Positions 1 through 64,000 of a stretch of 64,000 nucleotides of DNA are shown one piece after another. The position numbers and the translations under genes were made by a program. Numbering within the stretch: position 1 is the stretch's first letter; every line of letters starts with the position of its first letter. The stretch spans positions 207,536 to 271,535 of the forward strand of contig JAKUCV010002229.1 in assembly GCA_028386065.3 (NCBI GenBank), given 5' to 3'. Origin of the DNA: Turnera subulata. Its lineage: Eukaryota; Streptophyta; Magnoliopsida; Malpighiales; Passifloraceae. The notes beneath the pieces were generated by a model. The model was not told the DNA's origin and ran no database searches. It saw nothing but the letters and a program-made list of their open reading frames with translations.

Positions 1-595
1 CTCTTGCTTAGTTGCCTCAAAATCCCTTTTAGTCACATCCACCTCAGTATTATAGTTGTACTGCTTCAGGAATTCTCTGCAGAGGTCCTCCCATTTGCTT
101 ATCTTACTCTCATTCAAGGTCATAAACCACCTCAAAGCTCCCCCAGATAAAGCTCTTTGGAATAATTGGGTCATTAATTCAAGCTCGATCCTCATAGGTT
201 GTAGCATCCTCACATAAATCTTCAGGTGAGTTGTGCGACATCCTTCCATTAAACTTCTCGATATCTGGCATCTTAAATCTTTCAGGCAAACAGGCTTCAA
301 GGAACAAAGACAAACGATCTAAATTCCAATCGTCCTCTTTCTTCTTCATGGTCTTCAATAGCTCCTCCAATCTTCTGAGTCTCTCCCCATCTCCCTTGGA
401 CCCTTGTGTTGCCGAATCATTATCCTGAATTACCACCACATTATGCTCGTCATCCGGCTGTGAATTTTGTCCCCCATTACTCCCAGGGGACGCCATCTTC
501 CCTTTCTTCAGGGCTAGGAGTGCTTCCATGATATTTGGATCCTTGAGCAGATTCAGAATTTCCTCAGGCACTTTGGCACCATTTTCCTCACTCAT
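1..595 (-). pseudogene. Tat-1 gag N-terminal part (Ty3-gypsy), frameshifted and cut by window edge
   Basis: Capsid (gag) protein of a Tat/Ogre-type gypsy retrotransposon on the minus strand. It starts at 595 with MSEENGAKVPEE, has a charged coiled stretch (ERLRRLEELLKTMKKKEDD) and reaches the gag motif ERFKMPDIEKFNG. The frame then ends near 179. From about 178 down to 1 another frame continues the gag fold with LFQRALSGGALRWFMTLNE and KWEDLCREFLKQYNYNTEVD, which matches the retrotransposon gag domain (the ALRWF and W..L...F...Y pattern). A frameshift therefore lies at roughly 180-215. The rest of gag and all of pol would lie left of the window. The Tat assignment rests mainly on the arginine-tRNA-like primer site and the long LTR. 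Frame and domain are seen directly; the lineage is inferred. Confidence 0.8.
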
Positions 596-1099
596 GTTGT
601 CCTAATATTTGGAGGACCGGTGTCAGGATCTCCGGCTTCCCAGAAGCTATGTCTTTTTTGGGTTTACACATGTAAGAATGAATGAGGGGGAACCTCATGT
701 ATTTCTACTTGAATTCACAACAACAAGCACTCAAATGCAAGCAACACTTATTGATTCATCATGCATGGGATGCTCAAGGTATGCAGCTGGTTAGGGGCTG
801 AAAGACTGCCGCTAAGGAATAGTTTGGCCTACTCACATGTGATAAAGGATATCGCATGAGGTTCGGGGCCCATTAATCCCTATCATTGCTTGAGCAGCGA
901 GAAACCGGTTCACACAAGCCGCTATCGCTTAAGGAAAAAAATGTAGCGGACTTGGATCCCCTGACCCTCTTACGGTAAGGGCTTCACAACATTTATCATG
1001 AATGCAAGGCACTTATGATGACACATAAAAAGACATACAAAAATCCAATGATTGCACAAGGTTTCTTGAACCCTCTAAGTCCGCAGCGGAGTTGCCAAC
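596..1099 (-). other. Tat-1 5' untranslated leader with primer-binding site
   Basis: Non-coding leader between the LTR edge and the gag start on the minus strand. Immediately inside the LTR (about 1081-1099) the minus strand reads TTGGCAACTCCGCTGCGGA. This resembles the primer site complementary to the arginine tRNA 3' end that is used by Tat/Ogre elements. Nothing else recognisable is present. Confidence 0.65.
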
Positions 1100-2744
1100 T
1101 GTGAATACCCGACCCAAAATCACTTGGGCCTATTCACCTATTCCTTACACCTTCTTCATAACCGTCATCCAACATCTTTGGCGTCGCCACCAAAGTTTTA
1201 TTAAAGGACAAAACTCGGGAAAAAAACCTTCACATGACTCCGTTTAGGCAACTAGATAACGAACCAAAGATGCTGGACCAGGGGATTCGTCATGGATGGG
1301 AAGGTGTTAGGCACCCATCCATGTTGGGGCGTAACCTTGTGCAATTGAAGGATTTTATATACCTTGTGCAAGTGTGCAAGTGTGAACAACAAAACACATA
1401 ATAACTGAAACTAAAAAAGAAAGGGGAGAAGAAGAAGATTGGGCTTGAGTTTCACCACTAGAAACCACCTACGTACCCCGACGACCGGGTTCAAAGCCCA
1501 CGTAGTTCTTGACATGGCATCACAACAGTCACATCGTCATAAATATCAACATCTCAGAAGCAATCGGTCAAGCAAAAAGGGATTAGGATTTCCTCTTGTA
1601 GCCCTCCTCTAGCTCCTTGGTTTGGGTTGTGTCTTCCACATAATTTCCTCCCACTCCTTAACTCAATCTTGGAGTTCTTCTTGATCTACCTCTTGCTGCC
1701 TTCAATGGTTGGTATTTCCTACGAAATTCCACCAGAGTTTTGTCTATAGAACTATTTCTTAAGCTTGGAGAAGTAGAGTTTCTCCAAGCTCCAAAGCTTA
1801 TGAAGAGTGTGTGTGTATAATAAAATGTGTGTCCCTTGAAATGTGAGAAGGGGGTCCTATTTATAGTGTTCTGGGTAGCTTAGGGGCATGGACCAGCTTA
1901 GTGATCAAGGTAATGGCCAAAAATCTGGGCCAAAACTGAGTAGAGTCAAATTAGGAGCGAAATCGGAGAAAAAAAACGCGTTCTGGATGCATATGACCGC
2001 CATGGCCAGCGATCATCCTTTGGATGACAGCCAGGCCGGGCGGTCATGGAAGGAAGACTGCCCAGACCTGGCGGTCAACCCGAAATGACCGCCTGCGCCT
2101 GCGCGTTACACTCGTTCTTTCCTTTTTCGATCTCGATTCTCCCCTAATTTCTCCTTGATTGATCCTACCGCGTAATTAACCTTTAGACTGCCCAGAATCC
2201 TCTGCTCTCTTGATTATTACTCCTCTCAATCATCTCCTAATTGATTGATTACACATTTATTCCCCATTTTAAGCTAAAATCATACCAAAACCACTCTTAC
2301 TACTAAGGAATGATTTAACTCTGATTTTTCACGAAAATTAGGGGTTAAATTTGTTTGCAAGCAAGGTGTTAATGGGCAGTGCAACTCTGAAAAAAGTCCA
2401 TATTTCATTAATTTGGACCCTTATATTTATCTTTAACCCAAGAATAAATCATCTCAATATAATTGGGTTTAAAGAATAAACAAACAAGGCCAAGCTAATG
2501 AATTAAAATGCATTTTTAGCAATTTAATCCTTATCATATGTTTTTATCCTATGATTAAATCATCTTATCAATCCTAGGGTCTAAGCAGGTAAAGGCCTCA
2601 ATTACTATATTGCATGAATTCTACTAAAAATAAACTTCATCCACACTTCAACCCAAGACTAACTCATCTTGCTAATCTTATGGTTCAAGCATGTCTAAAG
2701 CCTAATTTAATAGAATTTTTATGGGTCAAATTTGGGTGTTCACA
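1100..2744 (-). repeat. Tat-1 5' LTR (1645 bp)
   Basis: The long terminal repeat is bounded by TGTGAA and TTCACA, giving TG..CA ends on either strand. It lies directly outside the primer site and gag of the minus-strand gypsy element, so it is the 5' LTR. The second LTR is outside the window, so the TSD cannot be checked; the outer flank begins acaag at 2745. A short open frame at 1888-2088 inside it shows no protein family and is probably chance. Confidence 0.75.
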
Positions 2745-2763
2745 ACAAGCATAAAAAAAAATC

Positions 2764-3267
2764 TGTTATAAATAATTTATATGAATGTCATTGTTACCGT
2801 CTGGTAAAAATCGTTTTTACCATGTCTGAATTTATCCCGGTAAATATTTTACCCATACACCTAACCTCCACTTGGAATCATCTCTTTAGTTAATTACCTT
2901 CCATAATTTCATTTGTCTTAATATTAATACCATCTTCCTTTACCTAACATCCTTTTGATTTTATTCTTTTAAATTAATCATATTTATTTGTTTTTATCCT
3001 CTTATTTCCAATTATAAATACCCCTTTATTCCTCACATTCTTATACTTATATCCCACCATAAACTTCACTCTCTTCTCATTTCCATACACCTCTCTTCAT
3101 CAATCTCTCTCCATCTAAGTTTATTATTCTCTTTTTTTTTTCATATTATTATCAAAGTTGTATTATTACCATTAAAGTTGTATTACTACCATCAAGGTTC
3201 TATTATCACCTTGATCGAGGTTGTATTATTCCATCAAGAGTGAATTTCATCACCCAATTTTATAACA
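2764..3267 (+). repeat. Ivana-1 5' LTR
   Basis: Starts TGTTATAAATAATTTAT and ends TTTTATAACA. It is followed at once by cgttatcaacacgagt, a copia-type primer-site region. It aligns with the split 3' LTR along its length, for example through the ttgttaccgtc and catcaatctc segments. A run of imperfect attattaccat/aaagttgta units (about 3146-3235) forms a small tandem repeat near its 3' end that is shortened in the other LTR. Confidence 0.85.
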
Positions 3268-3545
3268 CGTTATCAACACGAGTCTCTAGCCAAATAAGGT
3301 ATTTATTCCTAAAACTTTTCTTATTACTAGTTTCATGCTTTCTATATATACATATATAGTAGTATTATTGCTGAAGGATTTATCGAGTAAGCATATGTAT
3401 ATATTACATATCTTATATTATTATCTTATTAATATTGCTGAAAGATTTATCAAGTAAACGTATATAAACCACATAGTTTATACTATTATTATGCTTCTCT
3501 TTATATTTATTTTAAATATTTTATTATTATTTCATTTCTGTTATA

Positions 3546-4545
3546 ATGACAAACCTTACAAAACTTGAATTTGAGGCCCTCGATATTTCCGGAAGAAATT
3601 CTCTGTCATGGGTCCTAGATGCAGAAATGCATTTAGATGCTAATAGTCTGGGAGATACGATTAAAAAAGGAAATGAAGCATCTACTCAAGATAAGGAAAA
3701 AACCATAATTTTTCTTCGTCATCATCTGCATGAAAGTTTAAAGAGTGAATATCTTACTATCAAAGATCCTGCAGATCTTTGGAAAAATTTGAAAGAAAGA
3801 TATGATGACCTGAAGATGGTCATACTCCCAGAAGCTCGTTATGAGTGGATGCATCTGAGGTTGCAAGATTTTAAATCTGTGCATGAATATAATTAAGTTG
3901 TGTTTCGAATCAGCTCTTAGTTAAAACTATATGGAGAAAATATTACTGATGTTGATATGCTAGAGAGAACATTCTCCACTTTTCATACATCCAATATGCT
4001 CATGCAGAAGCAGTATCATGAAAAATGTTTCACAAGATATTCTGATTTAATTTCATACCTCCTTGTGGCCGAACAAAATAACGAGTTATTGATGAAAAAT
4101 CATGAGTCTCACCCCAGTGCTTCTGCTCCATTCCCAGAAGAGAATGCAGCAGTACATGATAATTCTGGTTGTGGCCGTAGACAAGGTCATGGCGGGGGAC
4201 GTGGGCGTGGATGTGGAAGGAACCGCTTTAATTACCGTGAATGCAAAATTTATAACGATGGCAAGGCTAAAGGACAACATGCGAATGATGCCAAATATCA
4301 TGATAAGAAAAATCACGAGACAGCCTGCTATCGATGTGGCATGACAGGTCATTAGTCACGGACTTGTCGTACAGTGAAGTACTTGATAGAACTTTACCAA
4401 TCATCTTTGAAAGAAAAAAGTAAGGCTGTTGAAAAAAATTTTGTTCAAGATGATGACCAAGATGCTGCCTTCTAATCCGACTCATTTTTAGATATTGATG
4501 ATTATCTTGCTTATCCAGGAGAAGCAAGCAATAAAATGAAGCAAG
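3546..4545 (+). pseudogene. Ivana-1 gag (broken)
   Basis: Gag protein of a copia element, in at least two frames. Positions 3546-3896 encode MTNLTKLEFEALDISG..., with the SWVLDAEMHLDA and LRHHLHESLKSEYLTIKDP motifs typical of the UBN2-type copia gag. A stop falls after HEYN at about 3894. Positions 3957-4355 continue with MLERTFSTFHTSN, an RG-rich linker, and a CCHC zinc knuckle (CYRCGMTGH) near 4326. A stop codon sits inside the knuckle and the rest follows to about 4545. The order of motifs matches one ancestral gag reading frame, so this is a pseudogene and not several genes. Confidence 0.85.
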
Positions 4546-4659
4546 AATAAACCTGTTGTCAGTTTTTTTTGTATTTTACATTTATGTCCTTAATATTTTG
4601 AATAAATTCCAGTTTAGTATTATTTTTTTATGCATGTTTTATTTTCTTTTATGAAGATA

Positions 4660-7600
4660 TGGATATCCAACTATATGGTTTCAAGAACAATGACTCAGAC
4701 ATCTGCTAGCAGACAGTACAACTACTCATTTCGCATTTAATGAAAGGAAATATTTCTTTACTTTGAAAAGGCAGATGTTAGGACAATCTCTGGTAGTACA
4801 AAAATAATTAAAGGCTTCAGAAGAGCTCAAATACTACTACTGAAGGGAACAAAAATAATTATTAAAAATACTTTGTTCTCTTCAAAGTCTCAAAGAAATT
4901 TGTTGAGTTTTAAGGATATCCGTTTAAATGGATATCAGATTGAGACAATGAATGAAAGAGATGCTGAATATTGCTACATTACAAAAGTTACTACTACAGG
5001 TAATAAACAAGTCGTAGAAAAATTACCTGTATTGTCATCTGGATTGTACTACACAAATATTCGAGTCATTGAAAGTTATTATATCCAACCAGAAGCTGGC
5101 ACCAGCCTGAAGCTGACTAATGAGTTAAAAATTTGGCATGACCGGTTGGGCCTTCCCGGATCAATAATGATGAGTAGAATTATTGAAAATTCATTTGGTC
5201 AACCATTGAAAAACAAAAGATGTTTCAATCTAATGAATTTTCATGTGCTGCTTGTTCACAAAGAAAATTAATTATCTGGCCTTCATATGATAAGGTTGGT
5301 TCTGAATCACCAGCATTTTTGGAAAGAATTCAGGGTGATATATGTGGACCTATACATCTACCGTGTGGACTATTTAAATATTTTATGGTTTTAATTGATG
5401 CAGCAACTAAATGGTCCCATGTGTGTTTGTTGTCCTCACGCAATTTGGCATTTGCACGCTTATTGTCACAATTGATCAAATTGCGGGCACACTTCCCTGA
5501 TCATGCAATTAAGACTATACGTCTTGATAATGCTGCTGAATTTACCTCTAAGGCATTTAATGACTATTGCATGTCAATTGGAATTGTGGTTGAACATCCT
5601 GTAGCTCATGTTCATACCCAAAACGGTTTAGCAAAATCGTTGATTAAACGCCTCCAATTGATTGCTAGACCATTATTAATAAGATATAAACTCCCCGTTA
5701 CTGCCTGGGGATATGCTATTTTGCATGCAGCAACACTTGTGCGCATCAGCCCAACAAGTTATCATAAACTCTCCCAATTTCAATTGGTTCATGGTCACGA
5801 ACCTAAAATCTCCCATATTCGGACCTTTGGTTGTGCAGTATATGTGCCAATTGCTCCACCATAACGAACTAAAATGAGTCCTCAAAGAAGATTAGGAATA
5901 TATGTTGGATATGAATCTCTATTAATTATAAAATATTAGGAACCAACAACTGGAGATATATTTACAGCAAGATTTGTTGATTGTTATTTTGATGAAAATG
6001 TTTATCCAACATTATTAGGAGAAAATAAGTAGCTCGATAAAGAAATTAAATGGAATGCTATATCATTATCAAGCCTTGATCCTCGAACAAATCAGTGTGA
6101 ACTTGAAGTTCAAAAGATAATTCATTTGCAAAATATAGCAAATCAATTGCCAGACGCTTTTACTGATATCAATAGAGTGACCAAATCTCATATACCAGCT
6201 GCAAATACTCCTGCTAGAATTAATGTCCTTGAAGGACAACTAAAGCTTATAAATGAATCTAAAGAATGCCAGAAGCGTGGCAAACTACTCGCTTCTAAAG
6301 ATAAAAATCCTCGACAGCGAAAAGGAGTAAAGATACAAGATGGTACTGCCAACGAGGTAATAAAACCTCCTGTAGAGGTTCAAATTGAAAATCCTCAAAA
6401 AGAGGATAATCCTCTAGAAGAGGTTCCTGACATAAATTGTGATGTTCCAGAAGTAAATCAGGTACCTGAAATAAGTCAAAATAATGAGATCTCAATAATC
6501 TATATATAGTGTCTGGAACAAGAAGGAACCGACGTGGAATAACCGTCGACGGAATTTTCGCATATAATATACCGCTAAATATTGTGGAAGAAAATGAGGA
6601 TCATGCACCTACATCAGCTGATGAATGTAGGTGCAGAATGATTGGCCAAAATTAAGAGATGCAATTAAAAATGAGTTAGACTCGCTTATAAATCGAAAAT
6701 TTTTCCGGCCAAAATTAAAAGATGATGTAGAACCGGTCGATTATAAATGGGTATTTGTGCGAAAAAAAGAATCAAAGAAAATGAAATAGTGAGATATAAA
6801 GCACGGCTTGTCGCAGAAGGTTTTACCCAACGACCTAGTATTTGATTATGAGGAGACATACTCTTGTGTGGTGGATACAAATACTTTCCGGTATTTGATA
6901 AGTCTGGCAGTACACGAAAAATTAGAAATGCGTCTAATAGATGTTGTTACAGCCTATTTTTGTGGATCCATAAGTCATGACATATACATGAGAATCTCTG
7001 AAGGATTCAAGTTGCCTAAAGTAACTATTTCTTAGGATATATACTCAACTAAACTAAATTCATCTTTACGTGGTTCGAACCATTCTGGGTATGTGTATTA
7101 TAATTATTCTTGCATATATTTATTAAATGCATTGTGTGTTATTTAGGCGATGCATGCGTGAATTTACTACTATTGCTATTTATATTGATGATATATATAT
7201 TGTTGTAATATTTTCATCTATATGTGAATTTTTTATTATTTTTATTTGTGATTTAAATATTATTGGAACTCCTGAAGAAATTTCCAAAACCGTACTATGT
7301 CTAAAGAAAGAGTTTGAGATGAAAAATTTCAGAAAGATTAGATTGGTCCAGAAGTACCATATCATAATGTAATTTATCTTGCTAACAATATAAAGCCTGA
7401 AGCTTTTACCATAAACTTATTAGCAAGATATAACTTTGCTCTAAATTAGAATATAATGAAATATATAAATACATATTCCATTATCTTGGGGTATAATGGA
7501 CATAGAATTATTTTAACCTTGTGAGTCCAAAGAAAATGTAGTTTGTTTTGCAAATTCATGTCATTTATTTGAGCCACATAGAGCACATGCAGATACATGA

Positions 7601-7900
7601 AGTATCATGGCAACCACAAAACAAAGTAGCGTGGCTACTTCTTCAAATAATGCAGAAATGGTAACCATTCATGAAGTCATTCGAGAATGTGCTTGGCTAT
7701 GATCGATGATGCAACATATTAAAAGATTCATATGGATTGGATAGCGAGGAAGATGTTCCAATGACGATTTATGAAGATAATGCTAACTGCATTACCTAAT
7801 TGAAGGGAGGATACATCAAAGAATCATTCAAGTGACAATCTAGCAGATTTATTTACAAAAACAGTTCCTACTACAACTTTTTGAAGAGTTGATGAAGAAG
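4660..7900 (+). pseudogene. Ivana-1 pol (protease, integrase, RT, RNase H remnants)
   Basis: Degenerate polyprotein. GAG-pre-integrase is at about 4873-5270 (IWHDRLGLPG, CAACSQRK across a frameshift near 5220). The integrase core is at 5220-5864 (GDICGP, IRLDNAAEF, TQNG, FGCAVYVP). A linker with conserved PRQRKG follows at 6126-6509. RT pieces are at 6680-7035 (YKWVFV, RYKARLV, DVVTAYFCG) and 7127-7372 (YIDDIY active-site box), then faint RNase H remnants to about 7900. Many stops and a probable deletion between 7035 and 7127 mean no functional enzyme. The acidic triad of the integrase is still partly visible (D in DICG, D in LDNA), but the E position after TQNG has become K (LAKSL). Confidence 0.85.
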
Positions 7901-8070
7901 ATTAGTTTATGGTGGGTTCAAGATATCAAGGGATGCCAAAATCAGGGGGAGTAGAATACGCACTGCACTCTTTTATCCTTCACCAAGTTTTTTTTTTCCC
8001 ACTGGATTTTTCTTGGTAAGGTTTTTAACGAGACAGTTCTTCCCAAGCGTATACTATCTAAGGTACAATG

Positions 8071-8085
8071 ACATTTAAGAGGGAG
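8071..8085 (+). other. Ivana-1 polypurine tract
   Basis: acatttaagagggag lies directly before the 3' LTR start TGTTTT at 8086. This purine-rich run is the expected plus-strand primer of reverse transcription. Confidence 0.7.
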
Positions 8086-8388
8086 TGTTTTAAATAAATT
8101 AAGTGAATGCAATTGTTACCGTCCGATAAAATTTATTTTTACCGTGTCTGAATTTACTCCCAATAAATATTTTACCCATGCACCTAACCTCCATTTGGAA
8201 CCATCTCTTTGGCTAATTACCCTCTAAAATTTTATTTGTCTTAATCTTAATATCATATTTCTTTACCTAATATCTTTTTGATTTTATTCTTTAAAATTAA
8301 TCATACTTATTTATTTTTATCCTCCTATTTTTATCTATAAATAACCCTTCAATCCTTCACATTCCTACACACGCCTCTCTTCATCAAT
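8086..8388 (+). repeat. Ivana-1 3' LTR, first piece
   Basis: Left part of the 3' LTR, matching the 5' LTR up to the sequence catcaat. It is interrupted by the GyA solo LTR. The last five bases, tcaat, are the target-site duplication shared with 12911-12915. Confidence 0.85.
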
Positions 8389-8966
8389 TGAAACGCGCCG
8401 ACCCGTATTTACCGTACACAGTAAACACGTGCCGAAACTGTGACAACCCAACCAAACCAAGCCCAGCATACAGTGTATACAACAGAAATCCGGGCTCAAC
8501 AGCCCAAAGTAAAAACAACAATAATAACTCAACTGGCCCAATGGCCCAATAATAGTGAAAACAATGCACAGCGGAAGACTTAATAACTCACAAAACACTG
8601 TATGCGACACTGATGCAAACTATGGATCCGAGCCCTGTCCAAGGGATAACGCCGCAGCCTGTCTGGAATGCACCAATCCTGTACCACAAATAATCCATCC
8701 TACTGGATGACAGCCCGCAGGTGAGGGGTGAGTCCGAAGTGCTCACCGACGAAGGAAAGACAATCAATATGCAACTATAATTACTCAAGTCAAAAACAGG
8801 CACAACAACCGACCAAAAGACTCGACCCAAAACCGGTCCAAGACCAAAAAGACTCAAATAAAAATTAATTTCCAATTTTATCTTTCCGGGCCCCGTCACG
8901 GACAAGCTATAGGTCAGACCTGGTTATCAACACATTCCGGGTGCCAGACCAAATCCAGAGAACCCA

Positions 8967-9337
8967 GGGATCGACATCCCAAAAATACGAACCCAGGGAT
9001 AGACATCCCAAAAATAATCACGGGATAGACATTCCAAGCATAGACATGCTTATCACAAGTAACCCAGGTCATGGCCACCACAAAACAGTCTTAAACCATC
9101 GAGTCGTACCACTACTTATCACGTGACAATTATATTATCGTCGTCAAAACCAAACTCAGGGATCGACATCCCCAATCAAAATACCGGGATAGACATCCCT
9201 ATCCAAATTCAAGGATCGACATCCTTATCACAATTTATTATTTATTCCGTTTTATACTTGAACCAAAAGACACAGAAAATCAACACGGGGATAAACATCC
9301 CAAAAATACCAAATCAAAATACTGGGATAAACATCCC
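8967..9337. repeat. GyA dyad array, copy 1
   Basis: About nine short dyads of the form GGGAT-(A/C)GAC-ATCCC or GGGAT-AAAC-ATCCC, separated by short AT-rich spacers. Two members carry different but still complementary arms: AAGCAT-AGAC-ATGCTT and AAGGAT-CGAC-ATCCTT. The unit can form a hairpin or a two-fold protein site. Confidence 0.85.
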
Positions 9338-10725
9338 GACAACAATCACAACAAATGCAATCATCAACAGTGCAATAAACATCAAGCACAATAACCGAGT
9401 AATATAGGCACATATTGAAGGAAATCCATCCTCACCTTAGCCAATTACTCAACTCCGGAAACAATGACCGGTCCGACGCCGGCTCCTCGGGAAACTGCCA
9501 GATATCCAAACCTATGCCACAAAACCATATATACACATAAATGCACATAATCGGTATACTATGATGCCAGTACTGCGAAATAATCCCATCCCAGTTCTTA
9601 TCTTTTATTATCATCTTTTACAGAAAATATTATACGATACGTATATCCGAATATAATTTCGGTACTATACTTTAATTAAAACTCTTAAAAATATTTTCAT
9701 AAATTAATTATACTTTTCCAAAATAATAAACATCATAATTTTTCCTAGGAATTATAACTTATATATATATCCCAAAGTTATTTCTATAAAACGTTATACT
9801 TGACAAAATTTTAATTACTAAATATTATTATTTTAGGAAAAACATTTCCAGAGAATATAATCATATGACTTATTTTCTGAAAATAAATACGAATTTATAA
9901 GTACACATACTTATATTTTCCAAATTATTCTCGTATGCATAAATATTATTTATTTTCCACATCTCACATTTTCCCAAAATATTTCCAATTAAATCATGTA
10001 TAGAATTTTTTTTCCAAAAATTATTTAGTGTCAGGAAATAATTATTAAAACCAGATTATATTTTATTTATTATTTTTATTATTATATATTTTATTTTTTT
10101 TTTATTTCTGGACTGGGCCAAGTCCAAGCCCACCAAGGCCCAAACTAGAGCCCCGGCGCGCACAGGACCAGCCCAGACCCATCTGACCAAGCCCACAAAA
10201 TTCACAACCCAACAAACACAGCCCATACACATAACCCAACCCACAAAGCATCGGGTCAACCCGACCCATATCGTCAACCACCCGGGTCTGCTCACAACCC
10301 GATTCCTCACCTTGGTTGCAGGCGGCTGAGCACGCGACACTGGGCGACGGTTGGCACAACTGTCGGTGCGAGACGCGGCAGGGATGGCAAACGGAAGCAC
10401 AGGCGGCGACGAAGGGCAATGACGCGTCGGGTGGTGGATCTGCAGCTGCTTCGTGTGGGGTGGAGCATGACGGCGACAGCGTTGCTAGCTGCAGCGAACG
10501 GCGAGGCAGGCGACACAGGAGGACGGCTCCGCTGTGGAACCATCTGGAATGCACCAATCCTGTCTGGAATGCACCAATCCTCGACCCAAAACCGGTCCAA
10601 GACCAAAAAGACTCAAATAAAAACCAATTTCCAATTTTATCTTTCCGAGCCCCGTCACGGACAAGCTAGAGGTCAGACTTGGTTATCAACACATTCCGGG
10701 TGCCAGACCAAATCCAGAGAACCCA

Positions 10726-11096
10726 GGGATCGACATCCCAAAAATACGAACCCAGGAATAGACATCCCAAAAATAATCACGGGATAGACAACCCAAGCAT
10801 AGACATGCTTATCACAAGTAACCCAGGTCATGGCCACCACAAAACAGTCTTAAACCATTGAGTCGTACCACTACTTATCACGTGACAATTATATTATCGT
10901 CGTCAAAACCAAACTCAGGGATCGACATCCCCAACCAAAATACCGGGATAGACATCCCTATCCAAAATCAAGGATCGACATCCTTATCACAATTTATTAT
11001 TTATTCCGTTTTATACTTGAACCAAAAGACACAAAAAATCAACACGGGGATAAACATCCCAAAAATACCAAATCAAAATACTGGGATAAACATCCC
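10726..11096. repeat. GyA dyad array, copy 2 (inside the duplicated unit)
   Basis: Second copy of the same dyad series, produced by the 1.7-kb tandem duplication. The order of members is the same, including the AAGCAT..ATGCTT and AAGGAT..ATCCTT variants. Confidence 0.85.
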
Positions 11097-12910
11097 GACG
11101 ACAATCACAACAAATGCAATCATCAACAGTGCAATAAACATCAAGCACAATAACCGAGTAATACAGGCACATATTGAAGGAAATCCATCCTCACCTTAGC
11201 CGATTACTCAACTCCGAAAACAATGACCGGTCCGACCCCGGCTCCTCGGGAAACTGCCCGATATCCAAACCTATGCCACAAAACCATATATACACATAAA
11301 TGCACATAATTGGTATACTATGATGCCAATACTGCGAAATAATCCCATCCCGGTTCTTATCTTTTATTATCATCTTTTACCGAAAATATTATACCATACG
11401 TATATCCGAATATAATTTCGGTACTATACTTTAATTAAAACTCTTAAAAATATTTTCATAAATTAATTATACTTTTCCAAAATAATAAACATCATAATTT
11501 TTCCTAGGAATTATAACTTATATATATATCCCAAAGTTATTTCTATAAAACGTTATACTTGACAAAATTTTAATTACTAAATATTATTATTTTAGGAAAA
11601 ACATTTCTAGAGAATATAATCATATGACTTATTTTCTGAAAATAAATACGAATTTATAAGTACACATACTTATATTTCCCAAATTATTCTCGTATGCATA
11701 AATATTATCTATTTTCCACATCTCATATTTTCCAAAAATATTTCCAATTAAATCATGTATAGAATTTTTTTTCCAAAAATTATTTAGTGTCAGGAAATAA
11801 TTATTAAAACCAGATTATATTTTATTTATTATTATTATTATTATATATATTTTTTTATTTCTGGACTGGGCCAAGTCCAAGCCCACAAAGGCCCAAGCTA
11901 GAGCCCAGGCACGCACAGGACCAGCCCAGACCCATCTGACCAAGCCCACAAAATTCACAACCCAACAAACACAGCCCATACACATAACCCAACCCACAAA
12001 GCATCGGGTCAACCCGACCCATATCGTCAACCACCCGGGTCTGCTCACAACCCGATTCCTCACCTTGGTTGCAGGCGGCTGAGCACGGCAACAGCGGCAC
12101 GGCGACGGTTGGCACAACTGTCGGGGCGAGACGTGGCGGGGAAGGCGAACGGAAGCACAGACGGCGACGAAGGGCAATGACGCGTCGAGTGGTGGATCTG
12201 CAGCTGCTTCGTGTGGGGTGGAGCATGACGGCGACGGCGTTGCTAACTGCAGCGAACGGCGAGGCAGGCGACACAGGAGAACGGCTCCGCTGCGACTTGG
12301 GTCGTCGGCTGCAGCGGGGAGAGGTCGGGCTTGGTGTGGTGGCAGGTCGGCCGGTGGCTCCTTTCCCCCTCTTCTCTTTTTTTTTTCCTTTTCTATTTTC
12401 CCTCCTTCCTTCTTTTTTTCATTCTCCGGTTTCTATTTCTTTTTTCCTTCCTTCATTTATGTTTTTTCCTCTCCTTTTTCTTCTCCTCTTTTTTTTTTTC
12501 TTTCTTCTTCTTTCTTTTCTCTCTTTTCTTTTTTTTTTCTCTCTTTTCTTTCCCTTCCAGCTTCCTTCCTCCCGGCTTTAAACTGTTTTTCTTACTGTTC
12601 CACATGTGAAGCTTCAAATAATGCAGCTTGTCTGCATTATGAAGCGAGTCCGGTCCGGACCAGAAAATAACTGATACCCCCTTAGTTATTTTCCGGTGTG
12701 ATTTTCCGAGAAATTCCGAAACCCGAAAAATACCAACTTAGATCTGAAAAATCCACGGAAAAATCACGAGCGCAGGAAAACTCTCGGTTTCAAAAAACGA
12801 CGCTCGATTTACCTTGAATTAATTACCCAAGATTAATTCAACAGTAAATCACGGTAAAAAGACTTTTACAGTCCCGGTAAAAATCCAAAATTTTTACCCA
12901 AGCTGTTACA

Positions 12911-13024
12911 TCAATCTCCCTCCATCTAAATTTATTATTCTCCTTTTTTCATATTATTATCAAAGTTGTAATCAAGGTTGTATTATTCCACTAAGAGTGA
13001 GTTTCATTTCCCAATTTTATAACA
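12911..13024 (+). repeat. Ivana-1 3' LTR, second piece
   Basis: Continuation of the 3' LTR after the insert, from tcaatctccctccatc to the terminal TTTTATAACA. It matches the end of the 5' LTR, with a small deletion among the internal tandem units. Confidence 0.85.
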
Positions 13025-13759
13025 AAATTAGGTTTTTGGAGATGATATTTACCAAGGTCAATGTAAACCATCAGGGAAAGAGAAAAAAAAGAGAGTCTAA
13101 TATGATAGATATTGTATGCGTTGAATATTGTTTTTCTCTTCGAGGGTGCATTATGTTCGAGAATCCTGTATTTTTATCCCCTCGCGATCCCAAAAAACTT
13201 ACACACTGATCCCACCCAGGTTGAAAAGGCACTGCAGGATTTTACCTTAACCCAATATCTCCACATTACTAATTGGGGAAATGAAATGAGCCCAACAACA
13301 TTCTTGATTAGGGAAATGGGCCCAGCCTTTTCCAAACCCCAACCCTTTGATCAGTGATCGCAGAATAGACTATCCAAATCCATCTGATTTGGAAATTTTT
13401 TTTAATTGTTTTGAACTTCATCTGATTTGGAGTTGGGTAGGAGTGAGTCAGTACACAGTAACAGTAGGACCTCTCCTCGTACTCCACCTTATTTGTCCGC
13501 TGGCGGAACAAAAACCTGATACCCTGAACATTTGTCACAGCCAGCATGAAAAATGACCAAACCATCTATATCTCTAACACTCTCTTTAGATACTGCCATG
13601 AATTCTATGCGCTCTTTTTGCACTTTCTATCTCCGTCTCTGCCTTCCTTTTTCCTGTCGCTGTCCCTTATACAAAACTTTCTTTCTCTCTCAAAACACAC
13701 AAACACACACACACACAAGCATTATTCTTTTTGGGTCTGCGTTTCTCGTAACTATCGCA
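13025..13759 (+). promoter_or_regulatory. Probable promoter and 5' UTR region of the VAL-like gene
   Basis: No coding family is recognisable. Positions 13550-13759 look like a plant 5' leader, with CT-rich runs (13620-13690) and a CA microsatellite (about 13700-13719) just before the start codon at 13760. I could not fix a TATA box or transcription start, so this is inferred from position and base composition. Confidence 0.4.
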
Positions 13760-16700
13760 ATGCCTGGTGCTTGGACTTCTTCTGGTTGTGCGAGTGTCAC
13801 CCTACTTGGGAACTGCTATCACTGCAGCAATCTCGCCAGTACCTTCAAACCCGGCTGGCTGCTTCGAAATGGCACTTATGCTGGCCTTTGCCCTACTTGC
13901 TCGTAAGCCTTCTATATGCGTTATTATTATTATTTTTTCCCCTTCCCCTTGTTTTGTACATATGGCTACGTCTGTACTAGATTTTGTTTATGCTACTACA
14001 TTTTTTTTTTTTTTGTATATCATCTACGTTATCTGAATTCTCTTATAGTTTGATTGGATTTTATATATCCGTGGAACTATCATCTGGGTTGTTAGATATT
14101 TATTGTATCCGTGGAACTTGGTTGTGTTTTGCTTGGAGTTGAAATGGGATGAAAGTTCTCACGGATGGAATTCGGTGAAGGAAGTGATGTCCTTACGTTG
14201 TACTAATTCCCCTTGATGCAAGTGTGGGAAAGTCATGTATGATGATAGAAAGCCTTGGCTAATGAGAACAATGGGGCTTATTATATTGTGCTTCTGTTCT
14301 AGTTAATGGCTAATGTTTCTAATGGTTTATCTGCCAGTGTAATATTAGCCCGATAACAGACAGAATTTAAGTGGTCAAAATGGGGTTGCACACAGCTGAC
14401 CCACCCACCGGATACCGATCTGTTTGGGGCTGAGATTTCCTTCTTTTACTTTTTCCTTTTTTGTATGCTAAGGGCTGAGATTTCCTTTAATTGGCATTTC
14501 AATTAATTGAATGGCGGTAATATTCTTGGAGGGTCAGTTGTGTTTGCCATTAATTATTTGCTTCATTTGGTTGGCATCGTGTTATGTATTTCGACAATCT
14601 TGCAAAGTAATTAACACTTACCTATTTCTTTTAATTATCATTTTATGTTGCTCTTCCTTGTGTGTCTATAGAAGAACATCCCTATGTTGAAAACAGTGAA
14701 GGAGATTGGAGACTTTGCGTAATTCTTCTGATAATTTCTTCTTCTTTTGGCTGGATGTTGTCATCTCCCATTTTGGTCACTATTCCTGTTCCTTGTTGAA
14801 ATATCACTTTCGAGAAAAGACCGAAGGACTCATGTCTGTGGGCATCTGTAGTTCGATAAGAATTTTTATGTTTGAAATTCTTTGGATCATAGAGATTATG
14901 AATATGTAAATCCCATTAGTTCTGGCTAATGGTAGCCTAGTGATAGTTGAGGCTTTGTCTATCATCATCACTAACAAGTAAGCCAAAGCTGCAGTCTAAG
15001 GTGCTAGCCACACCTGCCAAGACTTTCTTTTTCTTATTCTTTTGGCATTTTTTTAATGCTCCATATCGGTCTGTAATATCAGCACCGATTCTCCAGTGCT
15101 TTGTTGCTACTGATGATTGAAGCATCAGCAGCTAATTATAATTGAGTTGACCATTATTGAGATTGAATGGAGAGATTCCTGATGCTTTATTTATATAGAA
15201 CCCCCAAGTAAACTGTCATTAGGCAAACAATAAAAAATGAGTGAATATAGAGTTTTCTCATACCATATAGCCTCTTGAATAATTAAAAGCCTTAAATCAG
15301 CTTACTAGGAGTTAAAAACAATATTTTGACCAAGCCAAAAACAATGTGTAAAGAAAAAGTTCTTGCAATAATTTTCACGAGGGGGGAGATTTTCTAGTTA
15401 TGAGAAGCAAGTTAACATTTAAATTATTCATCAAGCAATTTCATATATAGCTCACTATTTTACTTCAAGCTTGCCTCTTTTCTAACTCTCGAGTCAAGAA
15501 AATACATCTGTTCGGTCACGACTCATTTGAGTTTCCAATCATCAAGCTCTCAACTTCATTCATGGCCATGCAACATGTTGGGAGCTTTAACAATGCGGCA
15601 AACCATGGATGGTGCAGTCACTAATCTTTCCAATGACTGCATCTTTTGGAAAAGAAATATGGCCACAGATAAACCAGTAGCCTCTGTCTTAGTTAAAATT
15701 TGATTAGAGTATTGAAGGTAATATAGTAGTTCTCCTTTTGTTAAATGCTAGATATCTATTAATCTTGCTATTTTTGGTTACACAAGGAACGGGAATCCTA
15801 TTCCGTTTTGTTTCATTTTGTTTCACCAAAAACAACCTCACTTTAGTGTTTATGTCCTAGATTATTGTCACTTTAGTACTTTTTTTTTGATATAAAAGTC
15901 ACTTTAGTACTTACGTCTTTGATTATTGCCAACCAAAGAACAAAATGATTGGGATTCCGTTTTTATGTCTTTGATTATTGTCAACCAAACAACAAAACGA
16001 TTAGGATTCCGTTTCTATTCCGATTCCAAATGATACCAAACATAGTGAACTCCAATAACGTGTTACTAGAGTGAGCAAGTGTTCTTAGTGAACTCTACTA
16101 AAATGTTACTAGATTGAGCAAGCTTTCTCATTGAAGTCTGCTAAAATGTTATTAGATTGAGCAAGTCAGAACTGAAGAACAGGCTGTGATAGAGCAATGG
16201 AAACTACATCTTAAGTATAATAAGATCTAGTACATAGGAAAAGAAGGTGTGCTGTTTCCATGGCAATAATACCTATATATAAGCATCGAGTCAAAAGCTG
16301 GAAGGAACCTATTGTATATTTTAGTGATACCTTACTGCCCGATGAACCGATGAGATGGCATCAACTGAAAGGTAGATAGAACATATCATTCTCTTATTAC
16401 CGGTGGATGAGGTCCACGAAATGGAGAACTTAATTACATTAAAAATTCAAATTATGCTGCTGCTAATTCATGAATTTAAACACTGCACAAAGAAGGAAGT
16501 AACTTAAATAAAACTAGAGGTGAACGTTTAGTGGTTTCTTTTAATTTCTGATATGTTTCATCAAATATTGGTGAAAAAAGGCCTTGGATAGCTTGAATCG
16601 GCATGTGTTTAATCTGATTACTGGAGGCCACTGTTCGGGGTGAGAGATGAGGGTGCAATGAAGGCATTTTGCTCTTTCACATTGATACCAGTCCAAAAAT

Positions 16701-19700
16701 CTACATCTAGAATCATTGTTGAGATTCTGCATCTAATCTCCTATGCATTGACATTAATTAGTTTTTGTTTTTGTAGGAATTTTCTATTCATGCTATCATA
16801 ATGGCCAAATCAAAGTTATGTTCTGAAATCCATGGAGGAACATATAACGACAGTTGTAGCAAGTCCAATTAAGCTAGAGGTTTCACGATATTACAATCTT
16901 GTTAAGTCTCTCACGGATTTTGTGTGAGCATTTTTCGTTTATTTTATATAGTTTAGATCGCCGTGGCAGCACACATTCGAAGAAGAGAGTTAAGACAATT
17001 ATAATTGGGGTTAATAGCCCTTTGATAAAAATCTCAGTGCAATAGTGATATCATGCAAGATTTATGGCTGATTATTGGGTCCAAAGAGTTAGAGGATCAT
17101 TTTGTCTTTGAACTTTGATTTCTTGCTAGACAAACAAAAGTCAAAAATTTTAATTAGCTCCCTCATCGAACGGCTCGAAGTTTTGTGATGGATGCCTTTT
17201 CCATTGTTGTTGAATCAGCCAAGTCAGTAGCCTTTCTTTTATGCATGATTGCCTGTTGATGCAAGGGATAAGGGCTGGCTTAATGCCAAGAAGAAGCTGG
17301 TGGAGGAATAACGAAAGGTAAATCATCAGCTGTGCAGTACTGTATTAGGCAAATGGGATTTTGCTTTCCTGGGCTCATGGTTTTGTGATTCCGTTTTATT
17401 CGTTATCCAAAGAGAAGCAAAGAGTCATAGTCAATTGTATGTCTAGTATGTCGGTAATGTTTAAGGTGAAATTCGAACTCGAGACCTCATTCCAAGAGTA
17501 CCACTTGATTGACAAGCTTGTTGCTCAAGTAGCAGTTATAGGTCGGATATTGTTTCCATGTGGCAACGGTCTCATTAATCATGCTTGTTGCCTAAATTTG
17601 GGTAAGAATCTTTGTTCTATTTAATTTCATGATTTTTCTAGTGAGAAGGATTGCGTATCGGAGTAACGGTTCAACAGAATAGAAGTGAGCTACAGCTAGC
17701 TGTAATTGGTGTTAGCCGTCCTTGATGTTTTCTCCATGCAATGGTGACAACAAGCAAGCTTGTTAGCTCATTCTTTTGGGTCAGGGAAAGGGAAAGATTT
17801 TCCTTTCTATACATGGTCCTTTCTTGAGTGCTCCTTTTAGCAATATCAGTTGACAGTTTTTTATGGTTTCTCCATACATTGGTGCCAGCAACCAAGGGTT
17901 GCTCATTCTTTTGGGTTGAGAAAAGAAAAAGCTAGAATGTTTCCTGCCTGTACACTTTCTTTGAATTTTAGAAAATTTAACCATTCAAGTTTTAGTTTGA
18001 TAAAACAAATTTATGGTTACTTATGGTATTCATTTCAAATTTAGTGGTCTAGTCATTTCAATGTGAGTTCATTACTTCCTATGCATTTTACGATGAGATA
18101 TGTTTGGTTATCCTGGTCGTATAGCATGAAATTGTTGAATGATGAACGCATGAGGCGATACTGAATAAATTTCGCATCAAAACACTTCAATTCTTGTGAA
18201 ATTCTTGGCTCATAGTTATTTCTGCCTTTCTACAGTTAAATGTCAGTCAATAGGTCATTGCCACATCTATATAAATATATTAAATCAGAGACCAAGATCT
18301 CTGGTATTAACACATGGCAAAGTTCATGCTATTCAGATGTGCCATGTGGCAAAGAGCTTATCCATCAATTAACAATTACAATAATGGTCACTAGTATAAA
18401 TAAGCACCTTACCTTACTTCATGAAAATGACACCCTTAACTACATTAAATTAGGGCCAATATGAAAATATCAAACGTAAAACCTATATATTATATCCCAT
18501 TCATGTGCAAAACGTCTAAACATTGAATTGTAGGATAATAAATATTTGGCCAATTGGCATAATGTATTAAATACAGGATATAGAGAGTCAAAATTTATTA
18601 ATGTTAAATGAATTTATATATGGATATATAAAGGATTTTTCTTATACCCCTGTAACTATCAAATTTCTATTCATTATTTTCATTTTAGTATAAAAATTTA
18701 TTCATTACTAGCATTAAATTAGTGTATACATGATAAACTAAAAGTCATGAAGGTTTTGCCTTTCAACATGTATCTAGCCTTTTGGACCTTTTAAGTATTT
18801 TTTTATTTAACGTTTAGCATCAATTCCCATTAATAAAATAGTCCATTCTAATGATGTTACAAAAATTCATAGGCAGTTCTTGGTTCCATTCATTATTGTC
18901 GTTATTAATAGGAAAATATATTCATTATTAGTATTGAATATGAGCATATATGGTAATTGAAAAGTCATGAAAGTTTTGTATATATATAGAAGATGTGACC
19001 ATCAACAAAGAGATTAAAACAAAAGCACAAAAGAGGTCTTTAAGCTATCTCTCAATCCCGACTTTTTTTTCGTAAAAACTTTTTAAAATTTTTCTTGAAG
19101 GAATTATGCATTATAGTGATTCAATTCCTCAAGCTTCCTTTCGGGGAAGAATTTTCTGGATATGCCGAGGCAGGAGATGCAGACATCAAATATATGTTTC
19201 CAATATTGGCGAGAATGTTAAGGGGGCAATGTACAACAAATCAAGATAAATTTAGTATTTTTATTTTTATTTTATTTTTTAAAAAATGTATTAAAAATAA
19301 TAAAGCTATGTATATTTTTTTATATATAGACTTTTTTTTTTGAATGCCACCTCCAAATCCGTATGTAACACGGAGAGGTGACTAGTTATTCTAACTATAT
19401 GCAGAATTCTTTCCCTGTTTGGTTTATCCGTCTGTTTCATTTTATGTTTTTTTTTTTCAAATCTAGTCTTTGACAGCCGGAGCATTCTCTTCAGTAGGTT
19501 ATCTTTCTATAACCTAGTCTTTTTCCTTTGATGAAGCCATTGTTTTCTGTTCCATATTTATAATGTGTGAAGAGTTTTCACTATATCTTAATTTAATTTT
19601 CTTCCTTATTTCTGTGCATGTCCAGTCAGTGACAACATTAATTTTATTCTTCATGCAGTATTGCTATTTGCCTGTATGGTGAGGCTGTTTAAAATTTATG

Positions 19701-22690
19701 CAAACTAAAAGATTATAACAATAATACATGTTATTATTTTTTCAAGTAATTGAGATATATAAGGTGAGACTTGAACTCGAGTCCTTTTCTCCTTTCGGTC
19801 CTTATTCAAGAGTACCACATGAGCTACAAGCTCATTGGTAAGCTGAAAATTAGTTTTCTGAAGTGACATCTGGGTTTCAATTGCACTGTTCTACTCAGTC
19901 AGTATTCTCTTTTAGTTGTCTTGCTATACTTAAGAGCATGTGCTTTGGAAGAACAGTTAACTGTGAAACCCTTGGTTCAAATACAAGTACATAAGGAACA
20001 ATCGTCAAGCCCGGTTTAAGTTGGTATCAAACTAATGTCCCGTATTTTTCTTTCTTTTACTCTTGCTAGCATAATATACTCAATGACAAGTGCAATGGGC
20101 AAGTGATAAACAGTCTGTTTTCCTTCACTTTTACCTAATGTGACAGAAACATTATTATTTTCTTTCTGCTGTATCGATGACCTTGTTTTCTTTTCAATTT
20201 CAGTTTTGCTTACGAGGAGGGAACCTTTTGCAACATTTTCCATGAGCATCAAGATGGTTGGAGAAATTGTGCTACTTGTGACAAGGTGAGATAAGGATCT
20301 CTGTTGGGTTATATAGGTTATGGGGCCCACTAGAGGTGGTGAGGCCCACTGGATCCACCCATAAGTTGGGTGCTCATATGTAACCCTAATATACCTCCTA
20401 TATATACTTATTATTCTTTGGCATAAGAGGTAAGAATAGCATATACAAGGGTGGCTAGGTTACACCCACACACACCTAACACACAGCTCTAGAAGAGAGG
20501 TTTAGGCAGTGGAAACTATGGGCTTGATCCGACACACTATGACAGCCCTACACGACCGGTAGATGAAGACCTGGACTCCAAGATCTTCCACTTCTGCTGC
20601 AAGGACATCAAGTAGGTGTCCTAATTTTCCAAAACAGTAACACTTTAATGTTTTCTTCCGAGAGAATTCACTGTGGGTGTATCATGTCAGTGCATAATCA
20701 TCAGAAAGAGTATCTGTTGGCGCCGGGAGTAGCCCGATAACCAGGGAGAAAACTAGTGAGGCCCAAGTGAGATCCACACACGTGGGCTTAGACACCACAT
20801 TGTAACCCAAAACCTTAAGGTATTGGGTACATGGGTCCTCTCCGCTCATATTGAAGGAAATCCATCCTCACCTTAGCCGATTACTCAACTCCGAAAACAA
20901 TGACCGGTCCGACGCCGGCTCCTCGAGAAACTGCCCGATATCCAAACCTATGCCACAAAACCATATATACACATAAATGCACATAATTGGTATACTATGA
21001 TGCCAATACTGCGAAATAATCCCATCCCGGTTCTTATCTTTCATTATCATCTTTTACCGAAAATATTATACCATATGTATATCCGAATATAATTTCGGTA
21101 CTATACTTTAATTAAAACTCTTAAAAATATTTTCATAAATTAATTATACTTTTCCAAAATAATAAACATCATAATTTTTCCTAGGAATTATAACTTATAT
21201 ATATATCCCAAAGTTATTTCTATAAAACGTTATACTTGACAAATGTTTTCTTCCGAGAGAATTCACTGTGGGTGTATCATGTCAGTGCATAATCATCAGA
21301 AAGAGTATCTGTTGGCGCCGGGAGTAGCCCGATAACCAGGGAGAAAACTAGTGAGGCCCAAGTGAGATCCACACACGTGGGCTTAGACACCACATTGTAA
21401 CCCAAAACCTTAAGGTATTGGGTACATGGGTCCTCTCCACTTATATATCATTCACTTGGCCTCTTTTCATCCGATGTGGGACATTTTACTCACACTTGGA
21501 TACCCAACAGTATCCTGGGGTAGGATTTATCATCTGTCCTTTCTTTATGTTGGCGCCGGGAGTAGCCCGATAACCGGAGAGAAAACAAGCGAGGCCCAAG
21601 TGAGATCTACACGCGTGGGCTTGGACACCACATGGTAACCCAAAACCTTAAGGCATTGAGTACATGGGTCCTCTCCACTTATATGTCATTCACTTGGCCT
21701 CTTTTCATCCGATGTGGGACATTTAACTCACACTTGGATACCCAACAATCTCCCCCTCAAGTGCGAGTTTCTTCCACATCGGGCTTGGGCATACTCCCCC
21801 TACAACGGAAGCTTTTCTTGCGACATCTCCAAGGGCCCGCTCCACGATATTAAGCCCGCTCTTAGGAGCACGCGCCTGCCAACACTCTTAGGTCTTCGAG
21901 AGTCACGCCTTACAACTCCACACCTGGGACTAAATCCGGGGCTCCACATGGGTGCAGCAACCACGGGGCAAATCATGTCGCGATTCCATCTCGGTCCTAG
22001 CCGAACCATCGGCTTCGCTACCACTTGTTGGCATCGGGAGTAGCCCGATAACCGGGGAGAAAACAAGCGAGGCCCAAGTGAGATCCACACGCGTGGGCTT
22101 GGACACCACATGGTAACCCAAAATTTAAGGCATTGAGTACATGGGTCCTCTCCACTTATATGTCATTCACTTGGCCTCTTTCCATCCCATGTGGGATATT
22201 TAACTCACACTTGGATACCCAGCACTTTATTTATGTTTCTCTTTGCATTTCAATGCATGGAACCTTTCATCCTTGTAAGTTGTGACAGGTTAGATTTTTT
22301 TTGAATGAAATTAATTTGAAACATGTAAAAGTAACATTTTGATTCCTGGGATAGAATCAGCGATTGCCCTCTTCTGTCTATGCTTCCTCAGAAAAGAAGG
22401 TCGATGAAGTGGAGAATGACTTTGTCCTCCAATATGAAAAAAGTTTGCGCCAGAAACATCCCCGTGATGTCAACGGCAACGACAAAAAAGTTCAGCTCGC
22501 AGAGGAGAGAAAGCACGAACCACTGAAGGAGTCAGAGGCGTGCTTGCGTCAAGTCAAGAAATCTAGAGCCGCTGGGAGCCAATGTGAGAAGAATGGTACA
22601 AGCATTAATCAACATGCAATGAAGCTCTCAGAAACCTTGGAGAGAGTTTCAAACTTGCCTCTGAGCAAAACATCTGCTTCGCAAGAGTAG
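13760..22690 (+). CDS. VAL-like zinc-finger protein without B3 domain (three exons proposed)
   Basis: Proposed exons are 13760-13902, 20204-20285 and 22355-22690, giving 186 aa. Splice sites are GTAAGC/TTTCAG and GTGAGA/GGATAG, and phases agree (a serine codon is split at the first junction). Exons 1-2 match the N-terminal Cys-rich module of VAL/HSI2 repressors: C10, C19, C22, then GWLLRNGTYAGLCPTC, FAYEEG, FCNIFHEH and DGWRNCATCDK. VAL proteins use this region with a B3 domain to repress seed genes. In VAL the next residues are a RLHCGC motif; here the third exon is a lysine/glutamate-rich tail (LRQKHPRDVNG, KKVQLAEERKHEP) that I do not recognise. There is no B3 or CW domain within the readable gene. 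Intron 2 is filled with retroelements. Exons 1-2 are fairly secure. Exon 3 is less so, and the gene could be a fragment or have other exons. Confidence 0.6.
16045..16168 (+). repeat. Short tandem repeat, three imperfect units
   Basis: Three imperfect units of roughly 40 bp built on gtgaactc..taaaatgttactagattgagcaag. They differ by substitutions and small indels. Confidence 0.7.
17461..17540 (-). repeat. tRNA-derived SINE-like fragment
   Basis: On the minus strand this reads TCAAGTGGTACTCTTGG followed by GAGTTCGAATTTCACC. This resembles the A and B boxes of a tRNA-type polymerase III promoter. A related stretch lies at 19761-19840. No tail or TSD could be fixed. Confidence 0.4.
19761..19840 (-). 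repeat. tRNA-derived SINE-like fragment
   Basis: The minus strand reads TAGCTCATGTGGTACTC then GACTCGAGTTCAAGTCTCACC with a longer loop between. The boxes resemble a tRNA A and B box, and the sequence is similar to 17461-17540. It is too degenerate to be a tRNA gene. Confidence 0.4.
20302..20636. repeat. Probable solo LTR, related to the one at 49875-50189
   Basis: Starts TGTTGGGTTATATAGG two dozen bases after the exon 2 donor site. It shares with 49875-50189 the order of segments ..GGTGCTCA.., ..GTGGAAACTA.., ..GATCCGACA..ACT.TGAC... and a related end. No matching TSD was found, so the right boundary is a guess. Confidence 0.45.
20647..20843. repeat. Left copy of a 197-bp direct duplication
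   Basis: Appears identical to 21242-21438. It includes 63 bp of intron sequence, the TSD gtatc and the first 129 bp of the TRIM-family LTR. It breaks off in the middle of that LTR at the junction with a GyA fragment. Confidence 0.88.
20844..21241. repeat. GyA LTR fragment (398 bp) captured between duplicated flanks
   Basis: Matches the interior of the GyA LTR (compare about 11168-11567, from catattgaaggaaatcc to cgttatacttgacaaa). Both ends are internal LTR positions, so it did not arrive by ordinary integration. It separates the two copies of the 197-bp duplication. Confidence 0.85.
21242..21438. repeat. Right copy of the 197-bp direct duplication
   Basis: Second copy of 20647-20843, offset by exactly 595 bp. 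It continues smoothly into the rest of the solo LTR 21310-21509, so this is the original location and the left copy is the new one. Confidence 0.88.
21310..21509 (-). mobile_element. TRIM-family solo LTR (200 bp)
   Basis: TGTTGGCGCCGGGAG to GATACCCAACA, flanked by perfect TSDs gtatc (21305-21309 and 21510-21514). It is the same family as the complete TRIM at 21548-22224. The strand is inferred from that element's primer site. Confidence 0.9.
21548..22224 (-). mobile_element. Complete TRIM (terminal-repeat retrotransposon in miniature, 677 bp)
   Basis: LTRs at 21548-21747 and 22026-22224 enclose a 278-bp non-coding middle, with TSDs cttta at 21543-21547 and 22225-22229. On the minus strand the 5' LTR is followed by AGTGGTAGCGAAGCC, close to a methionine-tRNA primer site. 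The middle ends in the purine tract CTTGAGGGGGAGAT before the 3' LTR. It has no coding capacity, so it needs proteins from other elements. I looked for 5S rRNA-like sequence (the Cassandra type) in the LTR and did not see it. Confidence 0.92.
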
Positions 22691-23439
22691 AATCTGTATG
22701 CTTCTGCAAATATTCTCTCAAGGTAATCAATATGCAGAGACTGCAAGTTTGAATCTGTACAAATAAGATAACATCTGTTGTTGTAGAATTCTGGCATTTT
22801 TGTGTTTGCCTTCTCCCAGTTGGAGTTGTAGAAGTAATGTGTCTTGCAAAAATAGTCTAAAAAGTAAAAGATACAAGAGTATTATCGGACCTATATTTAG
22901 AATTTTGAAACTGTACAAATAAGAAGGCATCTGTTGTTGTAGAATTCTGAAATTTGTGTTTGCCTTTCCCAGTTGGAGTTGTAAAAGTAATATGCATCTT
23001 GCAAAAATAGACTAAAAAGAAGCAAGAGTATGTGCTTATAGCCTTATATCATACCTAGCAAGTGTATTCTTCGATATCTTCCTAGGTGAAATCTATGCTT
23101 TCGGAGCTCATCAGGGTAGGAAACTAATGTATCCTGTCTTGTTACTAATGAGCTTGTGACTAATTAGTATCCTTTCAAATGAACAGAGGAATTAAAATTG
23201 GAATTACTGATTTGTCCAAGTTTTGGCACATTCTGTGGCATGTTTAGCTTGTGACTAATTACTAGTATCCTTTCAAATGAACAGAGGAATTAAAATTTGA
23301 TTTACTGATTTGTCCAAGTTTTTGGCACATTCTGCGGCATGCTTGCGATTCAACTTTCAAAAATGCTGGAAAGTTCATTTGGTGGAATGATTTTAGCATG
23401 AATGGCATACTAGGAGAGTTTTAGCCGAGGAAGAGGCTG
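22691..23439 (+). repeat. 3' region of the VAL-like gene with two tandem duplications
   Basis: Unit pair 1 is 22755-22910 and 22911 to about 23035 (156-bp offset, both with aaataag..catctgttgttgtagaattctg). Unit pair 2 is 23151-23245 and 23246-23341 (both agcttgtgactaatta..gtatcctttcaaatg). No coding signature; probably 3' UTR or downstream sequence. Confidence 0.75.
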
Positions 23440-23715
23440 GTGAAGAAGAGTGCTTGCATGGCCAAGTCTGGTTTGGAAGAAGTTGCAAGGCAAACTTCAA
23501 AGCATCAAACCGTGATAAGTACATCCAGAATACTAAAGTCTTATAAATCAAAAGCAGAAGGATGCAATTTATTGAAATTCAACCCCAACTGTTCTATGTG
23601 GTCAGAAAATGGCCAAGCAAATCGAAAAACAGAGGTTGTGTTTCTCTCCCTATTTAAGTATCTGCTTGGATCATTCAATTTTACAAAGGAGAGAGCCTGC
23701 CAGGAAGCTAGCTGA
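23440..23715 (+). CDS. Unrecognised 91-aa open frame, possibly a further exon
   Basis: Begins MKKSACMAKSGLEEVARQ and ends FTKERACQEAS. The same frame is open upstream to a TAG near 23425. It is basic and serine/lysine-rich in its first half, with no domain or membrane segment that I know. It lies 750 bp downstream of the proposed stop of the VAL-like gene, on the same strand, so it may be an exon of an alternative transcript or a chance frame. Confidence 0.25.
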   Translation: MKKSACMAKSGLEEVARQTSKHQTVISTSRILKSYKSKAEGCNLLKFNPNCSMWSENGQANRKTEVVFLSLFKYLLGSFNFTKERACQEAS

Positions 23716-23876
23716 AAGAGAATTACTTCAACCAGATGCAAGTGGAAAAAATTAATTTTACAGTCACATCTCACGAAGCCTTACTACCGCCAAGAGCTCA
23801 GAGTCAGACTACAGCCACGCTCAGTTGTATTTGGAATTAAAATAGGAAAGGGGATGTGATTATTAACACAACTATT

Positions 23877-24480
23877 TGTTGTAAGTTGTTGTTATTTTGG
23901 CAATCCCACGATGGGAAGTGTGGTAAGGGGGTATGAAAATGCTATAAAAGAAACCCCTCTCTTTCCCTTTAGAATCATCCCAAAATTAGAGTATAATTGT
24001 ATCCTAATAATTGTAATAAATACTCTTCTTCTCTTAGTAAAAAGAGCAGACCCTTTTTTATTGGTGTTCCGGAGACGTAGGCAAAATTGGCCGAAATCCG
24101 TTATCAATTTTTGAGTGTGTTCTTCTTTTATTATTCCGCCCTTTAATTTCCGCATTTGTTTATTTTGCTTAGTATTCAACATTGGCTGGCTAAGCCGCAT
24201 TATCTTTTTCTTGGTTGGCAAAGCTACCTTGTTTAATTTGTTGGCCGACTAAGCCGCCTTTATTGGGTATATGTTGTGAATTATAACACTGTGCAAGTGA
24301 GTCCTGTCTAGGAGGCTGGGTTTTAAGTGAATCACTGTTCCTCCAGTCTTTCCTGGGGATTTATCTTGGAATGATAATTCTGTCTAAGGAGATAGGCTAG
24401 GCCATCTTTCCTGGGAATTATCGAATCAGTTCAATTCACTAGTTTGTTGTAGTGGGGAATTTACCCGAGTTTCCCCAACA
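23877..24480 (+). repeat. Tork-1 5' LTR
   Basis: TGTTGTAAGTTGTTG to TTTCCCCAACA. Contains a run of ggccg(g/a)ctaagccgc-type imperfect repeats near 24180-24260. Compared with the other LTR it lacks a few bases at the cccac(atc)gatggg site. Confidence 0.93.
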
Positions 24481-24551
24481 AGTGGTAGCGGAGCCGAAGG
24501 TTCGTCCTTTGGGCTATTTGAAATTGTTGAATACTATTTTTTGATTTTGTA

Positions 24552-27420
24552 ATGGCGGGAGCAGGTTCAAAACAGGCTACATCAAGTACACAGTCAGGAG
24601 AGATGGCTTCTACATCCAGATGGTCGAGGATCCTAGTATCTAGTTCGAAGCTTACTGTGGAGATATTTGACGGTACCGGTCATTTTGGCATGTGGCAGTG
24701 TGAGGTCGTTGACTCGCTATTCTAGCAGGGACTTGATGTTTTTATTGAAGAAGAGAAACCTGACGATATCAGTAACAAGGAGTGGGCCGACGTAAACAAG
24801 TTGGCGTGCGGAACAATTCGATCGTGTTTGTCCAGGGGGCAGAAATATGCATTCAAAAATGAAGTTTCTGCACACAAAATGTGGAAGGCATTGGAAGACA
24901 CCTTCTTGAGGAAGAGTGGTCAGAATAAGCTTCTGATGAAGAAGAGATTGTTCCGGTTCGAGTATCGACCAGGTTCTACGATGAATGAACACATTACTTT
25001 GTTTAAAAAATTAGTAGCAAACCTGTTCAATTTAGATGTTATATTTGAAGATGAAGACTTGGCGTTGATGCTGTTATCATCTCTTCCCGATGAATTCGAG
25101 CACCTGGAGACTACGCTACTTCATGGGAAGGAGAATGTATCATTGGAGGCTGTATCTTCTGCTTTGTATAGTCACGAGTTGAGACAACAAGATAAAGTGA
25201 AGAACAAAGCACCTGCAGCAGATGAAGCCTTAGTGGCTAGAGGACAACAGCAAGGCCAGTCAAAGGGAAGAAGAGGAAGATCCAAATCAAGAAGCAAAGT
25301 GCCAAAGATGAGTGTGCCTTTTGTCATGAGAAAGGACATTGGAAGAAAGGCTGTCCGAAGTTGAAAAAGAAGGGAAAGACTCCACAAGATGCAAATGTTG
25401 CAGAATGCAAGAGTGATGCAGAATCAGACACTTCTTTAGTTGCTTCACCTTCAACATCACACGTTGATGAGTGGATTTTGGATTCTGGTTGCACCTACCA
25501 TATGTGCCCCATTCGGGAATGGTTCTTTGACCTTGAAGAGCTCAATGGCGGGGTTGTTTTCATGGGCAATGACAATCCATGTAAAACAGCAAGGATAGGT
25601 TCAATCAAGTTGAAAAATCATGATGGATCCACTAGAATTTTGAAAGATGTTCGATATGTTCCTAAGTTGAAGAAGAATATCATTTCTTTGGGGGCCTTAG
25701 AATCAAAAGGCCTAGTTGTCACTATCCGAGATGGAATTCTTAAAGAAACATCAGGAGCATTGGTGATGTTAAAAGGCTTGAGGAAGAATAATCTGTATTA
25801 CTACCAAGGTAGTACAGTAATTGGGGCAGTTGCAGCAGTAACTTCTGGAAGCAAGAAGGATGCAGAGGCAACAAAGCTATGGCATATGCGTTTGGGACAT
25901 GCTGGTGAAAAATCCTTGCAGTTTCTTGCCAAGCAGGGATTGTTGAAAGGTACAAAGACTTGAAAATTGGAATTTTGTGAGCATTGTGTTCTGGGAAAGC
26001 AACGAAGAGTGAAGTTTGGCACTACTATCCATGATACTAAAGGGATTTTGGACTATGTGCATTCAGATTTGTGGGGACCTGCCAAGACTCCATCTCTTAG
26101 AGGTAGACACTATTTTGTCACTTTTGTTGATGATTTTTCCAGAAGAGTGTGGGTGTTTACAATGAAGAAGAAGGATGAAGTGCTTGGGATTTTCCTTATG
26201 TGGAAAAATCAGGTTGAGAACCAAACAGGAAGAAAGATTAAAGTTCTCCGAACAGACAATGGTGGAGAATATACGAGTGATCCTTTCTTGAAGATATGCC
26301 AAGATTGTGGCATAGTTCGGCAATTCACAGTCAAAAAAACACCACAGCAGAACGGGGTGTCAGAGCGTATGAACAAGACATTGGTGGAGAAAGTTCGTTG
26401 TATGTTGTCTAATGCTGGGCTAGGCAGAAATTTTTGGGCTGAGGCTGTGACATATGCTCAACATCTTGTAAATCGATTGCCACATTCTGCTTTAGGTGGC
26501 AAGGCCCCTTTGGAGGTATGGTCTGGGAAACCTGCTACAGATTATGATTCTTTGCGTGTGTTTGGCTCCACTGCATACTACCATGTGAATCAATCAAAGT
26601 TAGATCCACGAGCAAAGAAGGCTCTATTTATGGGTCTTAATGCTGGAGTGAAGGGATACCATCTTTTATGTCTAGAGGCAAAGAAGACTATTATCAACAG
26701 GGATGTTACCTTTGATGAATCTGCCATGTTGACTATGGTAAATCGAGAAGGAGTTGGTGGTACTTCACAGCAGGTGGAGTGTGTATCAAAGCAGGTGGAG
26801 TTTGAGCCTACTATGGTGATCCCAACTAAGAGCACCAATGGTGACTCTCCATTGATAGAGGAAGAGTCAGATGAAGAAGAGGTTCACCTCCGACTCAAGA
26901 ACCTACGCAGCTGTTCGAGTCAATTGCCACTAGTAGACCAAGACGAGAAAGGAGAAAACCAGAACGTCTCATTAAAACGGTGGCCTATGCACTTCCAGTC
27001 GTTGATGATGTTCCTTTCACTTTTTCAGAAGCCATTCGGAGTTCTGAAAGTAGCAGTTGGAAAGAGAAAATAGAGGAGGAGATGAAATCTCTTTAGAAGA
27101 ACAAGACATGGAAGTTGACACAACTACCAAAGGGAAAGAAGGCAATTGGATGGAAATGGGTATTTGCGAAAAAAGAAGGATTTCTTGACAAGAATAATGT
27201 TCGCTACAAGGCAAGATTGGTGGCTAAAGGCTACGCTCAGAAGGAGATAATTGATTGTAATAAGGTATTTTCTCCAGTTGTGAAGCATTCCTCCATTAGA
27301 ATTCTGTTGGCCTTGGTAGCACAGTTGAATTTGGAGCTAGCTCAACTTGATGTGAAGATTGCATTCTTACATGGTGACTTGAAGGAGGAAATCTATATGA
27401 CTCCGCCCGATGGATACAAA
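24552..27420 (+). pseudogene. Tork-1 gag-pol, 5' portion (gag, zinc knuckle, protease, integrase, RT start)
   Basis: Starts MAGAGSKQATSS at 24552, with a stop at 24723. Gag continues through HKMWKALEDTFLRK and SSLPDEFEHLETTLLHGK. A frameshift before the zinc knuckle near 25310 leaves a CAFCHEKGHWKKGC-type reading in a second frame. Protease shows the DSG site in WILDSGCTYHMC (about 25480). GAG-pre-integrase has LWHMRLGHAGEKS and, after a stop at 25961, CEHCVLGKQ. The integrase catalytic residues are visible as D in HSDLWGP, D in LRTDNGGEY and E in QNGVSERMN. The RT begins with KAIGWKWVFAKK and ends in DGDLKEE-like LHGDLKEEIYMTPPDGY at the SIRE-1 insertion. Several stops and frameshifts make it non-functional. 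Confidence 0.9.
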
Positions 27421-28394
27421 TGTTAGAAATAGTGTTTTGCTAATGCCTTCTTGTCTCATACAGGTTTTGATATTGACAAACCGGACATTAATTCAAAATG
27501 ACGACAAACCCGAGGCAAAAAGAAATCTCTCCCGATGCAAAAAGAAATGACTCAAAGAGAAGAAATGTAAAGTGAAGAAGAGCACAAGAATTGAAGCACA
27601 AGAAGTTTAGGAACCTAATTGTAAAAGGTTAACACTCAAATTCTTCTAAGATGTTAGCTCAAACATAATCAATTTTTTCTCATGCATAGCATTCTTTTTA
27701 TCAATCATAAAAATGGTTTTTGAGCACTAAACATCGATGTTCCTGCCTTCTAAAAGGTTTATCAAAAGTGGCAGTAGCTCAAAACATCGATGTTTGCATC
27801 CCAAACATCGATGTTCTCCTAACCGATTGCATTTCAAGATGTTTTGCAAAAACACTATTCAAACATTGATGTTCACTTTTCAAACAAAGATGTTCTACTG
27901 TTCAAACATCGATGTTCATAGTTTAAACATCGATGTTCTACTGTTCATTGTTTTAGTGACCGTTGGACCACAACATCGATGTTTAAGTTTAGAACATCGA
28001 TGTTTTAGTGACCGTTGGCCCAATAATTCATATTTATTGGCCAAACATCGATGTTCTAATGCTAAACATCGATGTTGTGCCGTTTTAAGTAGAAACCTTT
28101 TGCATCTTTCTATGTTGTTTTGTCTAAAGGTGTTTTGGAACGATTCCCCAACGGTCATATAAGTTTTTTGACATATAAATAGAGCATTTACACCTCTGTT
28201 TATTAAAAATCAACTCTCCATACATTTATCATTCATTGATACACATTCATTAAAGTTTTTGTGAGCTAATATCCTTGAGATTTGAGAGAGTTACCTTATA
28301 GTGCTTATCTTGTTACTCATATCCACTCTTTGAGAGAGCTTTTGTTTGAGTGATTTTAAAGTGTTGTTCATACACCTTAAGGGAGGATTGTTCC
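27421..28394 (+). repeat. SIRE-1 5' LTR, first piece
   Basis: TGTTAGAAATAGTG up to gggaggattgttcc, followed by the GyA insert. The last five bases gttcc are the TSD of that insert. It contains the AACATCGATGTT array. Confidence 0.92.
27729..28077. repeat. AACATCGATGTT palindrome array (SIRE-1 5' LTR)
   Basis: Eleven copies or near copies of the 12-bp palindrome AACATCGATGTT, mostly in pairs with about 22 bp between centres. One partner of the first pair is missing compared with the 3' LTR, and a few members carry single changes (for example AACATTGATGTT). The repeated His-Arg-Cys and Asn-Ile-Asp-Val codons in frames across it are a by-product of this motif. Confidence 0.92.
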
Positions 28395-29708
28395 TGAAAC
28401 GCCCCGACCTGTATTTACCGTACACAGTAAACACGTGCCGGAACTGTGACAACCCAACCAAAATCAAGCCCAGCATACAGTGTGTACAACAGAAACTCGG
28501 GCCAACAGCCAAAAATTGGAAACATCATAAATAACAAAACCGGCCCAATGGCTCAATAATATCAATAAAATGCACAGCGGAAGACTTAATAACTCACAAA
28601 ATACTGTATGCGACACTGATGCAAACTATGGATCCGAGCCCTGTCCAAGGGATAACACCGCAGCCTGTCAGGAATGCACCAAACCTGTAACACAAATAAC
28701 TCATCCTACGGGATGAAAGCCCGCAGGTGAGGGGTGAGTCTGAAGTGCTCACCGACGAAGGAAAGACAATCAATATGCACACTATAACTACTCAAGTCAA
28801 ACACAGGCTAAACAGCCAAACACACCAAAACAAAGACTCGTCCCAAAACCGGTCCAAGACCAAAAGACCCAAATAAAATCCAATTTTCCAATTTTATCTT
28901 TCCGGGCCCCGTCACGGATTAGCTAGAGGTCAGACCTGGTTATGAACATATTCCGGGTGCCAGACCAAATCCAGAGAACCCAGGGATTGACATCCCAAAA
29001 ATACGAACCCAGGGATAGACATCCCAAAAATAATCACGGGATAGACATCCCAAGCATAGACATGCTTATCACATGTAACCCAGGTCAAGGCCACCACAAA
29101 ATAGTCTTAAACCATCGAGTCGTACCACTACCTATCACGTGACAATTATATTATCGTCATCAAAATCAAATCACAGGGATCGACATCCCTAACCAAAATA
29201 CCGGGATAGACATCCCTATCCAAAATCAAGGATCGACATCCTTATCACAGTTTATTATTAATCCATTTTATACTTATGGTCAAGACACGAAAATAAATAT
29301 TCAAAACCCGACGCACGGGGATAAACATCCCAAAAATACCAAATCAACATACTGGGATAAACATCCCGACAACAATCACAACAAAAGCAACAACCAACAG
29401 TGCAATAAACATCAAACACAATAACCGAGTAATACAGGCACATATTGAAGGAAATCCATCCTCACCTGATGTGTCTCTGAAACTGCTATCCGGTCAAACC
29501 TCGATACCCCTATATGTATATATAGGAACACAACAATCACTTATAATGCACAACAATAATGATTATGCATGATATCGTTTTAATTGTATTTAGACGGCTT
29601 GTCTGTTCATTTTATTATATCCATAGTTATCTTATTACCAAACAGTTCTTCCAACTTGGTGGTAATTAATTTAATCCAACGGTTATTTAATAATATAACA
29701 ATTCAAAA
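28395..29708 (-). repeat. GyA truncated 3' LTR
   Basis: TGAAACGCCCCGACCTG to caattcaaaa, nearly identical to 31608-32922. It stops abruptly where ORF-A-related sequence begins. The GyA dyad array is present at 28983-29367. Confidence 0.88.
28983..29367. repeat. GyA dyad array, copy 3
   Basis: Same series of GGGAT..ATCCC dyads, including AAGCAT-AGAC-ATGCTT and AAGGAT-CGAC-ATCCTT. The first member is GGGATTGACATCCC. Confidence 0.85.
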
Positions 29709-29787
29709 TGCATGCGTGGAGCTCTTCCCTCACATGAAAAACGTGCAAAAACTTGTAAAAGACCTAGAGAAGCAAGTAGCTCCATAG
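29709..29787 (+). pseudogene. ORF-A, copy 1: only the C-terminal tail remains
   Basis: The last 25 codons read NACVELFPHMKNVQKLVKDL then EKQVAP and a stop. They align with the end of the intact copy at 38638 (ACMGLSSQVENVRKHVNELE then KQMTS and stop), sharing A-C, L, N-V, K, V and LEKQ at the same spacing. The start was removed when this point was joined to the GyA LTR. An upstream methionine at 29584 is encoded by LTR sequence and is not part of the gene. The following sequence also resembles the 3' flank of the other ORF-A (CTTCT..TTGTAA..TTATGAAT). Confidence 0.7.
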
Positions 29788-30647
29788 AGTACTTCTTCTC
29801 CTGTTGTAAAACCTTATGAATTAAATAAAATAAGTTTCCTTTTAAATCAAAATTCTTGTATTACAAAGTTTTATGTTAAACAGAAAATCAAAACATATCA
29901 AAGCAAAATAAAAATCAGCAATAAGAATATAAAATCAATCATAAACAGATTAAAAACAAAATTCGTTTAACAAACCAAGACATAAAGAAGTTAAAACAAA
30001 AATATATTTCATGATCGGTGCTCGTATCGGACGTAAACATCCTCGAACCCAAGAAACGTGACACGTACAGCTAACGGTGACGTCTGTTTTCCCCGTGGAA
30101 AAGACATCCGTTAACTCGCACGGTGACGATCACGAGAGCGTCCTGTGTCCCTCGAAAAAAATGTACCCACTTGTTCACAGATTCCGCATGAGCCAAAATG
30201 GTCTGTCAAGTCTCGTATCTCTCCACGATGTCCGAACAGGTGTAAGCTTGTCGCACATGCGCTCTACTCGAGGTATGGTCCCATCAGTCTAGCCACAACG
30301 GTCACGGATGCGTGTGATAAAAGATGCAGGAAAATATAGTAAAACCATAAAAAGAAAGGACAAAGTAGCCAGAGCGAAAGAAAATCGTGTGTTAGAAAAG
30401 AGCTGAAAAACACTGGCATAGTAGCCCGAAAAACGTATAAAGTAACAAAGCAATAAATGAAGCAACGACAAAATTTTCAAAAAGAAAATCTTGAAAATCG
30501 AAAACAGTAATCACGCTCCCCATAAGAGTATAAAAGAAACGGAGCAGTGAGGTGTAAATCATCAAAAGCATCTAAAAGCAACAAAACATCCAGGCAACCA
30601 AAACCACAAAACCCTGAAAAACAAAACACCAACACGTCCGAAACAAC
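29788..30647 (+). promoter_or_regulatory. Region between ORF-A and ORF-B, copy 1: ORF-A 3' end and ORF-B promoter
   Basis: AT-rich ORF-A 3' flank with aattaaataaaata (about 29819), then a less AT-rich stretch with two TGACG motifs (ggtgacgtct near 30076 and ggtgacgatc near 30121). A TATA box tataaaag is at 30529-30536, 112 bp before the ORF-B start. The leader taaatcatcaaaagcatc (30555-30572) closely matches the leader of the other ORF-B copy. Confidence 0.65.
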
Positions 30648-31331
30648 ATGCCTGCTCCCTCATCCGTCTTCTTCGTCGAAGGTGCCAATCTAGGCAGAAG
30701 GAACCGACTGGCCTACAACATGGTCAACGAGCGTGCTGTAGAACTACCGAACGAGCTCGGCAGAATGCCACGTCTAGTCTTCATCGACGAACTCTACTCA
30801 TCGCGGTTCTTCACCACTCCCATGGAAGAGACGTTCTTCTTGGAGGACCATGGCACTCTGAGGACCTCCTACTACGGCTCGGCAAACTCCATCATGTTCT
30901 TCATCTTCGAAAGACTTCAGGAGTTCAACCTAGAGTCCACTTGCCACTTCCTGGAGCAGGGTACCTACTACCAACTCTCGATGACGGCCCAGAGCATGCC
31001 CAGAGTCACTCGTCTGCCCGTAACTTGGCCAAAAGCCCGACTACTGATGTGGAACTGTAGAGGAGTCGTTAGGCGTTCCCAGGAGTTCTCGTGTACCCTG
31101 AGGGACTTGAAGAACCAGTACAAGCCAAACATGGTTCTTCTGACGGAGACCCAGTGGCAACCTCAAGACGATCACGGTCTCATCCCACTCCGGTTCCCTC
31201 AAGCTAGCCGGTTCGAGCTTCCTGGCCAGAACAACGCTGGCGGCATGTGGTTCACGTGGAGCGACAACATCCAAGTCAACATCAACAACGACCCCAACAA
31301 CTTCAGGGTCAACGTCGTTCCGAGGAGATAA
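30648..31331 (+). CDS. ORF-B, copy 1: 227-aa protein with partial endonuclease/exonuclease/phosphatase-like C-terminus
   Basis: Complete frame MPAPSSVFFVEG to VNVVPRR. Residues 1-125 match nothing I know; they contain RMPRLVFIDELYSSRFF and YYGSANSIMFFI, both strictly kept in the second copy. Residues 127-215 resemble the first part of LINE-type EEP endonucleases: RLLMWNCRG (N136), LRDLKNQYKPNMVLLTET (E167) and GGMWFTW (198-204). The GDFN and SDH motifs that complete an EEP active site are absent because the protein ends first, so nuclease activity is doubtful. It lies antisense in the GyA element, with its own TATA box. The second copy (37279-37962) has the same length with no gaps and about 73% identity, including the start. 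Function unknown. It could be a captured host gene, a domesticated LINE fusion or a viral remnant. Confidence 0.8.
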   Translation: MPAPSSVFFVEGANLGRRNRLAYNMVNERAVELPNELGRMPRLVFIDELYSSRFFTTPMEETFFLEDHGTLRTSYYGSANSIMFFIFERLQEFNLESTCHFLEQGTYYQLSMTAQSMPRVTRLPVTWPKARLLMWNCRGVVRRSQEFSCTLRDLKNQYKPNMVLLTETQWQPQDDHGLIPLRFPQASRFELPGQNNAGGMWFTWSDNIQVNINNDPNNFRVNVVPRR

Positions 31332-31607
31332 ATGTATTTTCTTTTTTTTTTAAAGAAATATCAATGTAATATCTATGTTTGTAATCAAAATATTAGTATT
31401 ATTAATAATATTTATATTTCCGCTTATTTATGGCATCATTACCTCTAATGTGTATGTTCTGCGACAGCTGGCGTCCCTTGACTGGATCCATAATGCACTA
31501 ACTAAAATGATATAAAATAATAAACAAATAGAGCGAACTATGCAAACAAGAACAACAAACACACAAAGACTGCCCAACAAGACCTAACGCCCGCTCCGCT
31601 ACCAAAA
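31332..31607 (-). other. GyA leader and primer-binding site joined to ORF-B 3' flank
   Basis: The right end (31589-31607) is the primer site of GyA (minus strand TTTTGGTAGCGGAGC). A possible gag start MDPVKGRQLSQNIHIRG begins at 31491 on the minus strand. From about 31440 leftwards the sequence is AT-rich, with no retroelement character, and is taken as the ORF-B 3' flank. Confidence 0.55.
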
Positions 31608-34600
31608 TGAAACGCCCCGACCCGTATTTACCGTACACTGTAAACACGTGCCGGAACTGTGACAACCCAACCAAAATCAAGCCCAGCATACAGTGTGTAC
31701 AACAGAAACTCGGGCCCAACAGCCCAAAATAGGAAACATCATAAGTAACAAAACCGGCCCAATGGCTCAATAATATCAATAAAATGCACAGCGGAAGACT
31801 TAATAACTCACAAAACACTGTATGCGACACTGATGCAAACTATGGATCCGCGCCCTGTCCAAGAGATAACGCCGCAGCCTGTCTGGAATGCACCAAACCT
31901 GTAACACAAATAACTCATCCTACGGGATGAAAGCTCGCAGGTGAAGGGTGAGTCCGAAGTGCTCACCGACGAAGGAAAGAAAATCAATATGCACACTGTA
32001 ACTACTCAAGTCAAACACAGGCTAAATAGCCAAACACACCAAAACAAAGACTCGTCCCAAAACCGGTCCAAGACCAAAAGACCCAAATAAAATCCAATTT
32101 TCCAATTTTATCTTTCCGGGCCCCGTCACGGATTAGCTAGAAGTCAGACCTGGTTATCAACATATTCCGGGTGCCAGACCAAATCTAGAGAACCCAGGGA
32201 TCGACATCCCAAAAATACGAACCCAGGGATAGACATCCCAAAAATAATCACGGGATAGACATCCCAAGCGTAGACATGCTTATCACAAGTAACCCAGGTC
32301 AAGGCCACCACAAAATAGTCTTAAGCCATCGAGTCGTACCACTACCTATCACGTGACAATTATATTATCATCATCAAAATCAAATCACAGGGATCGACAT
32401 CCCTAACAAAAATACCAGGATAGACATCCCTATCCAAAATCAAGGATCCACATCCTTATCACAATTTATTATTAATCCATTTTATACTTATGGTCAAAAC
32501 ACGAAAATAAATATTCAAAACCCGACGCACGGGGATAAACATCCCAAAAATACCAAATCAACATACTGGGATAAACATCCCGACAACAATCACAACAAAA
32601 GCAACAACCAACAGTGCAATAAACATCAAACACAATAACCGAGTAATACAGGCACATATTGAAGGAAATCCATCCTCACCTGATGTGTCTCTGAAACTGC
32701 TATCCGGTCAAACCTCGATACCCCTATATGTATATATAGGAACACAACAATCACTTATAATGCACAACAAAAATGATTATGCATGATACCAGTTTAATTG
32801 TATTTAGACGGCTTATCTGTTCATTTTATTATATCCATAGTTATCTTATTACCAAACAGTTCTTCCAACTTGGTGGTAATTAATTTAATCCAACGGTTAT
32901 TTAATAATATAACAATTCAAAACTTGTACATACTAAGTAGTTAGATTTAATGTATAACAAAATCATTGGACGAAAATATTACAACAGTTAATGAATTAAT
33001 ATTTCAAAATAACATTACCGTTAATAAAATAAAATTTAATTAGCCTCAAAATAAATTTTGCACGGGTTATATGTGAAAATAAAATCGGTAGAAATAATTG
33101 TAATTAAACCCTTATTATTTTAGTCCAAAATAAACTCGTATATATATATAGTCAAGAATATAAATTACGATTTTTTATTATTTAGCCGATGAAAATATAG
33201 GTAATAGTAGTATTTATATAAGATTGAAATTGATAAATAAATAAGGTATGGGCCTATTATCATTTAGCCCAGAGGAACGGTAGTTAAACGTATTAGAAAC
33301 GTATTAACGTAATTAGGAAATTAAGCCCAGGGGACCTTCACTTGCGTTTAGTCCATCGGAGAAAATAATAAAACAACTTCGAATTAAATAAATAAAAGAC
33401 TTAATGAAATTACAAATTATGGGCCTTTAATTATAATTAGCCCAATTAAAACAATTAAAACCAAAAATTAAATTCAATGGGCCTTTTATGAGCCCAGGTA
33501 AAACGTAAATAAAATTAAAACAGAAATTTAAATACTATGGGCTTTTTAATAGCCCAATCAGAAAATAAAGACATAAAGTAAATAATTGCATAATAACATA
33601 AATAGAAACATAAATGAAATAATAAAAAGCATAAAATAAATAAAATCAGAATTAAATGAAACTTAAATTAAATTGCATAAAATAAAAGTATTGATTAACA
33701 TTAATTAACTTAATTAATCATTCCATTAATTATCGTTTTAATGTCCGTGTCCGTAATCGTTCGGGTTCGATAAATGATGCAAAAGGGTCCAAGGCTCGGG
33801 TTTTACCCAATTGGTCCATTTCCGAGCTCGCCGGAAATATCCCGAAGCTGCCGGAAACTCGCCGGAATCCTGCGAGGTACTGTTCACGATGGCAGCAACC
33901 CCCCCTCTGCTACTGTTCCTCTAGTTGCAACACAGCCCAAGACACCAGACCCACTACTAACACCTCCAAAGCCACGGCCACACCGTGGTGACCGGAACAC
34001 CACCCCAAAGCCATAACAACAACACCCAACCCCAACATACCCTCAATCAAACCACCCATTCATCAATCACCCTCCGACGATCAGAGCCACCACAAAACAA
34101 AACAACCCAATCAATTCAAAAACTCAAATCGATTAAAGAAAGGGAAGAGAAGAAGAAAGAGGTGTGGCCAGAGACTCACCCAGCCTTGGCTTCGTCGGCT
34201 GCGGGTCGAGGGAGGAGAAGAGAGGCAGATTGAGGGGATAGAGCAGCGCGAGGAAGAGGAAGAAAGGATGGGGCGGTCGTCGCGGTGGCGAAGGGAGAAG
34301 AAGAGGTCGGCACCGCGAGAACAGGGAAGAGAGATCGGTGGCGACTAAACCGAAGTGAGGCAGGGTCCTCGCACGAGATTCGCCGAGTGGAGGGGGCAGC
34401 TTCGACAACAGTGAGCTCTGCTTTCGGTGAAGGTCGCAAGCGAAGGCAGAGGGAGGAGACTGGTTGTAGCGGCGGGGGAAAGGCGTCGCAGTAAGGAGAA
34501 GCACCGACGGCGGCTCGCTTCTCCACGACTAGTGCGGCGGTGACGAGAAGTGGAGGGTAGAGAGGAGTTGCAGAGACGCCTCTCACAGCGGCGTCGTCCG

Positions 34601-35259
34601 GCAGGGGAAAGGATGGTGGAGGCGCGTGTGAGGATGGAGGCAGGGATGGAAAGGGAGAAAGGAAGAGGAAGATGGGAGGGATGGTGTGTGTGGGTCGGTG
34701 GTTCACAGGTGGTCTCGGTGATGGTGGAGTTTACTGGGAGAGGGAGAAGAAAAGTAAAGGAGAGGGGATGGATGTGTAGAATCGAGTAGAGGAGAGGAGA
34801 AAAAAAAATGAAGAAGAGAAAAGGAGAGAACAAAGAAAAATCAGAAGAAAGGATGGGGAAGGGAACAACAAGTCACGGGGAAACAAGGAAAGAAAGAGAG
34901 GTGGGCCGGCTGAAGAAAAATGTGGTGGCGGCTGGAAGAAGAAAACAAGGAGAAGGGGAAAGAAAAGGAAAAGTAAGGAAGAATGGCCAACGAACCGGAT
35001 TTTCGTCCCGAGTCCGAAAATACAACTTGGGCTCGAAAAATCCGATTAATACCCCTAAACGTCGTCCATGTCTCAGAATTGAAAACCGAGGCTCGATTAG
35101 TTAAAAAAATACTCCCGAGCACGGGAAAACCCTCGGTTACGAAAAACGACGCCCGATTTATCTTGAATTAATTACCCAAGATTAATTCAATAGTAAATCA
35201 TGGTAAAAAGACTTTTACAGTCCCGGTAAAAATTCAAAATTTTTACCCGGGCTGTTACA
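31608..35259 (-). repeat. GyA 5' LTR (3652 bp)
   Basis: TGAAACGCCCCGACCCG to CGGGCTGTTACA. Compared with the solo LTR at 8389-12910 it shares both ends and the dyad array. The middle (about 32700-34800) is different or highly diverged: an AT-rich part with repeated gggcctttaat/agccca segments, then a GC-rich, purine-rich part (34130-35000). Open frames within it have only low-complexity composition. Confidence 0.85.
32197..32581. repeat. GyA dyad array, copy 4
   Basis: Same series as the other arrays. Here one arm pair has drifted (AAGCGT-AGAC-ATGCTT) and one core has changed (AGGATCCACATCCT). Confidence 0.85.
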
Positions 35260-35264
35260 GTTCC

Positions 35265-35588
35265 ATTGTAGCAACTCATAGGAAGAGTGTTTTCTTTCCT
35301 TGAGAGAAGTCTTGAAGTGAGGTATCTTCAAGCAAGTAGAGCTTCGTGTGGCTCGGGCTCTAGGTTTGTATACAGTTTGTTAAGCACCAAGAAGCTTAAC
35401 CTAGATAGTGAAATCTTCGAGAGAGTCTCTCGGAGGACTGGATTAGCCACACAAGTTGTGTGTGTGAACCAGTATAAAATTCAGTGCGTCCTTCATTCTT
35501 TCAATTCCGCAATTATTTCCTGCAAGTTTTTGATTTTTTCCATAAAACGCTATTCACCCCCCTCTAGCGTAGGGCACCTGTTCTAACA
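35265..35588 (+). repeat. SIRE-1 5' LTR, second piece
   Basis: Resumes with attgtagcaactcatagg after the second copy of gttcc and ends CACCTGTTCTAACA. It matches 40861-41184 of the 3' LTR. Confidence 0.92.
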
Positions 35589-35642
35589 ATTGGTAGCGAA
35601 GCCTAACTCTCTGAAAAACTTAACCGTTTGCGAGAAACTTTG

Positions 35643-36790
35643 CATGGCTTTTTCAAGAAATTTGTATGCAGGAATCGGTGAAGGAAAATCCATTACCCGT
35701 CCACCTTTCTTCGATGGCGCCAACTACACATATTGGAAGGAGAGGATGAGGATCTTCATCTAAGCGAACAACTTCGCTCTTTGGCTAATAATAAAGAACG
35801 GAGATCAAATCCCAACAAAGAAAGTTGGTGAAGCCATCGTGACAAAGACGGAGGTGGAGTACAATGCTGAAGACATCTAGAAAGCTAAAAACAACTCCAT
35901 GGCAATCAACATGCTCTACTGTGCAGTCAACCCCGATGATTACCAAATGATCTCATGCTGCACTACCGCCAAGGAGATGTGGGACATGCTGGAAGTTACC
36001 TATGAAGAAACCAACAGCGAGGAAGAAGAAACGGCCAACCTATGTCTCATGGCACGAGAGGAAGAGCCGGAAGAGGTAAGTACTTCTCACTCAAGCGAAG
36101 AATATACTTTTGAAGAATTGCAAGATGCATTTAATGAGCTTTATGGTAAATACATTTAGGCATCTAGAACTAATAAGGGCTTAAAGAAACAAGTTGCAAC
36201 TCTAGAAAATGATATGGAGAAAGTGTCAAGTGAAAATGAAAAGCTTAGAGAAGAGAATAAGTTTTACGGAAAGAGGAGTGCTAATAAACCGGAAAGTCCA
36301 ATTAAGGAATGTGCATCATGTAAATCACTAAAGGAACAAGTTGGAGAACTTGAAACAAAAACTAGGGAGTGTTCATCATGTGAGACATTAAAAGAACAAG
36401 TTAATGAACTTGAACAACACTAAAGAAATTTAACACCCCTAAAAAAAACTTGAATTCTCTCTTAGGTACTTTGCAATCAACCAAACATGGAGTAGGTTTC
36501 AAGAATGAACCTAAGAAGAAGAAAGTTGAAAAAAAACCTAGGAAACCTATGTTTCAACATAAAGAAATCAAGGTAAGCAAAGTGCACAAACATAGGCACC
36601 ATAGTAATTATTATCAACCTAGAAGGATGCACAACCCAAACGTTATTTGCCATTATTGCAATAGAATAGGACACATTGCTCCTGTTTGCTGTACTAGGCA
36701 TAGGCATTGGGCGCAAGAAGAAGCTCATTACCGTTATGCTTCTAACCCTCAAGGACCCAAAAAGATTTGGGTACCAAAAACCCATTGATT
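35643..36790 (+). pseudogene. SIRE-1 gag (broken, internal deletion)
   Basis: Copia gag starting MAFSRNLYAGIGEGKSITRP (35643), with FFDGANYTYWKERMRIFI typical of SIRE gag. There are stops at about 35762 and 35879. It continues AINMLYCAVNPDDYQMI and KEMWDMLEVTYEETN. A deletion then joins straight to ETANLCLMAREEEPEE. Coiled-coil segments follow (36178-36420, repeated ECASCKSLKEQVGELETK / ECSSCETLKEQVNELEQ), then a basic stretch and the CCHC knuckle CHYCNRIGHIAPVC near 36650. Several stops separate these pieces. Gag packages the element RNA; this copy cannot make an intact protein. Confidence 0.88.
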
Positions 36791-36890
36791 TGTTTTGTAG
36801 GTATGCTTGAAGGCATCAAGTGTACTTTGGTACCTTGATAACGGATGCTCCGAGCACATGATCAAAGAAGCATCCAAGTTCTTGATTGAT
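36791..36890 (+). pseudogene. SIRE-1 protease remnant
   Basis: Reads WYLDNGCSEHMIKEASKF at about 36828-36881. In copia proteases the catalytic triplet is DSG; here it is DNG. The frame ends soon after, and pol is absent beyond this point. Confidence 0.7.
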
Positions 36891-37278
36891 TCTTGTTGAA
36901 ATACAAGGATAAGTGGTAACGTTGAAAATAATCATCCTTTGGTTGAAATCGTTCTATTCTAGTATACTTTTAATAGTGCTCTTAATGCTTGTTTAATCAA
37001 TTAATGCTTATTGATTATTGCATACATATCATTCTTGAGTAATAAATAGTCTTAAGCATCCTATCTTACCTCGGTTGAAAAAGAGCTTAGAAGTGAATTA
37101 AATCTGCATAAAGTAAAATTTGGGTAGTAGGTTCATATCCAAATATTACAACCCGAGTAAACAAGATAGTTTCTTTTTCGCATCAATCATAATAGATCAA
37201 GTCAAGGTCTATCATTAAACATTCATAAAGAAATAATACACATGCTTAAACATAAATATTTTATTATTTTTATTTGTT
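36891..37278. other. Junction between SIRE-1 remnant and the antisense unit
   Basis: AT-rich, no clear coding. A fragment reading ISGNVENNHPLVEIV just after 36900 may be the last trace of SIRE-1 protease. The part near 37240-37278 holds AATAAA-like signals on the minus strand (AATAAAAATAATAAAAT) just after the ORF-B stop. Confidence 0.45.
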
Positions 37279-37962
37279 TTAACGGTTGGGTACAGCAGTG
37301 ACTGAGAAACTGTTAGGGACATTAGCAATATTTACCCTAATGCTATCATTCCAAGAAAACCACATTGCGCCCGAATTGTTTTGGCCATGGAGTTCGAACC
37401 GATTTGCTGGAGGAAAACGAAGCGGGAGGACACCGTGATTATCTCCAGGCTTCCACAAGGTCTCTGTGAGAAGAACCATGTTGGGCCTGTACTGGTTCTT
37501 CAGATCTCTTAAAGTTCGTGTGAAATCTTGAGAGCGCCTAGTGATTCCTCTACAATTCCAAACCAGAAGGCGAGCTTTTGGCCAAGTGGGTGGTAAGCCA
37601 GTTGTCCGCGGAACGCTCTGAGCAGTCATTGAAATTCGGTAATAGCTGCCCTTATTCAGATTTTGGCAAGAAGGCTCCAGCCTGAACTCCTGAAGTCTAT
37701 CAGAGATGAAGAACATGATGGAATTAGCCGAGCCATAGAAGGAAGCTCGCAGGGCACTTTGATGCTCCAGGAAGATTGTCTCCTCCATGGGTGTGACAAA
37801 GAACCGAGACGAGTAGAGCTCATCAACGAAGACCAAACGAGGCATCCTCCCAAGCTCGTTTGGCAGCTCCCCTTGTTGCTCATTTATTAGGCTATAGGCT
37901 AATCGATTCCTTCTTCCTAAGGAGGCTCCCTCAATAAAGAAGACAGATGATGGAGCAGGCAT
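37279..37962 (-). CDS. ORF-B, copy 2: 227-aa protein with partial EEP-like C-terminus
   Basis: Complete minus-strand frame MPAPSSVFFIEGAS to VTAVPNR, gap-free against copy 1. About 62 of 227 residues differ, many conservatively (I/V, K/R, D/E, S/T). The invariant blocks are NELGRMPRLVF, DELYSSRFF, YGSANSIMFFI, SMTAQS, TWPKARLL, WNCRG, TLRDLKNQY and PNMVLLTET. The EEP-like residues N136 and E167 are retained. It is antisense to SIRE-1, occupying the place of pol, with ORF-A upstream on the same strand. Intactness after this much divergence suggests selection on the protein in the ancestry of both copies. No signal peptide or membrane segment is evident. Function unknown. Confidence 0.82.
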   Translation of the reverse strand: MPAPSSVFFIEGASLGRRNRLAYSLINEQQGELPNELGRMPRLVFVDELYSSRFFVTPMEETIFLEHQSALRASFYGSANSIMFFISDRLQEFRLEPSCQNLNKGSYYRISMTAQSVPRTTGLPPTWPKARLLVWNCRGITRRSQDFTRTLRDLKNQYRPNMVLLTETLWKPGDNHGVLPLRFPPANRFELHGQNNSGAMWFSWNDSIRVNIANVPNSFSVTAVPNR

Positions 37963-38637
37963 TTTTGTCTTAATGTGGTTTGAGTATCTCTCTCTCGCTG
38001 AATCGTATTTTCTTTAAATGCTTTTGATTATTTACTAACCATTGCTTTGCCATTTATAGAAATACGATTACCTATTTTTCAAAGTCTAGACCTTACCTAT
38101 TTTTCGATAAACGGTAAAGCAAACCTCTCTCCTCACAAAACTACAAATTGTATACGCTCCTCAAGGCTCCTCTTTTTGAAAATCTTTACCACTGGCTACA
38201 TTATTACTCTTGTCACGTTGCATGTTTTCTGGCAACAAACACTTGTGTTTTCTAGCTCACTTCTCACATGCATTACTTTTTCACTCTGGCTATCTTGGCT
38301 CTTGAATAAAGGGATACGAATCCCAAAAAAGTCGCTTTTTTGCTCATGTGGGGTTTATGAACAAGTGGTTCCTAATTATTGTCATTAATTTGCCGTGCAT
38401 TATGACGTCATTTTTTGGCTTACACGAATAATGAACATCGTTTTATTAAGGAATATTTGATTTCTATTATTGCAAGAAATTCGTGATTTCACCACTTATA
38501 TTCTTTTTGGTTACTAATAACAGGCTTGATTTTATTGAATCTTATATCATTCCTACCATTTATGTTTAAAAACAAGCTTGATTAAGAAAAAGGAACTACT
38601 AATTTATTCATTCATAAAATATTACAATAGAAGCAAT
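37963..38637 (-). promoter_or_regulatory. Region between ORF-A and ORF-B, copy 2: ORF-B promoter and ORF-A 3' flank
   Basis: On the minus strand a TATA box CTATAAATG lies at 38051-38059, about 90 bp before the ORF-B start. It is followed by TAAATAATCAAAAGCATTTA (within 38012-38034), which matches the leader of copy 1. A bZIP-type palindrome TGACGTCA is at 38403-38410. The ORF-A 3' flank (38560-38637) carries GAATGAATAAATTAG, comparable with the same place in copy 1. Confidence 0.65.
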
Positions 38638-39072
38638 CTATGAAGTCATTTGCTTCTCCAGTTCGTTTACATGTTTGCGGACATTCTCAACCTGGGAGGA
38701 AAGTCCCATACAAGCCATCTCGATCTGCATCACAGCAGAGCTGATCTTCTTCAGGGCTAAGTTTAGATGCCCAAGTGTCTGTAATGGTGTACTACTGTGA
38801 GCTATCCTTTTGCCCTTTGGATCATCAGTGTCTTTGGTGACCGGCTTCTTTTGACGCTTGTGAGATATGGCCGTGTCTTCCAAATGACCAGGGACATTCC
38901 TTCGCTTGCGGCATTTCTTCGGCTTTTCCTCAACAACGGAACCACCAAAGAGAGGTGCACCAAAAGTATAACTTAACTCCTCAGAATCAGAGGTAGTTTT
39001 AGTCCTCAGTGGTGAGTCCATGGTTTGAGAAATGCTTTGCCAAGCATGAGGATGGTATTTATAAGCAGACAT
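38638..39072 (-). CDS. ORF-A, copy 2: basic coiled-coil protein (127 or 144 aa)
   Basis: The longest frame starts at 39072 (144 aa), but a TATA box GCTTATAAATACC lies just inside it (39053-39065), so translation more likely starts at Met18 (39021, MDSPLRTKTTSD), giving 127 aa. Residues 50-58 (KPKKCRKRR) and 71-77 (HKRQKKP) look like a bipartite nuclear signal. Residues about 102-142 have heptad-spaced hydrophobics (ALKKISSAVMQIEMACMGL, VENVRKHVNELEKQM) typical of a coiled coil. I know no family. A C-terminal tail of the same protein precedes ORF-B in the GyA copy, so the A-B order is shared. It probably oligomerises and enters the nucleus; that is inference from composition. Confidence 0.7.
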   Translation of the reverse strand: MSAYKYHPHAWQSISQTMDSPLRTKTTSDSEELSYTFGAPLFGGSVVEEKPKKCRKRRNVPGHLEDTAISHKRQKKPVTKDTDDPKGKRIAHSSTPLQTLGHLNLALKKISSAVMQIEMACMGLSSQVENVRKHVNELEKQMTS

Positions 39073-39153
39073 GATGACGGTAAGGGTGTATACGAAATTT
39101 CATGTTGGAAGAATGTGGAATACTCGAGAGGGTTGCTGACGTAAGCCATGACG
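39051..39153 (-). promoter_or_regulatory. ORF-A promoter with as-1-like element
   Basis: TGACGTAAGCCATGACG at 39137-39153 differs at two positions from the as-1 element core TGACGTAAGGGATGACG of the 35S promoter type, which binds TGA-class bZIP factors in stress and salicylate responses. A TATA box lies about 75 bp away at 39053-39065. The two TGACG boxes have the as-1 spacing. Confidence 0.6.
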
Positions 39154-39319
39154 AAATTACTAAAACTGTAAACAAAGAATCACTCTACATTGATCTAATT
39201 TGTATTTTTATTGTATTATCTTTTACTGACTTGAGCGGCGGAGTGTCTTCTAAGTCGTTTTTGCAGGTACCCCTCATTTAGGCAAAAAGATAGGGGGAAT
39301 AAGACTTGCCAAGTTAGCT

Positions 39320-39572
39320 AACATCGATGTTCAGAAACCAAACATCGATGTTTGATGAAGTTCAACCTGCGCCAACTTGGACCAGAGGCTGAAAACATCG
39401 ATGTTCAAAGACCAAATATCGATGTTTATTGAAATTTAGCTTGCATTAAATCGGACCAGAGGCTGAAAACATCGATGTTTAGAGCCAAACATCGATGTTC
39501 AGTGTAGTGCATGCTCAAAACTTTGACAGAATACATGCAACATTGATGTTCCGTATCAAAACATTGATGTTC
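39320..39572. repeat. AACATCGATGTT palindrome array (SIRE-1 3' internal region)
   Basis: Four pairs of the palindrome, 21-22 bp between centres, lie between the antisense unit and the polypurine tract. The last pair reads AACATTGATGTT. They are outside the LTR, so the array extends into the internal region. Confidence 0.9.
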
Positions 39573-39808
39573 AGGGAGTATCGACTCTTTTGGTATCTTT
39601 TGATTATGTCTCTTCAATTTAATCTTTAGTTTGCCATTGTTATTCTTTTTGCTAATGCCAAAAGGGGGAAGATTAAATAAGAGTATATGTATATGCATCA
39701 AGTTAGGGGGAATCCCGTTTTGACAAACGTAGGGGAATTAACCTCATTTTGAATCCATACACTTGACATATACTCTTCTTGATTTGTCATTATCAAAAAG
39801 GGGGAAAT

Positions 39809-41184
39809 TGTTAGAAATAGTGTTTTGCTAATGCCTCCTTGTCTTATACAGGTTTTGATATTGACAAACCGGATATTGATTCAAAATGACGACAAACCCG
39901 AGGCAAAAAGAAATCACTCCTGAAGCAAAAAGAAATGACTCAAAGAGAAGAAATGTAAAGTGAAGAAGAGCATAAGAATTGAAGAACAAGAAGTTTAGGA
40001 ACCTAATTGTAAAAGGTTAACACTCAAATTCTTCTAAGATGTTAGCTCAAACATAATCAATTTTTTCTCTGCATAACATTCTTTTCATCAATCATGAAAA
40101 TGGTTTTTGAGCACTAAACATCGATGTTGTGTTTCTAAACATCGATGTTCCTGCCTTCTAAAAGGTTTATCAAAAGCGGCAGTAGCTCAAAACATCGATG
40201 TTGGCATCCCCAACATCGATGTTCTCCTAACCGATTGCATTTCAAGATGTCTTGCAGAAACACTGTTCAAACATCGATGTTCACTTTTCAAACAACGATG
40301 TTCTACTGTTCAAACATCGATGTTCAAAGTTTAAACATCGATGTTCTACTGTTCATTATTTTAAATTGTTTTGGCAGTGCTCCAAAACATCGATGCTCAA
40401 GTTTAAAACATCGATGTTTTAGTGACCGTTGGACCACAACATCGATGTTTAAGTTTAAAACATCGATGGTTTAGTGACCGTTGGCCCAATAATTCATATT
40501 TATTGGCCAAACATCGATGTTCTAATGCTAAACATCGATGTTGTGCCGTTTTAAGCAGAAGCCTTTTGCATCTTTCTATGTTATTTTGTCTAAAGGTGTT
40601 TTAGAATGATTCCCCAACAGTCATATAAGTTTTTAGACATATAAATAGAGCATTTACACCTCTGTTTATTAACAATCAACTCTCCATACATTTATCATTC
40701 ATTGATACACATTCATTCAAGTTTTTATGAGCTAATATCCTTGAGATTTGAGAGAGTTGCCTTATAGTGCTTATCTTGTTACTCATATCCACTCTTTGAG
40801 AGAGCTTTTGTTTGAGTGATTTTAAAGTGTTGTTCATACACCTTAAGGGAGGATTGTTCCCTTGTAGCAACTCATAGGAAGAGTGTTTTCTTTCCTTGAG
40901 AGAAGTCTTGAAGTGAGGTATCTTCAAGCAAGTAGAGCTTCGTGTGACTCGGGCTCTAGGTTTGTATACGGTTTGTTAAGCACCCGGAAGCTTAACCTAG
41001 ATAGTGAAATCTTCGAGAGAGTCTCTCGGAGGACTGGATTAGCCACACAAGTTGTGTGTGTGAACTAGTATAAAATTCGATGTGTCCTTCATTCTTTCAA
41101 TTCCGCAATTATTTCCTGCAAGTTTTTGATTTTGTCCATAAAACGCTATTCACCCCCCTCTAGCGTAGGGCACCTGTTCTAACA
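39809..41184 (+). repeat. SIRE-1 3' LTR (1376 bp)
   Basis: TGTTAGAAATAGTG to CCTGTTCTAACA, preceded by aaaaagggggaaat and followed by the TSD acaaa. It is nearly identical to the split 5' LTR. It contains direct-repeat pairs with the AACATCGATGTT array. Confidence 0.93.
40116..40542. repeat. AACATCGATGTT palindrome array (SIRE-1 3' LTR)
   Basis: Fourteen members arranged as seven pairs. Centre spacing within pairs is 21-23 bp. Eleven are perfect 12-bp palindromes and three have one change (AACAACGATGTT, AACATCGATGCT, AACATCGATGGT). Confidence 0.93.
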
Positions 41185-41189
41185 ACAAA

Positions 41190-42351
41190 GTTGCTGGTAA
41201 AGAAAATTGGGTGTGCAAACTAGACAAGTCGTTGTACGATTTAAAGCAATCACCAAGATAGTGGTACAAACGATTTGACAAGTTTATGTTGGGTCAGAAG
41301 TACACAAGGAGCAAATACGACCATTGTGTGTATTTGAGAAGACTAGAAGAAGGGTCCTACATCTATCTACTCTTATACGTTGATGATATGCTGATAGCTG
41401 CAAAGAGCCATGTTGAAATTGACAAGTTGAAGGCTCTGTTGAGTAGAGAGTTCGAGATGAAGGATTTAGGAGAAGCTAAGAAGATTTTCGGCATAGAGAT
41501 AAGCAGGGACAGAGAGGGAGGAAAGCTTTGACTGACTTAAAAAGAATATTTGAAGAAAGTACTACAATGTTTTGGCATGAATGAAGGGTCAAAACCTGTA
41601 GGTACTCTGCTTGCTCCTCATTTGAAGCTTAGCAGTCAGTTATCTCCTCAGACAGAAGAAGAACGAGAGTACATGGAAAAAGTTCCTTATGCCAATGTAG
41701 TCGGAAGCTTGATGTATGCAATGGTGTGTACGAGACCGGATATTTCACAAGCTGTTAGTGTTGTGAGCAGATATATGCATGATTCTGGCAGAGGTCATTG
41801 GAAAGCTGTGAAATGGATTCTTCGGTATATCAAAGATACCGTAGACATTGGCTTAATGTTTGGGCAGGATGAATCACTTGGTCAAGGAGTGGTTGGATAT
41901 TGTGATTCTGACTATGCAGGAGATTTGGATAAGTGAAGATCGACGACGGGCTATTTGTTCACTTTAGCAAAAGCCCCTATTAGTTGGAAGTCCACTTTAC
42001 AGTCAATGGTGGCTTTGTCTACAACGGAGGCAGAGTATATGGCTATTATAGAAGCTGTGAAGGAGGCAATTTGGCTTTATAGATTGCTCAAAGACTTGGG
42101 GGTTGGTCAGAAACAACTTGCAGTATATTCTGACAGTCAGAGTGCTATTCATTGGCGAAGAATCAAGTCTTTCATGCACGGACGAAGCACATTGATGTTC
42201 GCTATCATTTTGTGCGGGAAATTCTTGAAGAAGAAGAGATACTTCTCCAAAAGATTTTGACAACAGAGAATCCTGCAGATATGATGACCAAGGTGGTGAC
42301 AAGGGCCAAGTTTGAACATTGTTTAGACTTGGTCAATATCCTGCACGTTTG
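41190..42351 (+). pseudogene. Tork-1 pol, 3' portion (RT and RNase H)
   Basis: Continues directly from the codons interrupted at 27420, with the duplicated acaaa removed. RT shows WVCKLDKSLYDLKQSPR, a stop, WYKRFDKFM, and the active-site box YVDDMLI at about 41380. It continues with GSLMYAMVCTRPDI, the spacer YCDSDYAGDLDK, and RNase H residues in STTEAEYMA and SDSQSAIHW. Stops occur near 41260, 41529-41540 and 41935, and a frameshift near 42155 moves the last part (KHIDVRYHFVRE) to another frame. The domain order is normal for copia. Confidence 0.9.
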
Positions 42352-42456
42352 AGTTGGCGTCAGATGGCGCGAGTTGGAAGCACCGGGAAGGCTATTCTTT
42401 GTTTGACTGAGAAGATGGAGATTTGGTGGGATTACAAATAACACCAAGGTGGAGAT

Positions 42457-43064
42457 TGTTGTAAGTTGTTGTTATTTTGGCAATCCCACATCGATGGGAA
42501 GTGTGGTAAGGGGGGTATGAAAATGCTATAAAAGAAACCCCTCTCCTTCCCTTTAGAATCATCCCAAAATTAGAGTATAATTGTATCCTAATAATTGTAC
42601 TAAATACTCTTCTTCTCTTAGTAAAAAGAGCAGAACCTTTTCTAGTGGTGCTCCGGAGACGTAGGCAAAATTGGCCGAACTCTGTTATCAATTTTTGAGT
42701 GTGTTCTTCTTTTACTATTTCGCCCTTTAATTTCCGCATTTGTTTATTTTGCTTAGTATTCAACATTGGCCGGCTAAGCCACCTTATCTCTTTCTTGGCT
42801 GGCAAAGCCGCCTTGTTTAATTTGTTGGCCGGCTAAGCTGCCTTTGTCGGGTATAGGTTGTGAATTATAACACTGTGCAAGTGAGTCCTGTCTAGGAAGC
42901 TAGGTTTTAAGTGAACCACTGTTCCTCCAGTCTTTCCTGGGAATTTATCTTGGAATGATAATTCTGTCTAAGGAGATAGGCTAGGCCATCTTTCCTGGGA
43001 ATTATCGAATCAGTTCAATTCACTAGTTTGTTGTAGTGGGAAATTTACCCAAGTTTTCCCAACA
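42457..43064 (+). repeat. Tork-1 3' LTR
   Basis: TGTTGTAAGTTG to TTTTCCCAACA, preceded by the purine tract and followed by the TSD ctatt. It matches the 5' LTR closely. Confidence 0.93.
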
Positions 43065-43343
43065 CTATTATGGTAAGGTAATGAACTTTTTAGTTACCTG
43101 GTAGGAGTTTATTAGCGTTCCTTAATTGAAATGCAATGAACAACGACCCTGTTGTTGCTGACGGATGACTTGTCTTTTCTTGTTGCATGACTTCCGATCC
43201 GAGACATGGCTATAAGCTACAAAAATCACAAAACCTCGTTCTTTCGGTGCATAGAATGGGTGATCAACTGCAGTTTTATATAGGCGAGGTGTAATTAGTG
43301 CAATTAATCATAATCCTACCCGACATCAGTATTACAAAATTAA
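43065..43343. other. Unassigned host sequence after Tork-1
   Basis: Begins with the TSD ctatt. No coding family. A TATA-like stretch ttttatatagg lies near 43273, but no gene was found beside it. Confidence 0.5.
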
Positions 43344-43778
43344 CAGTCCGTTTGGTATCAATTTGGAATTGGAATTGAATCCAAATCATTAAAAATTTAG
43401 AATTTGAATTCATTATGAAATCAATTCTCATGCTTGGTATATTTTTTAATAATGTGGAATTGAATTCAATTCCAATGTTTGGTATAAATCAAATTATCAA
43501 TTGAATTGCTAAAATTACATAAGTTGTCCTTTTGCTAAAAAAAATTAAAATAAGAGTATAGGGTTATTTTTGTCATTTAGACATACCAATACTTATCTAA
43601 TGGAATTGAATTCCAAATCCGATAAGTTTTGCTTGGATTTGAAATATTACCAAAATATTGCTCCAAAAATAAAAAATAGAATTCAATTCTTATTTTAAGT
43701 GAAGTAGAATTATACCAAACTAAGGAATTGATTTCAATTCTTGGAATTGAATTCAATTCCATGATACCAAACGGAGTG
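43344..43778. mobile_element. Tourist-like MITE (435 bp)
   Basis: Terminal inverted repeats CAGTCCGTTTGGTATCA (43344-43360) and TGATACCAAACGGAGTG (43762-43778) match at 16 of 17 positions. Flanking TAA on both sides (43341-43343, 43779-43781) fits the 3-bp TSD of PIF/Harbinger elements. The inside is AT-rich with repeated gaattgaattcaattcc and has no coding capacity. Confidence 0.8.
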
Positions 43779-44625
43779 TAAGGTTATTGAGGAATGTCTC
43801 AATTAGTTAAAAAATAATAAAAAAAGAGGAATGCCTCAATTATTAGTCATTATGATAAAATTTATTCGTCTTCAATTCTTCATCAGGCCATCTCTTAAAA
43901 TCTTTATTTCGTCATTAAAAAATATTCTCCGTTGATTCTTTTTTGCGAACTTGTGGAGAATCTATTATAATTAAGGATCGTAACAAAGATTTCCTCCAAG
44001 ATCACATCATGAGTTAATTAGGGAGGGGATTTTTATTTTTTTTCGTCCAAATGTTCAAGGAGAAAACCCATATTTGTAAATGCTTCTTCAAATATTTTTC
44101 ATGACCAATATGTGTTTGAATTGAAATGTCGTCACTTTGTTCTTTTATGGTACAATTTTATAATCTATTTGGATGACAAATATTAACAACAAGCTTGGTT
44201 TATTATATCTGGACCCATATTTCGCCCAGCGATCGAGCTTGATACCAACTTGAAATTCCACTATCTCGTCTCTCGGGATGTCAATCGGAATGGGCAATAC
44301 AAACAGTGTAGTAGCAACCAAACTGTGATGGATACGATTAACCTTACGAGTTGGCGAAGGAAGAAAAAAAAAAGAGAATGTTCAAGGATTTCAGGATCAT
44401 TGTTAGAGAAGTGTTGCAAATTCCTCTTAATTTTTCTGGGACTACAATACATTTAGCAAGTCGGGAAACTTAGACATGGGGCATGATTCACCAGTAGGAA
44501 AAAGATTATAAATTAGAACCATTGATTCTTCCACGTTCACTAATATGTTTTAATTTTGTATGTCAATATTTTAACTTTCATTTTGGTACTGGTGTCACCC
44601 AATCTGTACGAGTAAGACCATCCAT
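43779..44625. other. Non-coding host sequence
   Basis: AT-rich; no gene recognised. From about 44510 it starts a segment repeated at about 49238 (aaattagaa..cat, then caatattttaactttc), which is the left edge of the pectinesterase-linked duplication. Confidence 0.5.
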
Positions 44626-44639
44626 GGTTATGATCAACT

Positions 44640-47600
44640 TTTTTTTTTTTTTTTTATGCTAATCGAGTGATGTTATTAATAAGAGAATATCATATGTACA
44701 AGAAGCCATCTAGGGGATGGCATTGGAACAAAAGGAAAAGACAGGTACAATTAAGTAAACTTTCTAAGAACTCCCCTCCATGAATGAAGTGCATCAGCAG
44801 CTAGAAACAAGCAGCCTGCATTGTAAGGAAACTTGGGCTGCAGTGATTTAATCCACCAGAAAGCTCTGACCAGTGAGAGATCAAATAATTGGACATGATT
44901 TGGTTCCACGTTAGTGAATATTAGATTATCTCTTGCCAACTAGATTGTCCATAATAAAGATAATCCCAAAAGCAACCAAGTAGAACGATTGGTGATGGAG
45001 GGAGATAGAAAAGGCCAGTTATAATACCACTCTGTGTGATATCACCTGGAACAACCCATTCGGCACCCCACCAACTAACTAATCTTTGCCACAAATACCA
45101 TGAGAACTTGCAATGGAGGAAGAGATGATTGATGGTTTCAAGATGAGTTGAGCAAAAAGGGCACATGGCATCACTAAAAGAAATAATACCTCTGCGAAAT
45201 AATGCTTAACGAGATGCGATACCTTTATCCATAGAAAGTGTTCGATTTTCGGAGGAGCAAGAGAGAGCCACACTGGTGGTTGCGGTTGTTTAGGCCACAA
45301 CTTGTCATAGATGAAGCAGCAACCACTTTTAACAGAAAAGGAGGCAGAATTTTTACCATGCCATAACCAGGAATCCTCTTTGGATGACTGATAAGAAACT
45401 TTACTGAGTTCGTCAATGATTTTGTTACGATCATCCTTCTCCCAATCATATAAAGATCTTGACCAGAATGTAGTACCATCAGCTAGCGGATTACTGGACA
45501 GTAACAGCTCTGTAAGACGAGCTTCCTTTAGATTGGAGATAAAAAAAAGTCGAGGAAAAATGGTTTTCAGCACTCCCAAATGTGACCAACTATCAGACCA
45601 AAAGAACACATTGGTTCCAGAACCAACATCAATACGCAGCTGATCTTTCAAGAAAACACCTGTTTGGCTATCCTGATTAGAGAATTTGACAATATTACGC
45701 CAAATGGGGGATGCATAATTGTGGTTGAAGCTTGGAAGAAAGGATGATGCTTCCTGTGAACATTTAGCTTTGACAAGATCAGCCCAAAGTCCGCCTTGAT
45801 TGGAAATATATTTCCAGAGCCATTTGAAGAGCAACCACTGGTTTTTTATCAATAGATTCTCAATGCTAAGGCCTCCATGCTCCTTTGGTCTTGAAATCTT
45901 GCTCCAAGCCACCCAACTTATTTTGTTACGATCAGAGGTTCCAGTCCACAAGAATTTTCTTTGGATTTGGACCAGCTTCTTAGCGACACCTGCATGAATT
46001 TTGTAAAGTGACAAATAATAAAGTGGTTGAGAGGAGAGTACAGATCGTATCAGCACCACCCTTCCGGCCATGGATAAGAATTTTGACTTCCACAAGGAGA
46101 GCCTGCTTCTAAATTTATCAATGGCGGGCTTCCAACTAATAGCTCTCGACATATTATAGCACCAAGTTGAAACCCCAAATACTTGAATGGCAAATTTTCT
46201 GTCTTGCATTGAAGCAGGTCGGCAAGGTACTTGGTTCTTTCCTTATCCATGTTTAGGTCTGCCAATCCGCTTTTAAAAAAATTCATGCTCAAGCTAGAAA
46301 GTAACTCAAAACATCTTAGTACTCATTTAAGATTGATGAGGGAGGAGATACAGGCTTCGGAAAATATGAGAGTATCATCCGCGGATTGGAGGAGATTTGC
46401 AGACACATTATGTATGCGTACTTCCTTGATCAAACCTTTGGAGATGGCCTGGGATATGATGGATTGAAGACCCTCTGCAGCTATGAGAAAAAGGAAGGGG
46501 GACAATGAGTCTCCTTTCTTGATTCCTTTGTGCATGCTAAACTGATCAGAGGGAGATCCATTGACAAGAATGGATAATTGTGATGATTTCAAGCACTCCA
46601 TGATCCAACCAATCCACTTTTGACCGAAGCCTTTAGCCTTCATAATTCGGAATAAATATGACCATAAAATGGAATCAAAAGCTTTCTTGAAGTCAATTTT
46701 CCACACTACCATGGATTTTTGGGCTCTTTTAAGACTATGAATGAGCTCCGAGGCAAGAAGCGCACCATCTAGTATGTTTTTCCCCTCTATAAATGCGTTT
46801 TGGGATCGACTAATTACTCCTGGGAGAACCGGTTTAAGTCTGGAAGCGAGGACCTTCGAGATGATCTTGTACACCCCATGGATAAGGGTGATTGGCCTAA
46901 AATCATCGAAAGAAGTAGCGCCCATCTTCTTAGGAACCAGGGTTATATAAGAGACGTTAACTCCATTGGGGAGTCTGCCATATTCGAAGAAGTGAGACAC
47001 CACTGTGAAAAGGTCATCCTTAACGAGCTCCCAAGATTTTCGGTAGAAAGATAGGTTGAACCCATCGGGCCCTAGTGCCTTTGAACCATCACAAGCCCAC
47101 ACAGCTGATCTTATTTCTTCAATAGTAATAGGCTCTTCAAGCTTTGAAGCCATGATACTATCAATTCTAGGCACGGGGATGGTACAGAGAGAAGGTCTGT
47201 TAACATTAGATTCTGAAAATAAGGAGGAAAAATAACTAAAAGCCTCTTTTTTTATACCTGCAGGATCTGATGTAGTACTAGAACCATTTTCAATGGAAAG
47301 AAGAGCGTTTTTGCGCCCCCTCCTGCAGGCAATAGTGTGAAAGTATTTGGAGTTCCTGTCGCCGACTTTTAGCCACTTTTCTCGGGACTTTTGCTTCCAT
47401 AAACTTTCGTGTTGCTTCGCCCAGAGAAAATAATCAGCTCGTAGTTTCCTGAGTTCCTCCCCCTCTGATTGAGATAACACCCCTTGATCGCCTTTTAGTT
47501 CTAAATCTTCGATTTTTCCCTTCAAGAGAGAGAAGCAATCATTGATATTTCCAAAAGAGGTTCTGTTCCAATGGGCTAGCTCCTTACGCAGAAGGCTGAG

Positions 47601-48436
47601 CTTTTTCAAAAAGCTGAAATTGCCAGTAAAAGTGTCTTCAATTTTGCTCCACATACCCTTAAGAATCTCTTTGAAGTTAGGATGTTTCCACCAGCAATCC
47701 ATAAATTTGAAGGGCTTAAAGCCCCAATCAACTTTATCTTGGGTGAGGAGAAGTGGCAATGGTCAGAGGAGCGACGCCATCCTGCTTTCAACTGCAAGGT
47801 ACTGAATTCTATGCTCCACTCTGGTTCACACATTGCTCAATCAATCTTGCTGGCTGCAATATTAATTGACCAAGTAAATTGACGACCGAATAGGGGGAAT
47901 TCTTGCAATTGCAACGAGTTCATAAAACTCCTCAAAGCACCAGCACCTCGTGGGTAGAATGTACCACTACGTCTTTCCTCGGGCAATAAAGTTTCGTTAA
48001 AATCTCCAATGACCAGCCAAGGAGATTTGAAAGTATCTTTGAGTCTGAGAAGCTGCTTCCACATATCAATTCTTTCCTCTAAAATTACACTCCCGTAAAA
48101 CACAACAAATACAAAATTTTGAGCCAGAAAAGCCACAAGATCCTTCCACTAAAATCAAATTTGTGCTTTTAATTGATTGGAAACAGACAAAGTAAGAAGA
48201 GTCCCAAATCAGTATAAGACCACCAGCATTACCCGAGGCATCAACTGTTAAAAATTCTTTATCTTTTACATCCCAAACTTTATTGCAAAAAGCAATGTCA
48301 AGTTCGCAGAGGAATACTGTCTTCGCATTAACGTCTCGAGCCATAGAGTTCACCTGTTTATGCTTTAGGGAAGAACCGACACCACGAATATTCCAAGAAA
48401 GTACACTAAACATATAAAATAAGAAGTACTCTATTA
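44640..48436 (-). mobile_element. LINE-A: L1-type retrotransposon, ORF2 only
   Basis: Flanked by a perfect 14-bp TSD GGTTATGATCAACT (44626-44639 and 48437-48450). The poly(A) tail appears as a T run at 44640-44655. The 5' end lies only 23 bp upstream of the ORF2 methionine, so ORF1 was lost by 5' truncation at insertion. It inserted in the 3' flank of a duplicated pectinesterase gene end. Confidence 0.95.
44751..48413 (-). pseudogene. LINE-A ORF2 (endonuclease, reverse transcriptase, zinc-binding end), broken
   Basis: Starts MFSVLSWNIRGVGSSLKHKQ. The EEP endonuclease has WNIRG, FLCEL, AGGLILIW and, after a frameshift near 48100, WLVIGDFNET and QFTWS. It continues in a third frame as DKVDWGFKPFKFMDCWW. 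RT spans about 46323-47200: GSKALGPDGFNLSFY, VPKKMGATSFDDFRPITLI, WKIDFKKAFDSILW, KGIKKGDSLSPFLF and SADDTLIFS. The usual F of the FADD active-site box is S here. Downstream frames carry the zf-RVT region (MCPFCSTHLETINHLFLHC, about 45120) and the C-terminal tail. At least four frameshifts or stops make it inactive. Confidence 0.92.
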
Positions 48437-48450
48437 GGTTATGATCAACT

Positions 48451-49100
48451 AAGATTCAAAATTCATAAATTCACCATTAATAGCAAAATGCATATTGTTT
48501 CCTTGCTAGAACAATATTCTAGCTGTATTCTTTATAACTATACAATAAATATAATATTTTAGAAAGCGTAATGCTTTATCATTTTTACTGATTTTCAGAG
48601 GATATTAAGATTTGGCAGATCGATGTTTAGGGAGTAAAGTTGCTCATGCCATAGCTCAAATGGCAAAGAGCAACGTAGAACCTCAGGTTTATGCTGAGGA
48701 TGCTCCCAGAGCTGTCCTTGATTTAGCCATTGCTGATGTTATTTGTGCTGCAACTTAGTCAATGAAAGATCGCAATATTCATAAAAAAAGAAAAAGGGAC
48801 AGGAACAACTATCAAGTATCAACTATATATTTGCTACCTGAACAGATATGATATGCGTTGGCACTAAATTGAACATTACACAAATTTTCTAGGCTCTTAA
48901 TTATATAGTGGGAGAAAGCAGTAAAATTTTGTTATGGAAACTCAAGGATTATTAGTTATGAACATCCTTTTATGTTGAGAAAAGTATCTGTGATTCCCTA
49001 TAGCCTTTCTAGCTTTTATTTACCCACCCAACATGACAAAATGGTACAATTAATCCTAATATAATCAAATTTAAGATAAGGTGAACGCCGAATAAATCCA
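48451..49100. repeat. Duplicated 3' flank of pectinesterase gene, unit 1
   Basis: Together with 44510-44639 this aligns with 49238 to about 49640: agattcaaaattcat..aatagcaaaat, then tagctgtat..cttta, then tttgctacctg. It is older or more diverged than a recent duplication, with many substitutions. A LINE fragment (48621 to about 48790) is inserted only in this unit. Confidence 0.7.
48621..48790 (+). pseudogene. LINE fragment: RNase H-like C-terminal end with A-rich tail
   Basis: Plus-strand frame GSKVAHAIAQMAKSN, then PRAVLDLAIADVICAAT and a stop at 48756-48758. It resembles the end of the RNase H-like domain in plant LINE-type elements (NxVAHxLA...). An A-rich tail ataaaaaaagaaaaa follows. 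It is absent from the paralogous unit at 49238-49640, so it is a short 5'-truncated insertion. Confidence 0.65.
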
Positions 49101-49215
49101 AGAAAATGGTATGGTCAAGCTTTTATATTTGTTGACTGCTAGCTTCAGGAATTTGTCACGACCGTTAGGATTTGCACCTGCCCCGTACAGTTGCATTCTC
49201 TAAATAGAACCATCC
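49101..49215 (-). pseudogene. Pectinesterase last-exon copy, decayed
   Basis: Minus strand reads FYLENATV, then after a lost base the equivalents of CTGAGANPNGRDKFLK and LGFI. It matches the better copy at 49639-49799 but has at least two frameshifts and lacks the end. It is the product of the tandem duplication. Confidence 0.6.
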
Positions 49216-49638
49216 TGCTATTATAACTATGGATGGTTGGAAATTAGAATCATGCATGTGTTTATTTAGATATGTTTTTGTTTTATATATCCTATCAATA
49301 TTTTAACTTTCCAATTTTGTACTATATATGGGCACCCCGTTTGTATGGTAATCGGAACAGAGATTCAAAATTCACTATAAATAGCAAAATAAAGGTTGTT
49401 TTGTACTAGAATATTGGTCTAGCTATAATATTCATAGCTGGCTATGCAATAATTACAATATAATAGAAATTGTAAAGCTTTACCCTTTACTGACTTACAG
49501 AGAAATCAAAAGGCCAAAAAGAGCTACCAATGATTTGCTACCTGAAAAGATGTAGGCGTTGGCTCTAGTTTGAACACCTGCACTAAATTCCCGGTTTATT
49601 GAGTAGTTAAAAAAAAAAAAAGAAACAAAACTCGACTC
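49216..49638. repeat. Duplicated 3' flank of pectinesterase gene, unit 2
   Basis: From about 49238 this is the second unit of the duplication described at 48451-49100, without LINE insertions. Non-coding; ends with an A run (49610-49622) just before the stop codon of the pectinesterase exon. Confidence 0.65.
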
Positions 49639-49799
49639 TTAAATAGTAGGAGGAGGAAGCAACCACGTTGAGGCCTCAATAAATCCAAGTGAAAGGTAGG
49701 GTTGAGCTTCTGCATCTGCTAGCTGCTTCAGGAATTTGGCACGACCATTAGGATTTGCGCCTGGCCCCATACACTTTGTATTCTCCAAATTGAACCGTA
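49639..49799 (-). pseudogene. Pectinesterase, last exon
   Basis: Encodes RFNLENTKCMGPGANPNGRA, KFLKQLADAEAQPYLSLGF and IEASTWLLPPPTI, then TAA at 49639-49641. This is the C-terminal end of a pectin methylesterase of the pollen/PPME1-like type (..GPGA...R..W.K.L.D.EA.P..SL.FI..S.WL). The acceptor TTTGTAG is at about 49800. These enzymes remove methyl esters from cell-wall pectin. The penultimate exon lies at 50281-50467 on the same strand and is frameshifted and cut by LINE-B, so the locus is dead even though this exon is intact. Confidence 0.75.
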
Positions 49800-49874
49800 C
49801 TACAAATACAATATAAAAAATTCAGCTAGGAATTTCAATTGTTAAATCAATATATATGTGTTGAGTATAATTAT

Positions 49875-50189
49875 TGTTGGAAAATAGTGGGTCCACTCAT
49901 AAGGGGTGCTCACTTAAACCCAACTGGGTCCAATTGGGGCCCAACTATGTTATATATAAGCCACTACAAAGGGGAGGCTAGTACACTTGTACAACAGACA
50001 ACACAAATAACCTGCATACTGTAAACTAGAGATTTAGACCGTGGAAACTAAGAGGCCGATCCGACATACTGTGACGGTCTCCACCGATCAGTAATCCAAG
50101 TCGTGGCTCCCGATCCTGACAACGCTTCCGCTTCACTTACAGATAAGTGTTCTTATCTATTATATGTATAAGTACATTGAAATCCTTCA
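49875..50189. mobile_element. Solo LTR (315 bp) in the pectinesterase intron
   Basis: TGTTGGAAAATAGTGGG to AAATCCTTCA, flanked by TSD attat (49870-49874 and 50190-50194). It is related to the stretch at 20302-20636. No internal region, so the family cannot be assigned beyond LTR retrotransposon. Confidence 0.85.
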
Positions 50190-50280
50190 ATTATCAATAA
50201 TTTTGTAATCCAATTCAAGAAGTATCTTAGCAAAACTAATTAGATGAATAGAAAGATGAGAGATAAATATATACGCACTT

Positions 50281-50467
50281 GGAACGGTCTAGTTTGTTGA
50301 AAAGGGACCATCCCTCAGAGTGGACAACCTTGCCCATCTCAGAATAGGCAAACACCACCCTTGGCTTTTCCATCCAGGGTCGCCCCAGGTAAGCCCCAGT
50401 GGCCTCTCCTGTTACCTTGCAGTGTTAGAAACGCAAATCTTGTATCTTCGTGATCGTTGTTCCTAGC
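50281..50467 (-). pseudogene. Pectinesterase, penultimate exon, frameshifted and truncated by LINE-B
   Basis: Minus strand reads RNNDHEDTRFAFL, then one base out of frame [17 protein letters not shown] and [20 protein letters not shown], then [12 protein letters not shown]. The YLGRPW and VVFAY..M blocks are diagnostic for pectin methylesterases (the R and W of LGRPW are in the active site). A one-base gain near 50430 breaks the frame. The exon stops at the LINE-B poly(T) at 50468. The rest of the gene should lie beyond the right edge of the window. Confidence 0.8.
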
Positions 50468-50576
50468 TTTTTTTTTTTTTTGATGAAACGAAAGTTGTAT
50501 TGAATTCTGGAAAGAAGAGTTCAGGTCAAGCCATGGAAGCAATGACTATAACCCTATGTACATCAGGAAACAAAAA

Positions 50577-53500
50577 CTAGACAAAGACCAAGTTACATTT
50601 TGGACCACACCAAGCCTTGATGCTATCTGAATTTTGGATAACCGAAGATAAAAGGTATGGATAGCTAGGTTGTGTTGCTTTGTACCAGATAAGAGACTTG
50701 AAAAAGATTAATTCCAGAGCCCTTCCCCAATCAACCTCAACAGCTTTGAAAACCAATTTGTTCCTTGCAAGCCAAATGATCCATATAAAATTGAAGAAGA
50801 TTACCATCCAGGGTGCCCTTGATTGTACCGATCCAGCCAAACCCCACCATTAAACCATTAAGTCATCTAATCTTCGAGGAGTACACCATTTAATCCCCCA
50901 CCATTCACATAGTTTACACCACATGACCCAAACAAAACGGCAGTGAACAAGTAAATGATCTATTGTTTTAATTTCTTCACCACAAAAAGCACAAAGAGCA
51001 TTCTCAGCTTGGATTATATTGTTCCGAAGTACAATAGACCTTACCGCAATGCCATTATTTAATGCCATCCATGTAAAACATTCCACTTTGAATGGAGCAC
51101 ACCCCATCCACACCCAGGGCAGCGGGACATTTGAGCTTAGATTTCTGCATATGCTTTCATAACCAGATTTTACAGAGTAGGTTCCATTAGCACTTTCAGT
51201 CCATTTCCAAGCATCCGTTCCCTCAGCACAACATTCCACATTATCCAAAATTCTTCTAAGTCTATCCTCCTCTTCCATCTCCCAAGGGTAAAGATTCCGT
51301 CTCCATATTAATTCCCATATGTTACTATCACTTCCGGTCCCAAACACATCCGCCACAGTCGCTTGTTGAAAGGAAGATAAAGAAAAGAGGGAAGGGAACA
51401 ACTCCTTAAGACTTCCATCAGATAACCACCTATCGAACCAGAATTTACAGTGGGATCCATCTTTTAGCTCCATTTGAATACCCTGTTGTAACCTCATTCC
51501 ACCTTCACAGACCCCTTCCCCTGATTTAGCTATGTTTCTCCAAATAATAGATACCCCGGAATCCTTAAATGAAGGCCATGAAGACTCAGAGTTCCGGATA
51601 TATCTTTGGGCAACAATTCTCGCCCATGAAGGTTTCTGAGAAGAGGATTGATGGAAATTAGAAAACCTCCAAAGCCACTTGAAAAGCAAACATTGGTTTT
51701 TTATGAGCATATTTTCGATCCCTAGACCCCCACGATTCCTTGGTCTGGCAATCTTGTTCTAACCAAACACATCCTCCTCTTGTCTCCTTTTCCACACCAT
51801 AAAAAGTTCCTTTGAAGCCGAACAATTCTTGAAGCTACTCCCAAAGGCATCTTGAACATAGATAGGTAATAAACAGGCAGGTTACTCAACACAGATTTGA
51901 TAAGAGTCACCCTACCTCCAAGAGAGAGAAATCTTCCTTTCCAGGTGGCCAGACGCGCTTTGATCCTTGCAACAACTGGTTCCCACGCTTTGATTCTATT
52001 CATATTCAATCCAAGAGGAAGACCCAGATAAGTGATTGGCAAAAACTCAACCTTACTCTTCAAAGCACCTGCTAAATAATTTGTCCTTTGACAAGACATA
52101 TTCACACCCACTAAACTGCGCTTGTGGAAATTGATGCTGAGCCCGGATAAAATCTCAAAGCATCTCAAAACCCTTTTTAGATTTAATAGGGAGGCTTCAT
52201 CATCTGGGGAGAAAAAAATAGTATCATCAGCAAACTGTAACACGACCGTCGCCATCACCTCATGATTAATCTCACGAATAATCTCTTTTGAAACAGCTTC
52301 CTTAATCAAACAAGTAAGACCCTCTGCCACGATGTTGAAGAGAAATGTTGATAGAGGATCGCCTTGTTTTAATCCTCTGTGAGCTGTAAAATCATTGGAA
52401 GGACTGCCATTCAATAAAACCGCCATTTTAGGAAAACCAACACAGCCCCAAATCCACCGTAACCATCTCTCCCCAAAACCCATTGCTCTCATAATTTCCA
52501 ATAAAAAGTCCCACGAGACTGAATCGTACGCCTTCCTAAAATCAATCTTCCATATCACAGCCCTCTCATTGTTCTTCTTTAATTGATGGATGGTTTCAAA
52601 AGCTGTCATCATACAATCCAGGATTTGTTTGTCTTCAATAAAGGCATATTGATGCTCACTAATCACAGAAGATATTACTCTTTTCATTCTCCTTGCCAGA
52701 ACCTTTGACACAATTTTATAGATCCCATGAATAAGGCAAATTGGCCTGAAATCTTCCAGTATCTTCGCGTCAGATTTTTTAGGGATCAGACAAATAAATC
52801 CCCTATTAACTCCTTTAGGTAATCTGCCGTATTGGTGGAAGTCATTCATGAGGTCCAATAGATCCTCACTAATCAGATCCCAGGCCTCCTTGTAAAAGTT
52901 CAAATTGAAGCCATCTGAGCCCGGTGATTTATTGCCATCACATTCCCATAAGGCCTCTTTGATTTCTTCTAATGAGAATGCTCTTTCCAAAGTTTCCACT
53001 TGATCTGCAGTGAATTTTCTAATGAGAATGCTCCTTCCCCAAGCAAATATCGACTTTGAGTTGGATTGAAACAGTTCAGCAAAGTAGTCTTTAGCTGCAT
53101 CCTTCACTTCCTCTGGTTCATTCAGTACCACCCCTCCTCTCTCAATTTCCCGGATTGAATTCCTCCTTCCCCGATTACAGGCATTAAAATGAAAGAATCT
53201 ATTATTTTTATCTCCTAGCTTTAGCCAATTAATCCTGGATTTCTGCCTCCAAATACTTTCATGATGTTTCTCCCTCTTTTTCAATTCTGCCTTCCATTCG
53301 AAAACTTGTTTCCTCTCCTCATCCCTCAAAACACGTCGATCAGCTTCTCTGTCCATGTCTTCAATCTGTTTTTTCAACACCCTGATTGCCATATCGACAT
53401 CCCCGAAAACTTCCTTATTCCACACTTTCAAAGATTGTTTTACATAGCCCAACTTCCTAATTAAGTTGTATTGACCAGGATAGCGCAAAGTAGCAGCCTT

Positions 53501-54275
53501 CCACATGTCATTCAAATCGGACCCAAACCTCTCATGAGATAGCCAACAATTAAGGAATTTGAATGGCTTGATTCCCCAGTCCTTCTGGTCTTGAGATAAT
53601 ATAATAGGGCAGTGATCTGAGTCTTCTCTATTCTCAGCCCAGAGTTTGATAGATGGAAACATAGAAAGCCAATATGGATCAAAAAAGGCCCTATCTATCT
53701 TACTAGTTGCCCTGTAATTCCACCAGGTGAATTTTTTTCCTTGCAATTCAACTTCACATAGGTTGCTTGAGAAATGAAATCCGATAAGGCCCGAGACCCC
53801 CTATTGCATATTCGACCACTGAGCCTCTCTTTAGCTTCCAAAACCTCATTAAAGTCTCCAATTATCAACCGTGGGACGCTTGACTCCTGTACGCGAGCCA
53901 GTAGTTCCACCCATAAATCATTTCTTTCCTCTAGATCACAGGGCCATAAACTCCACAAACACCAATCTGTTTGTCCCCTGTAACAATACCATCCACCATA
54001 ATCCAATTTCTCCCACTACTTCTACTCAAACAATTGAAAAAGGATATTTCCCACAAAAGAGATAGCCCGCCCGAGCTCCCTTCCGCACCCACCTCCATAA
54101 AATCAAACGGCCCACTATCCCATAACCTGCCATATTCCTCAATACTCAAACCACGACTCTTTCTTTCACAGAGGAAGACCATTTTTGCCTAAACTTTCCT
54201 CATTAAATTCTTAATACTATTGCATTTTCTTGAGGAGCCGAGACCCCTTATGTTCCAGAATAGCATAGAAAACAT
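50577..54275 (-). pseudogene. LINE-B ORF2 (endonuclease, reverse transcriptase, zinc-binding end), few breaks
   Basis: Begins MFSMLFWNIRGLGSSRKCNS at 54275. There is a stop at about 54190, then KMVFLCERKS, GGLSLLWEISFF, RLIIGDFNEV and KFTWWNY with frameshifts near 53940 and 53745. From 53746 a single 674-codon frame holds the EEP end (ASKIDRAFFDP, SDHCPIIL) and RT: GNKSPGSDGFNLNFY, ILEDFRPICLIHGIYKI, WKIDFRKAYDSVSWDF, RGLKQGDPLSTFLFN and the active-site box QFADDTIFF. A frameshift near 51750 moves to LIKNQCLLFKWLWRF and the zf-RVT motif CAFCGEEIKTIDHLLVHC (about 50960-51010). The last part ends at 50577. RT itself is intact. Confidence 0.93.
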
Positions 54276-54319
54276 GATAGGAAAAAACGAAGGCACGCAT
54301 AACTGACCTGAGCTATTGA

Positions 54320-54665
54320 TTAGGTAAGGGTATCCCTCACCCTCTCAAACTCTTCATTTTCCTTTTCAATTAATTGCCCCACTTGACGAGCAATCTCCTC
54401 TGGTTCACCATTCATGGACAGCCCCAACATCATTCTTGCTTCCATTGTTCTTTCCACCTCCTCTACTGAAGACACCTTTGGCGCGCTATCTACTGCACCC
54501 ACACGGGCATTGCCCGCCATTATTTCACCATCCTGCGTTGAACTGTCTCCAGTCACCAAAGATCTTAAGCCAACAACTGGGACTATCTTTTTTATTTTCC
54601 TTATTTTTCTGTACTGAGAGCTCCTTCTAACATGTGCCTTATCAACAAGGGCATTAAACTGTTTT
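54320..54665 (-). pseudogene. LINE-B ORF1, C-terminal end
   Basis: Minus-strand frame FQKQFNALVDKAHVRRSSQY to EEFERVRDTLT and stop. Acidic, with no zinc knuckle in this part. It ends 45 bp before the ORF2 start, the usual L1 arrangement. The N-terminal part lies beyond the Tekay-1 insertion. The assignment is by position; the sequence itself is not diagnostic. Confidence 0.55.
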
Positions 54666-57600
54666 TGAAACACCCGTGTCCCAATTTAATAATAAAATAC
54701 TTAAACACAAGGAAATTACCAAAATACCCCTGAAACCCGGGACTCGAAATCCAATATCAACAATATCCCAAATTCTCAATAAAAACGAGATGTCATAAAG
54801 TACAAAACAATCCGGCTTAACAAGCCACAAATCAAACCCGGCATCCTGCCGATACATCATCAATAGTAAATCCCGGCAATCCGCCGATAACATAATCCAA
54901 AATCAAAAGTGACATCTCAATAAAAATCCAATGCAGCGGAAGAAACACACGGAGTAAAAATAAGAGAAACAAAAACAACATGCATGCCGACTATATAGAT
55001 TCAACCGGGAGATCAAGCACAGCTACCTGCTGAGATAACTACGTCCGTACTCTGGAAGGATGGTAAGTGACTGCACGCTATCTAAAGTCTGAAAAACAAC
55101 GTTGGCGATTATATGAGTCGCCTACTCAGTGAACAATATAAGTCTAATTATGAGAGTGTGCAGATCAAGTCCGAAAGGAAAGTAGAGCAACAAGGCAAGC
55201 ATGCAAACATACAACAACCAGTACTAACATGCCAACACAATCAAGCAAACAGTTCATTACTCTCCATCTGTCGTGAATAAAGTTTTCTTATTATGATTTA
55301 TTATTCAGGGCCCCCTACTGTGTGCGTCGAGCTCGGTCCCGTCTCATGAGACAACCAGGCATAAGCCCAAATACAACCAGGAACGAAGCCCAACATATCC
55401 ATAGAGAGAGAGAGAGAGAGACAGAGAGAAAAAGGGAGGTAGAAAGGGGGAGGTAGAAGGAGGGAGGTAGAACCGGTCATTACAGACCCATATGCAAAAC
55501 CGCATAACACTTGCCATCCCGCAAGCAAACCCGAGGGGTATCACTTCCCGCTCGAAACAACCGGTCATCAGCACACAGTAGCCTAACTTTTACTGTACTT
55601 TATCTTTATTCGCAAGTTATGAGTTTGTGTGTGCCAAGAGATAGTGATTTAATAGGGTTGTGTGATAAAACAGCTCAATCAGATAACCGGGTCTCCGACC
55701 CATAATACATCACACCAAACACCCAGAATCACACCACATGTTATAATCCATAACTAATCCAATCATCCAGCTCATAAGCAAAAAGTACACTTAGGCACAC
55801 AATACAGATTACAGCATGTTAGCAAACAAGCATGCAACTCAAACAAACCATTCCAACGAGCTCATGCATACAAACATAAAAAGACATATAAAGTCACCTC
55901 AACGACGATTGTCCTGTGGAGCTTTTCCCAAAACAGATCCTCCAGCTCCCGAGGTGTTACTCGTGCCTGAATACCGGCACACACAACAAATTACAAACAA
56001 TCTTAATATAAACGTGCATGCATGTGACTATAATGCTCAACTGAGTTAAACCCGTCCCTAGTTAGCCAATTATGAAATTCCCGGGTCTAAACCCGACTTA
56101 ATGTTCTCTCACCAAAACTCCAAGTATCGGGACCTAAGGTTCACCGGGCTTAAGCCCAACTAAGTCCAAGAGTAGTTCCCGAGCCTAAGGCCCACTCATT
56201 ATGTCGTTTATGAGTTCCCGGCCTAAAGCCCAATCTAAGTCCAAGTTCAATTTCCGGGCCTAAAGCCCACTTCCTTAAGTCCTTATTAAGCCAAGCATAG
56301 GATTGGGCTTAAAGCCCGTTACTTAAGTCCAAGGTTAATCCGATCCCAAAGATTCCCGGCCTAAGGTTCTACCCGTGTCGGTAAGTTCCCGATTATATTC
56401 CACACAAATTCCCGTACTTGATTTACTACTATGTACCTTATCAAAATTACAAAACCCAATCCAAATTAAATAAGTACATGCCATGAATAACACAATTTAT
56501 ACATCAAGTATAATGCCGAAGTCAAAACCCGAGCCTTCGCCGGAATATTCCCGAGCCTTCGCCGGATTCCGGTAACCTCGCCGGAAAGCACCAAAAACTA
56601 CCACAACCAACATCAACAACTCATTCACATCACAACAAAACAATTACACAACACTATGCCCCACATAATCCTAAGACGAATTACAACAGGAAATGCAAAA
56701 CGGGCCCTTACCCGGAATCACACAAATCTGCAGAAATCGTCCACTGCCCGAACCCAAGCCTTGAACCGCCTCTTCCCGGAGAAGCCCACACACACCCGAG
56801 CACCTCACTGTCGGGACACGCACCCGCAGCCACGCACCACCAGAAACAACACCGGCAGTGAACAACACACACACAATCCATGCGCACGAAGACAACCACC
56901 AATAACAACAATCTGCAAACCCCCGTCAAACCCAACCGGAGCAACAACACACCAACACCATTAAAACTAAGCCAACCCGAACAGACACGCCGGCCAAAGC
57001 GACCATCGAAGAAGAGAAGAAAAAGAAGATCAACGAAGAAAGAAGAAAAACGAATTAAAAACCGAGAGGGATGAGGAGGCCGGGGCTTACCTCGTCGGCG
57101 ACGCAGCCGGTCGCGAGAGAGAGGCCACACGGGATCCTCTCGTTCCGTCTCTGGTCAGCCGGCCTCAGCCCTTGCGATTCAGTCGACGGCGGCGGCGGCG
57201 GCTTACGAAGAAGAAAGAAAGGGTGTTGGTGGCGGAAGGGAATGAGAGAGAGAAGAGGAAGAGAGGAAAAGAGAGAGAGAAAACGAGAGGAGAAGGAAGA
57301 AGGGAAGAGGGGGTAGGATCGGCGGCTAGGTAGGAAAAAGAAGAAGAAGATGAGAAAAGAAAGAAGGAAAAGGGAAGAAGGGTTTTTAGAGCTTGACCCG
57401 CCAGCCCGAACGACGCGTCGTTCGGCTGGGCGCGGTCAACCCGCCCTGTTGACTCGCTTTCTTTTTTTTTTTCTTTTAAACAGTCCCAAAACGACGTAGT
57501 TTCACTAGTATCCACGTTAAACTCCGCGTTTCACCCCGTTCTCGAATCCGTTTCCCACGGAACCCGAACCATGAACGACACCAACTTAAAATTGACATTT

Positions 57601-57716
57601 CCAAGGCATAACAATTTATTTCCTCGACTAAAACTCGAAAATACCTCAAGGGTAAAATTGGAATGAAAATTCCAAAAATTCCGAAAAACCAAATTATGAA
57701 AATTCGGGGCGTTACA
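54666..57716 (-). repeat. Tekay-1 LTR1 (3051 bp)
   Basis: TGAAACACCCGTGTCCC to CGGGGCGTTACA. Contains a GA microsatellite (about 55400-55430), a dyad-rich stretch (56145-56372) and a GC-rich, purine-rich part (57000-57380). Open frames inside recur in LTR2 only because the LTRs are copies. Confidence 0.9.
56145..56372. repeat. GGGCYTAARGCCC-type dyad array in Tekay-1 LTR
   Basis: Repeated imperfect palindromes such as CGGGCTTAAGCCC, GGGCCTAAAGCCCA and TGGGCTTAAAGCCC, spaced about 35-50 bp apart and mixed with aagtcca words. The same series is in LTR2 (about 59816-60043) and LTR3 (about 63605-63835). Confidence 0.7.
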
Positions 57717-57768
57717 GTTCTACCCCACTTAAGGAAATTTCGTCCTCGAAATTACAAGACATGAAGCT
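57717..57768 (-). other. Tekay-1 polypurine tract region, copy 1
   Basis: The minus strand reads TTAAGTGGGGTAGAAC directly before the LTR. This is the usual chromovirus 3' end, with GAGGACGAAATTTCCTTAAG just upstream. Confidence 0.75.
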
Positions 57769-58098
57769 TTAAAACAAATGGGGATACTGCTCCCGCATAT
57801 GGGACTCAACCTCCCAAGTAGCCTCATTCGGAGAATGACGGCTCCACCTAACCCGAACCATCGGAATAACTCGATTCCTCAATTGTCGCTCCTCCCGAGC
57901 AAGAATCTCAACCGGCTCCTCAACATAAGTCAAATCCTCAGAAACCTCCACCTCTGTCGGGGATACAACATGACTAGGATCAGATCGATAACGCCTCAGC
58001 ATTGAAACATGGAATACATCATGTATGCGAGACAGCTCCTCCGGTAAAGCCAACTTGTAGGCCAGCGGACCAATCCGCTCCATGATCTCATAAGGACC
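57769..58098 (-). pseudogene. Tekay-1 integrase C-terminus and chromodomain (copy 1)
   Basis: Minus-strand frame GPYEIMERIGPLAYKLALP, FHVSMLRRYRSDPSHVV and VRVRWSRHSPNEATWEVESH then MREQYPHLF and stop. These are the end of a chromovirus integrase and its chromodomain, which guides insertion into chromatin. The rest of pol is deleted: the sequence jumps from here to the start of gag at about 58090-58100. Confidence 0.88.
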
Positions 58099-58201
58099 AA
58101 TCATCAAACTCCTTGTCGGCGAAACCAAGCATCTCCGACACATTGTCGGAGACATGAGTAGCGGCGTCATCCTCAGCATTGTGCTGCTCCTCGTGATCCA
58201 T
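58088..58201 (-). pseudogene. Tekay-1 gag start fused out of frame to integrase
   Basis: Frame MDHEEQHNAEDDAATHVSDN, then VSEMLGFADKEFDDWSL and stop, begins at 58201 at the place expected for gag, 145 bp inside the primer site. After about 33 codons it runs into integrase sequence in a different frame and stops. The product would be a 37-aa acidic peptide. Confidence 0.7.
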
Positions 58202-58319
58202 ATCGACGCCTATATGAATGCAAATGAGTCAAAAACACTTTTCAAGTCATAAATCCGGAAACAGGCTTAAACACAGAAAACACTTTGAAAACAAAGTTTA
58301 AGACACTTTTAAAACCAAG

Positions 58320-58346
58320 GATCTGAAGCCTGCTCCGCTACCAAGC
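58320..58346 (-). other. Tekay-1 primer-binding site
   Basis: On the minus strand GCTTGGTAGCGGAGCAGGC follows the end of LTR2. It is similar to the methionine-tRNA-type primer sites of the other elements here. Confidence 0.65.
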
Positions 58347-61300
58347 TGAAACACCCGTGTCCCAATTTAATAATAAAATATTTAAACACAAGGAAATTAC
58401 CAAAATACCCCTGAAACCCGGGACACGAAATCCAATATCAACAATATCCAAAATTCTCAATAAAAACGAGATGTCATAAAGTACAAAACAATCCGGCTTA
58501 ACAAGCCACAAATCAAACCCGGCATCCTGCCGATACATCATCAATAGTAAATCCCGGCAATCCGCCGATAACATAATCCAAAATCAAAAGTGACATCTCA
58601 TTAAAAATCCAATGCAGCGGAAGAAACACACAGAGTAAAAATAAGAGGAACAAAAACAACATGCATGCCGACTATATGGATCCAACCGGGAGATCAAGCA
58701 CAGCTACCTGCTGAGATAACCACGTCCGTACTCTGGAAGGATGGTAAGTGACTGCACGCTATCTAAAGTCTGAAAAACAACGTTGGCGATTATGTGAGTC
58801 GCCTACTCAGTGAACAATATAAGTCTAATTATGAGAGTGTGCAGATCAAGTCCGAAAGGAAAGTAGAGCAACAAGGCAAGCATGCAAACATACAACAACC
58901 AGTACTAACATGCCAACACAATCAAGCAAACAGTTCATTACTCTCCATCTGTCGTGAATAAAGTTTTCTTATTATGATTTATTATTCAGGGCCCCCTACT
59001 GTGTGCGTCGAGCTCGGTGCCGTCTCATGAGACAACCAGGCATAAGCCCAAATACAACCAGGCACGAAGCCCAACATATCCATAGAGAGAGAGAGAGAGA
59101 GAAAGAGGGAGATAGAAAGGGGGAGGTAGAAGGAGGGAGGTAGAACCGGTCATTACAGACCCATATGCAAAACCGCATAACACTTGCCATCCCGCAAGCA
59201 AACCCGAGGGGTATCACTTCCTGCTCGAAACAACCGGTCATCAGCACACAGTAGCCTAACTTCTACTGTACTTTATCTTTATTCGCAAGTTATGAGTTTA
59301 TGTGTGCCAAGAGATAGTGATTTAACAGGGTTGTGTGATAAAACAGCTCAATCAGATAACCGGGTCTCCGACCCACAATACATCACACCAAACACCCAGA
59401 ATCACACCACATATTATAATCCATAACTAATCCAATCATCCAGCTCATAAGCAAAAAGTACACTTAGGCACACAATACAGATTACAGCATGTTAACAAAC
59501 AAGCATGCAACTTAAACAAACCATTCCAACGAGCTCATGCATACAAACATAAAAAGACATATAAAGTCACCTCAACGACGATTGTCCTGTGGAGCTTTTC
59601 CCCAAGCAGATCCTCCAGCTCCCGAGGTGTTACTCGTGCCTGAATACCGGCACACACAACAAATTACAAACAATCTTAATATAAACGTGCATGCATGTGA
59701 CTATAATGCTCAACTGAGTTAAACCCGTCCCTAGTTAGCCATCTATGAAATTCCCGGGTCTAAACCCGACTTAATGTTCTCTCACCAAAACTCTGAGTAT
59801 CGGGACCTAAGGTTCACCGGGCTTAAGCCCAACTAAGTCCAAGAGTAGTTCCCGAGCCTAAGGCCCACTCATTATGTCGTTTATGAGTTCCCGGCCTAAA
59901 GCCCAATCTAAGTCCAAGTTCAATTTCCGGGCCTAAAGCCCACTTCCTTAAGTCCTTATTAAGCCAAGCATAGGATTGGGCTTAAAGCCCGTTACTTAAG
60001 TCCAAGGTTAATCCGATCCCAAAGATTCCCGGCCTAAGGTTCTACCCGTGTCGGTAAGTTCCCGATTATATTCCACACAAATTCCCGTACTTGATTTACT
60101 ACTATGTACCTTATCAAAATTACAAAACCCAATCCAAATTAAATAAGTACATGCCATGAATAACACAATTTATACATCAAGTATAATGCCGAAGTCAAAA
60201 CCCGAGCCTTCGCTGGAATATTCCCGAGCCTTCGCCGGATTCCGGTAACCTCGCCGGAAAGCACCAAAAACTACCACAACCAACATCAACAACTCATTCA
60301 CATCACAACAAAACAATTACACAACACTATGCCCCACATAATCCTAAGACGAATTACAACAGGAAATGCAAAACGGGCCCTTACCCGGAATCACACAAAT
60401 CTGCAGAAATCGTCCACTGCCCGAACCCAAGCCTTGAACCGCCTCTTCCCGGAGAAGCCCACACACACCCGAGCACCTCACTGTCGGGACACGCACCCGC
60501 AGCCACGCACCACCAGAAACAACACCGGCAGTGAACAACACACACACAATCCATGCGCACGAAGACAACCACCAATAACAACAATCTGCAAACCCCCGTC
60601 AAACCCAACCGGAGCAACAACACACCAACACCATTAAAACTAAGCCAACCCGAACAGACACGCCGGCCAAAGCGACCATCGAAGAAGAGAAGAAAAAGAA
60701 GATCAACGAAGAAAGAAGAAAAACGAATTAAAAACCGAGAGGGATGAGGAGGCCGGGGCTTACCTCGTCGGCGACGCAGCCGGTCGCGAGAGAGAGGCCA
60801 CACGGGATCCTCTCGTTCCGTCTCTGGTCAGCCGGCCTCAGCCCTTGCGATTCAGTCGACAGCGGCGGCGGCGGCTTACGAAGAAGAAAGAAAGGGTGTT
60901 GGTGGCGGAAGGGAATGAGAGAGAGAAGAGGAAGAGAGGAAAAGAGAGAGAGAAAACGAGAGGAGAAGGAAGAAGGGAAGAGGGGGTAGGATCGGCGGCT
61001 AGGTAGGAAAAAGAAGAAGAAGATGAGAAAAGAAAGAAGGAAAAGGGAAGAAGGGTTTTTAGAGCTTGACCCGCCAGCCCGAACGACGCGTCGTTCGGCT
61101 GGGCGCGGTCAACCCGCCCTGTTGACTCGCTTTCTTTTTTTTTTTCTTTTAAACAGTCCCAAAACGACGTAGTTTCACTAGTATCCACGTTAAACTCCGC
61201 GTTTCACCCCGTTCTCGAATCCGTTTCCCACGGAACCCGAACCATGAACGACACCAACTTAAAATTGACATTTCCAAGGCATAACAATTTATTTCCTCGA

Positions 61301-61389
61301 CTAAAACTCGAAAATACCTCAAGGGTAAAATTGGAATGAAAATTCCAAAAATTCCGAAAAACCAAATTATGAAAATTCGGGGCGTTACA
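58347..61389 (-). repeat. Tekay-1 LTR2 (3043 bp)
   Basis: TGAAACACCCGTGTCCC to CGGGGCGTTACA, very close to LTR1. Differences include a shorter GA run near 59090 and scattered single-base changes. Confidence 0.9.
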
Positions 61390-61484
61390 GTTCTACCCCA
61401 CTTAAGGAAATTTCGTCCTCGAAATTACAAGACATGAAGCTTTAAAACAAATGGGGATACTGCTCCCGCATATGGGACTCAACC

Positions 61485-62123
61485 TCACCTAACCCGAACC
61501 ATCGTAATAACTCGATTCCTAAACTGTCGCTCCTCCCGAGCAAGAATCTCAACCGGCTCCTCAACATAAGTCAAATCCTCAAAAACCTCCACCTCTGTCG
61601 GGGATACAACATGACTAGGATCAGATCGATAACGCCTCAGCATCGAAACATGGAATACATCATGTATGCGCGACAGCTCCTCCGGTAAAGCCAACTTGTA
61701 GGCCAGCGGACCAATCTGCTCCATGATCTCATAAGGACCAGTATAACGAGGGCTCAACTTGCCCTTCCTCCCAAACCGGATAACACCTCTCCAGGGAGCA
61801 ACACGGAGGAAGACTCTGCCACCTACATTGTACTCCATCTCCCGACGATGCTTATCGGCAAAACTCTTTTGCCGGTCCTGAGCAGCTCTCATACACTGCT
61901 TAACCACCTCGATCTGATCAACAGTCTCCTGGACTAGGTTCGGACCAATCACCTGTCTCAGACCTTCCTCATCCCAACAGATCGGACTACGACACTTCCG
62001 CCCATACAAAGCCTCATAAGGCGCCATACCGATACTGTAGTGATACCCGTTGTTATAAGCAAACTCAACCAACGGTAATGTCTCATCCCAAGAACCACTA
62101 AAATTGAGCACACAGGCTCTAAG
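61485..62123 (-). pseudogene. Tekay-1 integrase (copy 2), chromodomain broken by a 32-bp deletion
   Basis: Minus-strand frame LRACVLNFSGSWDETLPLVE, FAYNNGYHYSIGMAPYEALY, GRKCRSPICW, then VFLRVAPWRG and KLSPRYTGPYEIMEQIGP, VFHVSMLRRYRSDP and ITMVRVR with a premature stop. Compared with copy 1, 32 bp are missing between two GAGGTTGAG-like words, which removes the WSRHSPNEATWE part of the chromodomain. The upstream end at 62123 is cut by LTR3 inside the integrase catalytic domain. Confidence 0.88.
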
Positions 62124-62862
62124 TGAAACACCCGTGTCCCAATTTAACAGTAAAATACTCAAACACAAGGAAATTACCAAGATACCCTTGAAACCCGGAA
62201 CACGAAAATCAATATCAAAAACAATATCCAAAATCCTCAATAAAAAGAGATGTCATAACAAACATAGTCAAACCGGCTATGCAAGCCTCAAATCAAACCC
62301 GGCATCCTGCCGATACATCATCAATAATAAATCCCGGCAAACCGCCGATAAAATAATCCAGAATCAATAGTGACATCTCAATAAATCCATTGCAGCGGAA
62401 AAGTCAAACGGAGTAAAAATAATAGAAATAAAACAACATGCATGCCGACTCTATGGATCCAATCCGGGAGAACAAGCACAGCTACCTGCTGGGATGTCCA
62501 CGTCCGTACTCCGGGAAAAGAAGAAAGAAACTGCACGCTATCTATGGGTCTGAAAAACAACGTTGGCGATTATGTGAGTCGCCTGCTCAGTGAGCAATAT
62601 ATATCTAATTATGAGAGTGTGCAGATCAAGTCCGAAAGGAAAGAAGAGCAACAGACTAGCATGCAAACATACGACAATCAGTACTAACATGCCAACACAA
62701 TCGAGCATACAGTTTATTATCCTTCATCTGTTATGTGTTAAGTTTTCTTATTATGATTTATTATTCAGGGCCCCCTACTGTGTGCGTCGAGCTCGGTCCC
62801 GTCTCATGAGACAACCAGGCATAAGCCCAAATACAACCAGGCACGAAGCCCAACATAACCAT

Positions 62863-62895
<33 letters not shown>

Positions 62896-64000
62896 AAGGG
62901 AGGTAGAAAGGGGGAGGTAGAAGGAGGGAGGTAGAAACCGGTCATCACAGACCCACATGCAAATCTGCATAACACTTGCTAATCCGCAAGCAAACCCGAG
63001 GGGTATCACTTCCCGCTCGAAACAACCGGTCATCAGCACACAGTAGCCTAACTTCTATTGTCCATTATCTTTATTCACATATTATGAGTTTATGTGTGCC
63101 ATAAGTTGTGATCTAACAGGGTAGTGTGATAAAAAACATCTCAATCAGATAACCGGGTCTCCGACCCACAACACATCACACCAAACACCCAGAATCACAT
63201 CACATGTTATAAACCATAACATTTCAATCATCCAGCTCATAAGCAAAAAGCACACTTAGGCACACAATACAGATTACAACATGTTAGCAAACAAGCATGC
63301 AACTCAAACAAACCATTCCAACGAGCTCATGCATACAAACATAAAAAGACATATAAAGTCACCTCAACGACGATTGTCCTGTGGAGCCTTTCCCAAAACC
63401 GATCCTCCAGCTCCCGAGGTATTACCCGTGCCTGAATACCGGCACACACAACAAATTACAAACACAAACCATAAAGACGTGCATGCATGCAACTATAATA
63501 CTCAACTGAGTTAAACCCGTCCCAAGTTAGTCGACTATGAAATTCCCGGGTCTAAACCCGACTTAATGTTCTCTCACCAAAACTCCAAGTCTCGGGACCT
63601 AAGGTTCACCGGCTTACGCCCAACTAAGTCCAATAAGTAAATCCCGAGCCTATGGCCCACTCATTATGTCGTTTATGAATTCCCGGCCTAAAATCCAATC
63701 TAAGCCCAATAACAATTTCCCGGGCCTAAAGCCCACTTCCTTAAGTCCTTATTAAGTCAAGCATAGGATTGGGCTTAAAGTCCGTTACTTAAGTCCAAGG
63801 TTAATGCGATGTCCAAAGATTCCCGGCCTAAGGTTCTACCCGTGTCGGTATTTACCGGCCTAAGGTTCTACCCGTCTCGGTTTCCACTAATTACAATTAA
63901 ATACATGACCCAATTCCGAATATAAGTACATGCCGGATGTAGATTTAAAATACACCATTTATACCGTGGAATGCCGAAATAACGACCCGAGCCTTCGCCG
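62124..64000 (-). repeat. Tekay-1 LTR3 (partial), inserted in the integrase gene
   Basis: Begins TGAAACACCCGTGTCCC directly after ctaag (62119-62123), which is the predicted TSD. More diverged from LTR1/LTR2 than they are from each other (for example around 62500-62530 and 63470-63490). It runs off the right edge, so it is unknown whether it belongs to a full element or a solo LTR. Confidence 0.88.

What the first reader, a model, noticed from the sequence alone, without database searches (positions are those of the whole stretch)
29709..39153. A two-gene antisense unit carried by two unrelated LTR retrotransposons
ORF-A (basic coiled-coil) and ORF-B (227 aa) occur in the same order and spacing in the internal region of a GyA element (plus strand, 29709-31331) and of a SIRE-type copia element (minus strand, 39072-37279). 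In both cases they are antisense to the carrier and ordered primer site - ORF-B - ORF-A - polypurine side. ORF-B is complete in both, has no gaps, and is about 73% identical by my hand count, with mostly conservative changes. All gag-pol genes around them are broken or gone. Protein conservation at this divergence suggests selection in the ancestry of the unit, either as an accessory gene set of retroelements or as a mobile or viral unit that enters them. I know of no described family with this pair.
Basis: partly seen in the sequence, partly recalled or inferred. Interest (0 to 1): 0.9.

Follow-up and report, generated by a model that had tools for sequence, protein, structure and literature searches.

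The report
Antisense gene pair in two retrotransposons
Two jumping genetic elements with unrelated ends, in what is likely a plant genome, carry on their reverse strand the same gene pair (complete in one, mostly missing its first gene in the other), whose second protein has been kept alike by natural selection and which likely acts as a helper gene set for the elements.

Summary
The core observation holds. Two intact 227-aa ORF-B copies (30648-31331 +; 37279-37962 -), 165/227 identical without gaps, lie antisense in two LTR elements whose LTRs share no detectable similarity. A codon model gives omega 0.099 (2dlnL 146 against 1), equal in both halves. Both insertions are young (LTR divergence 0.026-0.036) but the B copies are saturated at silent sites, so the protein was conserved long before these insertions. 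New: the A-B spacers share colinear conserved blocks (0 of 468 window controls score as high), including B's TATA-proximal region; gene A has a TATA box and an as-1-like site; B's last ~100 aa weakly but repeatedly resemble the first half of an EEP endonuclease domain, so B likely lacks nuclease activity. No relative of B was found in a protein collection that holds many plants. Antisense accessory ORFs of plant LTR elements are a known kind (Grande gene23, Retand, pvRetro ORF2); this is a new protein family and a two-gene variant in unrelated carriers. Function is inferred. The host genome could not be searched.

The parts
28395..35259 (-). GyA carrier element, nested in the left LTR of the SIRE-like element; TSD GTTCC
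31608..35259 (-). GyA LTR, whole (3652 bp); the other copy is 28395-29708, truncated
31593..31604 (-). GyA primer-binding-site-like TGGTAGCGGAGC
   Evidence: read from sequence
29710..29787 (+). ORF-A remnant in GyA: last 25 codons and stop
   Evidence: 11 of 25 aa identical to the SIRE-like copy
30529..30534 (+). TATAAA upstream of ORF-B (GyA)
   Evidence: promoter role inferred
30554..30576 (+). conserved 23-bp block after the TATA box of B (21 of 23 with 38035-38013)
30366..30485 (+). conserved upstream block of B (70% over 124 columns with 38292-38171)
30648..31331 (+). ORF-B, GyA copy, 227 aa
27421..41184 (+). SIRE-like copia carrier; TSD ACAAA; split by GyA
35644..36900 (+). broken gag and start of protease of the SIRE-like carrier
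37279..37962 (-). ORF-B, SIRE-like copy, 227 aa
38053..38058 (-). TATAAA upstream of ORF-B (SIRE-like copy)
   Evidence: promoter role inferred
38638..39072 (-). ORF-A, whole, 144 aa (127 aa from the second Met at 39021)
39058..39063 (-). TATAAA of gene A
   Evidence: promoter role inferred
39137..39153 (+). as-1-like double site TGACG N7 TGACG, 73 bp upstream of the gene A TATA box
   Evidence: 1 found, 0.01 expected
39795..39808 (+). polypurine tract of the SIRE-like carrier
   Evidence: read from sequence

Best explanation
Two LTR retrotransposons with dissimilar LTRs carry, antisense to themselves, copies of one two-gene unit (A then B; A nearly all deleted in one carrier), and the unit likely works as a self-promoted accessory gene set of the elements whose proteins are predicted to act for the carrier in the nucleus. 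Shown: B has evolved under purifying selection (omega about 0.1) for far longer than the age of either insertion, and the A-B spacer, including the region next to B's TATA box, is partly conserved. Inferred: A and B are transcribed from their own promoters (TATA boxes, TGACG-type sites) independently of the LTR; A (basic stretches, long C-terminal helix) is a nuclear coiled-coil protein that binds chromatin or nucleic acid; B, a new N-terminal domain joined to the first half of an EEP endonuclease fold, is a non-catalytic binding partner. Together they would shield carrier copies from host silencing or regulate their replication. The unit likely passed between element families long ago by recombination between element RNAs or DNAs.
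For: omega 0.099, 2dlnL 146, same in residues 1-125 and 126-227; 1000 neutral simulations give 47% mean aa identity (maximum 53%) and 5.9 stops against 73% and 0 observed (three other estimators 0.09-0.12). LTR K2P 0.026 (GyA) and 0.029-0.036 (SIRE-like) against dS 1.5-2.2. Best spacer score 39 against at most 30 in 200 shuffles and at most 30 in 236 plus 232 window stretches; 3 colinear blocks against 0 in each of 118 controls. as-1-like site: 1 against 0.01 expected. ORF-A helix 96-143; 45 residues with pLDDT 90 or more. EEP: Pfam E 0.038 for one B copy; an EEP model is the only NCBIfam hit of both copies (E 0.15, 0.11); the profile match to window LINE endonuclease pieces was reached by 1 of 200 shuffles. 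Precedent: Grande gene23 is an antisense nuclear protein with its own promoter (PMC7264820, parts 1-2 of 3 read).
Against: No expression, localisation or activity data. ORF-A is whole only once, so the pair rests on one complete copy plus a 25-codon remnant and the spacer. Both carriers are broken. EEP similarity is below every curated cut-off, the GyA copy of B has no Pfam hit even at E 10, a direct BLASTP of B to a window LINE piece is not significant (E 0.32) and hhalign gives it only 2-3% probability. AlphaFold gave no usable model of B (mean pLDDT 29). TGACGTC is not enriched in the window (3 against 3.25 expected). Own promoters rest on motifs and conservation only.
Confidence: 0.52

Rival explanations
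1. Two independent captures, by two elements, of diverged members of an ordinary host gene family that sits as an A-B tandem in the host; the constraint reflects host function, not element function.
For: Would also explain omega 0.1, intact B frames in young insertions, and own promoters and terminators. The host genome could not be searched (genome search did not complete).
Against: No relative of B in the protein collection (35 candidates at 1e-3, 265 at E 10, none passing), though the same collection returned 2436 relatives of the window's copia integrase (best 120 listed; every organism named there is a plant). Two captures in the same antisense orientation with B nearest the primer site would be a coincidence.
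Confidence: 0.25
2. The unit is a mobile DNA or the remnant of a virus that inserts on its own into LTR elements.
For: Compact two-gene layout with TATA boxes and an as-1-like site of the kind recalled from CaMV 35S and Agrobacterium opine promoters.
Against: No terminal repeats bound the unit in either carrier; the only inverted matches (12 nt at 37246/38558, 14 nt at 30349/31333, an 18-nt palindrome at 31388) differ between copies and lie around B only or beside it. No viral relatives in IMG/VR. No replication or transposition gene seen.
Confidence: 0.13
3. The unit acts as antisense RNA or dsRNA source and the ORFs are incidental.
For: Antisense transcripts can regulate LTR elements (discussed in PMC7264820, part 2).
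Against: Codon-level constraint: differences 48/32/117 at codon positions 1/2/3 and omega 0.1.
Confidence: 0.04
4. A and B are decayed env-like or gag-derived pieces of the elements themselves, inverted by rearrangement.
For: 74% of SIRE elements carry an extra forward 3' ORF (PMC6317226, passages).
Against: No gag, env-like or Athila ORF-1 family match at E 10; reversed in both carriers; coding constraint retained in B.
Confidence: 0.03

Closest known systems
Grande gene23 and the RIRE2/Wallabi/Gran3 antisense ORFs (aORF-3R)
   Same: Antisense ORF in the 3' internal region; Grande's is nuclear and has its own promoter; present in most copies (PMC7264820, parts 1-2 of 3 read)
   Different: One gene there, two here; sequence relation could not be tested; one carrier here is SIRE-like copia
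Retand antisense ORFs with Transposase_28 (PF04195)
   Same: Antisense accessory ORFs between pol and 3' LTR, function unknown, possible DNA binding (PMC11963269, abstract and passages)
   Different: Neither A nor B matches PF04195 at E 10
Common bean pvRetro ORF2 (15 Ty3-gypsy families; SMC-like in some)
   Same: Opposite orientation to pol, shared by several element families (PMC4093653, passages)
   Different: The 13 of 15 families with RT fall in one gypsy clade; single ORF of 211-939 aa in the table seen; A has no SMC match
Bdelloid rotifer ORF3 pool shared by LTR and Penelope-like elements
   Same: Same accessory ORFs in unlike retroelement classes, judged exchanged between them; one GDSL line lost catalytic residues (PMC5408684, passages and section 3.4)
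   Different: Animal elements, other folds, not described as antisense in what I read
EEP endonuclease domain of plant LINE ORF2
   Same: WNxRG and LLTET-like motifs and a GG/W segment in B residues 130-212
   Different: B's match ends at position 89 of 225; the second half with its catalytic residues (recalled) is absent; statistical support is weak

Membership tests
Antisense accessory ORF of plant LTR retrotransposons (aORF-3R) | ORF antisense to gag-pol inside the internal region | tested here: met
   carriers oriented by primer site, TSD and LTRs; gag of the SIRE-like carrier on the opposite strand
[quoted passage not shown]
   SIRE-like: lies 3' of gag and the start of protease, rest of pol gone; GyA: no gag-pol left
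Antisense accessory ORF of plant LTR retrotransposons (aORF-3R) | present in most copies of the family | not testable with these tools
   The genome search did not complete (10 tries)
Antisense accessory ORF of plant LTR retrotransposons (aORF-3R) | protein-level conservation | tested here: met
   omega 0.099 for B; A too short to say
Retand TRP28 proteins | PF04195 domain | tested here: not met
   no match at E 10
Ogre plant-mobile-domain ORFs / Athila ORF-1 | PF10536 / PF03078 domain | tested here: not met
   no match at E 10
EEP nuclease | significant profile match | tested here: inconclusive
   E 0.038 (14.2 bits, cut-off 24.5) for one copy
EEP nuclease | complete catalytic domain | tested here: not met
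   match covers profile positions 2-89 of 225
DNA transposon | terminal inverted repeats bounding the unit | tested here: not met
   only short 12-14 nt inverted matches around B
SIRE lineage (carrier) | RT/INT phylogeny | not testable with these tools
   RT and INT are missing; assignment rests on recalled polypurine-tract and LTR marks

The most novel reading that the evidence does not exclude
An antisense two-gene cassette with its own as-1-type promoters that has moved as a block between unrelated LTR retrotransposon superfamilies (SIRE copia and a gypsy-like large LTR element), encoding a nuclear coiled-coil protein and a dead half-endonuclease that together keep host silencing off their carriers; the half EEP domain would pair with itself to rebuild the fold as a binding, not cutting, module.
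Probability: 0.22. Interest if true: 0.82.

Novelty: new variant of a known kind. Interest (0 to 1): 0.57.

Why it matters
Antisense accessory ORFs of plant retrotransposons have been reported since the late 1990s and their function is still unknown (PMC7264820). Here one such protein is under strong measured constraint (omega 0.1), comes with a second gene and conserved spacer DNA, and sits in two carriers with unrelated LTRs. That gives a compact, testable pair and argues that elements keep or trade such genes. At 227 and 127-144 codons both ORFs fall under the 250-codon cut-off of a large plant survey (PMC6317226), so more of this kind may have been overlooked.

Tried and rejected
Chance ORF: rejected. 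Relatives of B elsewhere: none in the protein collection, plasmids (GyA copy only), IMG/VR, GTDB genomes or by profile in PDB; the four phmmer PDB hits (LRR kinases, RPN5; E 0.047-0.96) are weak and I take them as unrelated. Relatives of A: none in IMG/VR; BCAS2, COG6 and IcmG/DotF matches (E 0.005-0.05, below cut-offs) taken as coiled-coil cross-matches. Structure of B: unusable, so no fold search was run. Rfam and tRNA scans of the window: nothing. Bacterial promoter scan: not meaningful here. Similarity of the unit beyond B's stop codon: nothing better than E 0.59. Literature: searches returned 0 papers; the listings were checked by title and start of abstract, and none named a SIRE antisense ORF with an endonuclease domain. 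PMC9289625 was seen in passages only. Steinbauerova 2011 and Gomez-Orte 2013 were not read; they are known here through the papers that cite them.
Full report
What is there. The window holds a nested pair of LTR elements. The outer one (27421-41184, plus strand, TSD ACAAA) is SIRE-like: an AAAAAGGGGGAAAT polypurine tract before TGTTAG..., a gag remnant with a CCHC knuckle, and the start of a copia protease, broken by stops and frameshifts (the name SIRE is recalled from these marks and was not tested by a tree, as RT and INT are gone). GyA has no gag or pol, so its superfamily is open. The two sets of LTRs do not match each other in blastn at 1e-8.

The gene pair. ORF-B is intact in both carriers, 227 aa, 165 identical residues, no gaps. 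ORF-A is whole only in the SIRE-like carrier (38638-39072, minus). So the pair is real, but one of its two copies has lost most of gene A.

Selection. Differences between the two B copies by codon position are 48/32/117. Estimates of omega are 0.119, 0.090 and 0.104 by three methods and 0.099 in a GY94 fit, with 2dlnL 146 against omega = 1; residues 1-125 and 126-227 each give 0.099. In 1000 neutral simulations at the same nucleotide distance, protein identity averaged 46.9% (maximum 52.9%) with 5.9 stops on average; 0.1% had no stop. Silent sites are saturated (dS 1.5-2.2; NG86 undefined), so omega is approximate but far from 1. LTR divergence is only 0.026 for GyA and 0.029-0.036 for the SIRE-like carrier. 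If rates are alike, the two B lines split tens of times earlier than either insertion and stayed constrained in between. That constraint could have been felt in elements or in host genes captured twice.

Shared regulatory DNA. The A-B spacers (859 and 675 bp) are mostly unalignable but share four blocks in the same order: the region just after the A stop with AATAAA-like signals, a 32-bp block and a 124-column block upstream of B, and a 23-bp block just after the TATA box of B (21 of 23 identical). The best local score (39) was reached by 0 of 200 shuffles and by 0 of 236 and 0 of 232 window stretches; at the stricter setting three colinear blocks remain, against none in each of 118 controls. 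All TGACGTC sites of the window (two places, three strand matches) lie in the two spacers, although the total is as expected by chance (3 against 3.25); this was noticed after the fact. Gene A in the SIRE-like carrier has TATAAA at 39063-39058 and, 73 bp further up, TGACGTAAGCCATGACG, an as-1-like double site (1 found, 0.01 expected; the name as-1 is recalled). The TATA box overlaps the first codons of the 144-aa reading, so the true start is likely the second Met (127 aa). These marks point to two self-promoted genes; transcription itself is untested.

What the proteins are. B: no Pfam match for the GyA copy (E 10); for the SIRE-like copy PF03372 (Exo_endo_phos) at E 0.038, residues 134-216 on positions 2-89 of 225, below cut-off. 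The only NCBIfam hit of both copies is an EEP model at E 0.15 and 0.11. A profile of the two B copies against endonuclease pieces of two LINEs in the window scored above 199 of 200 column shuffles, but with an hhalign probability of only 3% (1.6%), and plain BLASTP to one piece gave E 0.32. In the Pfam scan the LINE pieces themselves matched nothing at E 10, so a weak score does not speak against homology. I take B's last 100 residues as likely the first half of an EEP domain, hence without the catalytic second half. AlphaFold gave no model of use (mean pLDDT 29). A: basic stretches (KKCRKRR, HKRQKK; 22 K+R against 15 D+E in 127 aa) and one confident long C-terminal helix, 96-143; its family hits look like coiled-coil noise.

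Distribution. No relative of B in the protein collection of 5.8 billion (0 of 35 candidates at 1e-3; 0 of 265 at E 10 with both copies). As a control the window's copia integrase found 2436, so plants are covered. Limits: the tool needs shared 5-residue words, repeat-masked annotations may lack such ORFs, and the window's own genome seems to be left out. IMG/VR, GTDB genomes and plasmids gave nothing. The genome search for the own genome did not complete in ten tries. ORF-A was not searched in the protein collection.

Comparison with the known. Antisense accessory ORFs in plant LTR elements are established: Grande gene23 (nuclear, own promoter), RIRE2, Retand, PvRetro13 (PMC7264820, parts 1-2 of 3 read); the 13 of 15 pvRetro families with ORF2 that encode RT fall in one gypsy clade (PMC4093653, passages); 97% of Retand clusters carry antisense TRP28 ORFs (PMC11963269, abstract and passages). 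A plant-wide survey counted ORFs of 250 codons or more and reports forward 3' ORFs in 74% of SIRE elements (PMC6317226, passages), so ORFs of this size would have been missed. Exchange of accessory ORFs between unlike retroelements is described in rotifers (PMC5408684, passages and section 3.4). The pair here is the same kind of thing, with a new protein family, a second gene, conserved spacer DNA and carriers with unrelated LTRs, one of them SIRE-like.

Verdict. Observation partly confirmed; selection on B strongly supported; accessory-gene reading most likely (about 0.52), double host capture the main rival (0.25). New variant of a known kind.

Noticed in passing
27421-28394, 39320-40542: SIRE-like LTRs and the 3' internal part hold many copies of the palindrome AACATCGATGTT, within longer repeated units (67-83% alike).
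   Followed up: no
54666-58099, 58347-61740, 62124-64000: Three related long segments, the first two 97.8% identical over 3.4 kb; an integrase C-terminal piece with SH3_Tf2-1 lies at 61485-62252.
   Followed up: partly
45079-47762 and 50850-54344, minus: Two broken LINEs with RVT_1; their endonuclease pieces served as comparison.
   Followed up: partly
8390-12910: Degenerate relative of the GyA LTR (89-91% in matched parts) with an internal 1.7 kb tandem duplication (96.6%, 8821-10534 / 10580-12292); no A-B unit.
   Followed up: partly
20647-22224: Direct repeats of a unit with TGTTGGCGCCGGGAGTAGCCCG, and a 400-bp stretch 20844-21243 that is 97-99% like 9408-9807 and 11167-11566.
   Followed up: no
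23876-24480 and 42456-43064: Repeat pair (94.6%) that looks like the LTRs of an outer copia element into whose reverse transcriptase gene the SIRE-like element inserted; gag 24726-25364, integrase 25964-27073.
   Followed up: partly
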